IMG/VR virus record: IMGVR_UViG_3300022752_004330 | Location: 1 to 64,000 of that record | Length of the DNA: 64,000 bases | Source: a virus | Direction: 5' to 3' (one strand) | In this document: positions 1 to 64,000 of the stretch, piece after piece | Layout of the letters: each line of letters opens with the position of its first letter | How positions within the stretch are numbered: position 1 is the stretch's first letter | Translations under genes and position numbers: made by a program | The notes under the pieces: model-generated | Seen by the model: only the letters and a program-made list of their open reading frames with translations | Databases searched by the model: none | What the model was told of the DNA's origin: nothing

Positions 1-151
1 CTTTGGTCATTGAATTGGGCAGCTCTATGATGTCAATGTCGCTATGGCCGTTCTTGGCCAGGACCTTGACACGTAGACTGTCATTACAGAAACGAACCTT
101 GAACTCACCGTTGAGTTTACTTACACCAGCATGTGAAAAAGTCTTAGACAT
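1..151 (-). CDS. Small hypothetical early protein, 3' end off the left edge
   Basis: The first 50 residues are visible, starting MSKTFSHAG at the ATG ending at 151; the rest lies beyond the left edge. A good AAGGAG ribosome site stands 6 nt before the start. The visible part has short alternating charged and hydrophobic stretches (FKVRFCNDSLRVKVLAK), as in a small beta-rich protein. It is the most downstream gene seen in the leftward early array. Its own promoter (208-236) lies inside the end of the preceding gene. Function unknown. Confidence 0.75.
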   Translation of the reverse strand, partial: MSKTFSHAGVSKLNGEFKVRFCNDSLRVKVLAKNGHSDIDIIELPNSMTK

Positions 152-201
152 ATTGATCTCCTTAAATGTGAATGTCTGTGTGTGAATTAATTTGCTACTG
201 T

Positions 202-390
202 TCAAATATTATACTGAAAATCTTCTTCGATGTCAACCTGTTGTGTTTGGCCAACACCGAAACGGTGATCTGCTTCCTCTCGTGCCTCGCTATAGGTAAC
301 GGCGTCCAGCTGCTCTACACTGCCGTCATTGAACAAGGCACTCCAGTAGGCGGGCGCATCGGATATGATGTCAACTACATAGCGGCTCAT
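202..390 (-). CDS. Small hypothetical early protein (62 aa)
   Basis: This is an acidic 62-residue protein (MSRYVVDIIS...). Its ATG shares a base with the TAA stop of the upstream 131-aa gene (TAATG), so the two are probably translationally coupled and share the promoter at 816-844. The text AYWSALFNDGSVEQLDAVTYSEAREEA looks like a small alpha/beta fold of the kind found in phage accessory proteins; I recognise no family. Its last codons also form the -35/-10 of the next promoter. Confidence 0.75.
   Translation of the reverse strand: MSRYVVDIISDAPAYWSALFNDGSVEQLDAVTYSEAREEADHRFGVGQTQQVDIEEDFQYNI
208..236 (-). promoter_or_regulatory. Sigma70 promoter inside the 3' end of the upstream gene
   Basis: On the minus strand TTGACA (231-236) and TATAAT (208-213) are separated by exactly 17 bp. 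Both hexamers are perfect consensus, although the stretch also encodes the last residues of the 202-390 gene. It is placed to transcribe the partial gene at the left edge. Confidence 0.75.
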
Positions 391-785
391 TATACTTCCT
401 CCGACACTGTAACATCATTACAAAAGCGAGCAAACTCTGCGTGAGTGCCTTTGAACACAAGGTCTCGCTTGTAGTTAAAGATAATGACGTCCTTTTCGTA
501 GACATGATACTCGAAGTCTTGTCCATCGTCTCTGTCCAGCACAGGAGCATGAAGATAAAAATTACCTACTTCAGTCTTGAAGTGAGCAACCATTTGAGCA
601 GCCAAACAGCCCATACCGTTGGCCAACTTTGCTCGCTTTTGCCCAAAGCCGTTGACGATGTCGTACCCGTCTAAGAACGCAGCAAGTTCTGCTCCGTGCC
701 CAGAGGGGTAGCCGTCGTATTGACGATAGACGCAGACTACAGGATGCTTGCCCTCATATACATAAGTTAGTGATCTCGTTCCCAT
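390..785 (-). CDS. Conserved phage protein of the MGTRSLT type (131 aa)
   Basis: It starts MGTRSLTYVYEG and contains YRQYDGYPSGHGAELAAFL, a combination I recall from uncharacterised proteins of many large phages and some bacteria. Those homologues have no assigned function. It is first in a two-gene unit with the 62-aa gene downstream. The start has a usable GGAG ribosome site and a sigma70 promoter (816-844) 31 bp upstream. The conserved Arg/Tyr/Asp/Gly core suggests an enzyme-like or binding role, but nothing catalytic can be named. Confidence 0.85.
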   Translation of the reverse strand: MGTRSLTYVYEGKHPVVCVYRQYDGYPSGHGAELAAFLDGYDIVNGFGQKRAKLANGMGCLAAQMVAHFKTEVGNFYLHAPVLDRDDGQDFEYHVYEKDVIIFNYKRDLVFKGTHAEFARFCNDVTVSEEV

Positions 786-815
786 TTATTACTCCTTGTT
801 GTTCACTGTAATGCT

Positions 816-844
816 ATTATAGCAACTATCAATACCCCAGTCAA
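816..844 (-). promoter_or_regulatory. Early sigma70 promoter
   Basis: TTGACT (839-844), 17-bp spacer, TATAAT (816-821), upstream of the MGTRSLT-type gene. The flanks match the array consensus: ACCC before the -35, GGGT after it, and GTGAACAACAAGGAG in the leader. Confidence 0.85.
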
Positions 845-855
845 CCATAGGGTTT

Positions 856-1086
856 CTAGTAGTCTGCTACGATGTCACCATCGTTGTTGCGAAAAACATA
901 CACTGCTACCTGTGACTCCTCGCCATCTTCCTTATACTTACAACGATAGGCAAACTGCCCACCATTGGTGATGCCTACGAATTTGCTAAAGGTTAGACGG
1001 TCTTGGGGATAGTTGCGACGCAGGGCTGACTCCACAGCACCCGTGTCTAACTTGGCTAGGGTTTCAATTTCAAAAGCGTAGATCAT
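856..1086 (-). CDS. Small hypothetical early protein (76 aa)
   Basis: A 76-residue protein starting MIYAFEIETLAKLDTG with an AAGGAGC ribosome site. The C-terminal half (FAYRCKYKEDGEESQVAVYVFRN) alternates like beta strands. It has its own promoter (1116-1144) and is followed by the next promoter, so it is a single-gene unit. No family recognised. Confidence 0.8.
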   Translation of the reverse strand: MIYAFEIETLAKLDTGAVESALRRNYPQDRLTFSKFVGITNGGQFAYRCKYKEDGEESQVAVYVFRNNDGDIVADY

Positions 1087-1115
1087 ATTTGCTCCTTGTT
1101 GTTCACTATACCCAT

Positions 1116-1144
1116 ATTATACGGAAAATGAGTAACCCAGTCAA
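1116..1144 (-). promoter_or_regulatory. Early sigma70 promoter
   Basis: TTGACT (1139-1144), 17 bp, TATAAT (1116-1121), serving the 76-aa gene. The flanking arms here are AACCC and GGGTT, so the dyad around the -35 is kept although the bases differ from its neighbours. Confidence 0.85.
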
Positions 1145-1171
1145 TTGGCGGGTTATTCTGGCATGTTGTAT

Positions 1172-1582
1172 TTAAACAACAACGTAGGGCTTGTTCCAGC
1201 GCCCAATATTTATGTCAATATAATGACTGGTGTGAAAGTAGTCAGTTTGGGCATCACTGTGATCAAAGAAGTCTGGACCTTTAAGGGCCTGAATAGCCTG
1301 ATCTAGGAACTCTGCAGCCGGACCTGAGAAGTGCTCGTGCGCCCAGTAGGTGTTTACATTGATATGATCTCGAGCAGGCCTAAAAGGCTGCTCGTTGTAA
1401 CGAGGATGCTGGCTGCAGGTAGCGTTAAAATTGCCGATAAAATCAATCTCACCCTGGCTAATGTTCAAGCACAAGGTTCTGTGATTATCCACACTAAGAG
1501 TACCTTTCAAGCCATACCGCTTAAGTAGGGACTTAACAGTGGGTGCCAATTTTGCTTTCATCTCTTGGGATACATAAGCCAT
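1172..1582 (-). CDS. Conserved phage/plasmid-type hypothetical protein (136 aa)
   Basis: Start chosen at the ATG ending at 1582 (MAYVSQEMKAKLAP) because AAGGAGC lies just upstream; the longer frame would begin inside the leader. The KAKLAPTVKSLLKRYGLKG / TLSVDNHRTLCLNI pattern is shared, in my memory, with uncharacterised phage and plasmid proteins. The C-terminal half is rich in His and aromatic residues (YWAHEHF, DYFHTSHYIDI). No enzymatic motif is visible. Transcribed from the promoter at 1613-1641. Confidence 0.85.
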   Translation of the reverse strand: MAYVSQEMKAKLAPTVKSLLKRYGLKGTLSVDNHRTLCLNISQGEIDFIGNFNATCSQHPRYNEQPFRPARDHINVNTYWAHEHFSGPAAEFLDQAIQALKGPDFFDHSDAQTDYFHTSHYIDINIGRWNKPYVVV

Positions 1583-1612
1583 TTCGTGCTCCTTGTTGTT
1601 CACTATAGACAC

Positions 1613-1641
1613 AGTATAGCACCAAACTATACCCTGGTCAA
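1613..1641 (-). promoter_or_regulatory. Early sigma70 promoter
   Basis: TTGACC (1636-1641), 17 bp, TATACT (1613-1618). It is slightly off consensus in both boxes but has the same spacing and leader as its neighbours. Confidence 0.8.
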
Positions 1642-1652
1642 CCGTAGGGTTT

Positions 1653-1802
1653 CTAGAACTCCTTTACATCTACAATTTCAGTTTCCGCAATAGCAGGATG
1701 CTCAAAGTCGTAGTCCATTTCCTGGATGACCTCTGAGACATCTGCGTCCGCATCAATCCACATACGAACTAGGACATCTACTCTGCGTCTCACTTCACTC
1801 AT
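1653..1802 (-). CDS. Very small acidic protein (49 aa)
   Basis: A 49-residue ORF, MSEVRRRVDVLVRMW then a strongly acidic tail (DADADVSEVIQEMDYDFEH). Its ribosome site GTGGAG is formed by the last codons of the upstream zinc-finger gene, which stops 2 nt before this ATG, so it is the third gene of the 2298-1653 unit. A short acidic protein with one basic N-terminal helix may be a protein-binding inhibitor, but this is a guess. Confidence 0.65.
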   Translation of the reverse strand: MSEVRRRVDVLVRMWIDADADVSEVIQEMDYDFEHPAIAETEIVDVKEF

Positions 1803-1804
1803 AA

Positions 1805-2089
1805 TTAATCTCCACTGTCAATTTGATAACTGTCACCACATAGGTCACAGGTGTATTCTGTCAAACAACGACCCACTGAACGACTGCGATAACGATGAAC
1901 ACAGGGCTCTCCGTTGGAGTTTAGGCGCACCCGTCCGGTAGGACGACCGTACATATACTGACCGCCGCAGTTGGTGCAGGGCAAGGTGCCTGAAGCAGCA
2001 TCATAGCCCGCCAGCAGGTAACGAGTATGATAGTTTCCCCCTGCAGGCACTCGCCCCGTGCCCCCACATACTGGACAAGTGCCCTCCAC
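1805..2089 (-). CDS. Zinc-finger protein with DnaJ-type CxxCxGxG (94 aa)
   Basis: It starts at GTG, whose G is shared with the TAG stop of the preceding gene (TAGTG). Residues 5-12 read CPVCGGTG, followed by CTNCGG near residue 38 and CDLCGD near residue 83, so up to three CxxC knuckles are present. The first resembles the zinc repeat of DnaJ. A zinc-binding role is well supported; the target (protein or nucleic acid) is unknown. It is the middle gene of a three-gene unit from the 2330-2358 promoter. Confidence 0.8.
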   Translation of the reverse strand: MEGTCPVCGGTGRVPAGGNYHTRYLLAGYDAASGTLPCTNCGGQYMYGRPTGRVRLNSNGEPCVHRYRSRSVGRCLTEYTCDLCGDSYQIDSGD

Positions 2090-2298
2090 TATTCTACTCC
2101 TATACGACGAAGGTCAATCATGCCGTCCTCTGCCATCTGCACAATAGCATTGGCCAATTGCACAATGTCACGCAAGCCGCGCACTTCGTAAGGGTTCATG
2201 TCGTCAATCCACGCAGTGCCCTCTTCTGCCAAGCGGTCAACTACTGCCTGTAGGTCGTTAGCAGTGTTCTCGCACATACAGTAGGTCATATTTGCCAT
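2089..2298 (-). CDS. Small hypothetical early protein (69 aa)
   Basis: A 69-residue acidic, mostly helical protein (MANMTYCMCENTANDLQAVVDRL...). It is the first gene of a three-gene unit with a CGAGGAGCG ribosome site. TAG overlaps the GTG of the following zinc-finger gene. No family recognised. Confidence 0.75.
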   Translation of the reverse strand: MANMTYCMCENTANDLQAVVDRLAEEGTAWIDDMNPYEVRGLRDIVQLANAIVQMAEDGMIDLRRIGVE

Positions 2299-2329
2299 TG
2301 TTCGCTCCTCGTTGTTTCAGTGTAATGCT

Positions 2330-2358
2330 ATTATAGCAACTATCAATACCCCTGTCAA
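2330..2358 (-). promoter_or_regulatory. Early sigma70 promoter
   Basis: TTGACA (2353-2358), 17 bp, TATAAT (2330-2335): perfect consensus. It lies upstream of the 69-aa, zinc-finger and 49-aa gene unit. Confidence 0.88.
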
Positions 2359-2369
2359 CCGTAGGGTTT

Positions 2370-2633
2370 TTAGGCACTCCAGTAGGTTTCTGAACTGGGT
2401 GAGCAAGAGTAGGGCGTGTCGTAACGCTCTTGGAACTCTGCGCCCGTGATCAAGTTCTTGCGGGTTACCAAGGTCTTATGTATTTCGTAACGGTAGCCCT
2501 TGCTCTTAGGGCAGTTCTTACTGTATACAAATTCCAAAACACTAGGATCTGAGGTGCTGTGATCTACCTTGCGAACCAAACGCTCGCCTGCCTTCAATCG
2601 CCGATCTTGCTTGTAGACTTCTACGGTATACAT
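2370..2633 (-). CDS. Small basic hypothetical protein (87 aa)
   Basis: An 87-residue protein, MYTVEVYKQDRRLKAGERLVRKVD..., with alternating charged and hydrophobic residues typical of beta strands and a serine-rich tail (YSCSPSSETYWSA). It is a single-gene unit with its own perfect promoter (2663-2691) and an AAGGAG site. Function unknown. Confidence 0.8.
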   Translation of the reverse strand: MYTVEVYKQDRRLKAGERLVRKVDHSTSDPSVLEFVYSKNCPKSKGYRYEIHKTLVTRKNLITGAEFQERYDTPYSCSPSSETYWSA

Positions 2634-2662
2634 AGTTTCTCCTTGTGTTTCAGTGTAGTCAC

Positions 2663-2691
2663 ATTATAGCAAGAATCAATACCCCTGTCAA
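2663..2691 (-). promoter_or_regulatory. Early sigma70 promoter
   Basis: TTGACA (2686-2691), 17 bp, TATAAT (2663-2668), both perfect. The leader has the shared ACACTGAAACA...AAGGAG text. Confidence 0.88.
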
Positions 2692-2716
2692 CTCAAGGGT
2701 CTTTGTTGTTTTCTTG

Positions 2717-2926
2717 CTACAGCCAACTTCCAGGGAGTACATAGGGCCCACGCTGACCCCGTACCCGCACATCAATCTGTCTCACTGCTCGTTTCAGTCT
2801 CCGAGCCAGGTAGCGAGCACGACCCAGACTGGGCGTGGAGATGTAGTTGCTCCATCCACCGTCCGGGAAGGTACGGGGCTTGTTCAGTGCTACATAATAT
2901 AGGGTTTTGGGTCTAATAATCTTCAC
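2717..2926 (-). CDS. Small very basic protein (69 aa)
   Basis: The middle and C-terminal part are dense in Arg (LGRARYLARRLKRAVRQIDVRVRGQRG), suggesting nucleic-acid binding. The start overlaps the end of the upstream gene by 14 nt. It is the last gene of a four-gene unit starting at 3470. Confidence 0.75.
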   Translation of the reverse strand: MKIIRPKTLYYVALNKPRTFPDGGWSNYISTPSLGRARYLARRLKRAVRQIDVRVRGQRGPYVLPGSWL

Positions 2927-3101
2927 GGTGACTCCAGCAAGTGAGCATATCTGCTACTTCATTTGAGTATAGATAGCTCAGTGTCTTCCATACACTATCT
3001 ATAACGTCATTGAATTCTCTGAATTGGGTATAGAGGTTTTTGAAGTAGAACTCGTCACCTCGTGCCTCTGCATACAGTTCTGCTTGTTTAAGGTATTCCA
3101 T
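2913..3101 (-). CDS. Small hypothetical protein (62 aa)
   Basis: Start chosen at the ATG ending at 3101 (MEYLKQAELYAEARGDEF), which overlaps the TAA of the upstream gene as TAATG; the longer reading frame upstream is out-of-frame coding of that gene. It is helical and rich in aromatic residues. Third gene of the 3470-2717 unit. No family recognised. Confidence 0.7.
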   Translation of the reverse strand: MEYLKQAELYAEARGDEFYFKNLYTQFREFNDVIDSVWKTLSYLYSNEVADMLTCWSHREDY

Positions 3102-3286
3102 TACAGTTTCACATCCTTTAGAACTTGTCGGGATCCGTTGGGATCTGTTAGAGTAATTCGCACAATGTCTGGGTGAGTCTGCAATCCACAGCGATAAGTA
3201 AAATCCCAACGTTCGTCATCGCTGGCAAAGGTCTTACTCCATTCGTGTTCATTGCGGAACATCCATGTCAGTGTATACTCACTCAT
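3101..3286 (-). CDS. Small hypothetical protein (61 aa)
   Basis: Start set at the ATG ending at 3286 (MSEYTLTWMFRN), which overlaps the upstream stop at 3279-3281; a second ATG one codon earlier is equally possible. The end of the upstream gene supplies a GAGG-type ribosome site. Beta-like text (DIVRITLTDPNGSRQVLKDVKL) ends the protein. Second gene of its unit; function unknown. Confidence 0.7.
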   Translation of the reverse strand: MSEYTLTWMFRNEHEWSKTFASDDERWDFTYRCGLQTHPDIVRITLTDPNGSRQVLKDVKL

Positions 3287-3470
3287 CATCTTCATCCTCT
3301 TCGTAGGCAAAGCGTGGGCTCAGTTCGTTGGCATCTAACATGTCACGCACCTCATCCGTGCTCAGCCAGTTCAGTGCCGCATGAAGCATGAGCATGGGAT
3401 CTACCATGCCATCTTCTACAAGACTTAAGGCAAAGTCTCTGGGATCTCGCTTAAAAAGTTCTTTGTCCAT
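3279..3470 (-). CDS. Small acidic protein (63 aa)
   Basis: MDKELFKRDPRDFALSLVEDG... is helical, and the tail is almost purely acidic (YEEDEDDE). It is first in a four-gene unit transcribed from 3502-3530, with a strong AAGGAGCG ribosome site. The Asp/Glu tail could mimic nucleic acid or dock on a basic surface; this is inference only. Confidence 0.75.
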   Translation of the reverse strand: MDKELFKRDPRDFALSLVEDGMVDPMLMLHAALNWLSTDEVRDMLDANELSPRFAYEEDEDDE

Positions 3471-3501
3471 CGTTCGCTCCTTGTTGTTTCAGTGTAGTCA
3501 C

Positions 3502-3530
3502 ATTATAGCAAGTTTCGATACCCATGTCAA
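3502..3530 (-). promoter_or_regulatory. Early sigma70 promoter
   Basis: TTGACA (3525-3530), 17 bp, TATAAT (3502-3507): perfect consensus, upstream of the four-gene unit 3470-2717. Confidence 0.88.
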
Positions 3531-3547
3531 CTGTAGGGTCTTTGTGG

Positions 3548-3763
3548 CTAAAAAGCCACACGCTGTATCACTCCCGCAGTGCCCGCAACGAACATTACCG
3601 CATTCGTAGCAATCAGTGCTCTATCCTGCATCTGTAGAGCAGCCACTAACCACAGTATACCTGCACAGTATAACATTACAGGACCCATACTGTTATTGAT
3701 CTGTGTAAGGTAAGCAGCGGGCACCATAAGTGCCGTTGCTGTCCATTTTAGAATCTGTAACAT
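3548..3763 (-). CDS. Small integral membrane protein (71 aa)
   Basis: Start at the ATG ending at 3763, overlapping the TAA of the upstream gene (TAATG). Three hydrophobic stretches are visible (residues about 4-18, 28-42 and 50-64), separated by short polar turns and ending VIQRVAF. It is probably a small inner-membrane protein made with the 104-aa gene upstream. Holin-like in size, but its position in the early region argues against a lysis role. Confidence 0.7.
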   Translation of the reverse strand: MLQILKWTATALMVPAAYLTQINNSMGPVMLYCAGILWLVAALQMQDRALIATNAVMFVAGTAGVIQRVAF

Positions 3764-4077
3764 TAGCACTCCATGCTCGCAACACCGTCCTCCTGCATGC
3801 CTTGCTCTGTAAAGCCAACATCAAAGCCCAGTGCTCCGCTAACAGCATTCTCAAATGCCGTGTCAGTGTAGATGTCCCAGGTGCTATCGTGTGCGACGTC
3901 TACTCGTGTATTAATGCTGTCGTCAAAGGCAGTATATATAACGCAGATACCTGTAACACGCACCTGTCGTCCTGCTTCACAGCCCCACAAGCCGTCGCCA
4001 GCAGTCGTTACAGTAAAGTCGCAGTCAAAATTGTGTATAACAGTGCCTGCATCAAATTCTGTGCTCTTAAGTCTCAT
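3763..4077 (-). CDS. Hypothetical early protein (104 aa)
   Basis: Start set at the ATG ending at 4077 (MRLKSTEFDAGTVIHNF): it stands 5 nt after AAGGAGCG, while the preceding ATG is too close to the ribosome site. It is rich in Asp, Thr and Val with paired cysteines (CDF, WGCEAG, TGICVIY) and reads as a beta-rich soluble domain. First gene of a unit with the small membrane protein. No family recognised. Confidence 0.75.
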   Translation of the reverse strand: MRLKSTEFDAGTVIHNFDCDFTVTTAGDGLWGCEAGRQVRVTGICVIYTAFDDSINTRVDVAHDSTWDIYTDTAFENAVSGALGFDVGFTEQGMQEDGVASMEC

Positions 4078-4106
4078 CATCGCTCCTTGTTTGCCAGTGT
4101 CTGTGT

Positions 4107-4135
4107 AGTATAGCAAAAAACAAAGACCCTGTCAA
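4107..4135 (-). promoter_or_regulatory. Early sigma70 promoter overlapping a terminator
   Basis: TTGACA (4130-4135), 17 bp, TATACT (4107-4112). The -35 hexamer lies mostly in the loop of the terminator hairpin at 4122-4148, so end-of-transcript and start-of-transcript signals share the same bases. Confidence 0.85.
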
Positions 4136-4148
4136 GTGCAGGGTCTTT
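4113..4148 (-). terminator. Intrinsic terminator fused to the next promoter
   Basis: Read on the minus strand, AAAGACCCT (4148-4140) and AGGGTCTTT (4130-4122) pair perfectly over 9 bp around a 9-nt loop. They are followed at once by GTTTTTT. It lies 8 nt after the stop of the 113-aa gene and ends that transcript. Confidence 0.75.
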
Positions 4149-4155
4149 GGCACCC

Positions 4156-4497
4156 TTAGTCCAATCTGGACCCAGCGTAGGCAGTGAAGCCGTACTTCTG
4201 GAAGACCTTAGCCGCAGCCTCTGCACCTACCTCTAAGGTGTCTACGTTCTGGCAACCGAACTTTGAGGGATTCCACATCTGGAGACCGCCACCATAGGCC
4301 TTGCGGATACCTTCTTTAGCCAGTGCCTTGCCCAGTCGCGTATTGCCTTTGACACCGTAGATGTTGACCCAGGCAAAGCCGCAGGCGTATTGGTCTTGCC
4401 CGCCCAACTTCTCCTGGAAGAACTTGCTAGCGGCTTGGTAAGCGGCCGTCTGGGCTTCTGCAACGATTTGGGGAATTTGCTCAGCAGTCACATTCAT
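4156..4497 (-). CDS. Conserved phage hypothetical protein (113 aa)
   Basis: The core YACGFAWVNIYGVKGNTRLGKAL ... GGGLQMWNPS ... AAAKVFQKYGF is a pattern I recall from uncharacterised proteins in many large myoviruses. The N-terminal 30 residues form an Ala/Gln-rich helix. It has a single-gene transcript with its own promoter (4530-4558) and a hairpin terminator immediately after it. No function is established for the family. Confidence 0.85.
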   Translation of the reverse strand: MNVTAEQIPQIVAEAQTAAYQAASKFFQEKLGGQDQYACGFAWVNIYGVKGNTRLGKALAKEGIRKAYGGGLQMWNPSKFGCQNVDTLEVGAEAAAKVFQKYGFTAYAGSRLD

Positions 4498-4529
4498 TTC
4501 TTGCTCCTGTGTAGTGTTTCAGTTCAATA

Positions 4530-4558
4530 AGTATAGCAAAAAGTGGAAACCCTGTCAA
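4530..4558 (-). promoter_or_regulatory. Early sigma70 promoter
   Basis: TTGACA (4553-4558), 17 bp, TATACT (4530-4535). An imperfect ACCCT/AGGGT dyad brackets the -35. The leader ends CACAGGAGC before the 113-aa gene. Confidence 0.85.
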
Positions 4559-4577
4559 CCTTAGGGTCTTTGGCACT

Positions 4578-4751
4578 CTAGGTGTTGTAAAAACCCAACA
4601 GTTCTGCCTGCTCTGCTAACTGCTCCAAAGCCAACTCACGCAGAACACGATTAATCGCGTCAAACTCCACTGAGGGATCCTCATAGAAGCGAGCCATGTC
4701 CAGTTCAAAGGCCTCAATGTCTTCAGGTGTCATATAATCCGGATATTGCAT
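4578..4751 (-). CDS. Small acidic protein (57 aa)
   Basis: Start at the ATG ending at 4751 (MQYPDYMTPEDIEAFELDM), 1 nt after the TAA of the upstream gene. It is helical and strongly acidic, with an LxxLAxEQLAEQAELL amphipathic helix near the end. Last gene of a three-gene unit from the 5138-5166 promoter. Function unknown. Confidence 0.7.
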   Translation of the reverse strand: MQYPDYMTPEDIEAFELDMARFYEDPSVEFDAINRVLRELALEQLAEQAELLGFYNT

Positions 4752-4752
4752 C

Positions 4753-4974
4753 TTAGTCCCCCAAATCATAACGTTCTTCATAGAGCGCTTCCAGTTGGAG
4801 ATCCTCCTTATACTGGTCTTCCTCTCTGTTAAGGCAAATCAACTCCGTGTCCATCATGTCGCACAGGGCCATAGCCATGTCAAAAGCGTCTGAGCGCATC
4901 TTAGCACGGATTGGCTGTTCAATCTCGTGTCCGTTGGGGAAACGAAGCACTGCTACATAGTCATAGAATCTCAT
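4753..4974 (-). CDS. Small hypothetical early protein (73 aa)
   Basis: MRFYDYVAVLRFPNGHEIEQPIRAK reads as a short beta hairpin domain, followed by an acidic helical half. Its ATG overlaps the TGA of the 45-aa gene (ATGA). Middle gene of the 5108-4578 unit. No family recognised. Confidence 0.75.
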   Translation of the reverse strand: MRFYDYVAVLRFPNGHEIEQPIRAKMRSDAFDMAMALCDMMDTELICLNREEDQYKEDLQLEALYEERYDLGD

Positions 4975-5108
4975 ACTGAATCCTTATAAAGGTTAGCACG
5001 TTGCCATGCCCACAAGTCACCAATCCTGTGGAATGCGGGTCCAATCAATTCGCCAGTGGCCTTGACCATAGTCTGCCATCCACCTACTACACTAAGACAA
5101 CTATACAT
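4971..5108 (-). CDS. Very small protein (45 aa)
   Basis: A 45-residue ORF, MYSCLSVVGGWQTMV..., Trp-rich near the end (DLWAWQRANLY). It has an AAGGAGC ribosome site, a promoter 30 bp upstream and an ATGA overlap with the next gene; these together support it despite its size. First gene of its unit; function unknown. Confidence 0.65.
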   Translation of the reverse strand: MYSCLSVVGGWQTMVKATGELIGPAFHRIGDLWAWQRANLYKDSV

Positions 5109-5137
5109 ATCTGCTCCTTGTTGTTCACTGTACCACT

Positions 5138-5166
5138 ATTTTACTACCAATCAATACCCCTGTCAA
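5138..5166 (-). promoter_or_regulatory. Early sigma70 promoter
   Basis: TTGACA (5161-5166), 17 bp, TAAAAT (5138-5143). It serves the 45-aa, 73-aa and 57-aa gene unit. Confidence 0.8.
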
Positions 5167-5174
5167 CCTAAGGG

Positions 5175-5390
5175 TTATTGTGGAACTCCCGCGACCTCAA
5201 TGACTTCCTCGTGGTCTATGAGTACGCGAACAGCCTTCATTGCTCGCCACCGTAACTGAATAGGCTGGTCAAACTCTACACTATGCTGAACTCTGCCGCC
5301 ATACTTGACACGGCTTTCTACCACAACGCCCTCTACTTCCTGATCGCCAAAGTAACGAGCACGAATCCGCTGTCCCTCTAAGTTCCACAT
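5175..5390 (-). CDS. Conserved small phage protein (71 aa)
   Basis: MWNLEGQRIRARYFGDQEVEGVVVESRVKYGG... is a short all-beta domain of a kind I recall from large-phage genomes without assigned function. The regular strands and the Val/Arg-rich surface suggest an SH3-like or OB-like barrel. Single-gene unit from the promoter at 5417-5445, which lies inside the upstream zinc-ribbon gene. Confidence 0.8.
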   Translation of the reverse strand: MWNLEGQRIRARYFGDQEVEGVVVESRVKYGGRVQHSVEFDQPIQLRWRAMKAVRVLIDHEEVIEVAGVPQ

Positions 5391-5412
5391 TGAGTACGCT
5401 CCTTTAGTGTAG

Positions 5413-5580
5413 TCACATTATAGCAAGAATCAAAAACCCTGTCAAGCCAATGGTTATTATGATGCCCAAGCTGACTAAGATGTTCCATAGCCATAGACGC
5501 CCTAGTCCATACCACGTGGTACACTCTGGACAGCGAACAGAAAACAAAGGTACAGAGCGATTACAGTAGGGGCAGAGCAT
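5413..5580 (-). CDS. Zinc-ribbon membrane protein (55 aa)
   Basis: A 55-residue ORF: CPYC at residues 3-6 and CPEC at residues 17-20 form a zinc ribbon, followed by one hydrophobic segment from about residue 30 to the end (WLWNILVSLGIIITIGLTG...). Its ATG overlaps the TGA of the upstream GIY-YIG-like gene (TGATG). The last 10 codons also encode the -35 and -10 of the next promoter, so protein and promoter constrain each other. Function unknown. Confidence 0.7.
   Translation of the reverse strand: MLCPYCNRSVPLFSVRCPECTTWYGLGRLWLWNILVSLGIIITIGLTGFLILAIM
5417..5445 (-). promoter_or_regulatory. Sigma70 promoter embedded in the zinc-ribbon gene
   Basis: TTGACA (5440-5445), 17 bp, TATAAT (5417-5422), both perfect and both inside codons of the 55-aa gene. 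The leader before the 71-aa gene is shortened but keeps AAAGGAGCG. Confidence 0.85.
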
Positions 5581-5918
5581 CAATCTCCCCTACAATCCGT
5601 GTTCAACTCGGGCCGTAATGCCCTACGGATTTCAACTTCCCTACGATGAGCCACTGCCTTGCCCCGTAATAGTTCTACTACATGAATTTCAATCTCGTTC
5701 TTGTCTGCTAACTGGCGTAGAGCATGACATAGTGTCCAGTCTTTAGTCTCAGTCTTTGCTCTGTAGAAATGCTTTGCGGCACGTGACTTTACAGACTTCA
5801 GTACAGTAGTCTCAGTCTTAGCAGTGACTCCAATATAGCGAAGCCCGTTGACTACAAGCATGTAGACAATATGCGTACGATCTGAACGCTTTTTACGGGG
5901 TGCTTTTGCTTTGTCCAT
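5580..5918 (-). CDS. GIY-YIG-like nuclease domain protein (112 aa)
   Basis: After a basic N-terminus (KAKAPRKKRSDR) comes IVYMLVVNGLRYIGVT, which fits the GIY...YIG signature of GIY-YIG nucleases, although the first motif reads IVY. A conserved-position Glu in HRREVEIRRAL and the closing RPELNTD fit the metal-binding end of that fold. It may be a small DNA endonuclease or a degenerate relative. The start is unusual: the promoter -10 (5925-5930) abuts the first ATG (5924), so the transcript should begin at or near the ATG at 5918, without a ribosome site. Confidence 0.7.
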   Translation of the reverse strand: MDKAKAPRKKRSDRTHIVYMLVVNGLRYIGVTAKTETTVLKSVKSRAAKHFYRAKTETKDWTLCHALRQLADKNEIEIHVVELLRGKAVAHRREVEIRRALRPELNTDCRGD

Positions 5919-5924
5919 ACTCAT

Positions 5925-5953
5925 ATAATAGCAAAAAGACATACCCAAGTCAA
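5925..5953 (-). promoter_or_regulatory. Early sigma70 promoter, apparently giving a leaderless message
   Basis: TTGACT (5948-5953), 17 bp, TATTAT (5925-5930). The usual CTGAACAACAAGGAG leader is missing; the coding ATG follows within 0-7 nt of the -10. It is the rightmost promoter of the array and faces away from the control region. Confidence 0.75.
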
Positions 5954-6012
5954 ATGGCGGGTCTTTCATTACTGTGTGGCGAATTCACAACACAGTGGCA
6001 TTTATGCTATTA

Positions 6013-6030
6013 TGTGGCATCTGCGCCACA
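6013..6030. repeat. Palindrome TGTGGC-N6-GCCACA, copy 1
   Basis: Perfect 6-bp arms with a 6-bp centre (ATCTGC). Further single GTGGC/GCCAC half sites lie nearby at about 5977, 5995 and 6042. A candidate operator for a dimeric DNA-binding protein. Confidence 0.6.
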
Positions 6031-6059
6031 GGAACTCCCACAGTGGCTTCTATACAACA

Positions 6060-6077
6060 TGTGGCTGATCTGCCACA
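6060..6077. repeat. Palindrome TGTGGC-N6-GCCACA, copy 2
   Basis: Same arms as copy 1 with a different centre (TGATCT), starting 47 bp further right. Keeping the arms while the centre differs points to a binding site. Confidence 0.6.
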
Positions 6078-6172
6078 GTCAATCATAGTTGACTAGCTCC
6101 TAGGGTCATGTGTTGTCTATAAGCCACAGTTCAGCAAGTTTCATGCCCGTAGCCCGCTGGCCTTGTTCCGCT

Positions 6173-6333
6173 ATACAGTTTATAGCATTGCTTAACCACA
6201 GATCACCTTGGTCAGCCATTCTCCGCACGGTTCGTGGGACTAAGTCCTTAACTGGCTGAGTCGCAATACTATTAGCTGATCTGTGCTGCTAGTATATCAT
6301 CAACTCGGTTTGCCATGCAGAATACAGTTTATA
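6173..6333. repeat. 12-bp direct repeats flanking a nested inverted-repeat element
   Basis: ATACAGTTTATA occurs at 6173-6184 and again at 6322-6333. Between them CACAGATCA (6197-6205) pairs with TGATCTGTG (6277-6285), and inside that TCAGCCA (6212-6218) pairs with TGGCTGA (6253-6259). Two small hairpins lie in the centre: CACG/CGTG at 6226-6236 and GGACT/AGTCC at 6237-6247. It could be an origin structure or a folded RNA. Confidence 0.55.
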
Positions 6334-6360
6334 TATAGACAAACACACTATAATTTATGG

Positions 6361-6400
6361 CATTTTGGAAGATATTTTGCCAGTTTTTGGCTTCAAAATG
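6361..6400. other. Hairpin next to DnaA boxes
   Basis: CATTTTGGAAG (6361-6371) pairs with CTTCAAAATG (6391-6400) with one bulged base, enclosing a second small GCCA/TGGC hairpin with a T-rich loop. It is AT-rich and directly abuts the DnaA boxes, as expected of an unwinding element. Confidence 0.5.
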
Positions 6401-6418
6401 TGGATAATCTGTGGATAT
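6399..6418. promoter_or_regulatory. DnaA box pair
   Basis: TGTGGATAA at 6399-6407 is the exact reverse complement of the consensus DnaA box TTATCCACA. TGTGGATAT at 6410-6418 differs in the last base. The starts are 11 bp apart, so both face the same side of the helix. This suggests use of the host initiator at this site. Confidence 0.6.
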
Positions 6419-6510
6419 CGCCACCAGATTACTATGGTTTTTACCTTGGGATCACAGTGGATCTACAGTTAGGGGCACGGTGGGAGGGATAGGCTAAGCT
6501 CAAATACTCA

Positions 6511-6576
6511 ACTCAATCTTCACTCAATCTTCACACAGTATTCACACAGTATTCACTCAATCTTCACACAGTATTC
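6511..6576. repeat. Six tandem 11-bp iterons of two types (A A B B A B)
   Basis: Unit A is ACTCAATCTTC (6511, 6522, 6555) and unit B is ACACAGTATTC (6533, 6544, 6566). All six abut without spacers and agree with ACWCARTMTTC. The 11-bp period is about one helical turn, as in replication iterons. Confidence 0.7.
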
Positions 6577-6679
6577 ACCCCAGCTGTCCTAGGTCACTAT
6601 TTCTTGGCTAAGTTCAAGTTCATCATGGTCTAGGGTCTCAGTGTTCTGTAAGCTATTCAAACAAGGTTTCCCAGCAGGT

Positions 6680-6730
6680 CTGTTCTAGCGGGGTTTTATC
6701 ATTATCTGTAACCTGTTCTAGCGGGGTTTT
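6680..6730. repeat. 18-bp direct repeat
   Basis: CTGTTCTAGCGGGGTTTT occurs at 6680-6697 and 6713-6730, 33 bp apart (about three helical turns), about 100 bp before the yqgE start. Function unknown. Confidence 0.65.
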
Positions 6731-6831
6731 GTATAAAGAAAATAGCCTGTTGAATTCTCAGTTAATTAAATATAGTAGATTAGTCTGTGACCATAGACTC
6801 GTAAATATATTAAAACAAGTTCAAACATAAC

Positions 6832-7398
6832 ATGGAATCATTAGTAGGAAAACTATTAGTAGCAAGACCAGGATTACGAGAAAGTATATTTGCTCGAAGC
6901 CTAGTCATTATCTGCAGTCATGATGCACAAGGAGCATGGGGTCTCATAGTAAATTCTCCAATAGAAAACACTGAGCGTTGTACTCAGGTATGGGATTATC
7001 TAGGATATTCTCAAGGAGCGCCCTTTGGCATGGATTTATGGTTAGGAGGTCCAGTATTGCCTGACAGAGTCATAGTCATGCATGATCTTTCCTGGCGTGG
7101 ACCAGCCACACAGCCCTTGGTTAATAATCTAGGCATCACACAGGATCCTTCAATATTTCAAGCTCTGCATCATGGTCATGGGCCCAGAGATTACAAGATC
7201 TTTCTAGGTTTTGCCGCGTGGTCTCCGGGACAATTAGAAGGGGAGTTAGGTGGTCAAGCGCCCTGGACAGTTGAGCAGAGTTGGTTAATCAGTGCAGTGG
7301 GGGGTGATGAGATCATGAGTGTAGACAGTCAAGAAGAGCAGTGGTTTTCTGCGGTGCAGGGTGTCAGTCAGCGTTGGGCTGAGGGTATATTATCCTAG
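6832..7398 (+). CDS. yqgE: YqgE/AlgH family protein (UPF0301), 188 aa
   Basis: It matches the YqgE/AlgH family over its full usual length of about 185-190 aa: LVGKLLVARPGLRESIFARSLVIICSHD near the start, GAWGLIVNSP, LWLGGPV, and FLGFAAWSPGQLEGEL near residue 128. The family is bacterial with no firmly established biochemical role (a link to transcription regulation has been suggested for AlgH), and it is rare in phage. No ribosome site is seen before ATG 6832. It is the first rightward gene after the control region and ends overlapping the 3' end of the leftward DUF6165-like gene. Confidence 0.9.
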   Translation: MESLVGKLLVARPGLRESIFARSLVIICSHDAQGAWGLIVNSPIENTERCTQVWDYLGYSQGAPFGMDLWLGGPVLPDRVIVMHDLSWRGPATQPLVNNLGITQDPSIFQALHHGHGPRDYKIFLGFAAWSPGQLEGELGGQAPWTVEQSWLISAVGGDEIMSVDSQEEQWFSAVQGVSQRWAEGILS

Positions 7399-7782
7399 GG
7401 ATTGATGATTTTTAATTTCTCTAAGAGTTGAGCCAGAGATTTCGTTGATCTGTTGTTTAATTCTAGCACGATTATCGTTTTGGAAATACACAGTACGACT
7501 AGCGGTGATAAATGATTCTCCAAAGTCCTGACGTTGTTCGCAAGCTCTTTTATAATCTTCTACCTGCCAAAGCACGCGATTAATCATTTTTAGTTCTTGT
7601 TGGCACACACGAACTCGTTCGTTAGTGATGTTCAGTGCTTGATAGATCTCTTCTAGTCTGGAGTGTTCTTTACGTATCCAACTTCGTTTTTCTGTGTCTT
7701 CGATCATTTCCAGTTTGATCTCTAATATAGTAATTTTATCTATCAGTTCGCCCAAACTGATCGGGCAGAGTATGTCATTCAT
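7390..7782 (-). CDS. DUF6165-like protein (130 aa)
   Basis: The text ISLGELIDKITILEIKLEMIED near the start and VLWQVEDYKRACEQRQDFGESF in the middle agree with the DUF6165 family as I recall it, which ends with an R-x-x-K-x-x-I-N...S-x-x-E motif; here RARIKQQINEISGSTLREIKN. It is mostly helical. The family is often found beside glycosyltransferases, as here: it follows the two GT9-like genes on the same strand, 11 nt after the second. Function unknown. Confidence 0.8.
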   Translation of the reverse strand: MNDILCPISLGELIDKITILEIKLEMIEDTEKRSWIRKEHSRLEEIYQALNITNERVRVCQQELKMINRVLWQVEDYKRACEQRQDFGESFITASRTVYFQNDNRARIKQQINEISGSTLREIKNHQSLG

Positions 7783-7793
7783 CTTAGGTCATC

Positions 7794-8543
7794 CTAGGGT
7801 TGAGGTTGAAAAATCACAGCCTGTTTTTTGAGATCAGGGTTAGGTAGCCACTGCCAGTGCATGACATGCTGTGGTGTTAGTTGTATGTGATGCTGTGGAA
7901 TAAAGTATTTTTCCACGGGTATTTTCAGTTGATCCACTAGATTAGCAAATACTGAATCAGTCATGATCAGAGCTTCTGCTTGTTCAATCACAGTGAGCCA
8001 GTCAAAGATCCAACCTTGTGTGGTTATGGGTATCACACGATATTCTGGGGGTATGAGGTCTGGAGGTAATCGCACAGTTTGTTCACTCGAAGTCAAATGA
8101 GTGATCACGTAGGGTTCTTTAATCTCTAAACTCTGTTTGAGCAGAGTTTCTCTCTGAAGATCACGCACTATGCAGTCTTTGAGTTGCCATTTTTCTTCAA
8201 AACTCACTCCTGCTCGGAGATATTTGTAGCGATCAAAACTCACATGTTGAAAATATGGCTCTGCTCCAAACTCGGGATGTCCGGTTAGGCTGTTGTATAG
8301 ACAGATCACTTCGTCTACGCCCACGTCCTTGAGTATGGCCTGAGGTAAGTCATAGTAAAAAAGATGACCGTCATCTTTCACTGCATGCCATGTACACCAT
8401 CTAGCATGATGTCTCAGCTGTGCTACCCACGAGTCGGTCACGCACCAATGTACTTCCCAGCCCAGACGATGATAATGATGTGCTATGGGCAGAGCGATGA
8501 TTATGTCGCCCAGGCCTCTGCTCTGTATGATACCTAGTTTCAT
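7794..8543 (-). CDS. GT9-like glycosyltransferase (249 aa)
   Basis: Start chosen at the ATG ending at 8543 (MKLGIIQSRGLGDIIIALPIAHHYHRLG), because it overlaps the TGA of the upstream gene (ATGA); a longer frame would add 13 residues that read as upstream coding. The GxGD...PxAxxYxxxG start is the nucleotide-sugar or acceptor loop of the ADP-heptose transferase (GT9) fold. A second Rossmann half includes TDSVFANLVDQL near residue 200. It probably transfers a sugar onto a virion or host glycan. Paired with the paralogous gene at 8540. Confidence 0.7.
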   Translation of the reverse strand: MKLGIIQSRGLGDIIIALPIAHHYHRLGWEVHWCVTDSWVAQLRHHARWCTWHAVKDDGHLFYYDLPQAILKDVGVDEVICLYNSLTGHPEFGAEPYFQHVSFDRYKYLRAGVSFEEKWQLKDCIVRDLQRETLLKQSLEIKEPYVITHLTSSEQTVRLPPDLIPPEYRVIPITTQGWIFDWLTVIEQAEALIMTDSVFANLVDQLKIPVEKYFIPQHHIQLTPQHVMHWQWLPNPDLKKQAVIFQPQP

Positions 8544-9307
8544 TGAAAATAATCTCCACGAGGATGATCTGGAAAGTAACATTCATTACGAACCAAGGGT
8601 AGATCGGCTCGTGCTTCACAGGCATATTCAATACCTAACCCTATGGCCAAACTCAGTGCCAGGCTCTGATTGCCTATGAATTGATCTGCACCGGCGATGA
8701 TTTCTGCCATGTGATTGATATTTTCAGTGTGTTCATAAGGAATACGCCACGCCATCTCACTACAAAAACTATGATATTCTTCCTCCAGGCCAATGAACAC
8801 GCTGTGATCTTCAGCTCCTTGTTGTTTAATTTGGTCCCAACTAGCTCGAGCCCCCGGACTTTGCCAACGCGGAGTACGATTGATAATCACTGATCTATTC
8901 TCTATGCGTCTGGCTCGTTTCACAGTTAACCATGGTGTGTCACGCAGGATTTTTTGAGTCTTGGGTTCTATATTAAACAGACCACTGAACATGTCCACAT
9001 AATTACCAGGATGATTGACAAACAAGGGCCTGAACCTATCTAGGTTATGCGTGATTTCCTTGTCTGCTGTGAAAGGTTCAAAACAGGTGATGTAGGGTTG
9101 AGCCAGCATGAATTCACGTAGTTGTAGATAATCTTCTTCTGTCATTCTACCACGATGAAAGGGCAGGGGTTGACCCCCATAGTAATGCTGAACTATCCAA
9201 TCTATCTGATTCAAGTGCAGATAAAACTCACCTCCACCTAGATGTTTGACCACGGCTAGGCTATAGATAATATCACCATGTGTGCCTGAATGCTTGAAAC
9301 GTTTCAT
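8540..9307 (-). CDS. GT9-like glycosyltransferase-fold protein (255 aa)
   Basis: It starts MKRFKHSGTHGDIIYSLAVVKHLGG, the GxxGDxIYSL loop seen in GT9-like phage and bacterial proteins. Near residue 220 AGADQFIGNQSLALSLAIGLG matches the conserved C-terminal loop (xxxFIGxxSgxxxxAxxLG) of the same fold. It overlaps the next gene by ATGA. Likely a glycosyltransferase or a sugar-binding relative; substrate unknown. Confidence 0.65.
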   Translation of the reverse strand: MKRFKHSGTHGDIIYSLAVVKHLGGGEFYLHLNQIDWIVQHYYGGQPLPFHRGRMTEEDYLQLREFMLAQPYITCFEPFTADKEITHNLDRFRPLFVNHPGNYVDMFSGLFNIEPKTQKILRDTPWLTVKRARRIENRSVIINRTPRWQSPGARASWDQIKQQGAEDHSVFIGLEEEYHSFCSEMAWRIPYEHTENINHMAEIIAGADQFIGNQSLALSLAIGLGIEYACEARADLPLVRNECYFPDHPRGDYFQ

Positions 9308-9385
9308 TGATTTGCTCGTTATTAGTTTATTATCTTAGTATTTAATAGTCAAGGTTCTTGGGTTAAGAATTTCATTATCTACCAA

Positions 9386-9391
9386 TAAATA
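9386..9391 (+). promoter_or_regulatory. T4-late-like TAAATA element before the tailspike gene
   Basis: The text AATAAATA ends 7 nt before ATG 9399 and no Shine-Dalgarno sequence is present. If this is the -10 of a gp55-type late promoter, the message would be leaderless. Confidence 0.35.
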
Positions 9392-9398
9392 TGTGATC

Positions 9399-12300
9399 AT
9401 GCCAACCTACGCCTTTACCAACCCCTCAAGCACACAAAGTCAAACCGAAGGTTCATCATTGACCTTCACTGTAACCACCTCTGGAGTGAGCAATGGTACG
9501 GAGTTATATTGGGCCGCCTTGGCCATAGGCACTGCTGATAGATATGACATAGTAGATCCCAGTCCGCCCTTGGGTTCTACCACCGTTCAAAGTAACCAAG
9601 CCACTATCACTGTGATTGCTGCGCAGGATTGGTTGACACCAGAGTCAGGTGAAGGGTATTTTTTAAGATTATATATCAGTCAGAGTGATCGAGATTCGTT
9701 TATAAATCATCTAGCAGAAAGCGTGAGTATCACCTTGACAGATCAACCCCCTGGTAACCAAACTGACCTCACTGCGAACCTAGCCACCTACATCAGTGCC
9801 AGCGCAACTAGTTTTGCTGATGTGAATACCTTGACCACGGGTGAAGTTTCATGGACAGGTGCAGGAGCCACTATTAATGTGACCAGCTATGGTGCAGTGG
9901 GCAATGGTGTGACTGACTGTACAGCCAGTATAATCACAGCCCTAGGCAATGTCAGCAGTTATGGTACGCTGTATTTTCCCGCGGGCACTTACATAGTCAC
10001 TGGTACATTGAATTTGCCCAGTAACATACGCCTATTAGGAGATACCACTGGATTAACAGTGATCAAGTTGGGCGCAGGCATGGGTGCTGCCACTAGATTA
10101 TTTCAAAATAGCACGTTCAATGGTCTAGCGGGTACATATACTCAGACTGATATCTGTTTTGAAAATATTGTATTAGATGGTAATCTCAATGCCAGTAGAA
10201 CAGAATATCTACTAGCACTCATACAGGTAAACGGTGTGAAGATTATCAAATGTGGGTTTATTAATCATACCTACATCACAGTGACCTTGGCAGGCTGTAA
10301 GAACGTGGATATCTGGGGATCTAAGTTTGCAGTGTGCGGAATACCCTTGCCCAACACTGTGAGTTCACCTGCACTGTTTGTGGGTGGGTCAGCTAACTAT
10401 GCAGGAGCCTGTACCTTTGTTCGAGTGAATCGTTGTGTGTTTAGGAATAACCTATGGAGTGGTATATATTTCTTTCCCAAAAACGCCAGTGTGCAAAATA
10501 GTTTGTTTGTTAATAACGGTGAAAGCTCGATATTTGTCAACGACACAGGAGAAAATCAGACCTTTCTCAACAATTATATCTATGGCGCTACTAGATCCAA
10601 CATTTCAGCCAGCGGATTGGAACTAGGTGGTACCAACATAGTAGCACGTAATAATTTTCTTAGAAACAATGGTAGTGATGGGATCAGTTTGACCAATGTC
10701 AAGCGTGCTTTGGTAGAAGGTAATACCATGTATAACAATGCACAGGAAGTGGCCTATGCAAGTTTTGCCAATGCCAGTGGGGTTGGTATATATACCATAC
10801 AGACTACCACAGAATTTGCGGAAAATGTCATAGTTAGATATAACAGAATGTACAACAGCTCGGGTACCACACCGCAGCAGGGTGGTGTGGTATTTTATAA
10901 AAATCTTACCAATCTAGTAGAAACTACAGAAATATCTAATAATAACATATTCAATCACGCACAGGGTAGTTTTATCAATATCAATGGTAATAGTTATAAC
11001 CCTGCCACTGTGACTTTTAATAATAATATCAGCAACTCAGGTGACCTATCTAGTGGAGCCAGCGTGGTAGCCACAGTGAATACCTTTGTAGCTTCTGCCA
11101 GTGCTAGTTATTCTGTAAGCAGTAACACAGTGAGTATAACAGAAGGTAGTTCTGTAACTTTTACCATTACAACTACCAATGTACCAGATGGAACTACTTT
11201 ATATTGGACCAATGCTGGTACCACAGTGGCCGCTGACTTTGTGGGTAACATAAACAGTGGAAGTTTCACAGTTTCTGGAAATCTTGGTTCAGTTACTCTA
11301 ACTGCCCTATCAGATGGTAGTGCAGAGGGCACAGAAACTCTGATCTTTCAAGTAAGGCTGCTCAGCACTGCGGGCACAGTGGTAGCCACAGCGGCCACAG
11401 TGAGTATAGGTGACGCAGGTGGAGCTACCTATGCAGTTTCTCCAAGCACACCAACTGTGGTAGAAGGCAACTCCGTTACCTACACAATAACCACTACTGC
11501 TGTGGCCAATGGAACTACGTTGTACTGGACCAATGCAGGAACAACCACAGGAGCAGATTTTTCAGGTGGTGCCAACAATGGTAGTTTTGTTATTAATTCT
11601 AATAGTGGATCAGTGGTCCTAACCTTGGTCAGTGACGCCACTGTAGAACTAGGTGAAACTATTATTCTACAGATACGCACTACCAGCATAGCAGGCCCCA
11701 TAGTGGCCACTGCTAGTACGGTGGCAGTGGTTGACCCAACAGGCACTACATTTCCTGCTAGCACCAGTTCGCTGGCCACAGCAACAAATTATAATGAATT
11801 AGTCTCAAGGATAGATCAGGTAGCAGGATTAAATGATTTTGCCTATGGTAGACGTGACCTATTGGGTATTCCAGTGACTACAGGAACCAGAGTTACTAGG
11901 TTACAGTGGATAAATCTCATAGCAGACATTAATAAAATTAATATTCATCAGCGTAATGCCAAGTTAATTAACGTGGGTGAATTTGCTGTTACTCCGACCA
12001 CAGCCACTTGGCAAATGAACACACTAACAGCCATAAGCACGGTGAGTTACATCAGCATACCTGGGTTTTTATATGATGCAGTAGGCGTAAATGCGGTAAA
12101 CACCGCGGTTAATGTAATATCCACAAACACCTATACTGTACATAGTACGCAGCTTACTGCCTTGGCTAGCAATGGTATACGCTCAACTAGCACAGTGTTT
12201 ACCAATACAGGGATCAGTCAGGTCATACAGGCCAAATGGCCTAATAGCAGCACAGCAAAATATTTTTTCAATCTAGGAGGAGCCATACAGTTAGCAGTGA

Positions 12301-12602
12301 CCTGTACTGGCAGCACCAGTACTCAAGAAGATGTTGTTATTCAACAGCTATTGGCCAGAGTGAGCACACTTACTTCTGTGACCAGTTTTGGTAGGAATAA
12401 TTACTTGACAACGCCAACGAACACAGGAACCTGGACTACCTATGCTTTTTCCGGTACTTACAATTATGTAAGGGTAAGGGTAGAAACTTATAAAACAGAA
12501 ACCAGTGTGCTCATGGCTTTGAGTATAACCAATACCAGCACAGCAGTGACTAATTATACCAGCCCAAATGGTAGTAATTGGAACAATCCTGTGTTCTTAT
12601 AA
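9399..12602 (+). CDS. Tailspike-like virion protein with pectate-lyase beta-helix and Calx-beta domains
   Basis: A 1067-aa modular protein (a GTG at 9393 could add two residues). Residues about 3-115 form a Calx-beta-like sandwich. From residue 155, NVTSYGAVGNGVTDCTASI and LYFPAGTYIVTG are the start of a pectate-lyase-3 right-handed beta-helix running to about residue 560. Two further Calx-beta-like repeats follow (about 570-676 and 677-780, each with a VxEGxSVT...TLYWTNAGTT pattern). Then comes a short YNELVSRIDQV...INKINIHQRN segment, a recurring connector in phage virion proteins, and a beta-rich C-terminus. The helix domain is the likely polysaccharide-binding or depolymerising part of a receptor-binding spike. 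No signal peptide. Confidence 0.85.
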   Translation: MPTYAFTNPSSTQSQTEGSSLTFTVTTSGVSNGTELYWAALAIGTADRYDIVDPSPPLGSTTVQSNQATITVIAAQDWLTPESGEGYFLRLYISQSDRDSFINHLAESVSITLTDQPPGNQTDLTANLATYISASATSFADVNTLTTGEVSWTGAGATINVTSYGAVGNGVTDCTASIITALGNVSSYGTLYFPAGTYIVTGTLNLPSNIRLLGDTTGLTVIKLGAGMGAATRLFQNSTFNGLAGTYTQTDICFENIVLDGNLNASRTEYLLALIQVNGVKIIKCGFINHTYITVTLAGCKNVDIWGSKFAVCGIPLPNTVSSPALFVGGSANYAGACTFVRVNRCVFRNNLWSGIYFFPKNASVQNSLFVNNGESSIFVNDTGENQTFLNNYIYGATRSNISASGLELGGTNIVARNNFLRNNGSDGISLTNVKRALVEGNTMYNNAQEVAYASFANASGVGIYTIQTTTEFAENVIVRYNRMYNSSGTTPQQGGVVFYKNLTNLVETTEISNNNIFNHAQGSFININGNSYNPATVTFNNNISNSGDLSSGASVVATVNTFVASASASYSVSSNTVSITEGSSVTFTITTTNVPDGTTLYWTNAGTTVAADFVGNINSGSFTVSGNLGSVTLTALSDGSAEGTETLIFQVRLLSTAGTVVATAATVSIGDAGGATYAVSPSTPTVVEGNSVTYTITTTAVANGTTLYWTNAGTTTGADFSGGANNGSFVINSNSGSVVLTLVSDATVELGETIILQIRTTSIAGPIVATASTVAVVDPTGTTFPASTSSLATATNYNELVSRIDQVAGLNDFAYGRRDLLGIPVTTGTRVTRLQWINLIADINKINIHQRNAKLINVGEFAVTPTTATWQMNTLTAISTVSYISIPGFLYDAVGVNAVNTAVNVISTNTYTVHSTQLTALASNGIRSTSTVFTNTGISQVIQAKWPNSSTAKYFFNLGGAIQLAVTCTGSTSTQEDVVIQQLLARVSTLTSVTSFGRNNYLTTPTNTGTWTTYAFSGTYNYVRVRVETYKTETSVLMALSITNTSTAVTNYTSPNGSNWNNPVFL

Positions 12603-12605
12603 ATA
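12598..12605 (+). promoter_or_regulatory. T4-type late promoter TATAAATA
   Basis: An exact TATAAATA, followed by AT, overlaps the stop codon of the tailspike gene and lies 20 nt before the ATG of the 104-aa gene. This matches the -10-only consensus used by T4 gp55. Confidence 0.5.
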
Positions 12606-12625
12606 ATTACGAGGACAACATATTC

Positions 12626-12940
12626 ATGGCAGCGCAGACATTTACGCTTTATAATAATGGAGCAGTGAGTTTAACCATTACTGGGATACAATTTAATACC
12701 CCAAGTCAAGTTACTCACGCGGCCAATCTCAGTAATTTTAATGGTGGCACCACTGCTTTTACAGGTACTACTTTTGCCACAACAACCATAATTGCCACAG
12801 GTGGTACTAAGACCATGACTGTGGATCATTACAGAACAACCAGCACAGCAGGAACCTATGGAGGGACCATAGTGGTAACTGCGTTTAATGGAACAACCAG
12901 CACAACAGCTACAATTACTACTAGCTTTGTTGTTAGTTAA
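12626..12940 (+). CDS. Small Ig-like virion protein (104 aa)
   Basis: Start chosen at ATG 12626 (MAAQTFTLYNNGAVSLTITG) after GAGGA and the TATAAATA element. The whole protein is one beta-sandwich unit with FTLYNNGAVSLTITGIQFNTP and ATGGTKTMTVDHY. The same domain recurs in the next gene (residues about 165-275) and in the 16327 gene, in the manner of DUF1573/ASH-like 'anchored' Ig domains. Probably a decoration or fibre accessory protein between tailspike and downstream virion genes. Confidence 0.65.
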   Translation: MAAQTFTLYNNGAVSLTITGIQFNTPSQVTHAANLSNFNGGTTAFTGTTFATTTIIATGGTKTMTVDHYRTTSTAGTYGGTIVVTAFNGTTSTTATITTSFVVS

Positions 12941-12945
12941 AAATC

Positions 12946-13983
12946 ATGCCTGATATCCTTGACGAAGAACTACTGGCGTTGCAAGAAGGTGGTGGTGGCG
13001 GTGGTGGCGATTGGGGAGGTGAAGGATTTGGTAGTGACGGCGTGGGGGATGCCTCGGGCCTAGATAGCTATGGCGGGAATGATTATATTGACGCTGCTAA
13101 TATTCCAGACGGCAATAGTGTCACAGTAACAGCGTCAAGAGATGATGATCTAGCCGATTTATTTGCCTTAGGTGATGGTGATGATTATTCTACAGGTGAT
13201 GTAACTGGTAGCGATCTTGACCCGCTGTTGGCTGACCTACTTAATCCTTTAGACGTAGATGTAGACCCAGATGCTGTGGTTACAGAAGTCATAAGTGATA
13301 GCATAGCCACCGGTTCCTTGAGCTATGGAGGACTTTTGGTCATACTGCCCTATATTTCTTTTGGCAGTACAGCAGTTATCACAGAATCAGATGGCGTAGT
13401 CAGTGAAAGTCTAGGAACAGATAGTGGTTATCCTGGCACAGGAGGAGTTGTAGGTGAAGGCTATACCACAGTTGAAAATTTTCTACAAACCTATCGAATA
13501 ACTAATAGTGGATTAAACACAGCTTATGTTAGATCTATTACTTTTGACACACCAGATGGTATAAGTCATCTAGCAGATCTTTCAGCATTCAGTGGTGGCT
13601 CAGCTGGGTTTACATCAGAAAGTTTTGCCACAAATACCAGTGTAGCAGCAGGCAGTTCTAAGACTTTTACTGTGGCCTATAATTATCTCTATGGTGGCGT
13701 TGGAGTAAGACAGGGATTTATCACAGTGAGAGGTTCAAGTGGTGTTGAACTAACTATCAGAGTAACCATAGTGATAACAGAAACTGGAATTACCGTAGGC
13801 GGATCTACTATAAGCAGTGGAGGTAGTTCCGGTGGAATTTACATACCTCCTGCTGAAGGTTCAGCAGGCGAAGGAACCGGCACTGAAACCGGCACTGAAA
13901 CCGGCACTGAAACCGGCACTGAGTCAGGTTCAGAAGCTGGCGCCGAAGGTGGCGCCGAAGGTGGCGGTGGAGCAGAAATGTAA
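12946..13983 (+). CDS. Low-complexity virion protein with Ig-like domain and GTET repeats (345 aa)
   Basis: Residues 1-65 are glycine- and acid-rich (a run of Gly then Asp/Gly). Residues about 165-275 hold an Ig-like domain (YRITNSGLNTAYVRSITFDT...AAGSSKTFTVAYNY) related to the 104-aa gene upstream. The last 45 residues are GTET repeats and GAEGG units encoded by 12-bp tandem repeats (13885-13920). Very acidic overall. Likely a surface-exposed fibre or decoration component; no enzyme motif. The ATG has no clear ribosome site. Confidence 0.65.
   Translation: MPDILDEELLALQEGGGGGGGDWGGEGFGSDGVGDASGLDSYGGNDYIDAANIPDGNSVTVTASRDDDLADLFALGDGDDYSTGDVTGSDLDPLLADLLNPLDVDVDPDAVVTEVISDSIATGSLSYGGLLVILPYISFGSTAVITESDGVVSESLGTDSGYPGTGGVVGEGYTTVENFLQTYRITNSGLNTAYVRSITFDTPDGISHLADLSAFSGGSAGFTSESFATNTSVAAGSSKTFTVAYNYLYGGVGVRQGFITVRGSSGVELTIRVTIVITETGITVGGSTISSGGSSGGIYIPPAEGSAGEGTGTETGTETGTETGTESGSEAGAEGGAEGGGGAEM
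13874..13920 (+). repeat. 12-bp coding tandem repeat (GTET)
   Basis: Three perfect copies of GAAACCGGCACT (13885-13920) are preceded by a near-copy lacking one base position. The repeat keeps the reading frame (Gly-Thr-Glu-Thr), so copy number could vary without breaking the protein. Confidence 0.75.
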
Positions 13984-14026
13984 CCAAATCCGTTAAATTT
14001 TCTTTTTTTCTACCATAAGTACGAAC

Positions 14027-15664
14027 ATGAATTTAAAAGAACAAGTTCGTCGCCACCTAGTAAATCACGCTGTGATATTTGGTGATAATATACAGAACAA
14101 GCGTTGGCAATATTTTTTAGATATAAGACAGGCTCTGTTGACTGGAGGAATTTTAGCCAGTGCAGGTGAATTAGTTTGGCAACAAATCAAAAAATACCAA
14201 CCAGATATTCTAGTAGGTCAGGGCATAGGCGCTATGAACTTGTTAGTTGCCACGCAGATTGCCGCAGAGAAACAAAACTACAAGGTCAATACTTTGGTTT
14301 CACGTGAAGCTAGAAAAATGAGGCAGCGTCATAGATTAGTTGAAGGGCCTAGACCCAAGAATGGTGCCAGAGCTATTTTTGTAGATGATTCTATGGTAAT
14401 GGGCACAACTTATACTAAACTACAGGAAAATTTAAAAGAAGAAGGTATCCAAATAGATATCTGTGCGGCTGTTATATTCTATGATTTTTATAGACAATAT
14501 GGTAGTAGACGTTTAGAAATATTAGGATTACCAATAGAGCGTGTTTTTACAAGACATGATCTGGGATTAACCAGAATAGATCCAAAAAATAGACCGATTG
14601 AAAAACAATTAGCATGGAGGAATCTCAGTTATGCACAATGGGCCGAAAAGAAATATGTACAATGTCCTCCTATTATACATAATGAATTTGTATTATTTGC
14701 CACTGATAACCATGAGGTATTTTGCCATAGGTTAAATGATGGAGAGCTAATTTGGTCCTGGCAAGGATCTAACCCAACCATGGAAAAAGGCATAGGCAGT
14801 CAACTTGTCATAGCTAATAATAGAGTATACTTTTCAAGCTATGACGGAAATAGTTATTGTTTAGATTTAAGCACAGGTGTAGAAATTTGGGCAATGAGAT
14901 TAGATATGTTTTTACATAGTACTCCCTATGTTAATACTAAGGCAGGAGAATTATATCTAGGAACAGAAGGCGGGCTACAATATACAAGAGGTGATATAGT
15001 CTGTCAAGACATGGAAACTGGTTTAGTTAAGTGGAGATTTCCTACTCGGCATGTTATTCCGGCCAGTCCATTTCTCTTTAATGATCAAGTTATCTGTTGC
15101 AGCAATGATGGGTTTATCTATAGTATAACACAGGGCAGATTAAATTGGTCAAAGTTCATTGGAGTGAGCAAAGGTAGACCGGCTAGTTATAATAATAAAT
15201 TATTTGTGGTCACGGAAGAAGGTAGACTACTAGCAATGGACACTTTTGGAAATATTTTATGGGAACGTTGTTGTGGGATAAAAACCATTCATCAATTTCT
15301 TCAGATCCATTCTAGCGGATTAATCTACGTAGGAAACCAAGAAGGATCAGTTATAGCATTTGATAGTCTAGGTAACCAAATATGGATCAGAGTAATTAGA
15401 GGCCCTGCTTGGTTTAATTTAAAATTATATAACGATGAACTGGCTGTGATTGCGCAGAATGGTTATGCTGTGATACTTGATGCTTTGACAGGTTACAAAC
15501 AAGAACAAAGTTGGTTAAAATATCCGGTACAAAGCCCACCTGATTTTAATGAAGATTACTTTATAGTTCATAGTGCAGATAGAGGGCTATTTGTTTATCT
15601 TAGACAAACATATGACGTGCCTAGCCCCCAGGCAAATTTAGATTATGTAAATTATGCCAATTAA
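14027..15664 (+). CDS. Phosphoribosyltransferase fused to a PQQ/WD-like beta-propeller (545 aa)
   Basis: Residues 1-200 are a type I phosphoribosyltransferase: a GQGIGAMNLLVATQ substrate loop near residue 65 and the PRPP loop AIFVDDSMVMGTTYT near residue 115. Residues about 215-530 contain six or seven repeats of the form V(L/I)FATDNHEVFCHRL-NDGELIW, typical of PQQ-type beta-propeller blades (W at blade ends, DGxxYxL repeats). I know of no standard protein with this order. Possible roles are nucleotide or base modification with the propeller as binding platform. It sits among virion genes with no signal peptide. Domain calls are firm, function open. Confidence 0.75.
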   Translation: MNLKEQVRRHLVNHAVIFGDNIQNKRWQYFLDIRQALLTGGILASAGELVWQQIKKYQPDILVGQGIGAMNLLVATQIAAEKQNYKVNTLVSREARKMRQRHRLVEGPRPKNGARAIFVDDSMVMGTTYTKLQENLKEEGIQIDICAAVIFYDFYRQYGSRRLEILGLPIERVFTRHDLGLTRIDPKNRPIEKQLAWRNLSYAQWAEKKYVQCPPIIHNEFVLFATDNHEVFCHRLNDGELIWSWQGSNPTMEKGIGSQLVIANNRVYFSSYDGNSYCLDLSTGVEIWAMRLDMFLHSTPYVNTKAGELYLGTEGGLQYTRGDIVCQDMETGLVKWRFPTRHVIPASPFLFNDQVICCSNDGFIYSITQGRLNWSKFIGVSKGRPASYNNKLFVVTEEGRLLAMDTFGNILWERCCGIKTIHQFLQIHSSGLIYVGNQEGSVIAFDSLGNQIWIRVIRGPAWFNLKLYNDELAVIAQNGYAVILDALTGYKQEQSWLKYPVQSPPDFNEDYFIVHSADRGLFVYLRQTYDVPSPQANLDYVNYAN

Positions 15665-15682
15665 GCTAGCAAAGGAAAAAAT

Positions 15683-16318
15683 ATGTATTATCTTGTATTA
15701 GATTGTTCTTGCAACAGAGTAATATATTTCACAGATACTAGTGCTGTGAGATTAACCCTCAACCAACATGTATACCTCAGAGAGTGGGATGCTGATCTTC
15801 CTGTGGGCATGAGTATAAAGAACTGTTGGGATTGGAAATTAATTGGTAACAAATTAATCTTAGATCAAGGATTAAACAAAAATATCAAGAAAAGTCTAAT
15901 CGAGCAAAATAAAGAAAAAATGCTTAAATTCTTAACTGAACGAGTTAATCATTTACGAAAACCCTTTTTGCCAACCTGTAGCGAAGGATATTATTTAAGA
16001 TCCATTAAATTAAAAGAAGCTATTAATGGTGGAGGACCTTTATTAGAAATCATAGCTAAAAATAAAAGTTATGAGTTAACGACAGAAATAAATGAAGTGC
16101 TTGCGGCAAATAAAAGATACAAGTACATCATGCTAAAAACAGAAATATTTCGAGAATTATATAAAGAAAAAATTCATTTGGCGCAGACTAACGAAGAAGT
16201 TTATAAAATTAGAGACGAAATTGCAGAATTTGTCATAGATTCTAAACGACTTCAAGAAGTAATGGGTGATGTCATGCAATTAGTCAAGGTTCCAAATATA
16301 GATAGTGATAGTAAATAG
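15683..16318 (+). CDS. Hypothetical virion-region protein, tail-fibre-assembly-like (211 aa)
   Basis: The first 70 residues are beta-like (MYYLVLDCSCNRVIYFTD...YLREWDADLPVGM); the rest is long, charged and helical with coiled-coil character (LIEQNKEKMLKFLTERVNHLRK...). It has an AAAGGAAA ribosome site. The size and the beta-then-helix plan resemble tail-fibre chaperone or attachment proteins, but no signature is recognised. Confidence 0.55.
   Translation: MYYLVLDCSCNRVIYFTDTSAVRLTLNQHVYLREWDADLPVGMSIKNCWDWKLIGNKLILDQGLNKNIKKSLIEQNKEKMLKFLTERVNHLRKPFLPTCSEGYYLRSIKLKEAINGGGPLLEIIAKNKSYELTTEINEVLAANKRYKYIMLKTEIFRELYKEKIHLAQTNEEVYKIRDEIAEFVIDSKRLQEVMGDVMQLVKVPNIDSDSK
16312..16317 (+). promoter_or_regulatory. 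T4-late-like TAAATA element
   Basis: TAAATA overlaps the stop codon of the 211-aa gene and ends 9 nt before ATG 16327, which lacks a ribosome site. Confidence 0.35.
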
Positions 16319-16326
16319 TATATACC

Positions 16327-17820
16327 ATGCCTACAATTAATGTTATCATTACTTCTACTATGGGATTTGTTAAATCTACCAATGCTATAGTAAGTCCCAA
16401 TGTACTAGTTGGTAGTCTATTGAATTTCCAAGGTCAGAGCACTTCAACTATAGGTGAACCTCAAACCAAGGTACTTTCAATTGAATCAGAAACTTCAGGG
16501 TATCCTATTCCTGTTTTTAATTGTTACCCAGGGCAAGATAGCGACAGCCAAAAGATATTATTTAAAAACTCAGGTACCACCAGCTTGGTTGTCACCAGCG
16601 TTTTATTCAGCAGTGAAGGTGCTACACCAAAAATTGAATATGGCCCAGGCTGGGGAGCTGTGGGTACGACAATTTCTCCAGGAACTAACAAATATTTTAA
16701 TCTCAGATATAATGGCGGTGGTTCATTTGGTAATTTTATAAATTTTATCACAGTTAATAGTGATAATGATCAAGGTTCGATTAAAATACCTACAAGACAA
16801 AATATAAGCTATGGATTTAATTGGGTAAGCACTCCTAGCAATTATAATGAGACAATTACAGAGATAGGAAAAAGTATAGAAACTACTTTCTTGATTAATC
16901 CAGATAGTAGGAGCACGGCAAATGGTGACATCATTACACAGCTATCAGCCACGAGTACTCATTCTGGCGGCTGGAAAATTTTAGATACTGGTATATTGAA
17001 TGGTGTAGGCCATGTTAAAGTAAGATTTGATGCTGACTATGTGGCCAACACCAATATCTATAGTCAAAGCCTTGTGGTCACAGTAAATGGTATCACCAAG
17101 AATATAACAAATTATGCAACTGTTATAGTTAGTACTGGTTCATACAGGCATTTTATAGATTGGCTTAGTCCAATAAGCACACATAATTCTGTGGTCGGAA
17201 TTAGCTACGATTTAGTTGATGCCAAGAGAATTTTAACCATAGGAGTAGGTATGGGCGGTGATGGTACTCCACAGTACGATCAGGGTGGGTCTCTTTTATT
17301 AGATATGAAAAATTTAGGTATAGGTGCTGCTTCGCAAGATGCACCTTTTGCTCATTGGGCAGAAGTGTATCAGTTTTATAACCTAGGAACAGGCACAGCA
17401 CGTACCATGGTATCTGGGTTGAAAAACTTAGATGGTGAATATTATTATAAAGTTAAGACCAGTGATTATTATAATTATGGGGATTATTTTGGTAATGGTA
17501 CTGCAAGAGGTTCTATGTTTACTGTGTACGATGACGGCACAGGTAATCTCAGTATTTCATTAAATGGGATACGCGAATATAGCACAGACGCAAATTTTAA
17601 TATGACTCTAGATAATCTCAGCAGATCATTTCACTATTATAGCCAAACTGACACAGGAACAAGATTTAACAATCTTCCGCAATATCCTATAGATTCTTCT
17701 CCTAGCACTGGTACGGTAAAAACTCCAATTACAGAAACTCGTACAAGAATATTTAGAGGGTTCAGCGGCATTGGGAACACATGGACCACAGTTACCAGTA
17801 TTGTTTCAATACCAAATTAA
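16327..17820 (+). CDS. Virion protein with Ig-like domain (497 aa)
   Basis: A beta-rich protein without signal peptide. Residues about 75-155 (ILFKNSGTTSLVVTSVLF...SPGTNKYFNLRYNGGG) form the Ig-like domain shared with the 12626 and 12946 genes. The remainder is Gly/Ser/Thr/Tyr-rich with many short strands, as in fibre tips. It is the last of the left virion block; immediately after it the base composition becomes markedly AT-rich. Confidence 0.6.
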   Translation: MPTINVIITSTMGFVKSTNAIVSPNVLVGSLLNFQGQSTSTIGEPQTKVLSIESETSGYPIPVFNCYPGQDSDSQKILFKNSGTTSLVVTSVLFSSEGATPKIEYGPGWGAVGTTISPGTNKYFNLRYNGGGSFGNFINFITVNSDNDQGSIKIPTRQNISYGFNWVSTPSNYNETITEIGKSIETTFLINPDSRSTANGDIITQLSATSTHSGGWKILDTGILNGVGHVKVRFDADYVANTNIYSQSLVVTVNGITKNITNYATVIVSTGSYRHFIDWLSPISTHNSVVGISYDLVDAKRILTIGVGMGGDGTPQYDQGGSLLLDMKNLGIGAASQDAPFAHWAEVYQFYNLGTGTARTMVSGLKNLDGEYYYKVKTSDYYNYGDYFGNGTARGSMFTVYDDGTGNLSISLNGIREYSTDANFNMTLDNLSRSFHYYSQTDTGTRFNNLPQYPIDSSPSTGTVKTPITETRTRIFRGFSGIGNTWTTVTSIVSIPN

Positions 17821-17853
17821 CCTAGGTAGGTATTCTGTAAAACTAATTACTAG

Positions 17854-19092
17854 ATGCTAATTAGTGTACCTTTACTTGATTCTGAAATAGTTAGAAATAT
17901 TAGATATGATGGGAATTCCGCATCGTATGACTCTCAGCTCAGATTATCCGGAGATGCTGAGCATGAATTAATGGTGTTTAATCCATGGGTAGATGATTCT
18001 AAACCTTTATATTTTTTATTCACTATAGATAACAACTTTGTTAGTTTTAATCATACGCTTATAGAAGGATACGGAAAAAAATGTATTGTCTGGAATTATA
18101 AGGGACAATGGTTAGCAAAATATTTTCCTAGAGGATGGATTCCTAAGCATAGATACAAAGATTTATCCATTTTACTTCCTAAGGGACAATGGATTAAAAA
18201 TCCAGATCTTAATTTAGAATTAAATTTTAATAATAGCGGGTTTAAAAAATATCAGCCTGATCCTTTTGAATGCCGCTGCGAGCTAATTTGGTATCTGGAT
18301 CCTCGATATTCATCAGGACCTGATAAAATCTGGGCATTCAAATATAAGCCTAAAAGTTCACTAGCCTATGAATCTAGAGATATGGGGTTAGTTAGTCCTG
18401 ACCTGCCAAAACAAAAAGATGTAATTTTTATAAGCTATAACGAATTAAATGCGGAAGAAAATTGGCGCAGGCTTATTGAAAAGTATCCTAAAGCCAAAAG
18501 GGTACATGGAATAGAAGGAATATTTGAAGCTCATAAAGTAGCAGCCATGATCTCATCTACAGAAATGTTTTATGTGGTAGATGGTGATGCATGGATAGTA
18601 GATGAATTCAAGTTTAATTTTCAATTAGACTTATATGATAGAGATTGTACTTATGTCTGGGCAAGTATAAATCCTTTGAATAATCTTATATATGGCTATG
18701 GTGGAGTAAAATTATTTAACAAGTATAATTTGTTAAAAATGAAAAAATGGAACAGTTTAGATCTTACATTAAGCGTGAGCAAAAATTATAAATTTATAGA
18801 AGAAGTAAGTAATATTACCAAATTTAATACAGATAATTTTACAATTTGGAAGAGTGTTTTTAGAGAAACTGTCAAATTGGCCAAAATTAACAAATATGGA
18901 TTAATTGAATCCTGGAACAAAGCTAAAAATAAGACAGCCCGGCATGCTCAAGAGGCCGCTTTACAATTTTTTCAAAAAAATAAAAACTTAAAAAGAGAAC
19001 TATTGAAAATTAACGATGCTGTTTTTTTACAAAAATTTTACGAACAAAATATTGAAGAATTAAAAAATTTCAGTAAGGGTTCTATTTTTTAA
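17854..19092 (+). CDS. Probable glycosyltransferase of phage type (412 aa)
   Basis: The central part (residues about 185-260) reads KQKDVIFISYNELNAEENWRRL...AKRVHGIEGIFEAHKVAA...FYVVDGDAWIVDEF. This is the nucleotide-sugar fold with a DxD-like DGDAW metal motif that I associate with glycosyltransferase-like proteins of large marine phages. The N-terminal 180 residues are beta-rich and unassigned. It opens the AT-rich cluster and converges on the 19060 gene, overlapping it tail-to-tail by 33 nt. Substrate unknown. Confidence 0.6.
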   Translation: MLISVPLLDSEIVRNIRYDGNSASYDSQLRLSGDAEHELMVFNPWVDDSKPLYFLFTIDNNFVSFNHTLIEGYGKKCIVWNYKGQWLAKYFPRGWIPKHRYKDLSILLPKGQWIKNPDLNLELNFNNSGFKKYQPDPFECRCELIWYLDPRYSSGPDKIWAFKYKPKSSLAYESRDMGLVSPDLPKQKDVIFISYNELNAEENWRRLIEKYPKAKRVHGIEGIFEAHKVAAMISSTEMFYVVDGDAWIVDEFKFNFQLDLYDRDCTYVWASINPLNNLIYGYGGVKLFNKYNLLKMKKWNSLDLTLSVSKNYKFIEEVSNITKFNTDNFTIWKSVFRETVKLAKINKYGLIESWNKAKNKTARHAQEAALQFFQKNKNLKRELLKINDAVFLQKFYEQNIEELKNFSKGSIF

Positions 19093-19746
19093 CCAAATAT
19101 CGTAAGTACCAAAATCTAAAAAATTTCGGACCATGGAGGTTTTAAAATATTCACCTTGATAGATCATATATTGAATTATGTGACTTAGATATATTTCTGC
19201 ACCATTGCTGACAAAATTTTCAAAATAGTAACAATACTTTAGAGAAGATTCAAATTTATAACCACCCACACAAAAGTAATCAGAAATAATTTCTTTCTCT
19301 ACTATTTTTTCTACTTGGTTATTTTTATTGGTCCTTAAATAACTATATTCTTTTTCCCTCAGGTTAGAATGTTTTTGTAGTTGTGAAATATATACTAGAT
19401 TTCCTTGTTCATAATTTGAATTAAAAAAATTGTCACAATCCTTGACCAATATTTCATCTTCTATTCTTGACCTCTTTATTATTTCAAAAACAGTCTCTGC
19501 AGGTCCTCGGGTAAGATTAGGTAAAAAGACAATGTTAATATTATCATCTTTCTTTTGTAAAATTTTTGATACATTAAATTTTTCTTCGTGTGCCTGTAGT
19601 ATTCCGACTGTTACCTTGTATTTTTTTAAATAAGGCTGAACTGATCTATATAACATAATATGTCCATTAGAATCTTCCAATAAAAACTTAGGTTCAAGTG
19701 TAGGAAATCTGCTTGACAATCCGGCAGCCGGAACAATTATGTGCAT
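19060..19746 (-). CDS. Sugar nucleotidyltransferase-like protein (228 aa)
   Basis: It begins IIVPAAGLSSRFPTLEPKFLL, the GxxSR...PK signature of NDP-sugar pyrophosphorylases. The metal-site Asp pair appears as LVKDCDNFF near residue 107, and VGGYKFES fits the later product-binding strand. The usual family members are 230-300 aa, so this is a compact but complete domain. It is the only leftward gene inside the cluster. It probably activates a sugar (or similar) phosphate with NTP. Confidence 0.75.
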   Translation of the reverse strand: MHIIVPAAGLSSRFPTLEPKFLLEDSNGHIMLYRSVQPYLKKYKVTVGILQAHEEKFNVSKILQKKDDNINIVFLPNLTRGPAETVFEIIKRSRIEDEILVKDCDNFFNSNYEQGNLVYISQLQKHSNLREKEYSYLRTNKNNQVEKIVEKEIISDYFCVGGYKFESSLKYCYYFENFVSNGAEIYLSHIIQYMIYQGEYFKTSMVRNFLDFGTYDIWLKNRTLTEIF

Positions 19747-19835
19747 GATTAATCCTTAATAATTTATTTAATTATAAATTATTCAGTTTTATAAAACTTT
19801 GAATGAGCTAGACATAATTATTAAAAAAATATACT

Positions 19836-21152
19836 ATGAAATCTTTACAAGAACTTACTAAAAACTCTAGTTTTTGCGTGATTCCATTTATCAGTCTAAT
19901 GGTGAATACCGACACTTATATTAGGTACTGTTGTTTGACCAAAGGACTTGAAGGTAGGATTAAAAACAGTCAAGGAAATTATATCAGTTGTAAGGATAAT
20001 TTTAAAGAACAGGCATGGAATTCAGGGCATCTTAGAGCTATAAGGATTTCCATGCTTAACGATAGTAAAGTAACAGGTTGCCAATCCTGCTATCTGCAAG
20101 AACAAAGCGGCAGACAGAGCAACAGGCAATTGAGTAATAATGAATGGATTAACAGGTTGGGCAGTGACCAAATTATGAAACTTGTTGAACAAGCTGCTAA
20201 ATCGGGTTTTGTTGTTGACGATCCTGTTTACCTTGATTTAAGATTAGGAAACCTATGCAATTTAAAATGCAGAATGTGTAATCCTTGGAACAGTAGTCAA
20301 ATCGCAAAAGAACATGTTGAATTAATAGAAAAAGACCAAGACTATGCAGATACATGGAATAAAAGTTTTAGTAAGTTTTCTATAAAATTTATGGATAACC
20401 AACCATGGTTTCAAAGTGATATTTTTTGGAATCAAGTTATTGAATTAATTCCAAGTTTGCAAAAGGTTTACTTAACAGGAGGTGAGCCTACTTTAATTGA
20501 GCAAAATTTTACCTTCATGCAAAGTTGTATAGATCAAGGTAGAAATGATATTCAATTATTTTTTAATACTAATTGCACTAATATCAATAAAAAGTTTTTA
20601 GAATTAATAAGACAATTTTTTAATTGTTCTGTAAATGCGAGTATAGATGGATTCGGAGAAGTAAACGATTATATTAGGTTTCCGAGTAAATGGGCTAGGT
20701 TAGAAAATAATATAGAACAAATGGCTCGTATGCCTAACATAACATTAGGGATTACTCCTACTGTACAAGTTTATAATATTCTAAATTTAGTAGAAATACT
20801 CAATTGGGTTGACAGGTTAAATGCAAAATATAAAAAGAATATATTTGTAGATTTTTTAATTAATACTCACCCATCTCATTTAGCAATAACAATTTTACCA
20901 GATAATATAAAACAACAAGCTCTGGATATGCTAGAACATTATCGAGATAATGTGATGTCTAAAAATGCACATGGTCTAACGCAAAATAGTTTAAACGGAG
21001 TTATTGGTATGTTGAAGTTAAATCCTCCTGATGATTTAGAGGAACAAGTAAAAAGATTAAGAATTTACACAAAATCATTAGACAAAGAAAGAAAACAAGA
21101 TTTTACTGTGTTAGGACCAGAACTAGCTGAGTTTATAAATGGAAAAGAGTAA
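19836..21152 (+). CDS. Twitch-domain radical SAM protein (438 aa)
   Basis: LRLGNLCNLKCRMCNPW near residue 145 gives CxxxCxxC, the [4Fe-4S]/SAM site, followed by YLTGGEPTLIE (the GGE SAM-binding motif). Ahead of it, residues about 10-110 carry the cysteine-rich twitch/SPASM-like segment (SFCVIPFISLMVNTD, YCCL, CQSCY), an N-terminal arrangement known from phage and marine-bacterial radical SAM proteins. The substrate is unknown; SPASM/twitch enzymes usually modify peptides or sugar-linked substrates. It overlaps the next, paralogous gene by 14 nt. Confidence 0.85.
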   Translation: MKSLQELTKNSSFCVIPFISLMVNTDTYIRYCCLTKGLEGRIKNSQGNYISCKDNFKEQAWNSGHLRAIRISMLNDSKVTGCQSCYLQEQSGRQSNRQLSNNEWINRLGSDQIMKLVEQAAKSGFVVDDPVYLDLRLGNLCNLKCRMCNPWNSSQIAKEHVELIEKDQDYADTWNKSFSKFSIKFMDNQPWFQSDIFWNQVIELIPSLQKVYLTGGEPTLIEQNFTFMQSCIDQGRNDIQLFFNTNCTNINKKFLELIRQFFNCSVNASIDGFGEVNDYIRFPSKWARLENNIEQMARMPNITLGITPTVQVYNILNLVEILNWVDRLNAKYKKNIFVDFLINTHPSHLAITILPDNIKQQALDMLEHYRDNVMSKNAHGLTQNSLNGVIGMLKLNPPDDLEEQVKRLRIYTKSLDKERKQDFTVLGPELAEFINGKE

Positions 21153-22377
21153 AACATTTTGTATACTACCTTGGATTCATGCAGCTACCTATACAGATGG
21201 CAGTGTATTATTATGTTGTGTGGCCAATAGTAGCAATCTTAATTTGAATAAAGTTAATTGGCAAACAGCCTGGAATAGTGATTATTTTAAAAGAGCTAGG
21301 CTTACCATGCTTGAAGGAAATGAATTTCCTGATTGCTCAAATTGTTATAATAATGAAAAAAGCGGGGTAAAAAGCCATAGGCAGATTCAAAATTTCTTAT
21401 GGAGTAAAAAACTCGGCATTGAATACATAGATGATATTGTTTCAAAAACAGAGAGCGACGGAAAGGTTAACAATAATATAATTGCGCTGGATTTGAGATT
21501 AGGTAATACCTGTAACTTGCAATGTGTTATGTGTAGACCTACTGATAGCAGCAAGTGGTTGAAAGATGCGGAAACTTTATCTAATGAATTAACCACAGAA
21601 GCTAAGTGGGATTGGAAATGGAAAATTGAAAACTTTACCATTGAAAACTTTGAATGGTATAAAGATCCTGCTTTCTGGGAAGATTTTTACCTTCGTGCCC
21701 ATGACATAAAACATATTGTCATAGGTGGCGGAGAACCTATGTTATTGAAAGAGCATAAAGAATTATTAGTACAATTAGTTAACAGAGGATTGAGTAAAAA
21801 TATTGAGTTGAGATATCATACTAACGGTACTATATATAGTCAGGAAATAGTAAACCTTTGGACTAAATTTAAATTAGTTGAAGTTATGATTAGTCTGGAC
21901 GGTCATAAAGAAGTTAATGACTATATAAGATATCCTTCAAATTGGGAATTGCTTGAAAAAAATTTAGATTTATATGATCAGACGGAATCTATGATAGACA
22001 TCAAGATTCTGTGTACCGTGCAAGCATTAAATTTATATTATCTACCAGACTTCGCAGATTGGTTGTTATCTAAAAACTACAAAAAAATAGGTAGAACTGC
22101 GCATGATGGGTTATTTCATACTGGGGTTCTGCATTGGCCTAGATATCTCAGTGTAAAGGTTTTACCAAAAAAACTAAAAGATAAGATTACGAAAAAAATA
22201 TTGAATTATTCTTCTAAAAATAAAAATAATAAAACCATACAAAATTTCAATCACCTGATTACATTAATGAATAGTGAAGACCATAGTGTCATGTTTGTTC
22301 AAATGAAGGAATATTTACAAAAACTAGACAATCTTCACGGAACGGATTATAGAAAATTAGGAGATTTTTTCCTATGA
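21139..22377 (+). CDS. Second twitch-domain radical SAM protein (412 aa)
   Basis: A paralogue of the preceding gene with the same order: KTFCILPWIHAATYTDGS and CCVANS, then CSNCYNNEKSG, then LRLGNTCNLQCVMCRPTDSS near residue 120 (CxxxCxxC) and VIGGGEPMLL (GGE). The two proteins have clearly diverged, so they may act in sequence or as a heterodimer. It overlaps the next gene by ATGA, indicating one operon. Both genes are AT-rich like the rest of the cluster. Confidence 0.85.
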   Translation: MEKSKTFCILPWIHAATYTDGSVLLCCVANSSNLNLNKVNWQTAWNSDYFKRARLTMLEGNEFPDCSNCYNNEKSGVKSHRQIQNFLWSKKLGIEYIDDIVSKTESDGKVNNNIIALDLRLGNTCNLQCVMCRPTDSSKWLKDAETLSNELTTEAKWDWKWKIENFTIENFEWYKDPAFWEDFYLRAHDIKHIVIGGGEPMLLKEHKELLVQLVNRGLSKNIELRYHTNGTIYSQEIVNLWTKFKLVEVMISLDGHKEVNDYIRYPSNWELLEKNLDLYDQTESMIDIKILCTVQALNLYYLPDFADWLLSKNYKKIGRTAHDGLFHTGVLHWPRYLSVKVLPKKLKDKITKKILNYSSKNKNNKTIQNFNHLITLMNSEDHSVMFVQMKEYLQKLDNLHGTDYRKLGDFFL

Positions 22378-23399
22378 AGTTTTGGAAACAGGATAAATTT
22401 CTTGTGATTCAAGCAGGAAATACGACTAATGATGTACTAGAATTAAGATACAATTTATTAGATACTGATGTGTGTGACAGATGGATAGGATTAATTAACG
22501 AAAATAATAATAGAAATAATAGCTTAAGGTACAATTATCGTAAAATTTTAAGTGATTCAGAAATTGACCAAAGATTTCAAAATTTCAAAGATAATATTAA
22601 TTTTATAAATCGTAACTATGATAGAAAATTGAAAGACATTGTTAGTTTAGAATATTTAAAAAACAATCAAGATATATTAAATGATTTGCATGAGGAATAC
22701 GAGATTTATGGAGACAGATTAGAAGAACTGGTTAATATTGGATATTTTAATAATCCGAAAAATTTTCCTAAATATTATCATCCAGTATGGCCTGGTTCAA
22801 AAAATTCTAACGATAAAGAAGTACATGAAGCATTTTTGCTATTAAATGAACAGATACATAATTTCGAAGCAATTTACAGAAATTATACTAGAAGAGATCA
22901 AACTTTATGTACATGTCTTTGGGATTTTATGCCTGCAGGATTGCATGAAGATCTAAAGCCTGAAGATTATTTTTTATTCACTCCAAATCATCTGTGGGGG
23001 TGGGCTTATCTTGGATATAATACTTTAGGAAAGCACTGGGCCAGTAGTTGTAATGACAACGATGTTGAAGTTGTTCGCAGGAAGCAAGTTAGGCCACAGA
23101 CTAGATTTGCTGCGGAAACCTATATGAATTTTAGTTTGCGTGAACCTGAACATGGCATGCAGGTAAATTTATACAATTGGTGGTTAAAAAATGATTTTAG
23201 CAAAATTATGAATCCTGCAGAAATGAAACTTAGTGATATTGCATTAGGATTTATCCCCATTGGTAAAATTATAGGATATAGAATAAATCATGAAGATTTT
23301 CAGATGATTAACCAAGATACAAACAAAGGACTATGGAATAAACATATCTGGAGTAGATTCAATACGATAGAATCTGTTATAATTAAAAATCATGTATAA
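22374..23399 (+). CDS. Unrecognised cluster protein (341 aa)
   Basis: No family recognised. The protein is soluble, rich in Asn/Tyr/Trp, with a central stretch CTCLWDFMPAGLHEDLKPEDYFLFTPNHLWGWAYLGYNTLGKHW that could hold catalytic His/Asp residues, and a C-terminal half with conserved-looking Arg and Trp. Its stop overlaps the start of the hydroxylase-like gene by 8 nt and its start overlaps the second radical SAM gene. It is therefore probably a partner or substrate-handling protein for them. Confidence 0.6.
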   Translation: MKFWKQDKFLVIQAGNTTNDVLELRYNLLDTDVCDRWIGLINENNNRNNSLRYNYRKILSDSEIDQRFQNFKDNINFINRNYDRKLKDIVSLEYLKNNQDILNDLHEEYEIYGDRLEELVNIGYFNNPKNFPKYYHPVWPGSKNSNDKEVHEAFLLLNEQIHNFEAIYRNYTRRDQTLCTCLWDFMPAGLHEDLKPEDYFLFTPNHLWGWAYLGYNTLGKHWASSCNDNDVEVVRRKQVRPQTRFAAETYMNFSLREPEHGMQVNLYNWWLKNDFSKIMNPAEMKLSDIALGFIPIGKIIGYRINHEDFQMINQDTNKGLWNKHIWSRFNTIESVIIKNHV

Positions 23400-24054
23400 T
23401 TTTCCTAATGAACTTATTGACTTTTATAATTTGCATCACTTAGGTAAAAATCCTACTTACAACAAGTTAGTAGATGCTCAGAAAGATTTATCTTGTAGCT
23501 ATTATGAAATTAAATTTCATTTCGATCCGCAGCTACTTTTACAAGAATGCAAAAGTGTGGATCAATTATTTTTTAATCATAGATCACAAGATAAAAAGAA
23601 AGGGTATGGTCATCGAGGGTGGCAAAGTTTAACCTTACATGGCTTAGATAAGCATAAAACCGAACATTATACCAGGTACGGATTCACTTCTTTAGAAGAC
23701 GCAAGTTATAAGTGGACGGATGCTAGCGATTTGGTTCCAAACTTGACAAAATTTTTACAATCTTTACCCTATAAAATCTTTGATAGAGTAAGAATAATGA
23801 AATTAGCAGCCGGTGGCTATATCATGCCTCATTCTGATGGTCCTAATAGAATATTCAGTCCATTAAATATAGCTATAAATAATCCACCTGGTTGTGAATT
23901 TGTATTTCACACAAATGGAGTGGTTCCTTTTAAAGGTGGATCAGGTATGATTCTTGATGTTGCTAGGGAGCATATGGTAATCAACCGAAGTGACGAATCT
24001 AGATATCATATAATTGTTCACGGTTTTTATAGTCCGAATTTTTTGAATTATTAA
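23392..24054 (+). CDS. Aspartyl/asparaginyl beta-hydroxylase-like dioxygenase (220 aa)
   Basis: Residues about 135-215 show the 2-oxoglutarate/Fe(II) signature of the Asp/Asn beta-hydroxylase family: MKLAAGGYIMPHSDGPNR (His-x-Asp ligands), INNPPGCEFVFH, GSGMILDVAREHMVINRSDESRYHIIVHG (distal His and the Arg that binds 2-oxoglutarate). The N-terminal 90 residues are extra. It would hydroxylate a protein side chain or small molecule. Sits between an unknown protein and a large unknown in the same operon. Confidence 0.75.
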   Translation: MYNFPNELIDFYNLHHLGKNPTYNKLVDAQKDLSCSYYEIKFHFDPQLLLQECKSVDQLFFNHRSQDKKKGYGHRGWQSLTLHGLDKHKTEHYTRYGFTSLEDASYKWTDASDLVPNLTKFLQSLPYKIFDRVRIMKLAAGGYIMPHSDGPNRIFSPLNIAINNPPGCEFVFHTNGVVPFKGGSGMILDVAREHMVINRSDESRYHIIVHGFYSPNFLNY

Positions 24055-24055
24055 A

Positions 24056-25456
24056 ATGTCTTTTACTAAAATAAAAATTTCTAAAAATACATTGTTAGAA
24101 AGAAAATTTCATTATGCTATTGTTGATCAGAATTGTATCAAGGAAAAGCATGAAGAATTATATAACAAAATGAAACAGACTTCTTTTAGTTTTACTAAAA
24201 AAATGAGTGCTAACAGTCTAAAAGGTGACATAAAGTTTTACAATAATATTGATGATTGTCTAAGTGAATGTTTAAATGATTATGGTATAGTTTTAATTCA
24301 AAGTATTGGCAATTTTATTCGGATTAATAGTTTTTTTGAATACCTGAACACTTATGTTGAAAATAACCCCGATTTTTTTATTTTATCATTTACTTTAGAT
24401 TGGGAATCAGAGCACGGACAGGGATGGATAGAAATACATAACCAAATGATGGTAGTGAATATTGATAAATGGAAAGAACTTGGCTGTCCAAAGTTTGGAG
24501 GTTGGGAAAATTCGGTAGAACCTTTACCTAACTATGAAAGATCAGTTGAAAATTTTCACGACAAATATACTCCGCATTGGATAAAAGGAATTGACGGAGA
24601 GACTACTAAGTTGAGAAAATATCCCGGATGGGGATTTCTCAAAGCCGCCTTACAAAATAAAGTTAAAATAGATAATTTCACTGAAGAAATGAGAAATTGT
24701 AGATTGTACACCTATCCAGAACATGAATCTAATAATTTCTATGATGCTATAATATCTTTAGATAGTACCAAAATTAATAATCCTAATCAGAAAAAATTTA
24801 TTAATTCTTGGCTTAAACCTAAACCTGAAATTTGGATTTTTAATAGTGAAGATTACAAGTTCAATGTTCCGTTTATTTCAATTGATCACTATTATGGCCC
24901 TGCAGCAGGTTTTAAATATTTAGATGTTTTTAATTCCACAGAGAACCCTAAGTTTATTTTTTATGATATAAACAAAGATTCCTTAGATTGGATAAAAAAC
25001 TTAAAAGAAAATTGGGATGGAAAAAATCTGTTCCAGTATTTAAAAAGCAAACCTTTAGAACTTAAAAAGTTATATAAATTTATTAATAAAGATATCGAAA
25101 CTAATATAAATTTATTAATGGAGACTTATAGAGATGAGGATAATTTTTTAACATATTGGAATAAGTTCAGGCAAAGCGAAGCTGAATTCCTTCATATCAA
25201 TCTACTTGATGTAGATAATTTTTTAGCTACCATAGAACAATTCAAATCAAAAAGACCCTTTTTTTATTATAGTAATATTTTTTCAACAGATTTTTTATCT
25301 TGTCGATATAGCATAGAAGAGGTTACATCTATCTATAACAATTTTTTTGAAAAATTTAATAAAATTTATCCACAGTCGTTTTGCTTAGGGTCTGAAATTT
25401 TTGGTGAATGGGAATATCGTAGAAATGGAAAAAAATTTACACTAAAAATGGAGTAA
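24056..25456 (+). CDS. Large unrecognised cluster protein, possibly two-domain (466 aa)
   Basis: Starts 1 nt after the hydroxylase stop. Residues about 75-150 (GIVLIQSIGNFIRINSFFEYL...FFILSFTLDWESEHG...HNQMMVVNI) resemble the nucleotide-sugar half of some phage glycosyltransferases. Residues about 275-440 (FKYLDVFNST...FIFYDINKDSLDWI...HINLLDV...FYYSNIFST) look like a Rossmann methyltransferase without a clear SAM glycine loop. Both assignments are weak. Strongly AT-rich codon use. Confidence 0.5.
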   Translation: MSFTKIKISKNTLLERKFHYAIVDQNCIKEKHEELYNKMKQTSFSFTKKMSANSLKGDIKFYNNIDDCLSECLNDYGIVLIQSIGNFIRINSFFEYLNTYVENNPDFFILSFTLDWESEHGQGWIEIHNQMMVVNIDKWKELGCPKFGGWENSVEPLPNYERSVENFHDKYTPHWIKGIDGETTKLRKYPGWGFLKAALQNKVKIDNFTEEMRNCRLYTYPEHESNNFYDAIISLDSTKINNPNQKKFINSWLKPKPEIWIFNSEDYKFNVPFISIDHYYGPAAGFKYLDVFNSTENPKFIFYDINKDSLDWIKNLKENWDGKNLFQYLKSKPLELKKLYKFINKDIETNINLLMETYRDEDNFLTYWNKFRQSEAEFLHINLLDVDNFLATIEQFKSKRPFFYYSNIFSTDFLSCRYSIEEVTSIYNNFFEKFNKIYPQSFCLGSEIFGEWEYRRNGKKFTLKME

Positions 25457-25458
25457 TC

Positions 25459-26238
25459 ATGTATAATAATATTGCGGTGTTTATAAGAGGACATAAAAGA
25501 ATTTGGGATTATTTAAAACTTATGACCTTTGAAAATTTTGAAAAAATTTCTAGAAACGTAGATTATTATGTTGCAGTTTGGAATGATGGGAGTGTTGATA
25601 TAACAAAGTTAAAAAAAGACTTTGATAATAAAAATTTAGTAGAATTTTTGGAAGGTAATATATTTGAACATTTTGGTACGCCATATCTATCACCGACTTG
25701 GTTAAATTATAACCTTTTGCCTTCTAAAAAAATCAGAGAAAAAACAGTGAAATATGATGTAATCTTTGATCACAGGTTTGATTTGTTAGTATTTCCAAAC
25801 GATAATTGCTCAATTCCAATAGAATCTAATACTATCTATTCTCCATTCGTTGTAAGAGATTATATAAACTATGATCCTCAATCAGCTCATTTAAAAGATT
25901 ATGGATGGTGTTGTGATAGTTTGACTTTTGATAAATTTTGTGAAAGATTTGCAGAAGGTAACGATACTGATTTATCGGCAGAGGCACAATGTAGTAAATT
26001 TGCTAATAAACTCAATATTAGACTAAGACACTATATTTTTTACAATATTTTATTAGCTAGACCTGATATAGGAAAAATTACGGAAATTAACACTCCCATT
26101 ATTTTTAATCCTTGGGTGAAAGAATATTATGATAAACAACCAGAATGGGATAAAATTACAAAAGATGAAAAAATTAAAATATGCGAAAATTATCAGATAA
26201 ATCTTGAAGATTATATAGAAAATATATTGACAAAATGA
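25459..26238 (+). CDS. Glycan-cluster protein, paralogue 1 of a pair (259 aa)
   Basis: Starts NIAVFIRGHKRIWDYLKLMTFENFEKISRNVDYYVAVWND, matching the next gene in the same positions. Both continue with ...LLPSKKIREKTVKYDVIFDHRFDLL, where DHRFD resembles an acidic nucleotide-sugar or metal site. The pattern (IRGxxRxW...VDYYxxxW...YDxxFDxRFD) suggests an uncharacterised glycosyltransferase-type fold. It overlaps the following gene by ATGA. Confidence 0.6.
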   Translation: MYNNIAVFIRGHKRIWDYLKLMTFENFEKISRNVDYYVAVWNDGSVDITKLKKDFDNKNLVEFLEGNIFEHFGTPYLSPTWLNYNLLPSKKIREKTVKYDVIFDHRFDLLVFPNDNCSIPIESNTIYSPFVVRDYINYDPQSAHLKDYGWCCDSLTFDKFCERFAEGNDTDLSAEAQCSKFANKLNIRLRHYIFYNILLARPDIGKITEINTPIIFNPWVKEYYDKQPEWDKITKDEKIKICENYQINLEDYIENILTK

Positions 26239-27149
26239 AATACAAACATATTGGTGTTTTTTTAAGGGGGCAGTTACGTACTTGGAACTTTTGCAAAACT
26301 AATATTTTTGCTGTATATGAGTCTATAGCAGAAAATGTAGATTATTATTTTTCTACTTGGGATGTTTCTTATGTTGACAAATCTACATTATTAAATGATT
26401 TTTTAGGAAAAAGTTTAATTGGTCATGAATTTTTAACACAACCCGAAAAATTTGATAGTGACCCTTCATTCTACGCTCCTGCCATGCAAACTTATAGCTT
26501 GTTGCCTGCCAAATGGAAAAGAGAAAAGGAAGTTACTTATGACGCCTGCTTTGATCAAAGGTTTGATGTTATAAATTGGATAGTTTATGATCCTTATCTG
26601 CCTGAACCTATGGAAATATATACACCTCAGCCGCCGTTTAAACACAAGGTACCGATTTTTAGTAGAAATGAAAATGATTTTAAGGTTGATAATTTTGTTG
26701 ATGCGGAAGGATTGGCCGATATAGGATTTATGAGTGATTCGAGAACCTTTGATATCATATCTTGTAGATTTTTAAGAAAATCTGAAGATAAATCTCCAGA
26801 ACTTAAACTAAGAGATTTTTGCCTAGATGCTGGAATAGAAATGCCTGGTATGATGCCGTTCGGACATTGTATAATTAGGCCTCACATCACCGATTTATTT
26901 TTAGATCCTGTTACTATTTTAACAAATGAACAAATAGATAAAATAATTAACAATATTTTTGAATGGCAAAATAAAACCATTGAGGATAAAATTAAAGACT
27001 GCCTTAAAAACAATATAAATTTGAATGAATTCCTTTTTAACATAAAACACTTTGGTTTAGATGCAAATAACTCTTTTGAAGAAATAAAAAATTTATACGA
27101 TAAACATAACATAGGAAATATAACATTTCATGATAAAACAAGTGAATAA
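26235..27149 (+). CDS. Glycan-cluster protein, paralogue 2 of a pair (304 aa)
   Basis: The N-terminus HIGVFLRGQLRTWNFCKTNIFAVYESIAENVDYYFSTWD and the text LLPAKWKREKEVTYDACFDQRFDVI line up with the preceding gene. This copy has a longer C-terminal tail. Tandem duplication with divergence suggests two acceptor or donor specificities. It overlaps the cupin gene by 20 nt. Confidence 0.6.
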   Translation: MKYKHIGVFLRGQLRTWNFCKTNIFAVYESIAENVDYYFSTWDVSYVDKSTLLNDFLGKSLIGHEFLTQPEKFDSDPSFYAPAMQTYSLLPAKWKREKEVTYDACFDQRFDVINWIVYDPYLPEPMEIYTPQPPFKHKVPIFSRNENDFKVDNFVDAEGLADIGFMSDSRTFDIISCRFLRKSEDKSPELKLRDFCLDAGIEMPGMMPFGHCIIRPHITDLFLDPVTILTNEQIDKIINNIFEWQNKTIEDKIKDCLKNNINLNEFLFNIKHFGLDANNSFEEIKNLYDKHNIGNITFHDKTSE

Positions 27150-27567
27150 ACATTGGGGTAAGGAGTCATGGATTCAAGATGGACAAAGCACTCCGTATGC
27201 TTTTAAACGAATTATGTTTTTGGCAGGACATAGAACAAGTCTTCAAGTACATAGAAAAAAGATAGAAACAAATTATGTATTAAAAGGTAAAGGAACATTA
27301 CTTTTAAGCAAGGTTCAATTAGATATTGATAAGTTCTTAATCATCGGCATGTCTGAACAAGAAATAAAAGATTTTGAATCTCAATGTGAAAATATTACGC
27401 TAGAACAAGATATGAATTTTACAATTTATCCAGGTTACGTTCATCGTGTCACGGCAATTACAGATTTAGAATTCTTTGAAGTAAGTTCTCCTGAATTAGA
27501 TGATGTATATAGGTTACAGGACGATCATGGAAGAACTCATGGAAGAATACAATCAGAACATAAATGA
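27130..27567 (+). CDS. Cupin of the mannose-6-phosphate-isomerase type II family (145 aa)
   Basis: The stretch KHWGKESWIQDG...FLAGHRTSLQVHRKKIETNYVLKGKGTLLLSK contains the cupin metal ligands (H-R-x-x-x-x-x-x-H...E) and the GxGxL turn. A second cupin motif, FTIYPGYVHRVTAITDLEFFEVSSPEL, follows near residue 100. This resembles the C-terminal isomerase domain of ManC-type enzymes standing alone. It would isomerise or bind a sugar phosphate for the adjacent nucleotidyltransferase. It overlaps the next gene. Confidence 0.75.
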   Translation: MIKQVNKHWGKESWIQDGQSTPYAFKRIMFLAGHRTSLQVHRKKIETNYVLKGKGTLLLSKVQLDIDKFLIIGMSEQEIKDFESQCENITLEQDMNFTIYPGYVHRVTAITDLEFFEVSSPELDDVYRLQDDHGRTHGRIQSEHK

Positions 27568-29083
27568 CCCTCTAGTAGTCATACCTACAGCAGGATTAGG
27601 ATCTAGATTAGGATATCTTACTCATAGTTTTAACAAATCCTTATTACCTTTTCAAAATAAACCAATTTTATCACATATAATTGAAAATTTTCCGAAAAAT
27701 TCAAGTTTCTTAATTATTTTAGGATTTCAGGCCGAACAGGTAAAAGATTTCTGTAAACTAGCTTACCCTGAACTCCATTTTACTTTTATAATCGTAGATG
27801 ACTATGAATCCAACAAGGCTGGCCCCGGATATTCATTATTATATGCTCGACAATACATAAACAGAAGCTTTTGGTATGTGCCATGCGATACAATTTTTAA
27901 ACACAAATTTAAATCATATGAGCCTAATGAAGATACTTTTTTTGTCGCAGTTAATGATAACCATATAGATTATACTACCTTTGAGATAATAGATAGTAGA
28001 ATTACAAGTATTAAATTTAAAGAAAATTCTCCAGAAAATTATCTAGTGTTCACTGGTTTATCTTTTATAAAAAACTATAAAGAATTTTTGAATAATATAC
28101 ATGAAGCCGGTGGTTTAGAAATGATATCAGGTATTTCCATTGGTAGTAAGGCAGATACCTTAGATTCATGGTCTGATATGGGAAATATAAATTTATATAA
28201 AAAATTACAAACGGGTTTTGATTTTTCTAAGACTGAAGAGTATACTTATCGAGTTGGAAATAAAGTATTAAAATGGAACAAAGATAAAAATATTACTTTG
28301 AAAAAATACAAACGCTGGAGGTTTAACTCGTCTATAGTGCCTAAAAATTGTCTTCATTTTAATAATTGGTTAACTTATGATTATTTTCCAGGTAATGTGC
28401 TTTATGATAAACATGATATTCTTACTCTTGAAAATTTGTTAACATGGCTTAAGGAAAAAGTGTGGATAAAAAAAGAAATAAATCTATATGAGGCCAGTAA
28501 GAATTTTTATTTTCAAAAGACTAAACTTAGATTAGAAAGTTTCTTTACAAAATATCCCAATCTGCCAAATATCTCAAAGATTAATAATTTAGATGTTAGG
28601 CCTTATGATTACTATTTTAGTAAGATTGATTGGAATATATTGTTTTCAGAAAATGTTAGCGCCTTTATTCATGGAGACCTGCAATTTGATAATATTATAA
28701 TAGATTCAAATAAGAATTTTTGTATGATAGATTGGCGAACAGATTTTGGAGGAGAAATAGCAGCCGGGGATATACATTACGATCTTGCTAAACTGCTATG
28801 TGGATTTATTATTGACTATACTAGAATAAAAAATAACGATTTTAAAATTAGTTTTGATACTAACCATGTATTCTTAGAAATTCCTAATATTTTGAACAAT
28901 AAAGAGTACACTAATATAGTTGAACGATTTATTCATGATGAAGGATATTGTTTTAAAAAAGTTCAAACACTGGTACCTTTAATATTTTGGAATATGTCTC
29001 CACTACATAGTGCCCCTTTCGATTTATTTTTGTTTTACTTAGGAATAAAATTATTTGCAGAATTAGAGAATGAAGTTTTATAG
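27527..29083 (+). CDS. Nucleotidyltransferase fused to an APH/choline-kinase-like kinase (518 aa)
   Basis: Start chosen at ATG 27527 (MEELMEEYNQN), which follows AGGACGATC; an earlier ATG lies deeper in the cupin gene. Residues about 15-230: VVIPTAGLGSRLGYLTHSFNKSLLPF is the LicC/RmlA-type NTP-binding start and WYVPCDTIF the metal site. Residues about 250-515 are an aminoglycoside-phosphotransferase/choline-kinase fold, with FIHGDLQFDNIII (HGD catalytic loop) and FCMIDWRTDFGG (DxD-like metal loop). The fusion suggests one protein that phosphorylates a small alcohol or sugar and then activates it with CTP or another NTP. Confidence 0.8.
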   Translation: MEELMEEYNQNINDPLVVIPTAGLGSRLGYLTHSFNKSLLPFQNKPILSHIIENFPKNSSFLIILGFQAEQVKDFCKLAYPELHFTFIIVDDYESNKAGPGYSLLYARQYINRSFWYVPCDTIFKHKFKSYEPNEDTFFVAVNDNHIDYTTFEIIDSRITSIKFKENSPENYLVFTGLSFIKNYKEFLNNIHEAGGLEMISGISIGSKADTLDSWSDMGNINLYKKLQTGFDFSKTEEYTYRVGNKVLKWNKDKNITLKKYKRWRFNSSIVPKNCLHFNNWLTYDYFPGNVLYDKHDILTLENLLTWLKEKVWIKKEINLYEASKNFYFQKTKLRLESFFTKYPNLPNISKINNLDVRPYDYYFSKIDWNILFSENVSAFIHGDLQFDNIIIDSNKNFCMIDWRTDFGGEIAAGDIHYDLAKLLCGFIIDYTRIKNNDFKISFDTNHVFLEIPNILNNKEYTNIVERFIHDEGYCFKKVQTLVPLIFWNMSPLHSAPFDLFLFYLGIKLFAELENEVL

Positions 29084-29801
29084 TTTAAGCCAATATCCGG
29101 GAACTACCGGAAAGAAGTTCTACGAACATTTTTTTAAAAAATATGGTTTGAGTAATTCTTACACACCACTTGCTTGTAATTTAGAACAATTTGAATTCCA
29201 ATTTAGACATCTTATAGAAGATGAAGCAGATGGAATTAGTGTGAGTATGCCTTTTAAAAATATTGTATTAAAGAATTTAACCGAGTTGGATATAAGCTGT
29301 AAAGATTACTTATCTTGTAACACTGTCATTGTTAAAAATAATAGGCGGACAGGTTATAATACTGATATTCAAGGTATTTACTATGTAGCATCCTTTATAC
29401 AGAAAATGGACAGAATTTCTATTCTAGGGCAGGGTGCTCTTGGAAAGATGTTTACTAAATTCTTTAAAACAAATCATTATCATAGAACAAAGGTTTATAG
29501 TCGTCATGAAGGAAATTTTAATGATAGGCACACCCCTACAGATATTTTAATTAATTGTACAGGAATAGGAACAGTAAATACTGATAGTCCAGTTGAGTTT
29601 ATACCAAAAAATACAAGACTAATTGTTGATCTTAGCCTTACAGAAAATAAACTTTTTCAACAGTGTTTAGATACAGAAGTTCAATATATAAAAGGGCTAG
29701 ATTTCTATTTAAGGGTATTTCAAAAACAATTTAGTTTATATGCAGGTATTGAACTTTCAATAAATGAAATAGAAGAAGATATTTCCTTAATTTTATTATG
29801 A
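29070..29801 (+). CDS. Shikimate/quinate dehydrogenase (AroE)-like enzyme (243 aa)
   Basis: The AroE hallmarks are present: SVSMPFKNIVLKNL near residue 62 (catalytic Lys in PxK), SCNTVIVKNNRRTGYNTDIQGI near residue 92 (NTDxxG substrate loop) and ISILGQGALGKMF (Rossmann nucleotide loop, somewhat unusual). It is at the short end of the family (usually 270-290 aa). It overlaps both neighbours (by 14 and 4 nt). In a sugar cluster it may reduce a shikimate-like or cyclitol intermediate and not serve aromatic amino-acid synthesis. Confidence 0.8.
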   Translation: MKFYSLSQYPGTTGKKFYEHFFKKYGLSNSYTPLACNLEQFEFQFRHLIEDEADGISVSMPFKNIVLKNLTELDISCKDYLSCNTVIVKNNRRTGYNTDIQGIYYVASFIQKMDRISILGQGALGKMFTKFFKTNHYHRTKVYSRHEGNFNDRHTPTDILINCTGIGTVNTDSPVEFIPKNTRLIVDLSLTENKLFQQCLDTEVQYIKGLDFYLRVFQKQFSLYAGIELSINEIEEDISLILL

Positions 29802-30280
29802 TAAAAAAATTAGTTTTTGATATAGATGGAGTATTCACCAATGGTAGCATACTATATAATGCACATGGTAAATCTTATAAAATTTTCGGACCTCATGATA
29901 AAGATGGAATAAAAATTATAAGGAAATATATTAACGATATAAACTTTATAACGGCAGATACTTCAGGATGGGACATCACCTATGCAAGATTTGTTAAAGA
30001 TTGGAAAATTGATCCCAAAGATTTAATACTTGTTCCAGAAGAAAGTAGATTAGATTGGTTTTTAGATAATTGTGAGATGGAACAAACTGCATTTATGGGA
30101 GATGGATATTACGATGCTCCTATTCTTTCAAGGGTGAAAATAGGTATTTGCCCCGGCTCAGGAAGAATTGAAGCTCAACAGTCTGCTGACTATGTTACTC
30201 AAAGTCCAGGTGGAAATGGTGCTGTGTTGGATGCATGTTTATATTTAGAAAAGATTATGATCAAAAATGCTATTATCTAA
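29798..30280 (+). CDS. KdsC-like HAD phosphatase (160 aa)
   Basis: FDIDGVFTNGSI (DxD catalytic loop), GPHDKDGIKII (the F-x-x-x-D-G-x-G-I-K loop), ADTSGWD (Thr/Ser motif II) and AFMGDGYYDAPIL (GD...D motif IV) give the capless KdsC type, of usual length. KdsC removes phosphate from KDO-8-phosphate; relatives act on nulosonate 9-phosphates. The ATG overlaps the AroE-like stop (ATGA). It probably dephosphorylates the product of the GatZ-like enzyme next door. Confidence 0.8.
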   Translation: MIKKLVFDIDGVFTNGSILYNAHGKSYKIFGPHDKDGIKIIRKYINDINFITADTSGWDITYARFVKDWKIDPKDLILVPEESRLDWFLDNCEMEQTAFMGDGYYDAPILSRVKIGICPGSGRIEAQQSADYVTQSPGGNGAVLDACLYLEKIMIKNAII

Positions 30281-31289
30281 ATTTAAAATTGGGGTAGGTC
30301 CTATGAGCTCTGAAATAATTAATCTTATTTTAGAATATGCTCATATTACCGAAACGCCGATAATGATAATTGCTAGTAGGAATCAGGTTGATCATGACCT
30401 AGGATATGTAAGTAATACAAGGAACTTAGTAGCTAAAATTAAAAGTAGTATTTACTATGACTCTTCTAAAATATTAATTTGTAGAGATCATTGTGGTCCA
30501 TATTTTAGAGATGATGAAAAATCTAAAAATATTACTCAAGCTACTGCCAATTGTCTGGCTACCATTGAAAATGATATCGAGAATGGATTCGATATTTTAC
30601 ATATTGATGTAGGAAAAGTAAACAAAGACCCTTATAAAATTGCCGACAGCCTTATTTCCAGAGCACTGCATTTAAATCCTGAAATTATATTAGAATTTGG
30701 TAGTGAAGACAACACCATGGAAAATTTAGATGATTTGACACATCTAAATAATAATATAAATTATGTAAAACAATTTAAAAATGTAAAGTTTTTAGTGAAT
30801 AAGACCGGGAGTTTAACGAAACATACACAGGTAGGTAATTTTATTCTAAATAGAAATAGATCTATAGCCGATAAAATTCATGCCGAGGGGCTATTGTTTA
30901 AAGAGCATAATGCAGATTATCTAAATAAGGAACAACTTTTGTTACGGAAATTGTGTGGAATTGATGCTATCAATATAGCTCCTGAGCTTGCCTGTGCCCA
31001 AACAAAATGTCTTTTACAATTTGCACCATACTTTCCTGCATCATTTTTTGAATTCAAGAATTTCGTTTTAAAAAGCGAATTATGGAAAAAATGGACAGAT
31101 TATGATAATAAAGAGTTACAATTTGTAGTTAGTGCCCATTATTTTTATAACCATAAACTAGGTATTGATATTAGAATGACCTTAAACAAAATAGCTGAAT
31201 TTAAATCTTTATTAAGAAAAGAAGTTTTTTCTATTTTAGACAAATATAGTCATTACCTATTAAAAGATGAATATGATTCCTGTAAATAA
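30267..31289 (+). CDS. GatZ/KbaZ-like TIM-barrel aldolase-type protein (340 aa)
   Basis: PIMIIASRNQVDHDLGY near residue 32, ILICRDHCGPYFRDD near residue 70 and ATANCLATIENDIENGFDILHIDVGK near residue 95 fit the GatZ/KbaZ (D-tagatose-bisphosphate aldolase Z subunit) family pattern: NQV, GDHxGP and (I/L)HxD. A later EFGSEDN corresponds to the IGTEVP loop. It stands next to a KdsC-like phosphatase. The likely role is condensation or cleavage of a phosphorylated sugar. In GatZ itself the Z subunit is said to be structural, so catalysis is not assured. Confidence 0.65.
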   Translation: MLLSKFKIGVGPMSSEIINLILEYAHITETPIMIIASRNQVDHDLGYVSNTRNLVAKIKSSIYYDSSKILICRDHCGPYFRDDEKSKNITQATANCLATIENDIENGFDILHIDVGKVNKDPYKIADSLISRALHLNPEIILEFGSEDNTMENLDDLTHLNNNINYVKQFKNVKFLVNKTGSLTKHTQVGNFILNRNRSIADKIHAEGLLFKEHNADYLNKEQLLLRKLCGIDAINIAPELACAQTKCLLQFAPYFPASFFEFKNFVLKSELWKKWTDYDNKELQFVVSAHYFYNHKLGIDIRMTLNKIAEFKSLLRKEVFSILDKYSHYLLKDEYDSCK

Positions 31290-31818
31290 AGATGCTTTTA
31301 GTAGTGGACAAATATCTAGCAAACTATGGCTGTGTGAAGAACTAGAGAGAACTCGTTGGACCAGTAACGAAACAGCCATCTACGGTGGATGGTATGGTCT
31401 CACAGCATTTCTGTTACTAACTAGAAATAAATTTAAAGTTCATAAAATACGCAGTTATGATATTGACTCTAATTGTGAACCTATGGCAGACATGATAAAT
31501 GAAAATTGGGTTTGGCAGGATTGGAAGTTTAAGGCAATAACAGAAGATTGTAATATTCTTAAATCTACAGCTGATATAATCATCAATACTAGCACTGAGC
31601 ATTTTCATAGTAAACAATGGTTTGACAACATAAATTATGGTACAAGAGTTGTTCTTCAAGGCAATAATATGAAACACGAAGATCATGTTATACATTTTGA
31701 AAATCTGCAAGAATTTCTGCAAGAATTTCCTTTGACAAAAATTAATTATAGCGGACAATTAGATTTTGAATATCCTACTTGGAAATTTACAAGATTTATG
31801 TTAATCGGTATAAAATAA
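31267..31818 (+). CDS. Putative methyltransferase-fold protein (183 aa)
   Basis: NETAIYGGWYGLTAFLLLTR (a G-x-x-x-G loop at residue 38), IRSYDIDSNCEPMAD (acidic end of strand 2) and TADIIINTSTEHF fit a Rossmann SAM-dependent methyltransferase, though the glycine motif is degenerate. It closes the AT-rich cluster and overlaps the GatZ-like gene by 23 nt. It may O- or N-methylate the sugar product. Confidence 0.55.
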   Translation: MNMIPVNKDAFSSGQISSKLWLCEELERTRWTSNETAIYGGWYGLTAFLLLTRNKFKVHKIRSYDIDSNCEPMADMINENWVWQDWKFKAITEDCNILKSTADIIINTSTEHFHSKQWFDNINYGTRVVLQGNNMKHEDHVIHFENLQEFLQEFPLTKINYSGQLDFEYPTWKFTRFMLIGIK

Positions 31819-31829
31819 ATTCAAAATCT

Positions 31830-31858
31830 TTGCTTTTTGCCAGGTTTTATTATATAAT
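31830..31858 (+). promoter_or_regulatory. Sigma70-like promoter before the lysin gene
   Basis: TTGCTT (31830-31835), 17 bp, TATAAT (31853-31858), in the 91-bp gap before the SleB gene. The -10 is perfect and the -35 weak. Confidence 0.5.
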
Positions 31859-31909
31859 TACCTTGCATAGTATAATTAATCTTACCGCTAACGAATAAGG
31901 AGGTCAATA

Positions 31910-32491
31910 ATGACTGAAATTACGCTAGACAGGGAACAAGCAGATCGGAACATCGTTAAAAATATTGCTATGGTTCTCGGTGTTCTATTAATGCTAGTAG
32001 GTTTATATATGTCTGTAAATCTACTGTCTTGGGCAATAAAACATAAATTACAGACAGTTGAAACTATCGAACCTTCTCAAATAACAGCTCAGGTTAGAGA
32101 AAGACAATTATCTTGCCTAGCAAAAAACATTTATCATGAAGCTGGTTCTGAACCTTTTGAAGGTAAGGTAGCAGTGGCACAGGTCACAATAAATCGGGCC
32201 AATAGCGAAGGTAAATTTCCAGGTGATATCTGTCACGTCATCTATCAGAAAAATTTATTTTATGATAAAGTACTTTGTCAGTTTAGTTGGGTCTGTGACA
32301 GAAACGTATTGTTTAATCCGAAACATCCCGAGATATACGATGAAAGCATGGAAGTAGCCAAAAAGGTACTACTTGAGGGGTTTAGACTTCCAAGTTTAAC
32401 TGAGGCGCTGTATTTTCATGCAGATTATATTAACCCGGGTTGGAAAAGGGAAAGGGTGGCTAAAATTGGGCGGCATATCTTCTACAAATAA
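31910..32491 (+). CDS. SleB/CwlJ-type cell-wall hydrolase, probable endolysin (193 aa)
   Basis: A single N-terminal membrane segment (VLGVLLMLVGLYMSVNLLSW, residues 25-44) is followed by the Hydrolase_2 domain: LAKNIYHEAGSEPFEGKVAVAQVTINRA (catalytic Glu in YHEAxxE), GDICHVIYQ and FSWVCD. SleB/CwlJ enzymes cleave peptidoglycan glycan strands. The signal anchor would place the domain in the periplasm, as for signal-arrest-release phage lysins of Gram-negative hosts. An AAGGAGG ribosome site is very strong. A holin-like gene overlaps its 3' end. Confidence 0.85.
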   Translation: MTEITLDREQADRNIVKNIAMVLGVLLMLVGLYMSVNLLSWAIKHKLQTVETIEPSQITAQVRERQLSCLAKNIYHEAGSEPFEGKVAVAQVTINRANSEGKFPGDICHVIYQKNLFYDKVLCQFSWVCDRNVLFNPKHPEIYDESMEVAKKVLLEGFRLPSLTEALYFHADYINPGWKRERVAKIGRHIFYK

Positions 32492-32828
32492 ATTTAACGG
32501 CGTAGTTACAAAAATAACAGGGTTTGTAGCTAATATTCCAAATACAGTATGGGAGTTTTTGCGTAATCATCTTGGTAGGATCAGCGCACATACTCTTGGA
32601 TGGTTGACAATAATACTATTACATTTTGCCAGTATTCCTACATTGTTGGCAGTTTTAATGGCGCAAAATGATAAATTACCGCCCGTGGATCTTATGATCT
32701 TTGTGTGGAGTGGACTAATTACTTTCTTTTTTAAAAGTCTTATAGAACGTAACTTTCTGTACATTGCGACAATTTGTCTAGGCTTCGGAGCTCAAACAGT
32801 GATAATGAGTCTTATACTTTTCAAATAA
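32418..32828 (+). CDS. Small membrane protein, holin candidate (up to 136 aa)
   Basis: Three hydrophobic segments (about residues 60-80, 88-105 and 112-133: LGWLTIILLHFASIPTLLAVLMA, LMIFVWSGLITFFF, FLYIATICLGFGAQTVIMSLIL). The first ATG is 74 nt inside the lysin gene; a TTG at 32466 after GGGTGG is a plausible shorter start. Position right after a SleB lysin and the three-segment plan suit a class I-type holin, but no family is recognised. Confidence 0.6.
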   Translation: MQIILTRVGKGKGWLKLGGISSTNKFNGVVTKITGFVANIPNTVWEFLRNHLGRISAHTLGWLTIILLHFASIPTLLAVLMAQNDKLPPVDLMIFVWSGLITFFFKSLIERNFLYIATICLGFGAQTVIMSLILFK

Positions 32829-32831
32829 ATA
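32826..32831 (+). promoter_or_regulatory. T4-late-like TAAATA element
   Basis: TAAATA ends 5 nt before ATG 32837 and overlaps the stop of the membrane-protein gene; no ribosome site is visible. Confidence 0.3.
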
Positions 32832-32836
32832 ATTTA

Positions 32837-33085
32837 ATGCGTATAAACGAATTATTAGAAAAGAAAATATCTGCTCCATCTGCCAGTCAATGTTCTGTAG
32901 GCAAGGCAAGGTTAAGTAATGTTCGCTATAGTCAATGCGTTAGTAGAGGCATGCTAAAACATGACAGCGAACATACAGCTGGTACTGGTAAACAAGGAAA
33001 AAAAGGAACCGGCGTTCGTCTTAAGGGCAAAAAGATGAAAAGCGTGATACACGGAGGTCCTGTGAAAGATTACGACGGCAAATAA
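32837..33085 (+). CDS. Small basic hypothetical protein (82 aa)
   Basis: Start set at ATG 32837 (MRINELLEKKISAPSASQ), since the longer frame overlaps the membrane-protein gene. Gly/Lys-rich middle (TGKQGKKGTGVRLKGKKMKS) and a C-terminal [11 protein letters not shown]. It is highly basic and probably nucleic-acid or peptidoglycan associated. It converges on the 33070 gene, overlapping by 16 nt. Confidence 0.6.
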   Translation: MRINELLEKKISAPSASQCSVGKARLSNVRYSQCVSRGMLKHDSEHTAGTGKQGKKGTGVRLKGKKMKSVIHGGPVKDYDGK

Positions 33086-33426
33086 CCGTCCCAATCTCTT
33101 GTTTTTTCAATGAAAATTTCTAAAATTTCTTTATGATCTAAGTTTTGGAATTCTTTGCTTACTGTGTAAATTTTGTCTATGTCCATGGGTTCCATACCTT
33201 TTAATCCAATAAGTTCAATTATTTCTTGAAAACTTATTTCTTCATTTCTCATGCTGCTTACCCAAATACAAGTTACTAAACAGGCCATAAGCACAATTTT
33301 ATTATTATAGACTCCCTGTATTTCACACCATTCTACAGTGCGTTTGAGATAGTAATCTATATCTTCTAATCTATTTTCTAAGTTCTTGATCCAGTCTTGA
33401 GTGTCTGTTCTTAACCAAGGCTTCAT
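33070..33426 (-). CDS. Hypothetical protein in the isc operon (118 aa)
   Basis: It starts with an ATG overlapping the iscA stop (ATGA), so it is co-translated with iscU and iscA. Helical, with a hydrophobic stretch [18 protein letters not shown] (residues about 43-60) and charged ends. It is not HscB, HscA, Fdx or IscX by sequence. Its coupling suggests either an Fe-S accessory or simple hitch-hiking. Confidence 0.65.
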
Positions 33427-33749
33427 ACGCTAAAACTTTCTCCACATCCACATTTGGCCTTTTCGTTAGGATTTTTAAATTCAAACCCTTCGTTTAATCC
33501 TTGCTTGACCCAGTCCATTTCTAAACCGGTTAGATAAACCGCACTCTTACCATCCACATAAACTTTTACCCCGTGGTTATCATAGACAAATTGATCTCGG
33601 GTAATAGGCGGAGTATCAACATATTCTAGCACATAGGCTAGCCCACTACATCCTGTGGTCTTTACTCCTACCCTAATGCCTAGGCCTTTACCTCTGCGGG
33701 CAAGATTATGCTTTACTTTTTCTGCTGCTCTTTCAGTTAACGAGATCAT
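33423..33749 (-). CDS. iscA: Fe-S cluster carrier IscA (108 aa)
   Basis: Full-length A-type carrier: [37 protein letters not shown] and, at the end, [12 protein letters not shown], giving the three conserved Cys (CSG and CGCG). These receive clusters from IscU and hand them to target proteins. The text is close to proteobacterial IscA, not to cyanobacterial proteins. The ATG lies 17 nt inside the 3' end of iscU. Operon order is HNH, iscU, iscA, orf. Confidence 0.92.
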
Positions 33750-34130
33750 GTTTTTGTTTATAATCTGCTATTGCCGCTTTTATGGCATCTTCTGCGAGGA
33801 TTGAACAATGTATTTTTACTGGGGGGAGCGCCAGCTCTTCGGCAATCGCCGTATTACGTATTGTGGAAGCCTGGTCAAGAGTCTTGCCTTTAACCCATTC
33901 AGTAACCAGCGAACTACTAGCGATTGCACTGCCGCAACCATAAGTTTTAAATTTTGCATCGGTAATAACACCATCCTCTACCTTTATCTGTAGTTTCATC
34001 ACATCGCCCGTCAGCCGCAAGCGGGAGCACCGACCATGCCGGTTCCCACTTGCGCCATTTCCTCCTTATTAAAAGATCCTACGTTTCTGGGGTTCTCATA
34101 ATGATCCAGAACTTTTTCGCTGTAAGCCAT
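33733..34130 (-). CDS. iscU: Fe-S scaffold IscU, frame interrupted by 8 nt (candidate ribosomal bypass)
   Basis: The 5' ORF (34130-34011) encodes 39 residues, [16 protein letters not shown] ... GMVGAPACG, then TGA. The 3' frame gives [12 protein letters not shown]...[13 protein letters not shown]...[15 protein letters not shown] to 33733. Skipping 8 nt (34006-34013) joins them into a 129-aa IscU with all hallmarks: Cys38-Gly-Asp, the [10 protein letters not shown] Cys, LPPVK and HCSIL Cys. Without it the first active-site Cys is separated from the rest. A GGC codon precedes the stop and another GGC (34006-34008) directly precedes the resumed GAT, as in T4 gene 60. A plain frameshift mutation is the alternative. 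The RBS (TTAGGAG) overlaps the end of the HNH gene. Confidence 0.85.
34006..34016 (-). other. Candidate 8-nt translational bypass site in iscU
   Basis: On the coding strand: GGC (34016-34014), TGA stop, CG, then GGC (34008-34006), then GAT. Peptidyl-tRNA-Gly leaving the first GGC and landing on the second restores exactly the conserved Cys-Gly-Asp motif. CCCG just before and CGGG across the gap could pair around the take-off codon. Confidence 0.5.
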
Positions 34131-34132
34131 TT

Positions 34133-34807
34133 TTATTCTCCTAAAATACTTCTAACAACTTCCATTGATTGGAATGAATCCCATTTCTTTCTGTTTTCTT
34201 CTCCTAAGATCCATCTTAAATTTTTCCTACTCCCTAATATAGAGGGATCTATTCCTAGCTCAAATCCTTGACGATAGGGAATAATATGATCCAACTGATA
34301 TTGATTTTTCCTTTTACCTGTGTCAGCAGGTATAAAACCTTCTTGTTTCATAGCATACCAAGATCGATATGTTGCTTTTCTAACTTCTCTCTTATATGCA
34401 GTAAAATTATCGTCTACATAATTCTTAGGACGCCGATTATTAACGCGACCATCTTTGTTAGGATTATCTTGTTTCCATCTTTTGCTTTGTTTTTCATTAG
34501 CAATGCCCTTATTCCAGCCCCATCCTTTTTTTAATCCTTCTCTGTTTTGTTTTGACTTTTGTTCTTCTGTCAGAGTTTTTCCTTTGTTCCAGGGTGTGTA
34601 TTCTCCTCTGTTCAAAGGATTTTTACATTTTTGTGAACAATAATCTAAAAATCTCGGCCTAGTTTCAAATTTTAAACTACAAAAAAGACAAGTTTTAATA
34701 ATGCCATATTTTTTCATAACATTATTTATCATCTCGGCGTGCCCGTTTGCGAGTTTAATTTTTAAATTCCTTTTTACTATACTAGCATATTTACCAGGTA
34801 AATACAA
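34133..34807 (-). CDS. HNH homing-type endonuclease with NUMOD3-like motifs (up to 224 aa)
   Basis: A Zn-finger-like [22 protein letters not shown] (residues about 40-61) is followed by NUMOD3-like repeats ([16 protein letters not shown] and [15 protein letters not shown]). The nuclease part is [16 protein letters not shown]...[16 protein letters not shown], with the DH pair and Asn of an H-N-H site. NUMOD3/HNH proteins are mobile endonucleases in phages. The 5' end is uncertain: the first ATG (34807) leaves 2 bp before the divergent erpA-like gene, and ATG at 34732 or 34717 is plausible. Its stop lies 2 nt before iscU and contains the iscU ribosome site. Confidence 0.8.
34789..34803. promoter_or_regulatory. 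15-bp palindrome between the isc operon and the erpA-like gene
   Basis: ATTTACC-A-GGTAAAT is a perfect inverted repeat around one base. It lies 7-21 bp before the erpA-like ATG and at the 5' end of the divergent HNH-isc operon, a natural place for a shared operator. It does not match the IscR sites I know. Confidence 0.4.
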
Positions 34808-34809
34808 GC

Positions 34810-35133
34810 ATGATTGATATCACAACGTCCGCACAAAATAAGATACAAGAGTTACTTTTGGAAGAAAACAATCCTAATATAAAACTACGCACCTTTGTTC
34901 AAGGAGGTGGATGTTCTGGCTTTCAGTACGGGTTTACTTTTGATGAAGACCAAGCAGATGACGATTTTGAAATTCCAGTAGGCCAATTCAAAATTCTTGT
35001 AGATGCAATGAGTTTACAATATCTGCAAGGAGCAGAAATTGACTATGCAGACGATTTATCTGGTGCTAGTTTCAAAATTAAAAACCCAAATGCTGCTTCT
35101 TCATGCGGATGCGGAAATTCCTTTTCCATTTGA
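34810..35133 (+). CDS. erpA: ErpA-like A-type Fe-S carrier (107 aa)
   Basis: The sequence [29 protein letters not shown] and the end [14 protein letters not shown] carry the three Cys of A-type carriers and match the ErpA subgroup ([13 protein letters not shown]...DSMS-x-QYL-x-GAEIDY) better than IscA. ErpA delivers clusters to essential [4Fe-4S] enzymes. It is transcribed away from the isc operon. The ribosome site is weak (CAGGTAAATACAAGC). Highly proteobacterial in sequence, so probably captured from the host lineage. Confidence 0.88.
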
Positions 35134-35134
35134 C

Positions 35135-35163
35135 TTGACAAAAAGCCAGATTTAACATATAAT
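35135..35163 (+). promoter_or_regulatory. Sigma70 promoter before DNA ligase
   Basis: TTGACA (35135-35140), 17 bp, TATAAT (35158-35163): perfect consensus with the same spacing as the early array, 32 bp before the ligase ATG. Confidence 0.8.
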
Positions 35164-35195
35164 TATTGAATCGTAACTATTAACATTCATACACT

Positions 35196-36509
35196 ATGAG
35201 ACATTGCGATTCAATTATTCGTATTCTACAAGATCACCCCAGCAGGTTAAACAAAGAAGCTATTATTCTTGCAGAAGCAGAATCTGGTAATGAAGAACTT
35301 TTCGCCGGATTTAGATGGTGCCTGAGCCCATATGCTACATTTGGTGTGAAAAAAGTTCCAGAACACAAAAACCCAGATGGTCCCGGAGTGTCTTGGAACG
35401 ACTTTGAAACATTATTGAACATGCTGAGTTCACGAACTATTACTGGACACGATGCAAGAGATGCTATTGAGCGAGTAATGCTAGCCAGCACCAGAAGTCA
35501 ATGGAATGATTGGTATAGACGCATATTGATTAAGGATCTGCGTTGTGGCGTAAGTGAAAAAACTATCAACAAGGTACTACAGGATTTTCCTAACATTGTA
35601 CCTATTCCTGTATTTGAGTGTATGTTAGCACATGATTCTGCTAATCATGAAAAGAAAATTCAAGGTAAAAAATTATTAGAACCCAAACTAGATGGTGTCA
35701 GAGTAATCACCATAGTTGACACTGTGAATAACACAGTGGTGCAATATAGTAGAAATGGTAAAGTATTAGAAAATTTCACTCATATTACCGACAGTTTGTT
35801 AAAACACATTAATCTAATTGAACGTCCTATGGTATTAGACGGTGAAATAGTAAGTACTAGTTTTCAAGATCTTATGAAGCAGGTACATCGCAAGGACAAT
35901 GTACAGGCTGGCGACGCAAGATTAATGCTGTTTGATATTATCCCGTTAAGTGAGTTCAGGGCAGGGGTTAGTGTAATGGGACAGCGCCGCCGTAGTAATT
36001 TGTTACGTACGATGAAACCAATTTTTAATATAATTGGTCATATTGATATTATTCCTCAAGAAGAAGTTGACCTGGACACCTATGTTGGAGAGTTGCAATT
36101 TAAACAGTTTAACAAAGATGCTATAGACAAGGGTTTTGAAGGTATTATGATAAAGGATTTAGAGGCAAAGTATGAATGTAAAAGATCAGCTAGCTGGCTT
36201 AAGCAAAAACCTTTCATTGAAGTATCACTTCAAGTCGTTGAGGTTGAAGAGGGCACAGGCAGGAATGTGGGCAGACTTGGTGCACTGGTCTTGGAAGGTG
36301 TGGATGACGACAAGACAATCAGAGTTAACTGTGGTTCGGGCTTTAGTGACGCTGACCGCGGTATATTTTGGACAGGGCGTGATACGCTACCTGGTCAAGT
36401 AGTAGAGGTTCGTGCAGATGCTATTACACAAAATCAAGACGGTTCTTACTCGCTTAGGTTTCCGAGATTCCTACGTTTCCGAGGATTTAAAGCAGGGGAG
36501 AAACTCTAG
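35196..36509 (+). CDS. ATP-dependent DNA ligase (437 aa)
   Basis: LLEPKLDGVRVITIV near residue 164 is motif I (KxDGxR, adenylated Lys). Motif III-like text MLFDIIPL, motif IV FEGIMIKDL near residue 315 and motif V KRSASWLKQKP near 328 follow, and then an OB-fold (VGRLGALVLEG...RVNCGSGFSD). Size and domain order fit T4 gp30-type ligases (about 490 aa). It seals nicks in phage replication and repair. The strong sigma70 promoter upstream fits early expression. Followed closely by an 80-aa gene and IF-1. Confidence 0.92.
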   Translation: MRHCDSIIRILQDHPSRLNKEAIILAEAESGNEELFAGFRWCLSPYATFGVKKVPEHKNPDGPGVSWNDFETLLNMLSSRTITGHDARDAIERVMLASTRSQWNDWYRRILIKDLRCGVSEKTINKVLQDFPNIVPIPVFECMLAHDSANHEKKIQGKKLLEPKLDGVRVITIVDTVNNTVVQYSRNGKVLENFTHITDSLLKHINLIERPMVLDGEIVSTSFQDLMKQVHRKDNVQAGDARLMLFDIIPLSEFRAGVSVMGQRRRSNLLRTMKPIFNIIGHIDIIPQEEVDLDTYVGELQFKQFNKDAIDKGFEGIMIKDLEAKYECKRSASWLKQKPFIEVSLQVVEVEEGTGRNVGRLGALVLEGVDDDKTIRVNCGSGFSDADRGIFWTGRDTLPGQVVEVRADAITQNQDGSYSLRFPRFLRFRGFKAGEKL

Positions 36510-36510
36510 T

Positions 36511-36753
36511 TTGGATAAACAAGCCTTGAAGAATATCTTATATGGAAGTATATATGAGTTAGCTAAAGATCAGAAATATTTTTATCATAGTCCCTTTGGA
36601 GGAAAGTATAATCATTTTACTCCAGAAGGAGAAAAGGCTGTTTTAGAAATCTTAACCATATGGGTAGAAAAAATTTTGCAAGAAGAAAAAACTATTTTAG
36701 ACCAACGTGCTAAAGAATTAGTTATTAAAGGATTAAAAGGAGACAAAGACTAG
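36511..36753 (+). CDS. Hypothetical protein between ligase and IF-1 (80 aa)
   Basis: Start chosen at TTG 36511 (read as [12 protein letters not shown]), 1 nt after the ligase stop and behind AGGGGAG; the longer frame lies inside the ligase gene. The protein is helical, with [24 protein letters not shown] in the middle. A TAGTG overlap couples it to infA. No family recognised. Confidence 0.65.
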
Positions 36754-36971
36754 TGCCAAAAGAGGATTTAATAAGTTTAGATGGAAAAATTGAAGAAGTT
36801 TTACCTAATGCCATGTTCAGAGTGAAATTAGAACAAGGAGCAATAATATTAGGACATATCAGTGGTCGTATGCGGCAAAATAAAATACAAATTTTAACCG
36901 GTGATCGTGTTAAAGTTGAAATGAGTCCTTATGATTTAACCAAAGGACGCATTGTCTATAGAGAAAAATAG
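36753..36971 (+). CDS. infA: Translation initiation factor IF-1 (72 aa)
   Basis: The whole 72-residue protein is IF-1: [63 protein letters not shown]. This is the single S1/OB domain that binds the ribosomal A site during initiation. The GTG start shares a base with the upstream TAG and has AAGGAG 9 nt before it. A phage copy is unusual and could favour phage messages, including those that lack a ribosome site. The sequence looks like a proteobacterial paralogue. Confidence 0.95.
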
Positions 36972-37487
36972 TTAATCTAAATCTAAATAACGTCTCCAGC
37001 TGGCATGGGCGAGCGAAAACTCCATGCTTTTTCTGTTATCTACTAACTGGTAGTAATTAGGTTTGTAAGGTTTAATCTTTGGCTTAATTTTTTTGTTATT
37101 TCCCTTTTTAGCATTGCAATCTCCACAGGCTGTCACTGTGTTTTCAAACACAGTTTTACCACCATAACTGGTCGGTAAGACATGATCTAACGTAGCTGTG
37201 GCACGATTCACTTTTACCTCGCAATATTGACAGGTAAATCTATCACGTAGAAATACATTAGATTTACTAAATCGTACGGTTAACTTACGTTTTTCATAAA
37301 CGTGCAACATCATCACCGAAGGCACAGGAGTTGACCAATTTGGTGAGCTTACTACCCAGTTTTCATAAAACTCTAATACTGCGGCCTTTTCTAATACCAT
37401 GTATTTTATAGATTCTTCCCATGGAATTACACTTAACGGAAGCCAAGACACTGGGGCTCCGTCTGCATTTAATATCAACGTCGTCAT
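36972..37487 (-). CDS. HNH endonuclease, McrA/5-methylcytosine-type fold (171 aa)
   Basis: The C-terminal half holds CQYCEVKVNRATATLDHVLPTSYGGKTVFENTVTACGDCNAKKGN: CxxC...DH...CxxC plus N, a zinc-supported HNH site of the type common in large phages and bacteria. The N-terminal 85 residues (LILNADGAPVSWLPLSVIPWEESIKYM) are the usual extension of this subfamily. Possible roles are free-standing nuclease, packaging-associated nuclease or homing. It converges on infA with no gap. Confidence 0.88.
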   Translation of the reverse strand: MTTLILNADGAPVSWLPLSVIPWEESIKYMVLEKAAVLEFYENWVVSSPNWSTPVPSVMMLHVYEKRKLTVRFSKSNVFLRDRFTCQYCEVKVNRATATLDHVLPTSYGGKTVFENTVTACGDCNAKKGNNKKIKPKIKPYKPNYYQLVDNRKSMEFSLAHASWRRYLDLD

Positions 37488-37496
37488 TTTTGAATT

Positions 37497-37502
37497 TATT
37501 TA
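37497..37502 (-). promoter_or_regulatory. T4-late-like TAAATA element for the HNH gene
   Basis: On the minus strand CATAAATAAATTC places TAAATA 9 nt before the ATG at 37487; no ribosome site is seen. Confidence 0.3.
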
Positions 37503-37546
37503 TGAAAGTAAATATACTACTTTATTCTAACATAAAATAAAAATAA

Positions 37547-37846
37547 ATGCAACTAAATAATGATATGACGTATTCTACCTTTATCCATTCTGGCATTGTT
37601 AATCCAAAGACCACAGTCTTACCCGAAAACAAAGAACCCGAAACTGTGGTTATTGAATATGATTTATTATCTGAAATCCTACAGTCTGTTCACGGACGTA
37701 AAGAAATAAAGACAATTTTAGAAAAAATTAAAGAATTAAAAGATACTGGTGTACTAACTAAAAAATCTCATGCTGAGGCGTTTGAATTAACTATCTCAGA
37801 AGATGATAAAGCTCTAAAAGATATTAAAAAATTAGCTGGATTGTAA
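37547..37846 (+). CDS. Hypothetical virion-region protein (99 aa)
   Basis: A short unstructured N-terminus is followed by helices ([29 protein letters not shown]). The stop is 1 nt before the collagen-like gene, so the two are probably made together. It may be a fibre-attachment or assembly factor. No family recognised; the ATG has no ribosome site. Confidence 0.55.
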
Positions 37847-37847
37847 A

Positions 37848-39047
37848 ATGAGTATATTATTCATTAACACTGGAACTGGAGCCAATGCTAAAAATGGCGA
37901 TTCACTAAGAACAGCGTTTAATAAAGTAAATCAAAACTTTGCCTATTTAAGCACTGCAAGTTTCGATAAGCATGGAGTTACAGGACCCCAAGGAGTTCCA
38001 GGACCAACTGGTCCAGAAGGTCCGCAGGGTGGACTAGGTCCAATTGGTGTAACTGGTCCACAAGGGCCAAAGGGTGATTTTGGCCCAACTGGTCCTAGCG
38101 GCCCGGCCAGCACAGTTCCAGGGCCACAAGGTCCCACAGGTTCAGTAGGCCCAACTGGTCCAACGGGTGCTATAGGTCCCACAGGTCCCAGCGGAGGACC
38201 TCCAGGTCCAACTGGCCCAACAGGTATACAGGGGCAAATAGGACCTTCTGGTCCATCAGGCCCTCAAGGTTTAAAGGGTGATACTGGAAGTATACAGGTA
38301 AGTTTAATTACTATTGGTAATACTATTACCAATGCTGTAAACAATGTAACCGCATTGAGATTTGATCAGGACAGCGGATTTGATGTTGTGAACCTAGGCG
38401 GCGGTGCTGCCAAAATACAGCTCAATAGTACCTTTAAATATTGGAACGTAAACGGTCTTCCAGGATTAACAGCTGAGGCATTAGATACAGTTAATTTTGT
38501 TGCCAGCACAGGCACTAGAATTGTAGCAACTACATCTGGCACTAACAAATCTATCACATTTAGCGTATTACCCGCTACCACAACTACTCTAGGCGGTGTA
38601 AAATCTGGCGTAGGATTAAACATTTCTGCAGACGGAACTCTCAGCGTAAGAGCAGCTACCACACAGTCTTTAGGCGGTATTATTATTGGTAGTGGTCTAG
38701 CAGCAGGAGTAGACGGCACTGTTAGCGCAGCAGGAGTTATAAAAACTTTTAATGTTGCAGGTGAATTTTGGAGTCCTGTAGCAGGCACAGCAGCCTTTTT
38801 TGTTACTCAACAAACCACACTAAGGTCTGTTAATATCAGTGTAGGATCTGGTTCTACTTCAGATATCATGGCGGGTTTATATAGAAATAATAGTTTGATA
38901 TCTTTTTTTACTTTGCCAGCTGGTTATCAAAACTTGTGGATAAATAGTCCTATTACCACCTTATATGTAAATGATAGACTTACAGTGAGCATTGAAACTG
39001 GTCAAGGGTTGAATTTTTCAATGGAACTGCTTAATATCCAAAAATAA
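37848..39047 (+). CDS. Collagen-like tail fibre (399 aa)
   Basis: The N-terminus [29 protein letters not shown] is a signature of T4-like cyanophage-type virion proteins. Residues about 45-150 are Gly-Pro-x collagen repeats ([10 protein letters not shown]...). After that comes a fibre shaft with a [20 protein letters not shown] repeat, and a beta-sandwich tip at about 300-399 ([24 protein letters not shown]). The expected product is a trimeric fibre. Glycines in the repeat use mainly GGT/GGC and prolines CCA. Confidence 0.85.
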
Positions 39048-39054
39048 TAAAAAT

Positions 39055-39066
39055 AGATAAATAAAT
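39055..39066 (+). promoter_or_regulatory. AGATAAATAAAT element before the 999-aa virion gene
   Basis: The same 12-mer occurs at 50165-50176 before another virion gene. It contains the TAAATA core of T4-like late promoters, 46 nt before ATG 39113. Confidence 0.4.
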
Positions 39067-39112
39067 TTACAATAAGTTTCGGGTGAGACTTGAGAAATAG
39101 GAGATTAAACTA

Positions 39113-42112
39113 ATGGCTACTTTAAATGAATTAGGTAGAAATAGTGCAAGTATAACATACGGACCGTTCGCGACTGGTGCTGACATTTGGCCAACTTTTG
39201 CTTTGTTTGATCAATGGATTAGAAATGATACCATGCAAGGCACAGTTACAGCTTCTGGCACAACAGTTACAGGTGCCGGTACTATTTTTACTACACAATT
39301 ACGTGCTGGCGATGTTGTAATGGTCGCTGGACAACTTAGAACAATTGCAACTGTGGTATCAGATACATCATGTACTGTAACAGTGGCGTTTAGTCCTGCC
39401 GTGAGCTTGCCAACATTAATGGAACACATTAATAACACGTTCGGTGGAAGCGGTGGAAGTCTTACAGGAACTATTGCTTGTTCAGTAAGAAATAATGTAA
39501 CAGGTGTAGTTAGTTGCACCAACGGTTCTGCCGTGGTAAATGGTGTTGGAACGTATTTTTTAAGTGAATTAACTAATAGCGTAACAACAAATGCACTAGC
39601 TGGTACAGTTGCAGTAGACACAAGTGGAAATGTTACAGGTTCTGCTACTACATTTAACCAAGGTGCAGATGGAAGCACTAATAGACTACAGGTAGGCGAT
39701 AGTGTGCTTATCGGAAGTGCTTATTTTATTATTGCAACAGTAACTAGTGATACTGCTGCTACTGTTGTAACTCCTCCTGCGGTGGCTATTTCAGCTGGTG
39801 CTACTATTGCTAAAGCGCTTAACGCAGTTTCAGGAAGAACAGTTCAAATACAAGGCAGATTAAGAACAGTTTTATCTGTTGTAAGTAACAACCAAATTAT
39901 TCTGAACGCTCCAATGGATTTCACCGATAGCAATTTAAAAATTAGATCATGGCCAAGAGGTACACTTACTGTTTCTGCTGGTAGTTCTGGTGTTACAGGT
40001 GTTAGTACAAACTTTAGCTGGGATTGTGTAAACGGTGATCAAATGTGGATCGGTGATGAGCTTAGAGGTTTTACATTTACTGCTAATGCTACAAACAGTG
40101 CTACACTAGTCGACTATACAGGATATGCAGGATCATCGATTGCGGTGTTACGTCAAGCAGTGACAGCTATTCAGTTTTATCGAGATGACACATACCTAAT
40201 AGGTACAGGTTCTAATTTTATCAACGAAGTTAGAGTAGGCGACGATTTAGTAATTGATTGCACAAGAGTTACTGTAACAGCAGTATTAAGTGCAACCAGT
40301 ATGAGAATCAGTTTACCATTTAGTCATAATATCACAGCAGCCACTGCCTATAAGCTGAAGAAGTTACATGGTTATGTACTAGAAGGTACAAGAGAAGGTG
40401 CAGGTACCGGTGGTAAATTTTCTCAGGTTACTTCGATGGCGTTGGCCGCTGGTACAATTTATCCAGCAGGTTCAACACAGGTTGTTGTTGCTTCTTCAAC
40501 AAACTTTTCACAGTTTGGTATTATAAAGATTTCAGGTGCAGGTGGACCACCTCAGCAGTTAGCAGGTCAAGTTACTGCAACAGGTACCGCAGTTACTGGT
40601 GTCAATACATTGTTTACAACACAGTTACATATTGGTGCAGAAATTATTATTGCTGGACAACATGCCGTGGTAACTGCGATAACCAGTGATACTGCTTGTA
40701 CTGTTTCACAGTCTTTCACTATTGCTGTGGCAACAATTACCCCAATTTACAGAAGTATTCCTTTGTATACATGGATGGCTGCTGTAAGCGGCACGACAAT
40801 CACACTGGGTGTTCCATTACGTCACCCAATTTATAGCACCGGTCAACTGCCACATCTAATCTACACACATACAGGTGCCACAGACTTTATTGAATATGTC
40901 TACAGTGCTCCAAATTATGCTATTGACAACTTAACAGGCGGCGGTACGGCAACATTGAGTAATGTAAGCTTAGATAGAAAGTATTTCGGGCTAAGATATT
41001 ATCCATTAGCAACCGGTGATGGTTCAGGTAACTTAATTACCAACGCTGGTAGCGCAATGAATCTTACTGTATACGAACGTTGGGCAGCTAGTTATGGTCA
41101 AGCAGGTGGTGTTGGAATTAACCAAGCAGATTTAAGTGGCGGTACACATGCGCTCACAGCCACTGCTCCAAACTTCTATGGTGTTGATCAAACTAACATG
41201 TCACAGACCACAGGCGGTTTCTTGTACTTGTTTGCTCATCCACGTTATATGGTTGTTCAAGGCAAGACATTCTTAAACGTTCAAAAGAGATGGCTCGGTT
41301 GTATTGAGTTTGAGCGTGCCCAACCAGAAGATACTTCAACTGGTCTTGGTACCACAGCAGGTATTACGTTTAACCTCGGTGCTCCGTTACTTACTGTTGG
41401 TGGTAGTGGATCTAACGTACCAATTTCGTTGAATATTTCACCATGGCCCTGCTATGCTTATTTCAACGGTGAGCGTTTCCCAATTGGTGGATCGCAATTA
41501 GCTACACTTCCTGTGTCATTGACACATGGGACACACGGTATGTTATTTGCTACACCACGTGTTCGTTGTTCAACAGGCGATTTAACAGGTCAAAACGCAC
41601 ATATCTATAGCGCATGTACTATTACAACTGGTGCGTGGGGTCATATGATTGAGTTTATTGGTAGCGGTGCTTATCAAACTACTTCAGCAGGTTCGGGCGG
41701 TGCTTTAGTAGCTCAACCAGCTGGTGCGTTCCCTCAGTTACACATGGGACAGATTGTGCCTGTTTATACTAACGTATATAACAGTAAGCGTTTTATGTTT
41801 AGTCCAGTGGTTGTACTTGGTCCAAAATATGATCCAGATATCCGTGGTAGAATTTACGGATTGAAGATTATTCCAAGTGGTCTAGGTACACTAATGGATA
41901 CAGTAAGTGTAACAATTGACAGTGCGTTCTTTTATAACGCAGCAGGAACAGCCACTGATCATTGGGTACTAACTTCTTCAGTTAATACATTTAGAACTAC
42001 ATTGGCAGGTAATAACTTCCAATCTTCACGTAGTTTAGAAGATTCAACAACACTTGCGGCTAACAGTGTTCTAACATTTACTAATAACTTTAGGTTTGCT
42101 TTGCCTGCCTAA
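39113..42112 (+). CDS. Repeat-containing virion structural protein (999 aa)
   Basis: Within residues about 40-530 a unit of 55-60 residues recurs at least four times. Its form is GTVTASGTTVTGAGTIFTTQLRAGDVVMV...TVVSDTSCTVT, a GxxVxGxGTxF...GDxIxI...VxSDTxxT pattern known in phage spike and structural proteins. The C-terminal half (about 640-999) is a distinct Gly/Ser/aromatic-rich domain. The start ATLNELGRNSASITYGPFATG and a GGAG ribosome site are clear. Codon use is less AT-rich than its neighbours, as expected of a highly expressed virion protein. A strong terminator follows. Probably a major tail-fibre or baseplate spike subunit. Confidence 0.8.
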   Translation: MATLNELGRNSASITYGPFATGADIWPTFALFDQWIRNDTMQGTVTASGTTVTGAGTIFTTQLRAGDVVMVAGQLRTIATVVSDTSCTVTVAFSPAVSLPTLMEHINNTFGGSGGSLTGTIACSVRNNVTGVVSCTNGSAVVNGVGTYFLSELTNSVTTNALAGTVAVDTSGNVTGSATTFNQGADGSTNRLQVGDSVLIGSAYFIIATVTSDTAATVVTPPAVAISAGATIAKALNAVSGRTVQIQGRLRTVLSVVSNNQIILNAPMDFTDSNLKIRSWPRGTLTVSAGSSGVTGVSTNFSWDCVNGDQMWIGDELRGFTFTANATNSATLVDYTGYAGSSIAVLRQAVTAIQFYRDDTYLIGTGSNFINEVRVGDDLVIDCTRVTVTAVLSATSMRISLPFSHNITAATAYKLKKLHGYVLEGTREGAGTGGKFSQVTSMALAAGTIYPAGSTQVVVASSTNFSQFGIIKISGAGGPPQQLAGQVTATGTAVTGVNTLFTTQLHIGAEIIIAGQHAVVTAITSDTACTVSQSFTIAVATITPIYRSIPLYTWMAAVSGTTITLGVPLRHPIYSTGQLPHLIYTHTGATDFIEYVYSAPNYAIDNLTGGGTATLSNVSLDRKYFGLRYYPLATGDGSGNLITNAGSAMNLTVYERWAASYGQAGGVGINQADLSGGTHALTATAPNFYGVDQTNMSQTTGGFLYLFAHPRYMVVQGKTFLNVQKRWLGCIEFERAQPEDTSTGLGTTAGITFNLGAPLLTVGGSGSNVPISLNISPWPCYAYFNGERFPIGGSQLATLPVSLTHGTHGMLFATPRVRCSTGDLTGQNAHIYSACTITTGAWGHMIEFIGSGAYQTTSAGSGGALVAQPAGAFPQLHMGQIVPVYTNVYNSKRFMFSPVVVLGPKYDPDIRGRIYGLKIIPSGLGTLMDTVSVTIDSAFFYNAAGTATDHWVLTSSVNTFRTTLAGNNFQSSRSLEDSTTLAANSVLTFTNNFRFALPA

Positions 42113-42132
42113 TGAGTTTAAAGGTAGAAATT

Positions 42133-42161
42133 AAATGCCCGTCAATGACGGGCATTTTTTT
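42133..42161 (+). terminator. Intrinsic terminator after the 999-aa virion gene
   Basis: An 11-bp perfect stem (AAATGCCCGTC / GACGGGCATTT) with a 3-nt AAT loop, followed by a run of seven T. It separates the 999-aa gene from the giant adhesin gene. Confidence 0.9.
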
Positions 42162-42163
42162 GG

Positions 42164-42169
42164 TAAATA
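42164..42169 (+). promoter_or_regulatory. T4-late-like TAAATA before the giant gene
   Basis: TAAATA begins 3 nt after the terminator T-run and ends 7 nt before ATG 42177, which has no ribosome site: a compact terminator-promoter joint. Confidence 0.4.
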
Positions 42170-42176
42170 GTTTATC

Positions 42177-45100
42177 ATGAACTACATCTATCCTGCAATC
42201 GGTAATCTATATCAAATCAGTGGTAGTAACAAAATCACAAGTAATAGTGTTCAATACTATACATATGATAGGGATATTCTTACTACTACATTAAACACTT
42301 CTACTGCTACAACTTATTTTTATAATAACAGAGCTGGTTCTACCAGTGGCAGCATAACACAAGCAATATTTTTAAGTTTAAGTTACACAGGAACATTTAC
42401 TACATCTTACTATGTAGAAACGGTGAATGTCACCACAAATACCAATAATAGCATTACTTTTGTGCCTCCGGTGGGATTTCCTGATTTTACTTTTGGAGAT
42501 ATTCAAGTAATTGTAGCATCTGGTATAACATATCCAACCTCTGGTTTTCAACTGGATAACAAGGTACTGAATTATACAGTGGCACCAAAAATGCGGGCGA
42601 TATCTAATGTCATTGTGCCCAGTAGTGTAAAAAGAGAATTCACGGCTCGTGCAAGATTAGATTCAAGATTTATATCAACAGGTCAACGTGTAGATTTATT
42701 ACAAAGATTAAAAACTAGCGAGAAACCTTTAATACCAGGTAATCAACTTTTAAAAACACCTCCGGTTGTCGTGGAAGGGTGGGCCACAAGAAGAATCTAT
42801 TCAGCTACGACTTCTACTCAAGACAGATATTTAATAATTAATACCACAGCCACTACGTCATATTTTACAGGAACAACTACGGCTATTGTTTTGACAGCTC
42901 CGTTAAACCAACCAGTATTTCCGAATTCTCTAATTCAAATTCTTAATATTCCGCAGCTGAACTTTTCAGCTTCTGCTGGAGTGGTATTATTAGATGAAGG
43001 TCTGTCTCCTGCAGGTACTTTAGTTTATTGGAGTCCGCAAACAACTTTCTCAATGACATATGGTAACCTTGGAAGTGGTTCAGCTCACGGCTATGTACCA
43101 TCAACAAGTTTTGTTTTAACATATCCCAACTTACCTAACCATACACAAATGAGATATAGTTTCAATTGGCATTTTGTTGATAGTGTAGATAGTGAAACTA
43201 GCTGGTTTGAAATAGATGGACTTAGATATTTCCAATTTACCAAAAGCGGCGTTGTAGGGGCTCCTCAAAATATTTCCGTAGATCGTTTGACTCCGAATTC
43301 ATCTAATGGTGGAGGTTATGCTTGGTCAGGAGTACAAACCTATAGTTATCGACCGTTCTATGGTGGCAGTCAAGGAGGTGACGGGTATATAACTATTGAT
43401 ACAGGTTGGATTAACCACTTTGCCGGTAGCGTGATAATTAATCACTTTATTGGAGTCGATCAAGTACAGACTGACGAAGCAAGCTATATAAGTCATGCTA
43501 AATTACAAGTACGAGGTAATCAAGTGTCATTGCCAGTGAACTTTGGTCTAGGAAATTATTTGGTGGATAGTGTTAGCACAAGCTCTAACACTATATTTGT
43601 AAAAGGTTTAAATGTTTTTACTACGGCTAGCGGAATTTCCACTCCTTCAGTTCTTGGTACAGTTACTAATTTCTTAAATGTTTATTCTGTATACAGTCCA
43701 GTTACAGTTTTTTCTAATAGCTTTACACAACAAACTCAACTTTTGGTCACAGGAAAGATACCTAATCAAGTTGAACGTATCAAGGCAGTAGTTGAAGCTC
43801 CAGTGAAAGTAGCCACAACCAATTTATATAGTAAAATTAGGGGGGTGGTCACTGATAATTATATTAATAGAACACCTAATCTAAGGATTTTAAATTTATT
43901 CAAAGAAATAAGAGTAGGTTACCGTGGCACACAAACTGAAACTAAGGTACTTATTTTTAATACAGTAACAGTAAAATATCCCTTATTAGATAATGCAAAT
44001 ATTCTTAAAGTTTATTCACCTACCGTCACTTATGGGGATGCTTGGGGCGTAGTAGCAAAGACAGGAATATCAGGGGTACCAGAAAATCCTAACGTTACAG
44101 GAGTGTTTTTTAATACTTCAAGCACCTTGTTTACAACTATTACAGCGGATAGTACTTTACCGCAGTTTTTTCCAGGATACCAAGTAAAGATCCAAACACA
44201 ATCACGTGGAACAGTAGAATTAACCCCTATTACAAGCTCTACTGATGTTTCTACTAGAGTTGGAGCTAATGCTTATATTCAATTTTCTGGACAAATTGTT
44301 GCCAATACCTTTCAATATAACGGATTTTTTGGTGTTCCAACTTATTATGAAGCATGGGTGAATTTAAACAATAGTAATGGTGGATTCATTGCTATGGAAC
44401 AGCAGTCAAGTTGGGACGATTCAATTAATATAGCCTTTGGTATTGGACCTGCCTTGGTAGGCGGGGGAACTAGGGTATTCATGGGTTATAATACTGGATA
44501 TTGGTCGGGCTGGAGTACTTGGTATATAGCTGCGTCAACAAACCAAGTTACACCGGGCCGTTGGACTCATATCGCAGGTTCATGGGATGGCGGAACCTTT
44601 AGAGTTTATATAAACGGTACACTAGAGGGATCGTCCGGTACAAGTGGTCAGTTACAAAATGGTGGTTTTGGATATGTAAATCTTTTAGCTAACAATGGTG
44701 GTGGTGAAATTTTTGATGGCTCAATATTTAATTTCAGGATCATTAATACTATAACCACTGTGCCACCTTCGGTATTGGCTCTACCAGGTAACGGATTTGC
44801 TGGCCCAACTGGTCAGTTTTATGGTGGTGATATTGTTCCTGGAACTAGGATGGTAGCATTTAATAGTCCATTTAATAATAATAACCTTCCAAAAACAGTA
44901 AACACAACAACTATGATTGCTTTTCCAACGAATGCATTGAGTGTAGGCACTGTTAATTTTATTAATCCTCAAAATTTTAATTTCCCTCAGAACGTAGCCT
45001 TCATTAGACCAGCAAATACTGTGACAATTGTATATCCTGAAGAAACATATGAAGTGATAGGAGCGTCGGGTAACCAGTTATACATTAAAGGATTGGCTAG

Positions 45101-48100
45101 TTTTAGAGATTTAAGCCAGTGGAAAATTACTATAAATCAACTTAACAATCCACAAACACCATTATATGGTGTTACTGCTACCATGGTTACTAGAACAAGA
45201 GAAATAGGCAAAGTTAAAAGTTTACAACAATTAAAAACTGTAGCATTACGTACTCAAGTAGCCAAAGCTAGTTTCGTTAATTTATTTAAAGAATCATTAG
45301 GTAATAGAATATTACCTGGTAGTCAAAATAGTATACGATTACTTAATTTCTCTGATGTAAACTTTGTAAAAAATTATTCATCAGGCACAACCACTAGTAC
45401 GTTTTGGACTGAAAGGAATATTTTCCTAACCACTAGCACTGTGGTAGGAACCTCAACCGTTTTAACTTTAAGCACTGCGGTTTCTTATCTATCAGTACCT
45501 AACTATGTTAGATTAGACTATAGATCATCTACATTAGAGACATTTCTTACCAGTAGAGAATCAGATTATGACAATCCTTTACAAGGAACCTATGGTAACA
45601 ACGTAGTAGGAGCAGTTGAGTTTACTTCGGCAGGAACCTATACCTTCTTCCCCCCGCCGGGCGTAACAGAAGTACATGTTGTCTGCATTGGTGCAGGGGC
45701 TAGAGGAGGAAGATTCAATTTTACTGGGGACGAATACGCAGGTGGCGGCGGTGGACTTGGGTGGAGAAATAATATTCCTGTGGCTGCAGGACAAGGATAT
45801 ACTGTTGTAGTAGGTTCTGGTAACGGAGCAGGTTATGTTGAAGGTGCAGATGGAGGCGATAGTTACTTTATTAGCACGGCCACTGTGGCAGGATTAGGCG
45901 GTAAAACTGGAAGGATAGCAGGTACTACTGGTACTACCATAGTAGGAACCATTACAAATCTTGTCATTGGATTTATGTCTGGTGCTGGCGGCGGATATGT
46001 AGGTGATGGAGGCGGCCGTGGAGGAAGAGGATTTAGTGGTGGTGGTGGGGCAGGTGGTTATTTTGGCTCAGGCGGAGACGGTGGACAATTTCCTCTGAGC
46101 TCTACAACTTTTGATGGTCTAGATGCTCAGTTAGGTAGTGGTGGGGCAGGTGGTGGTGGTGGAGCAGGTGATGCAACTGCAAGTTGGTATTTTTATAGAG
46201 CTGGTGGTGGCGGATCTGGTACAGGATATTACGGAATAAATCTTACTGGGCGAGGTGGTTTTAGAGGGAATACCCCTACTTTTGGATCTGGTTTGAGAGG
46301 ACAATTTGGTATTCCGGGTAGTCACGGCCAAAATGCTGAGGGTAATAGTAATAACCCAATTGGCGGTAGTGGAGGATTTCCTGGAGGTGGGGGTGGTAGA
46401 AGCGAACGACCAGGTGCCTACGGTACTGCCGAAACTCATGGAGGCGGCGGTAATGGTGCTGTAAGAATCATGTGGGGTAAAGGTAGAAGTTATCCATATA
46501 ATACAGTGCCTAGTGTAGGTACCAGTGTCAGATTTAATGGTACAAGTGATTATATTTCTATACCATATGCATTTATTAGACCAGTGTCTAGGTCTAGTCC
46601 GCAAATGGTTGAAGCTTGGGTAATGCCTGGACAGACAACGAATGGTATGATAATTGCCAGTGAAGAATATACCGGAGGTAGCAACTCTATTAACGTAGTT
46701 TTAGGATTAAGTAATAGTCCTCCGACAGGTTCTGGTAATAGAGCATGGTTTGGATTTTATACCGGAGCCACGTGGTATACTGCTGTTGGAATTACCCAAC
46801 TTCAAACTAATACATGGTATCATGTAGCTGGTCAATATGATGGAAATCAATTAAGGATTTATGTAAACGGTAATTTAGAAGGAACTACTGTAGTAGGGCT
46901 AGTTAACCTAAATGATTTTAATGGAAATTTATTCTTTATTGGAAAACGTTGGGACAATGGGGTTGATACTACACAAGTTTATTTCAACGGACACCTGTAT
47001 GGGGTAAGAGTAATTAATGAAGTAATCATGTATACAGGAAAGTTCACACCCCAATGGTTAGGATACATAACAACAATAGGACAAAATACTTTATTAGCAT
47101 GTACAGACAAGGCACCTATGATCAGCGTGCCCGGCCCTGGCACATATATTTCTAACGATTATCGAGGTCAAAACCTAGCAAGTTTGGCAGGTAGCACTGG
47201 TACAGTTAAGTTAAACCTAGGCAATGCTACAGGACGTCCTTTCTATGAAGAAAAAACTTATAACGTTTTATCAGCCAGTACTAATACCCTGACAATTGAT
47301 TTACCTCTTAACATAAACTTGGACAGATTTAACTATAGAGTTACGTTCACTGGACAGAATATTAATCAACCTCAACAAAATATAACATTTACAACTCTAT
47401 TAGATAAGCCACAAAAATTCTTAGCTATACCTACAGTAAAAGAAGCCAAAGATAAAGTCAAAGCTGATCAATTTATGTTTAATCCTAAGGTAACTTCGGC
47501 TTTGGAAGTACCTAGGTCCGCTAGCCAAAAAAGTCTTATTAAAGTCAGGGGATTACCTTTAGATAATTTAAATAAAGTAGCTAGACAGGAAAAATACAAA
47601 TCAACGAATTATTTTTCATTATTTTTACAAAATCAAGGTTTAATCAATAAATCGGCAATATCGCTAAGATCATTGCCTACAAGGTTAACCACTGATAAAG
47701 TTTTACAGATTCCTAGAATTACAGGAGAATTAAGTAGAATAATAAGTGGTCAAACACAGATAAGAAATTTAGTTAAGATGCCTGACGATAAATCAATCGC
47801 CAGAAACTTTTCATCTTTCAGCACTACAACAGAATTCTTTAGTCAAATAGATATTAGACCAATTAACCCACCAACTAATGCCAGAGAACGTTTATTCTTT
47901 GCTAACCTAGCAAGAAGTAAGTATGGTGTTGATCTTAATGTACAGACTAGAAACATAGCTAGTCCTATTAACCTAACACCTCCTAAAACAGGTATAGTGG
48001 TATCTGGAGCAGGTGTGGTATGGGTAAATCAGGCCTATAGAATACGAGGGACAAACTTACAGACCACTGCAAATTTAAATTGGTATACCGCTGATGATCC

Positions 48101-50162
48101 TAGACTAACATTAACATATAACACCGGAACTAATATGGTCTTGTATTTTGACAATGTTCCCGCTATATCTACGGTATTATCTAGTTCGCATGTGAGATTA
48201 GTCAATTATGTAGGTTATGATCAGTCATTTCCTATAGTGTCTTACACAACTAACAGTATAACCATTGCTAGACCTGCGAATTTTCCGTCAATAAGTACTC
48301 TAAATGCTTATTTTGGCTCAGCTGGTACTGTTGATCAAATTATATGGAATGATCAAAACACTGTACCTGTATTCACTAGTAATCTAACATTTGTACCAAT
48401 TACAGTACAAGCAGAAAAAATAATATTAGTTTCTCCTGGTGTATTAACTGTACCTAGCAGGTTTAACCTAGTGACTAGACCAGTTGGTGTAGAAAGAATT
48501 AGAGATTATAGCAGAATTGAATCTGAAAATACTCAGACCTATGTAGCTGGTATGAATTACGGTTTACCAAATACAACAAGAGGTAGGTTCGAATACATCA
48601 GCATAGCGCCTGGATACAAATATAACACAAAGTTTGACTTAGCTTCTAGTAGGTTCTTAACCCCAATGAGTATAGAAACGGGTAAAACTTTACTAAGTTT
48701 TATTAATGGTCTAGGATTTACTGGACCAGTTGATGGTAATAATGGTTCAGGTCCGTGGCTAACCGGTCACGCAAACTTACCCTATACTTTCGTTCAAGTA
48801 GGCAGCTTTAGTAATTATTTTTCCAGAGGCACAGTAGCTGTGATGATTGGTGACGGCTCCGCTGATGGAAGCGATCAGGCTGTATTTTATTTTAATCCTG
48901 GAAACGCAGGTGGTGATTTTGACGGCAATGCAGCCTTTTATGCATTTTTCGGAGGAGAAAATTCACAAGGTACTGGATATTTAAATGGAACTGTTGGTAC
49001 TATATGGGGATTTTCACCTCTTAAAGGATATCGTCCTTTATTTGTCCTACCACTTCCCTCGGGCGGATCGTTTAACCATTATTTTGCAGGTTGGTACAGT
49101 GCAGGAAATACTGTGACTTCAGGTAATGGTAAGAGAAGCAATTACGACACATTTAAGTGTGAGAAATACCTATTTACTTGCGGTAATACATGGAATGAAC
49201 CAACTGGATCTACCTTATCCGATATGATTAATAGTGTTGGGGTCAATGCTTCTATCATACAGGCGGATGTACCAGGTGCTTCAGTTACAACGGAGATATA
49301 TGAGTCAAGCGTAGGTCCTGTAAATTGGTTCAATAACCAAATGTCACCAAATAATATTAGAATTGATACATTGAAAACATCTACAGTATTGAAAGATCTG
49401 CAAAATAATATTAAATCTAATAACATAGAATCTTTAGAAACAATTGATACTCCAAGTGGGTTTAATTATGGACAAAGTAGGCAAAATATTTCTACCAGAC
49501 GGAGATTATTTTTTACTGAATTAGCACCTGGGCTAAGAAAAAATATACAGTTTGAAACAAGGTATGGCGGATTGTTGATGAATAGAGGATATTCCTTGGC
49601 CACTCAAGGAGTAACTAATTTTGATTTTCAAGAAAAAACAAGAGTACCTCAATATCAGCAGATAAAAGATATCAAAGTTACTATAAAACCTATCGAAGAT
49701 AGATTATACAGAACAGGTACAGCAAGAATTATTACACCACTTAAACGTGCTACTTTAGAAGACAGAACTTCTGGATTGATACGTAGAATACCAAGTCCTC
49801 AACATGTTCCTCATTTTAAAGAAGCAGGTGTCTATGGTAAACGTAATATAAATTCTGTAGGACAGGTTAGAGGTACTCCTTTTGAGTTAAGACCAACTGT
49901 GATGAATAAAGGTGTTATTAGTGTCAGAGCAATACAAGCCAATAATATAAGAGTTGGTGCTAGTAATATTCCTATAATACGGTGGAGTTATCATAAAGCT
50001 GATTATCCTATCCTTAAGTTTAGCACAGTCAATAAAGGTACAGTTTTTAATATTAATAGCGGTATAGTAGGCATAGGACAAGACAGAAACAGAAGATTAG
50101 GTAACGTTAGACCACCATTCGAAGGTGCAGGACGCAGAGTACCAGTTCAGTTCTGGAGTTAA
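42177..50162 (+). CDS. Giant modular adhesin/tail protein (2,661 aa) with two LamG domains and a polyglycine region
   Basis: The longest gene of the window. Residues about 695-860 and 1450-1620 are LamG/concanavalin-like sandwiches (TYYEAWVNLNNSNGGFIAMEQ and QMVEAWVMPGQTTNGMIIAS; both with TWYHVAGQYDGNQLRIYVNG-like strands). Residues about 1140-1435 are a Gly-rich domain (runs of GGGGG, GGAGGGG) like the adhesin tips of T-even-type phages. Between domains recur linkers with several Arg/Lys and LxxxxTxxxL spacing, perhaps shaft segments. No signal peptide. It is likely a long tail fibre or host-recognition protein. The start ATG follows a terminator and TAAATA with no ribosome site. Confidence 0.8.
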   Translation: MNYIYPAIGNLYQISGSNKITSNSVQYYTYDRDILTTTLNTSTATTYFYNNRAGSTSGSITQAIFLSLSYTGTFTTSYYVETVNVTTNTNNSITFVPPVGFPDFTFGDIQVIVASGITYPTSGFQLDNKVLNYTVAPKMRAISNVIVPSSVKREFTARARLDSRFISTGQRVDLLQRLKTSEKPLIPGNQLLKTPPVVVEGWATRRIYSATTSTQDRYLIINTTATTSYFTGTTTAIVLTAPLNQPVFPNSLIQILNIPQLNFSASAGVVLLDEGLSPAGTLVYWSPQTTFSMTYGNLGSGSAHGYVPSTSFVLTYPNLPNHTQMRYSFNWHFVDSVDSETSWFEIDGLRYFQFTKSGVVGAPQNISVDRLTPNSSNGGGYAWSGVQTYSYRPFYGGSQGGDGYITIDTGWINHFAGSVIINHFIGVDQVQTDEASYISHAKLQVRGNQVSLPVNFGLGNYLVDSVSTSSNTIFVKGLNVFTTASGISTPSVLGTVTNFLNVYSVYSPVTVFSNSFTQQTQLLVTGKIPNQVERIKAVVEAPVKVATTNLYSKIRGVVTDNYINRTPNLRILNLFKEIRVGYRGTQTETKVLIFNTVTVKYPLLDNANILKVYSPTVTYGDAWGVVAKTGISGVPENPNVTGVFFNTSSTLFTTITADSTLPQFFPGYQVKIQTQSRGTVELTPITSSTDVSTRVGANAYIQFSGQIVANTFQYNGFFGVPTYYEAWVNLNNSNGGFIAMEQQSSWDDSINIAFGIGPALVGGGTRVFMGYNTGYWSGWSTWYIAASTNQVTPGRWTHIAGSWDGGTFRVYINGTLEGSSGTSGQLQNGGFGYVNLLANNGGGEIFDGSIFNFRIINTITTVPPSVLALPGNGFAGPTGQFYGGDIVPGTRMVAFNSPFNNNNLPKTVNTTTMIAFPTNALSVGTVNFINPQNFNFPQNVAFIRPANTVTIVYPEETYEVIGASGNQLYIKGLASFRDLSQWKITINQLNNPQTPLYGVTATMVTRTREIGKVKSLQQLKTVALRTQVAKASFVNLFKESLGNRILPGSQNSIRLLNFSDVNFVKNYSSGTTTSTFWTERNIFLTTSTVVGTSTVLTLSTAVSYLSVPNYVRLDYRSSTLETFLTSRESDYDNPLQGTYGNNVVGAVEFTSAGTYTFFPPPGVTEVHVVCIGAGARGGRFNFTGDEYAGGGGGLGWRNNIPVAAGQGYTVVVGSGNGAGYVEGADGGDSYFISTATVAGLGGKTGRIAGTTGTTIVGTITNLVIGFMSGAGGGYVGDGGGRGGRGFSGGGGAGGYFGSGGDGGQFPLSSTTFDGLDAQLGSGGAGGGGGAGDATASWYFYRAGGGGSGTGYYGINLTGRGGFRGNTPTFGSGLRGQFGIPGSHGQNAEGNSNNPIGGSGGFPGGGGGRSERPGAYGTAETHGGGGNGAVRIMWGKGRSYPYNTVPSVGTSVRFNGTSDYISIPYAFIRPVSRSSPQMVEAWVMPGQTTNGMIIASEEYTGGSNSINVVLGLSNSPPTGSGNRAWFGFYTGATWYTAVGITQLQTNTWYHVAGQYDGNQLRIYVNGNLEGTTVVGLVNLNDFNGNLFFIGKRWDNGVDTTQVYFNGHLYGVRVINEVIMYTGKFTPQWLGYITTIGQNTLLACTDKAPMISVPGPGTYISNDYRGQNLASLAGSTGTVKLNLGNATGRPFYEEKTYNVLSASTNTLTIDLPLNINLDRFNYRVTFTGQNINQPQQNITFTTLLDKPQKFLAIPTVKEAKDKVKADQFMFNPKVTSALEVPRSASQKSLIKVRGLPLDNLNKVARQEKYKSTNYFSLFLQNQGLINKSAISLRSLPTRLTTDKVLQIPRITGELSRIISGQTQIRNLVKMPDDKSIARNFSSFSTTTEFFSQIDIRPINPPTNARERLFFANLARSKYGVDLNVQTRNIASPINLTPPKTGIVVSGAGVVWVNQAYRIRGTNLQTTANLNWYTADDPRLTLTYNTGTNMVLYFDNVPAISTVLSSSHVRLVNYVGYDQSFPIVSYTTNSITIARPANFPSISTLNAYFGSAGTVDQIIWNDQNTVPVFTSNLTFVPITVQAEKIILVSPGVLTVPSRFNLVTRPVGVERIRDYSRIESENTQTYVAGMNYGLPNTTRGRFEYISIAPGYKYNTKFDLASSRFLTPMSIETGKTLLSFINGLGFTGPVDGNNGSGPWLTGHANLPYTFVQVGSFSNYFSRGTVAVMIGDGSADGSDQAVFYFNPGNAGGDFDGNAAFYAFFGGENSQGTGYLNGTVGTIWGFSPLKGYRPLFVLPLPSGGSFNHYFAGWYSAGNTVTSGNGKRSNYDTFKCEKYLFTCGNTWNEPTGSTLSDMINSVGVNASIIQADVPGASVTTEIYESSVGPVNWFNNQMSPNNIRIDTLKTSTVLKDLQNNIKSNNIESLETIDTPSGFNYGQSRQNISTRRRLFFTELAPGLRKNIQFETRYGGLLMNRGYSLATQGVTNFDFQEKTRVPQYQQIKDIKVTIKPIEDRLYRTGTARIITPLKRATLEDRTSGLIRRIPSPQHVPHFKEAGVYGKRNINSVGQVRGTPFELRPTVMNKGVISVRAIQANNIRVGASNIPIIRWSYHKADYPILKFSTVNKGTVFNINSGIVGIGQDRNRRLGNVRPPFEGAGRRVPVQFWS

Positions 50163-50175
50163 ACAGATAAATAAA

Positions 50176-50183
50176 TATAAATA
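50176..50183 (+). promoter_or_regulatory. T4-type late promoter TATAAATA
   Basis: Exact TATAAATA, 29 nt before ATG 50213, directly behind AGATAAATAAAT. It is suited to drive the 84-aa and 970-aa genes. Confidence 0.5.
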
Positions 50184-50212
50184 TTGAAAGCAAACAAACA
50201 AAGGAGAATTTC

Positions 50213-50467
50213 ATGTCAATGTTTGAAACATTAAACAATGCTTTTCCAAATCATACACATTTTTATGTAGTATCCGGAATGCAAATTAGTGAAGCTATGG
50301 ATCGTTGCGCTAGATTAACTCTAGATGATGGTCAAGTTTTTCATTATAATAATCAAGTGATTTTTGCTGTTAATCATGATGTTGAAACAGTAGATATTCC
50401 ATGGTTAGATCCAGTGGAAGGTTCACCACATACACCATTATTCCAACAAAAACCAACTGATGAATAA
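50213..50467 (+). CDS. Small virion-region protein (84 aa)
   Basis: MSMFETLNNAFPNHTHFYVVSGMQISEAMDRC... is a soluble alpha/beta protein with good AAAGGAG ribosome site. It lies between two virion genes and is probably co-transcribed with the 970-aa gene. No family recognised. Confidence 0.65.
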   Translation: MSMFETLNNAFPNHTHFYVVSGMQISEAMDRCARLTLDDGQVFHYNNQVIFAVNHDVETVDIPWLDPVEGSPHTPLFQQKPTDE

Positions 50468-50488
50468 TTTTATTATCTGAGATAACCT

Positions 50489-53401
50489 ATGGCCAAGAAA
50501 ATAATAAGAGAAGCCTATACTTTTAATCCTGCGACAAGGACTATTACTATAACAGGTAGGTCCTTGCGAAGAGAGCAACTTGTTCTTATAACCAATGTAA
50601 CTACAAACGTAGTAATTTATAATTTTGCTGATACATCTTTAACTGCCAGCAGCTATACTGTTACCACTACTAACAATGTAGAAACAACTACGATTGTATT
50701 GACCTATAACACAGGGAGTATGAGCTCTACCGACAAATTGGCCATACTTATCGAAGATACTAATGAGTGGTTATATCCTGCAGAAGCATATAAAGATCCT
50801 GTAGAAAAGATGCGTATCAGCGCACCTCAGGCGCTGATTGATACTGACTTTGAATATGGCACCCAGCCTACTAAGTGGGAAACTATTGCCTTGGTAGCTA
50901 ACCGTCCTGCAAGTTTTTATGATTACACACAGCCAATTACTAACGTAAATACACAATATAGTATTAATGGTGGTGCTGTTGGTAACTATCAAATCACCAA
51001 CGTAGTAGGAAATGGTAATTATTCAGTTACAATAAGTATTAATAATACAACTGGTATTACAACTTCAACTCCAATTTTCGTTCAAGATACAACTGATGCT
51101 AATATAAATGGTTGGTGGATTCCAACATCTATATCTGCTAATACTTCTATTACATATAATACAGAACGACAAATAACCAACGGTAGTGTATTTGATAGTG
51201 CTAAAACCATTGTATTTGTTGGAGCATTTTATACCGGTGCTGCTTTCCCACATGCAACCAATGCATTTACCAATGTAGGAAGTATAGTTACTGTAACAAC
51301 AACACATGCGCACAACATGAATGCAGGGCAGGCAATATTTGTGACAGGTACTTCTGCTACGACAAATGCACCAAACGGTACTTGGGTGATTAGAAGAATT
51401 CTAAGTTCAAATAGTTTTGACTTTGATGTTGCGCCTCAGGCTTCGGCTCCAACTGGAGCTATTACAGCAACACTAAATGGAAGTTTATATTCTAAAACAT
51501 GGGGTAATAGTTCTCACAGAGCATTCGACGGTGGGGTAACTTTCACAGCTGGATTGCCATATCATGGAAATCAACTGATAAGGCAGACTCGAAGATACTT
51601 TCGTTATCAGTCAGGCAAAGGAATTCAGTTCTCTACCGGAAGTAATTTATGCGCACCATTTCAAACTGATCAATTATCAGCTTCTGGTACCACTGTTACT
51701 GTGACGACCAAATATCCTCATAATATTAATATAGGATGTGTAGTTCAAGTAGCAGGAGCAGATCAAGCAGCTTACAATGGAAGCTTTACTGTAACCAGCA
51801 TACCTACGGAAACAACATTTACCTATACTGCATTATCAGCTCCAACTCCTACAGTAGCAACATCTATTACAGCAAATGGTTTTACAGTGCAGCCAAAAAA
51901 TTGGTACGGTGCTAGTTGTAGATTAGGAATGTTCGATCAACAAAACGGTTTATTTTTTGAATATGATGGACAAACACTTTATGCAGTAAGAAGATCTAGC
52001 ACTACGCAGATTCCTGGTTTTTTAACAAGTCTTGCAAACGGTAGTCAGGTTTGTACAGGTTCTGCTGCCTGTAAGTGGGCAGAAAATTTAATTCCAGGTG
52101 ATTACGTTGTAATTAGAGGCATGAGCTACATGGTAGTTAGTATTGAAAGTAATACTAGCATGACAATCTACCCAGATTTTAGAGGTCCTTCGATTACAAG
52201 CCCTTCTACTGTGATTATAAGCAAGACGATTGATTTTAAAGTTCCACAGAGTTCTTGGAATATAGACAAGTGTGACGGAACTGGGGAGAGTTTATTCACC
52301 TTAGATATTACAAAGATGCAGATGTTCTTTATTGATTATGCATGGTATGGTGCTGGTACAGTGAGATTTGGATTGAGAAATCAAGCTGGTCAGGTAATGT
52401 ATTGCCATAAAATGGCTCATGGTAATCAACAAACAGAGGCTTACATGCGTTCTGGTAATCTGCCAGCACGTTATGAGGTTAATACTCTATATCCAAAAAC
52501 TATTATGGATCCTACAACTAGTATCACGGCAGTATCTAATTCTATTGTAGTTAGAGATACAACAGGATTTCCTAATACAGGAACTTTTGTTATTCAGGCT
52601 GCGGGTAATACAGGAGCAGCCGTAGAATATGTAAATTATACAAGTAAAACTTCTACATCATTTTCCGGTCTAGTAAGAGGAATACAGTCTTTATCTGGAC
52701 CAGGAGCACAGGCGAATATGGGAGGTGGTGCAGCATCTTCTTTTACACCTACTGCAACTGCCCCGGTTGGTATACAATATTGGGGGCCACAGGCCGCTGT
52801 TACTATTAGCCATTGGGGCAGCTCGGTTATCATGGACGGTGCTTATGATGATGATAGAGCTATTTTGTTTAACTATGGTATTAACACGCCTTACACATTA
52901 ACCACTGCCGGTGTAAGATATCCAATTTTTAGTATAAGGTTAGGACCATCAGTGGACTTCGGTGCCACAGGAACCCTAGGTCAGAGAGAAGTTATCAATC
53001 GTATGCAATTACAGCCACACGGTGTTGGTGTGTTTGCAGCAGGATCAACAATTCGTGTTGAACTATGGTTGAACACTGCGGTAAGTGGTTCATCAACTTT
53101 TGTAGGTGTCGGTGGTTCTAGTTTGACACAAAGAGCTGATCATACAAACACACAAGTTATCAGTGGGGGTGAAAGTATAGCTACCTTCTTTGCTCCGGTA
53201 GGTTCATTCTCTGTGCTAGACTTAACTAAAGCTCGTGATATTGGAAATAGTATTTTAGGTGGTGGTATTACTAATACCTATCCAACTGGAGTGAATAATA
53301 AGTATCCAGATGGTCCTGATATTTTAACAGTGGTTTGCATTCCAACCTCAAACGGTGCAACAGCACTTGTTCGTATGAACTGGATTGAAGCACAGGCTTA
53401 A
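50489..53401 (+). CDS. Conserved T4-like virion structural protein (970 aa)
   Basis: Residues about 90-135 read LIEDTNEWLYPAEAYKDPVEKMRISAPQALIDTDFEYGTQPTKWETI, the signature of a large structural protein conserved in T4-like cyanophages. Two internal repeats around residues 265-320 and 390-455 (SIVTVTTTHAHNMNAGQAIFVTG / TTVTVTTKYPHNINIGCVVQVAG) form small beta domains. The C-terminal half contains an extended beta-rich fold. No ribosome site is obvious. It converges on the leftward 53398 gene with a 4-nt overlap. Probable baseplate or tail structural component. Confidence 0.8.
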   Translation: MAKKIIREAYTFNPATRTITITGRSLRREQLVLITNVTTNVVIYNFADTSLTASSYTVTTTNNVETTTIVLTYNTGSMSSTDKLAILIEDTNEWLYPAEAYKDPVEKMRISAPQALIDTDFEYGTQPTKWETIALVANRPASFYDYTQPITNVNTQYSINGGAVGNYQITNVVGNGNYSVTISINNTTGITTSTPIFVQDTTDANINGWWIPTSISANTSITYNTERQITNGSVFDSAKTIVFVGAFYTGAAFPHATNAFTNVGSIVTVTTTHAHNMNAGQAIFVTGTSATTNAPNGTWVIRRILSSNSFDFDVAPQASAPTGAITATLNGSLYSKTWGNSSHRAFDGGVTFTAGLPYHGNQLIRQTRRYFRYQSGKGIQFSTGSNLCAPFQTDQLSASGTTVTVTTKYPHNINIGCVVQVAGADQAAYNGSFTVTSIPTETTFTYTALSAPTPTVATSITANGFTVQPKNWYGASCRLGMFDQQNGLFFEYDGQTLYAVRRSSTTQIPGFLTSLANGSQVCTGSAACKWAENLIPGDYVVIRGMSYMVVSIESNTSMTIYPDFRGPSITSPSTVIISKTIDFKVPQSSWNIDKCDGTGESLFTLDITKMQMFFIDYAWYGAGTVRFGLRNQAGQVMYCHKMAHGNQQTEAYMRSGNLPARYEVNTLYPKTIMDPTTSITAVSNSIVVRDTTGFPNTGTFVIQAAGNTGAAVEYVNYTSKTSTSFSGLVRGIQSLSGPGAQANMGGGAASSFTPTATAPVGIQYWGPQAAVTISHWGSSVIMDGAYDDDRAILFNYGINTPYTLTTAGVRYPIFSIRLGPSVDFGATGTLGQREVINRMQLQPHGVGVFAAGSTIRVELWLNTAVSGSSTFVGVGGSSLTQRADHTNTQVISGGESIATFFAPVGSFSVLDLTKARDIGNSILGGGITNTYPTGVNNKYPDGPDILTVVCIPTSNGATALVRMNWIEAQA

Positions 53402-53700
53402 TTATTTTGCTGTAACAATAAAGTTTTTTTAAGATTATTATAATCGTCTACAAAACTTAATTGTTTAGGATCTTTAGGGGTATCCTGCCATTCTGATTCT
53501 GTGATATTTTTAGTTATAAAAATTTCATAGTCATGGCCGGTGCCCTTATATAAATTTACAGTTTCAAATCCCACAGGATTTTCGGCTGCTCTGAGCAGGG
53601 CTCTTCCAAGTTCTTTTAATGCTGTTGTTTCTCCTATAATCACAGCCTGTCCTTTTATATCAGCACTTGGGTATATATGTAATCTTGATTGTACTTTCAT
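53398..53700 (-). CDS. Hypothetical protein behind the polymerase and amidotransferase genes (100 aa)
   Basis: LHIYPSADIKGQAVIIGETTALKELGRALLRAAE is a beta-alpha start resembling small uncharacterised bacterial/phage proteins; the rest is charged. Its ATG overlaps the amidotransferase stop (ATGA), making it the third gene of an operon with the polymerase-like gene. Function unknown. Confidence 0.65.
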   Translation of the reverse strand: MKVQSRLHIYPSADIKGQAVIIGETTALKELGRALLRAAENPVGFETVNLYKGTGHDYEIFITKNITESEWQDTPKDPKQLSFVDDYNNLKKTLLLQQNN

Positions 53701-54341
53701 CTTTTTAATAGCTCATTAACAAAATCTAATAATAATTCATGATGTAACTTCTTATGCCAGCGTTTTACCATGTATTTCTTTCTATACCAGTATTGTTCAC
53801 TTTCCGGATGGCAACCTATTAGGCCTATGTTACCTTGTATTATAGCCATAGGATCATTATTGGCGTATCTTGAAATAACTTCAAATGTTCGTTCGTTTCC
53901 TAGATAAGTACATCCGTCGTAAAAAAACATATCGTAATCTTCATCATACCATTTGATCTGAGCAGTGGTGGCATACGAGCGTTTTACATCTGAATTTGGT
54001 CGTTTTATATATTGCACTACATCGATATCTTCTAATAAATCAAAATACCATGGACCCGCCCAATAGGCACCCATACATATGCCAAGATATTTCCCGCCAT
54101 ATTCAATATACTCAGCCATCATATTACCTTGGCGACGTGTAAAAAAATTATAATGTGTATGACTATCTCCAATACCTCCTGGAAACATTACTGCACTATA
54201 GTCTTTCAAAATTACTTTATTAAACTCTTCTTTGGTGAACAAGTCTATTTTATAATAAGAAGATAATGCTTCTATCATTCCATTGCAACAATCTATGCTA
54301 CATTCTGGATGATGATTAAACAATGCTAGTTTTAATTTCAT
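53697..54341 (-). CDS. Class I glutamine-amidotransferase-like protein (BPL_N type), 214 aa
   Basis: VMFPGGIGDSHTHYNFF near residue 52, YLGICMGAYWAGPWYF near residue 87 (nucleophile-elbow Cys in G-x-C-x-G) and IGCHPESEQYW near residue 178 (catalytic His-Pro-Glu) give a complete Cys-His-Glu triad of a type 1 GATase. The text around the elbow is closest, as I recall, to the biotin-protein-ligase N-terminal (BPL_N) family. Substrate unknown. Stop and start overlaps (ATGA both sides) place it firmly in the polymerase operon. Confidence 0.75.
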   Translation of the reverse strand: MKLKLALFNHHPECSIDCCNGMIEALSSYYKIDLFTKEEFNKVILKDYSAVMFPGGIGDSHTHYNFFTRRQGNMMAEYIEYGGKYLGICMGAYWAGPWYFDLLEDIDVVQYIKRPNSDVKRSYATTAQIKWYDEDYDMFFYDGCTYLGNERTFEVISRYANNDPMAIIQGNIGLIGCHPESEQYWYRKKYMVKRWHKKLHHELLLDFVNELLKR

Positions 54342-56002
54342 GCGACATCTTCTAATTTAAATTTTTTATGTTTATATACTGTAACATACTCTGTGTTATT
54401 TTTATATCCCAATTTTCCTTCCCCCCATATGATTGGATGTTCATGTAAACTTGTAGCATGTGGTAAAACAACATCTAAATAACGACCATTACCTGTTCCC
54501 AATGTGACGAATGTTATGTACTCTTTTGGTTTAGACTTGAACACACGATAATTAGCTACCAACCCACAAAATTCTACCCGTCCAGGACGGCGTATTTCTT
54601 GACATTGAGGTATAAAACTCTTTGAACGCCAACGACCCATTTTCATTAGGTCCTCAATCTCACCACCTTGCCCTACAGCAGGAACAGCACCCGCTAACTT
54701 TGCTTCTTGCCAATATACCCATCGAGCATATGAACCTTGACAATGTTTTAGAGCAGCACGCCAAAACGCTTCAGGATTATGCGCCTTCTGATAAGCCAAT
54801 GCCCAAATTAATCTACCTAGGTTAATGGCATGAGCTCGACATAAGCCAAAATGACTAAGCTCTCTCAAAGCTAAAAAAACATCATTTTTTCGTGGATGAT
54901 CGCCTATTAATTGCATAAATTCAAACATTTTTTCTTCATTTTTCTTGGCAAAGGCACGTCGCCACATGTCCGCTGTATACTTGTCACAATCTAGTATTTC
55001 AGAAATAAGATCTATGGCATCATCTTCAAATACTATAGTATCTTGGAACCCATCTTTGCTCCAGTCTTGAAAGAATGAAGCCTTGCGGCGACCCTGTGTG
55101 GCCACTGGACGAATTAGGGCAGTGGCCAAGGTGCAGTCACTTTTACTCTTAGGACGAATAGCACGAAACAGACGTTTCATAGCAGGACTTTCGCCCTGTG
55201 TGACTCCTAAGATATCACCACGACACAATAGTTCGCTAGTAGCCTCATCGTGCTCCGGGTAGTCCGACAAAGAACGCTGTTCTATTTCCCATAGTTGACT
55301 CAGCCCACGATTAGCAAGTACGTCTATCTTAAAGTGTTCAAGATCTTCAATTTCATACTTGTCTAGTAATATTTGGTTTTCAGAATTGATTAGGCTTTTA
55401 GGCACAGCACGATCGAAGATCAATATACCACCACAGTGTTTAGAAATACAGCGTTTTTTGCCTAATAGTTTATTGGCTAGTCTTTCAGCATCTTTTACAA
55501 ACTCAGGAACTACTTCTTCTAATTTAAAGTTGCGTTTGAGTTTGCCCTTGGCACCATAGCGTTTTGCTGCTTCGCGTAGTGCGGATTTTTCTTTGTAGGT
55601 CACGTAATTACTAACACGAGCACTTTGCCCTTTCCATTTATTGAATATACGATTCATAACAGTTTCTTGTTGCCAGTGCGGAAAGTCAAGATCTATATCA
55701 GGTAAATCGTCGCGTTTTGGATTCATAAAACGTGCCAGCGGTATGTGTTCTTTAACAGGATCTACATCCGATATTCCCATTAGATAACAGATTAGACTTG
55801 ATCCTGCTGATCCTCTAGTTATATGTGGAATATCACGAGTTAGGTCTAGTATTTCCCTAACCCTAAGAAAGTGTTTGGCAAAACCTAGTTGTGCTATGAG
55901 TTCTAATTCTTCTGTTAGTCTTGTGTTATATTCTTCAGTATCGGGTATTTGCCTGGTAAATTTAGTGATGAGATAATCTAATTCCTTGTATCTTGATTCC
56001 AT
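54338..56002 (-). CDS. Compact family C DNA polymerase-like protein lacking the PHP domain (554 aa)
   Basis: ITRGSAGSSLICYLMG (residues 61-76) matches the PGRGSGAGSLVAY region of DnaE, followed by PDIDLDF (101-107) with two catalytic Asp, SKHCGGILIFD (188-198, the HAGG loop), and HFKIDVLANRG (223-233) with the third Asp (227). Later FGLCRAHAINLGRLIWALAYQKAHNPEAF aligns with the conserved YQTAWLKAHYPAEF end. An OB-like strand set follows (VEFCGLVANY...ITFVTLGTGNG, about 490-540). The first 280 or so residues of DnaE (PHP domain) and the tau-binding tail are absent, making it half normal length. Likely a specialised polymerase or replication factor. Confidence 0.8.
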   Translation of the reverse strand: MESRYKELDYLITKFTRQIPDTEEYNTRLTEELELIAQLGFAKHFLRVREILDLTRDIPHITRGSAGSSLICYLMGISDVDPVKEHIPLARFMNPKRDDLPDIDLDFPHWQQETVMNRIFNKWKGQSARVSNYVTYKEKSALREAAKRYGAKGKLKRNFKLEEVVPEFVKDAERLANKLLGKKRCISKHCGGILIFDRAVPKSLINSENQILLDKYEIEDLEHFKIDVLANRGLSQLWEIEQRSLSDYPEHDEATSELLCRGDILGVTQGESPAMKRLFRAIRPKSKSDCTLATALIRPVATQGRRKASFFQDWSKDGFQDTIVFEDDAIDLISEILDCDKYTADMWRRAFAKKNEEKMFEFMQLIGDHPRKNDVFLALRELSHFGLCRAHAINLGRLIWALAYQKAHNPEAFWRAALKHCQGSYARWVYWQEAKLAGAVPAVGQGGEIEDLMKMGRWRSKSFIPQCQEIRRPGRVEFCGLVANYRVFKSKPKEYITFVTLGTGNGRYLDVVLPHATSLHEHPIIWGEGKLGYKNNTEYVTVYKHKKFKLEDVA

Positions 56003-56079
56003 AAGATGCCTTTATAATTGCCATAATATGGATATTTAAGAAATTAAATTTTGTATTGATGAGTTTTTGGTTACAAATA

Positions 56080-56181
56080 TCATCTATAAAATATTTTAAC
56101 AGGATCCGTTTTTGGGATATCAGGACTGCGAACAGTCTCAAAGAAGGCCAAATAATTTTGCTGTAAGGATCCTAATTGTAT
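56080..56181 (-). pseudogene. Possible coding remnant without a start codon
   Basis: A 33-codon open stretch reads IQLGSLQQNYLAFFETVRSPD...KIFYR then TGA. It has protein-like composition but no ATG or GTG start and no ribosome site. It lies in the gap between the polymerase-like gene and the 122-aa membrane gene. Either a decayed gene end or chance. Confidence 0.2.
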
Positions 56182-56187
56182 TTAACT

Positions 56188-56556
56188 TTATAAAGTCATC
56201 TTCTGAGCAGCCATGGCTCGTTCTTCATCTGTTAATTCGTAGCATTTAGGCAAACGATTAGGATCTCGTAATAAATCATATTCGGATCTTTTCGTATACG
56301 TCTGTTTAAAATGTCTAAATACCAACCAGGTTACAAATGCCATGCTTACTACTGCTACATGTCCTATTACATTATAGCCAATGAGATAAAGTTCTCCCGC
56401 CCACAAACTAAATGCCACGGCCCAAAAACTTGCCAATAAAATACTGGCAATATATTTGATTTGTGGTGGTGCATCTTTTAGAGCATTTCGATTGGGGTCA
56501 AGAAGTTCGACGAATGCTCGATACACAACGATAATGAATTTAATTAGTCCAAACAT
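56188..56556 (-). CDS. Membrane protein with two hydrophobic segments (122 aa)
   Basis: Start at ATG ending 56556 (MFGLIKFIIVVYRAF), behind CGGAGAT; the longer frame overlaps the 49-aa gene. Hydrophobic segments span about 35-55 and 58-80, and a positively charged tail (RHFKQTYTKRSEYDLLRDPNR) follows. It is co-transcribed with the 49-aa gene from the 56748-56776 promoter. Resembles small phage inner-membrane proteins; no family recognised. Confidence 0.65.
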   Translation of the reverse strand: MFGLIKFIIVVYRAFVELLDPNRNALKDAPPQIKYIASILLASFWAVAFSLWAGELYLIGYNVIGHVAVVSMAFVTWLVFRHFKQTYTKRSEYDLLRDPNRLPKCYELTDEERAMAAQKMTL

Positions 56557-56575
56557 ATTAAGTATCTCCGAAAAA

Positions 56576-56725
56576 TTAGTCTTTAGATTTACCGCAGAGA
56601 TCCGGGTAAAATTGTTCATTACATACATTGGTTACAGCGTAATGTTTGTCTTTAATCCAATAAAGACCTAGGCAGATTAAAATTGGTAGTACAAAGGCTA
56701 CAAATATAGCAATTAAATACTTCAT
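56576..56725 (-). CDS. Very small single-span protein with C-terminal cysteines (49 aa)
   Basis: MKYLIAIFVAFVLPILICLGLYW is one membrane span or a signal peptide with a Cys at residue 18. The mature part has two further Cys (TNVCNEQFYPDLCGKS), which could form a disulphide in the periplasm. A perfect-spacing sigma70 promoter lies upstream (56748-56776) and TTAGGAC precedes the ATG at 10 nt. A lipoprotein or spanin-like role is possible but unproven. Confidence 0.6.
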   Translation of the reverse strand: MKYLIAIFVAFVLPILICLGLYWIKDKHYAVTNVCNEQFYPDLCGKSKD

Positions 56726-56747
56726 AGTGTGTCAGTCCTAAATAATA

Positions 56748-56776
56748 ATTATATACTATTTAATTAGATAGGTCAA
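56748..56776 (-). promoter_or_regulatory. Sigma70 promoter for the small membrane-protein pair
   Basis: TTGACC (56771-56776), 17 bp, TATAAT (56748-56753), in the 96-bp gap upstream of the 49-aa gene. The spacing is that of the left-end array. Confidence 0.75.
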
Positions 56777-56821
56777 TGGTTACTTAAATTTTTTGAATAG
56801 AAATTTACTAGGTAAAAAGTA

Positions 56822-57319
56822 TTAAAATGACCAACCTGAATTATATGTATTCCTAGATGTGGTTGCAAAAAAGTCTACGACAGCATGTAATAAAAACCAA
56901 TCAGCATTATTATTACTTCCGGAAATATTCCAAGTTCTAGGATCTCTAGCAGTAACATCATTTGCTGTTGCCCAATTGTAACCATTAAAGGTTCTTGTTG
57001 TGGTAAAATCAAAAACCACTATGGTAGATCTTCCTGTAAAATCATTTAGGTCTAAAAATTTAGTTCCAGTATTTCCATCTACTAATTTTGGTGGTTCCTC
57101 ATTAACAGGACTACTTCCCCCCGGATTAGTTACCGTAACACCAGACATACTTTGATTAACACCATCAGCTGTGAATACAAACTCCGATGCTTGAGGAAAA
57201 CTATTAGAACCTTGATTTACTCCTCCTCGAATGTTATTAATTTCCCACTTATAATATCTAAAAGGCAACAAGGAAACAGTAACTCCTCCTCTTATAACCA
57301 CTCCTCCTTGAAGTTGCAT
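56822..57319 (-). CDS. Discoidin-like (F5/8 type C) fibre protein (165 aa)
   Basis: Start set at ATG ending 57319 (MQLQGGVVIRGGVTVSLL), after the stop of the aldolase gene. Residues 20-165 look like an F5/8 type C sandwich: FRYYKWEINNIRGG, LVDGNTGTKFLDL and DVTARDPRTWNISGSNN..., the DGxxxTKWxxx and RxPxxWxxxGSND pattern of that family. Binding to cell-surface glycans is typical. Belongs to the right-hand fibre block. Confidence 0.7.
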   Translation of the reverse strand: MQLQGGVVIRGGVTVSLLPFRYYKWEINNIRGGVNQGSNSFPQASEFVFTADGVNQSMSGVTVTNPGGSSPVNEEPPKLVDGNTGTKFLDLNDFTGRSTIVVFDFTTTRTFNGYNWATANDVTARDPRTWNISGSNNNADWFLLHAVVDFFATTSRNTYNSGWSF

Positions 57320-57332
57320 ATTATAACATCCG

Positions 57333-57965
57333 CTAAACTTTTCCACTGGCAAGAACTATTTGACATATATGTTCTAAGCGTTCTATATGTTCAAAAGCAC
57401 GCCATGGAGTGGTATCTATGCTGACTACACCGTGTCCCTTAATACCCACTATGTCATAGGCAATATTTCCAAACTGATCTAGTTCTAGAGCACGATGACA
57501 ATGATCTGCTAGTTCTTGGCTAATTGGAGCAACATCTCCTACATTAGGTGCTACTTTGGTATAACGGCTTAGTTCAGGAAAATCTTTTACTAGGTCTTGT
57601 AGCACGATACCACGGTGCATGGCTGCTATGGTATAGGTTGGATGTAGATGAACTACCACACGAATATCTTCTGAGTGCTGTCCCATCTCTCTTTGTAGTC
57701 CCCAATGTAAAGGTAATTCTCCACTTGGTTTGAGATTCCCGCTAATGTCATCCTGTTCTATGACTTCAGGATATTCTGTTGTGCCATTATTAGCAATACG
57801 GATTTTTTTAAACATATCGTATTGTAGTTTTTGCTTACGCACACCACTAGGTGTTATATAAAAATGATTACGATCGTGATAGCGTATACTTAGATTACCA
57901 TCTCTACTAGTAATCCAATTACGACGGTATGCTTCTGCTAAAACATCGCAGCAAGTTTCTAACAT
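57333..57965 (-). CDS. Class II aldolase/adducin family protein (AraD/FucA-like), 210 aa
   Basis: WITSRDGNLSIRYHDRN (GNLS phosphate loop), ITPSGVRKQKL, LKPSGELPLHWGLQR (E of PSxExxLH), VVVHLHPTYTIAAM (HxHP metal site) and GIKGHGVVSID (GHG, third His) give all catalytic and metal residues of the fold. Members interconvert sugar phosphates (ribulose-5-P, fuculose-1-P, methylthioribulose-1-P). It fits with the sugar enzymes at 17.8-31.8 kb but lies 26 kb away among fibre genes. Good AAGGA ribosome site. Confidence 0.88.
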   Translation of the reverse strand: MLETCCDVLAEAYRRNWITSRDGNLSIRYHDRNHFYITPSGVRKQKLQYDMFKKIRIANNGTTEYPEVIEQDDISGNLKPSGELPLHWGLQREMGQHSEDIRVVVHLHPTYTIAAMHRGIVLQDLVKDFPELSRYTKVAPNVGDVAPISQELADHCHRALELDQFGNIAYDIVGIKGHGVVSIDTTPWRAFEHIERLEHICQIVLASGKV

Positions 57966-57984
57966 AAATTATCCTTGATGTACT

Positions 57985-59109
57985 TTAATATAATCGCTCA
58001 ATGCTGATAAAATTCTTTGAATAACCAGGGCCGATCATCAAAGTTATTCTGTAAAAACGATTGTTTGTAACATCGTTTACTAGATATTGACTACCATCAC
58101 CAGCATTTGGAAAATTATATCCAAACCAGGATCCGCTGGGAGTTGTAGTATATGTAGCAGCACTGGTCGTTGCGTTGCCACCTACACCATTTACATAACC
58201 GAACGTGGCACTAATATGAGCTTGAAATGATCCCGAAACAGCGGCTACACTTAATCCCCTATTACCTGATGTAGTAACCGTGGCCTTAATATTGTCTAAT
58301 GTAACAAACTGTCCTGCATCTACATAGTTAGAGATTGATTTAAAATCTGATACTGTAGGTATTATATAAATGAATGTGCCTGGGGGTTCACCTTGAGTTA
58401 GTGTTCCCGTATGTGTCCAACTGCTGGCAGGATCTGTAGATACAGTATAATGTGATCCATTACTCCAGGTCCCAAAATATCCATATAGTGTATAACTGGT
58501 TAGAGAATTTTGTATAACTTTAAAAATAGATGGGGCAGAAACATTGCTACCTAAAGCAGTATTTCTACTGGCAGATCCGTCACCGTAAAATCCATTTTTA
58601 TTTGATTGACCATTTGAAGTTTTAAAATATAACTCTGTCACTTGATTTTGAGAGAATTCTGTGTTGTAGCCACAGTGAGCAACTATTCTCATATAAAGAG
58701 TAGTTCCCTCATTAACCGTAGTCCAAGTTCCTAAATTCACATAGGATGCACTGCCTCCTGTTTGTGGAATATTAAAACTTGTAGAACCTCCTGAATCTCC
58801 CTTTGGTCCAGTATCGCCTTTAGGTCCTTGAGCACCAGTATCGCCTTTAGGTCCTTGAGCACCAGTATCCCCCTTAGGTCCTTGAGCACCAGGTAGTCCA
58901 TCCTTGCCAGCAGGTCCCGGCTCACCTTTCTCTCCTCTAGGTCCCATGTCACCCTGTGGCCCAGGTGTTCCATCTTTTCCATTCTCTCCACGATCGCCTT
59001 TAGGGCCTACCTCTCCCTTTATAACTGTTGTGTTATTAGAATCTAAACCGGTAAGCTCGCCTAGAATTGCCTTTAATTGTTCTTTTCTATAATTTATTAA
59101 AGTACTCAT
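57985..59109 (-). CDS. Collagen-like tail fibre (374 aa)
   Basis: Start at ATG ending 59109 ([19 protein letters not shown]), overlapping the upstream stop (ATGA). A helical N-terminus is followed by Gly-x-y collagen repeats at residues about 38-115 ([16 protein letters not shown]..., GDTGAQGPK). A beta-rich tip ends in a small domain. The DNA of the repeat is itself tandem (27-bp units at 58816-58869). Translationally coupled to the 125-aa gene. Confidence 0.85.
58816..58869 (-). repeat. 27-bp tandem repeat in the collagen-like gene
   Basis: Two identical 27-bp units (58816-58842, 58843-58869), and a third diverged copy after them, encode GDTGAQGPK. In-frame expansion would lengthen the fibre. 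Confidence 0.75.
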
Positions 59110-59483
59110 TCGTATAATCTCCACTCTTCACCATTATAAAACACACCAATGCTATCATTGTTTAAACTTACCGTAATGTAAGGAGTCCCTAATATTGTAT
59201 TACCGTTTCCATCTAAGATTAAATTATTGGTAGAAAAAGTTCCAAAGGCATCTAAGAAAAATATAGCATCTCCAATAGATGGAATTTCCGGTAAAGTAGC
59301 GGTTATTTTTTGACTTCTACTGTCTACTCCATACCTTTTTCCGGACATAGCATTAAAGTTGTCTGATTTAATGTCAAACCCAGGTTCTAAATGAGACTTA
59401 GAATTTAATCTCTGTAATACTTCATCATGAGTACCGGAGGTTGAATCTATAAACGGAGTAAAAACAAAAGTTGTTTGTGTCAT
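59106..59483 (-). CDS. Virion protein upstream of the collagen-like fibre (125 aa)
   Basis: Residues 60-110 ([38 protein letters not shown]) follow the pattern of small phage fibre domains in which ATLP...GDxIxFxDxxGxxxxNxxxI recurs. The C-terminus is a NGEEWRLYE strand. AGGAAATTTCT precedes ATG 59483. Likely a fibre-base or tip domain. Confidence 0.7.
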
Positions 59484-59530
59484 AGAAATTTCCTAATATT
59501 AAATTATAATATTATTTAAACATTTTTATT

Positions 59531-59845
59531 TTATTTTTCAATCTTAACTCTAACCGAAAACTCGCTATTTTCACTGGCACTTAATACACACCCTTGATTA
59601 TTTTTGTATTCAATTATAGTCCATGCAGTAGTTTTTTCATTATAAAGTAAAACTACATTATTACCTTCGTCGTTATTCCTACCTCTCCAAATCGGAGTTT
59701 CTCCATATTTAGGGTCGCTGAGTTGTTTTAGTACCGAAGTAAAATCCGAAAAACAAACAACTGGTTTAGAAAAAAGATTTTGCCCGTATGTACTATCAGA
59801 CAAAAATATACACATGGTTATAGTTAGAATTTTTATTATTTTCAT
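59531..59845 (-). CDS. Secreted small protein with signal peptide (104 aa)
   Basis: MKIIKILTITMCIFLSDSTYGQNLF is a classic Sec signal peptide with predicted cleavage near YG-QN, so the mature protein (about 83 aa) would be periplasmic or extracellular. It has two Cys (VVCFSD, QGCVLS) and beta-like strands. Starts on the stop of the 260-aa gene. A phage-encoded secreted protein may alter the host surface, but the function is unknown. Confidence 0.7.
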   Translation of the reverse strand: MKIIKILTITMCIFLSDSTYGQNLFSKPVVCFSDFTSVLKQLSDPKYGETPIWRGRNNDEGNNVVLLYNEKTTAWTIIEYKNNQGCVLSASENSEFSVRVKIEK

Positions 59846-60627
59846 TATAAATTGTACCTACCTCTAAAGGCGTCATAGTTTTGAATTATTTCATTATCAG
59901 TTAATGCTCGATCATATAAAAGAAAAACGCCAAACCTACCAATAAATCTTCCAACTCCCCAATTTACAGCGGTGTTGGCTAATCCTATTTTTGCAGGTGC
60001 ATCAGTTGTACTACTGACATATGCACCAAAAGTGCTTACAGATGAAAATACGCCGTTAGTAAACATTGTAACTGTTGCACCGGACTGTCGCATGCCTATA
60101 AATTGCCAACGATTAGCTGTATCTTGTAAACCTGAACTATTTCCTGCTACAGAATTATTTGCCGCAAACATCGTATAGGGATTTCCCGTATATGCATTTC
60201 CTGGTGTCCCCCCATTGGCATTAATTATGCGCCAACCATTAAAATACCCTGTACCTGTTCCATGAATTATATAACTATCTCCGGAATTATTTCCACCAAC
60301 GCCGAAATTCGTTATGAAATAAGAACAACATAATGAAAAATTTCTACTACTTCCTAGTGAGTTATAATCTATTCCAGAACTCAATTGTATATATTGGTAC
60401 GATGAACCGTCTATTGTAAATGTTCTTTCCGCAGAATTATAGGTCGGAGAATTTACCAAGCTTGCAGTTCTATTATTACCACTGAGATCAAACCAACTTG
60501 TTCCAGACCCAGGATAACTGGTTGAATTGGCAGCATCTAAATACGTTATTAAATTAGAAACTACTGGAGACGGTGGTGCAAGGATATTTATAGGACCGAA
60601 AAAATTTACACCACCGGATATGTTCAT
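59845..60627 (-). CDS. LamG/concanavalin-like fibre protein (260 aa)
   Basis: LITYLDAANSTSYPGSGTSWFDLSGNNRTASLVN is the start of LamG-like virion domains; the Asp/Asn in DLSGNN and ERTFTIDGSSYQYIQL fit. The strands RWQFIGMRQSGATVTMFTNG and FGVFLLYDRALTDNEIIQNYDAFRGRY end the domain as in other phage LamG proteins. Probably a glycan-binding tip of the right-hand fibre block. Confidence 0.8.
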   Translation of the reverse strand: MNISGGVNFFGPINILAPPSPVVSNLITYLDAANSTSYPGSGTSWFDLSGNNRTASLVNSPTYNSAERTFTIDGSSYQYIQLSSGIDYNSLGSSRNFSLCCSYFITNFGVGGNNSGDSYIIHGTGTGYFNGWRIINANGGTPGNAYTGNPYTMFAANNSVAGNSSGLQDTANRWQFIGMRQSGATVTMFTNGVFSSVSTFGAYVSSTTDAPAKIGLANTAVNWGVGRFIGRFGVFLLYDRALTDNEIIQNYDAFRGRYNL

Positions 60628-60656
60628 ATATTTTAAAATCAGTATAATAAATGTAT

Positions 60657-60890
60657 TTAATGTTTTGTGGTAAACCTCGAGATTAACATTTCTCTCATCA
60701 TTTCTAATTCGTCTTTTGATTTTACAATTATTTTAGAATCTAGATCTTCATCATCTTCCCAAAAATGTTTAGGAAAACGTAAGAAAAGGTAAATGTCTCT
60801 CCATGTAGTAGTTACACCTTGGTCAAAACACAACTCAATCACACGAAATATACTATAACTTATTATTTGGTGCAATTGGTTTTCGTTCAT
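60657..60890 (-). CDS. Small hypothetical protein (77 aa)
   Basis: A helical protein (MNENQLHQIISYSIFRVIELCFDQ...). It starts inside the 3' end of the 52-aa gene (38-nt overlap) without a clear ribosome site, so reinitiation is likely. The centre reads DIYLFLRFPKHFWEDDED. No family recognised. Confidence 0.6.
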   Translation of the reverse strand: MNENQLHQIISYSIFRVIELCFDQGVTTTWRDIYLFLRFPKHFWEDDEDLDSKIIVKSKDELEMMREMLISRFTTKH

Positions 60891-61011
60891 TTTCTTTTTC
60901 TATCTTATCTACAGGATTTTGTGATTGCGACTGATTAATGGGAAATTTTTTGTCCCTAATAAAGCTAGGAGGAAGTGGTTCAGGTCTACGTTTAGATCTG
61001 AACCATGTCAT
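60853..61011 (-). CDS. Very small basic protein (52 aa)
   Basis: MTWFRSKRRPEPLPPSFIRDKKF... is proline- and lysine-rich, with no predicted fold. Its frame is continuous from ATG ending at 61011 to TAG at 60853. Evidence is limited to position between two genes on the same strand and a plausible overlap, so it is moderately supported. Confidence 0.45.
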   Translation of the reverse strand: MTWFRSKRRPEPLPPSFIRDKKFPINQSQSQNPVDKIEKENERKPIAPNNKL

Positions 61012-61054
61012 ATTTAACTAACCTTTGAAAGTATATCATAGATTAATATACTTA

Positions 61055-62029
61055 TCATTTGTTTGCCAAAGGATTATCTAGAGCTTTTTTCAAATCCTCA
61101 TTAATCTTTTTATCTAGAGCCTTCATTCTTGCATCTATTTCTTTGTTATTAGCAGCTATGGCCTTGGTATTTTCAGCAGACATACGATTCATTTCTTTAG
61201 TTGCATTGTTCAGAGCAAGGTCGGCTTGTTTTTGAATATTCCTTACATCAGCCTTGACCTCTTGTACGGTCTTATCTATTTCTCTTTGCTGACTCTTATT
61301 ACTGCTTTCTACTCCTTCTACTACCTTATCCAATCTACGTATGTCATTCTTAAGATCGTTCTTTATATCTCTTGTATACTCTGCTGTTTTGTCCGATCCT
61401 TCTTGCACGGCTTTGAGAGTTTTATTCATGCTTTCTTCAGTCTTGGCCATGTTTTCTTCAATCACTGTGATTCGCTTGTCATAGGTTGAAAGATCGGGAG
61501 CTACATATTTGGCAATTTTCTCCTTCATATCTATATAGCCTTTGTAAACTTCGAAAGCACCATACATACCACCAATAGCAGAACTCAATGCAGCAGCGGC
61601 AATTCCTATTTTGGCCGGCGTAAATTCAATACCGGCCACGGTCCACACTCTGTTTTTATCAGTTAGTTTTTTAATTTCATCTACTTTTTTATCTAAATTT
61701 ATAGTAGCAGGCTTCTCACCGGTAGATGGTACGGCTGTTTGAGTTGTTGAGTTAGCAGGTTTGGTTGTTTGAACAGTTGAAGTTTTTTTAGGTAACGTTT
61801 TTTTACTTTTCGAAGCAGTTGCCTTTTTTCCTTTGACAGCCTTTTTTGTCTTTCCTTTATTAGCCAAGGCCGCAGCTCCAAGAGCACCTGCTGCTAGTAA
61901 GGCTGCATTTGAGCCTTCTTCAGTCTGTTCTTCTTCAGTCTGTTCTTCTTCAGTCTGTTCTTCTTCAGTCTGCTGCTCTTCGTTATTTTCTTCAGGTTTT
62001 TCTTCTGTTTCATCTTTGTCTTTAGACAT
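61055..62029 (-). CDS. Acidic repeat / coiled-coil protein (324 aa)
   Basis: The first 40 residues are almost purely acidic with four EEQTE units from a 15-bp DNA repeat. A Lys-rich segment follows (KGKTKKAVKGKKATASKSKK), a weak hydrophobic stretch lies near 145-165 (AGIEFTPAKIGIAAAALSSAIGG), and from about 190 to the end there is a continuous charged coiled coil (ENMAKTEESMNKTLKAVQEG...). AGGAGAT precedes the ATG. The coiled coil suggests a tail-length, tether or scaffold function. Confidence 0.7.
   Translation of the reverse strand: MSKDKDETEEKPEENNEEQQTEEEQTEEEQTEEEQTEEGSNAALLAAGALGAAALANKGKTKKAVKGKKATASKSKKTLPKKTSTVQTTKPANSTTQTAVPSTGEKPATINLDKKVDEIKKLTDKNRVWTVAGIEFTPAKIGIAAAALSSAIGGMYGAFEVYKGYIDMKEKIAKYVAPDLSTYDKRITVIEENMAKTEESMNKTLKAVQEGSDKTAEYTRDIKNDLKNDIRRLDKVVEGVESSNKSQQREIDKTVQEVKADVRNIQKQADLALNNATKEMNRMSAENTKAIAANNKEIDARMKALDKKINEDLKKALDNPLANK
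61916..61975 (-). repeat. 15-bp coding tandem repeat (EEQTE)
   Basis: Four tandem units (TTCTTCAGTCTGTTC on the plus strand at 61916, 61931 and 61946, and a variant at 61961) encode the repeated acidic segment. In-frame length variation is expected. Confidence 0.75.
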
Positions 62030-62032
62030 TTT

Positions 62033-64000
62033 TTATCTCCTATACTGCTGTTCTATCATTTCTTGATGCCTTGCATCTTGAGCTAGATTACGTAATGCTC
62101 TAACATTATCTATTGTACGTTGGTTACGATATATTTCGCGTGGTGTATAAAATGCTGCATCTTTTAACACCAAAGAAGCATAAACATTAAAACCTTGAGG
62201 GGCTAGGGCAATGGTCTCTATACCGATACCACCGGCAAGTTCATTATTGGCTACATTTCTATTCACGCTAGATAATTCTGTTTTTGGCTGATTAGAATCA
62301 GTCATTAATATACGTCCTTCAACTATTGACGTTATTGGATTTGTTCTATTAGTAATGAAATTAGCAGGATTCACTATAGAATCTAATTCTGTAGTTTTTA
62401 TTTCAACTGGATTTACCACAGTGGACTGCGTAATAGTACTTGATTCAGGTATTATTACACTGGCAGGTGCGGGCGCTGAATCTGTCATTGGTATTGTTGG
62501 TCTAAACACATTGGTTACCTGCGGACGATTGTCAATTACCGCTAGGTCAACTTGTGGTACAGTCATTAACATTGGTTCTTGCTTAGGTGTCTGTACTATG
62601 TCATTACCCTGTGGTGATTGATAGGGCGTAATTATCGCTGCTACGGTTGTTGTTTGCGTGACAATATTTTGTTGTGGTTCAGGCGCTCTAACTTGAGAGA
62701 TCAATGACCCTGTATTTGTAGGTTCGTTAGGCATTACAATTTCTACTGGTGTTGAAGTTTGTCTTTGTGCTATTGATAACTGTGGTTGAAGTGCAGCAGA
62801 AATTGAGCTTAATGTTGTATTGGTAACAGGTCCTAAATTCATCTGCGCTGCCATGGTATTAACACTGTTGGTAGTCATTGGAACATTAGCAGCTTGAGCG
62901 GCGTCAGCAGCAGCATCTGAGGCCGCTGCACCTTGCTGTTGGTTAGCGTCTGCTACAGACACAGCCTCCGATCTTGCGGCATCGGCACGAGCAATAGCTT
63001 CATTTCTAGCATTTTCACTCGCTCTTTGTGCTATAGTTTGCTCTCTACGCTGATTTGCCTGTACAAGACTTAGGGCAAATTGTGTATTGGATCTAGTCGC
63101 AGATGGTTCATTACTGGCACTAGTGTTTACCGCAGTTGCTACATTAACAGAGGGTGTAGCACCGTTGGCATTTTCTATAGTAACAGTGATTGCACCGCCT
63201 GGGGCAGATGAGCTAGAGCTAGTAGTTGCTGGTGTTAGAGCAGCTATGCGTTCTTGTTGTGCCTTAACATCTGCTATGACTTGAGTCAAGGTTGATTGAA
63301 AATTACTACAATTAGGACTATATAAACCATTAGTGTAACAAGGATCAGGAGTCCAGATAGGCCTAGTCCAACCGACCCAACCAAAATGATTCCATACATC
63401 ACTGGCCCACCATTGAACAGATCCCATGTCTAAACTATTCTTACTTTCAGTGAACAAATGCCTAGAACTAAAACTACCAGCATTATTATTACCAGATACA
63501 TACCATTGATTTTGAAACATAGTAGTATTGTTCTTATCACTTATTCTAAAGTTTATATTACCGCCACCATCGGTACGCCAATCTGTACACCAAAACAAAA
63601 AGGTATTATAACAAGCACCGTAATTATACCAATTGAATCCGTAGTCGTAGCCGTGCAATACCACACCTCCGCCAATGTGTGGCAAGGATTGAGCTATGTT
63701 ATAACTATAATAAAATGTTGGACTTTTGGCTCCTTGTAGAACATTAGAAAATCCGGCACAACTGGAATTAAATGCAGGATTTAATATACAAGGATCTACA
63801 CTATATATGGCACGGATGTATGCGTCTTTTACTTGAGGTCCATAACAGTTTGGATTACATGCCCAAAATCCCTGGTCACTTCCAATGATTTCATAATTTA
63901 CAGCACCGGCCTGAGCTAAAGGTTTTGCCCCAGCAAAGGTAACTGTTTGTGATAAAGTTTGCCAGCTGGGGTTATAGGGACTATTACCATCGTTTATGTT
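62033..64000 (-). CDS. Large cysteine-containing virion or secreted protein, N-terminus off the right edge (at least 655 aa)
   Basis: The frame stays open from 62033 to the window end, so internal start codons such as the TTG at 63685 are not the true start. The visible N-terminal 220 residues are rich in Cys, Trp and Tyr (QGFWACNPNCYGPQ, DPCILNPAFNSSCAGF, CYNTFLFWCTDW), unusual for a cytoplasmic phage protein. They are followed by low-complexity Ala/Gln/Glu/Asn repeats (ARADAARSEAVSVADA...) and Val/Thr/Pro-rich stretches. The end has YTPREIYRNQRTIDNVRALRNL. Possibly an exported or virion protein stabilised by disulphides. Confidence 0.7.
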   Translation of the reverse strand, partial: NINDGNSPYNPSWQTLSQTVTFAGAKPLAQAGAVNYEIIGSDQGFWACNPNCYGPQVKDAYIRAIYSVDPCILNPAFNSSCAGFSNVLQGAKSPTFYYSYNIAQSLPHIGGGVVLHGYDYGFNWYNYGACYNTFLFWCTDWRTDGGGNINFRISDKNNTTMFQNQWYVSGNNNAGSFSSRHLFTESKNSLDMGSVQWWASDVWNHFGWVGWTRPIWTPDPCYTNGLYSPNCSNFQSTLTQVIADVKAQQERIAALTPATTSSSSSAPGGAITVTIENANGATPSVNVATAVNTSASNEPSATRSNTQFALSLVQANQRREQTIAQRASENARNEAIARADAARSEAVSVADANQQQGAAASDAAADAAQAANVPMTTNSVNTMAAQMNLGPVTNTTLSSISAALQPQLSIAQRQTSTPVEIVMPNEPTNTGSLISQVRAPEPQQNIVTQTTTVAAIITPYQSPQGNDIVQTPKQEPMLMTVPQVDLAVIDNRPQVTNVFRPTIPMTDSAPAPASVIIPESSTITQSTVVNPVEIKTTELDSIVNPANFITNRTNPITSIVEGRILMTDSNQPKTELSSVNRNVANNELAGGIGIETIALAPQGFNVYASLVLKDAAFYTPREIYRNQRTIDNVRALRNLAQDARHQEMIEQQYRR

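Follow-up and report, generated by a model that had tools for sequence, protein, structure and literature searches.

Five adjoining genes, encoding a small cupin, a nucleotidyltransferase (NTase)-kinase fusion, an AroE-like dehydrogenase, a KdsC-like phosphatase and a GatZ-like protein, recur in conserved order in viral relatives of a phage gene cluster, and they probably form a nucleotide-sugar (NDP-sugar) pathway that feeds glycosyltransferases of the phage, whatever the acceptor may be. The cluster was analysed within a window of 64,000 nucleotides (positions 1 to 64,000 of the 113,689-bp IMG/VR record IMGVR_UViG_3300022752_004330). Tentatively, we read it from its sequence as a phage glycosylation island, in which the five-gene cassette would make a nucleotide-activated rare sugar destined for a virion protein of the tail-fibre kind.

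Fifteen long ORFs tile positions 17854-31818 (13,965 bases), all but one of them (a leftward NTase at 19060-19746) on the + strand (Table 1), with a GC content of 0.297 against 0.385 in the rest of the record, and the lowest-GC windows of 13,965 bp in the whole record are those at this position. This agrees with the first-pass annotation, which had described an AT-rich, mostly overlapping block of about 15 genes. Its further claim of a single operon holds for 19836-31818, where 13 co-directional ORFs follow one another at spacings of -68 to +2 bases, and fails for gt17, which is cut off from that operon by the convergent nt19. The -68 overlap arises from an ORF start at 27500 that is probably over-long, because the starts of relatives lie further downstream. 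No T4 late-promoter octamer (TATAAATA) was found just upstream of the cluster, and promoter and terminator scans gave no excess over shuffles. The enzyme families named at first pass (two radical SAM proteins, a hydroxylase, a cupin and AroE-, KdsC- and GatZ-like enzymes) were all matched, the cupin weakly; where three nucleotide-sugar enzyme types had been counted, two NTase domains were found, with nt19 homologous to the N-terminus of the ntk27 fusion (hhalign 94%). Among the ORFs that had been left as unknowns, gt17, gt25 and gt26 are GT-A glycosyltransferase-like, and the conserved five-gene core had been missed.

Table 1. ORFs of the cluster, with window coordinates, strand and the evidence for each assignment.
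Gene	Product or family	Coordinates	Strand	Evidence or remark
gt17	Glycosyltransferase-like	17854..19092	+	GT-A fold core residues 185-405, DxD D243/D245; AF2, Foldseek
nt19	Nucleotidyltransferase, phrog_3980	19060..19746	-	Related to the ntk27 NTase domain and cyanophage sugar pyrophosphorylases
rs20	Twitch-domain radical SAM	19836..21152	+	CX3CX2C; NF033640 359.9 bits, cut-off 170
rs21	Twitch-domain radical SAM	21139..22377	+	CX3CX2C; NF033640 370.7 bits, cut-off 170
u22	Without known family	22374..23399	+	L040 has u22, hyd23 and u24 in the same order
hyd23	Aspartyl/asparaginyl beta-hydroxylase family	23392..24054	+	PF05118 44.6 bits, cut-off 22.6
u24	Without known family	24056..25456	+	Relation to gt17 not detectable
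gt25	gt26 paralogue	25459..26238	+	Same family as gt26
gt26	Glycosyltransferase-like, GT-A fold	26235..27149	+	AF2 and Foldseek
cup27	Core 1: small cupin, mannose-6-phosphate-isomerase-like, proposed isomerase	27130..27567	+	Weak Pfam matches, gene order
ntk27	Core 2: NTP transferase and APH-type kinase fusion	27500..29083	+	Start probably downstream of 27500
aro29	Core 3: AroE-like NAD(P) dehydrogenase	29070..29801	+	K63, D99 retained
had29	Core 4: KdsC-like HAD phosphatase	29798..30280	+	D8, D10 invariant
gat30	Core 5: GatZ/KbaZ-like	30267..31289	+	D74, H75, E147, H214
mt31	Class-I methyltransferase-like, by inspection only	31267..31818	+	Without family match

Scanning viral contigs with the GatZ-like protein gave 72 loci, the ORFs of which were clustered. 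Fifty-two of the viral loci extend 4.5 kb or more upstream of GatZ; in 50 of these the order cupin, NTase-kinase, AroE-like, (KdsC-like), GatZ-like was kept, with the KdsC-like gene present in 24 and missing from 26, that is, from about half of the phage loci. The two exceptions, L002 and L059, are both distant, and the AroE-like and KdsC-like genes are absent next to the cassette in each; L002 is a reverse-strand reading of AG-345-E15, a single-cell marine virus. When near-copies were removed, the core order was found in 32 of 32 viral loci, a non-redundant count that leaves out L002 and L059. In the viral loci most adjacent core genes overlap, the extent ranging from a few bases to some tens. 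The core was accompanied in the 52 loci by gt17-type glycosyltransferases (41 loci), gt26-type glycosyltransferases (48) and radical SAM genes (45), while u22, hyd23 and u24 lay together, in order, just upstream of the cupin in one other locus only (L040), and nt19 and mt31 were sporadic. A carbamoyltransferase was present in 64 loci and closely follows GatZ in most relatives; none was found in the 113,689-bp record. Unlinked genes in relatives had been named at first pass as part of what would refute the idea; linkage was found for the five core genes and not for all 15, and the kept gene order therefore supports the pathway idea for the core only.

The family assignments and active sites of the core enzymes were then compared with curated models. 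gat30 scored 47.3 bits against PF08013 (curated Pfam cut-off 26.7) and 38.8 bits against the GatZ equivalog TIGR02810, below its cut-off of 568.8. E. coli GatZ and KbaZ have been shown to be fructose-6-phosphate C4 epimerases, with Asp87, His88, Glu171 and His257 of GatZ proposed from modelling as base and metal ligands (PMC11907403). Motif positions, together with a Listeria homologue used as a bridge, place D74, H75, E147 and H214 of gat30 at these four residues, and in the GatZ-like alignment D74, H75 and H214 are invariant and E147 is found in at least 90%. The ntk27 fusion carries the kinase motifs HGDLQFDN and IDWR and a complete NTase signature, GxGxR, all of them conserved; the structures nearest to its NTase domain are RmlA, LicC and HddC, with a weak resemblance to IspD/TarI-like enzymes. 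aro29 is a superfamily member only, at 68.5 bits against AroE TIGR00507 (cut-off 200.2), and the catalytic Lys (K63) and Asp (D99) are invariant in 22 phage sequences. The AroE-like profile matched 5-ketofructose reductase (7cok) and HI0607, the first of which shows members of the superfamily to be capable of acting on keto-sugars (for such activity see PMC7954740). had29 scored 60.6 bits against KdsC phosphatase TIGR01670 (cut-off 106.95), with its DxD conserved. The cupin matches of cup27 fall under Pfam cut-offs and make this the weakest assignment of the core.

When bacterial and archaeal genomes were scanned, the core families were seen together in about 34 cellular loci, in Patescibacteria, Woesearchaeota and other DPANN, Omnitrophota, Planctomycetota, Pelagibacteraceae and other Pseudomonadota. 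Among their neighbours are Wzx-type flippases (PF01943), glycosyltransferases and SAM methyltransferases, as in polysaccharide-type loci. An AroE-like gene was present in 10 of the 34 and an SDR gene in 8, never in the same locus (a chance of about 0.04 by hand calculation, for loci that are not independent), which suggests one replaceable reduction step. In the GatZ-like tree, gat30 sits on a long branch (0.83) within a 41-row phage-only group (support 98/95), with two other viral rows outside it, and because of this supported clade the cassette appears to be a long-standing resident of phages, not a recent acquisition by this one. The conservation of gene order and catalytic residues over so deep a phage-only clade weighs against the block being cargo or stuffer DNA with no function under selection, a reading that we consider highly improbable even though the AT-rich composition differs from the rest of the record and the same possibility has been raised for cyanophage LPS clusters (PMC3037559). 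No direct DNA matches of the cluster were found in deposited phages. The ntk27 fusion found a full-length match in AG-345-E15 and a match covering a third of it in one Chryseobacterium phage, and gat30 matched AG-345-E15 only, plus Listeria and Salmonella records that are probably bacterial DNA; AG-345-E15 is thus the only clear relative among deposited phages. The Listeria 'phage' records were rejected as cassette carriers, being unannotated, unverified assemblies with the GatZ-like gene alone.

In the scheme that follows we infer each reaction, the order of the steps, the sugar, the nucleotide and the acceptor. The GatZ-like enzyme would epimerise a ketose phosphate, or condense it via aldol chemistry, and the cupin would interconvert ketose phosphate and aldose phosphate. 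Next, the fusion would phosphorylate C1 with its kinase half, the KdsC-like phosphatase would take off the distal phosphate and the NTase half would produce the NDP-sugar, with the AroE-like enzyme reducing a keto group on the sugar, as might be expected of a relative of 5-ketofructose reductase. Transfer of the sugar would fall to gt17, gt25 and gt26 as cytosolic GT-A enzymes, and the sugar may be altered by the radical SAM proteins, the hydroxylase and further tailoring enzymes; the acceptor would most likely be a phage structural protein, a tail fibre in the first place, modified in the cytoplasm as with bacterial flagellin. The first-pass proposal that an unusual decoration is made and transferred has good support where the core is concerned, from its order in 50 of 52 loci, its active sites and its polysaccharide-type cellular loci. 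A different chemistry, modelled on teichoic acid precursors, would begin with a GatZ-like aldolase or epimerase and the phosphatase; the AroE-like enzyme would then reduce a ketose to the polyol from which the kinase and NTase yield a CDP-polyol. This competes over chemistry and not over acceptor, and it draws on the resemblance of the NTase domain to LicC and, weakly, to IspD/TarI-like enzymes and on the AroE-like or SDR genes in 18 of 34 cellular loci; however, the cupin, found in nearly all loci, has no part to play in it, and the AroE-like gene is absent beside the cassette in L002 and L059, and we regard it as rather improbable.

The gt17 family comprises 154 ORFs in 63 loci. An AF2 model of the gt17 core (residues 185-405, with the N-terminal 180 residues outside the model) matched SunS, RmlT and TarP in Foldseek searches, and the folds nearest to the gt26 model were GT6, COLGALT1 and the LH3 glycosyltransferase domain, with TM-scores against solved structures that were low for both proteins (about 0.2-0.5). 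Going by these models, gt17, gt25 and gt26 are GT-A glycosyltransferase-like, and gt25 and gt26 are one family. u24 and mt31 showed no relation to the gt17 profile. The GXY repeats in two tail-fibre ORFs, the hydroxylase and the LH3/COLGALT-like fold of gt26 together raised the idea of a collagen-type modification, which was put aside as a lead only, the gt26 fold matches being weak and GXY repeats being common in tail fibres.

Judged by its genes, the phage of the record is T4-related and of T4 type. A 970-aa virion protein encoded downstream shares 41-42% identity with cyanomyoviruses such as S-RSM4 and 53% with its counterpart in a 453-kb record that also bears the cassette, and on either side of the cluster, no more than 10 kb away, there are tail spike and tail-fibre genes. 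As no gp23 was found in the 113,689-bp record (it was present in 11 of the 27 relatives searched), the record may be partial or the phage may use a divergent capsid protein. p16 (16327-17820), tried as a candidate acceptor, is Ser/Thr-rich (22%) like other structural ORFs, had no relatives that could be found and was rejected.

A simple hydropathy scan predicted no membrane segment among the 15 ORF products, and of 75 viral loci 2 had a polytopic ORF in their flanks (the Listeria record, which is likely bacterial DNA, being one), compared with 23 among the 34 cellular loci, so the cluster is, as first noted, unlike a standard LPS or capsule order. The flippase, polymerase or transporter genes of O-antigen or capsule assembly were not found in it. 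With no membrane proteins, the phage versions of the cassette look soluble and cytoplasmic, and such a system would be suited to glycosylating phage proteins in the cytoplasm where they are made, with tail-fibre genes adjoining. A virion acceptor has in its support the tail spike and tail-fibre neighbours, the near absence of membrane proteins and the precedent of Che8, for which virion glycosylation by phage glycosyltransferases has been reported (PMC11256854). Against the explanation as a whole stand the weak cupin, the often missing KdsC-like gene, the low TM-scores and the lack of a late-promoter octamer where modifiers of structural proteins might carry one, and the absence of a flippase would equally suit sugars put on host lipid-linked intermediates. 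The same NDP-sugar pathway might then let the phage glycosyltransferases alter the host O-antigen or envelope glycan on a lipid carrier and exclude rival phages. This reading, which we treat as a reasonable possibility but not as our expectation, is favoured by published accounts of marine-phage glycosyltransferase islands (PMC7029224, PMC5332604), by the cellular cassette copies in polysaccharide loci and by the octamer missing at the cluster start, whereas the 15 ORFs include no flippase, polymerase, ligase or predicted membrane protein, and almost none occur near the other phage copies. On balance, a virion acceptor is slightly preferred to the host envelope. T4-type phages also glucosylate their DNA, and the cluster has glycosyltransferases and an Fe(II) hydroxylase family member; a sugar on a hypermodified base of the phage DNA nevertheless seems very doubtful, since no member of the thymidylate synthase/dCMP hydroxymethylase family was found in the (possibly partial) record and the cellular copies adjoin polysaccharide genes.

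Phage glycan islands are usually catalogued as a series of single auxiliary genes whose use is unclear, and a fixed five-enzyme order, held in a deep phage-only lineage and common to ultra-small bacteria and archaea, amounts to a testable biosynthetic unit. One sugar nucleotide made in vitro would allow a test of self- versus host-decoration by lytic marine phages. Taken at its fullest, the proposal is of a new NDP-sugar route, with GatZ-type epimerisation and heptose-like activation by other families, in T4-type phages, Patescibacteria, DPANN and Pelagibacteraceae, by which phage tail fibres would be glycosylated with a sugar that the host need not make; we think it unlikely in this full form and, if true, it would add one more NDP-sugar pathway to the known set. 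No description of the five-enzyme cassette was found in the literature searched (open-licence papers).

Glycan islands with radical SAM genes are known in T4-like marine phages, and the cluster, which has tail-fibre genes around it and belongs to a T4-related genome, can be placed with them. The host recognition cluster of pelagimyophages (PMC7029224) is likewise, in the accessible text of its description, a hypervariable T4-like marine phage island with tail fibres, glycosyltransferases and radical SAM genes, but that text names rfaE and UDP-glucose dehydrogenase and does not describe the five-enzyme core. The cyanophage LPS clusters of P-SSM2, S-SSM7 and S-SM2 resemble it in the co-occurrence of glycan genes in T4-like phages, and cyanophages have the carbamoyltransferase too, as do most relatives of the cassette (PMC3037559); they differ in that the core NTase/kinase and GatZ-like proteins have no match in deposited cyanophages. 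E. coli GatZ/KbaZ C4 epimerases (PMC11907403) share with gat30 the Pfam family, the Asp and the Zn ligands, but gat30 is shorter, falls far under the equivalog cut-off and is linked to activation genes, not to galactitol use. The ADP/GDP-heptose pathway (GmhA, HldE or HddA, GmhB, HddC) follows the same isomerase-kinase-phosphatase-NTase logic, whereas the kinase, phosphatase and isomerase of the cassette are of other families, the GatZ-like and AroE-like steps are extra, and homology is confined to the NTase domain, a distant relative of HddC. Flagellin glycosylation islands make and transfer an unusual sugar by soluble cytoplasmic enzymes, and the phage cassette would share this soluble cytoplasmic scheme, a comparison drawn on logic and not on homology.

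The T4 late-promoter octamer TATAAATA was found to be rarer than expected across the whole window (4 seen versus 10.9 expected), with one copy lying about 300 bases upstream of the gene for the 970-aa cyanomyovirus-like virion protein. The beta-propeller fusion ORF listed below has a relative in locus L023, where it lies close to the cassette.

Features of the window outside the sugar and small-molecule gene cluster
Feature	Position	Strand	Pfam
Phosphoribosyltransferase-like N-terminus and PQQ-type beta-propeller, single ORF	14027-15664		
A-type Fe-S carrier	33423-33749	-	PF01521
A-type Fe-S carrier	33733-34020	-	PF01521
IscU/NifU-like scaffold	34810-35133	+	PF01592
Tail-fibre-like, collagen-like GXY repeats	37974-38294	+	
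Tail-fibre-like, collagen-like GXY repeats	58783-59016	-	

In a Lactobacillaceae genome (L127:8444-14680), a GatZ-like gene of a different branch is accompanied by genes for a HAD hydrolase, a transaldolase-family protein and a transketolase, and these neighbours suggest a role for the gene group in ketose-phosphate metabolism. In larger phages (L006, L015, L072 and similar loci), very long ORFs (~1,000-2,000 aa) belonging to the family of gt17, the GT-A glycosyltransferase-like ORF of the cluster, lie downstream of the carbamoyltransferase gene.

The Fe-S carrier and scaffold ORFs, the scaffold matching its Pfam family at 7e-37, are located 1.6-3.3 kb past the end of the cluster; the distance to the two radical SAM genes of the cluster is ~11-15 kb. 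T4-like environmental viruses that carry Fe-S assembly genes together with radical SAM genes have been described (PMC5332604).
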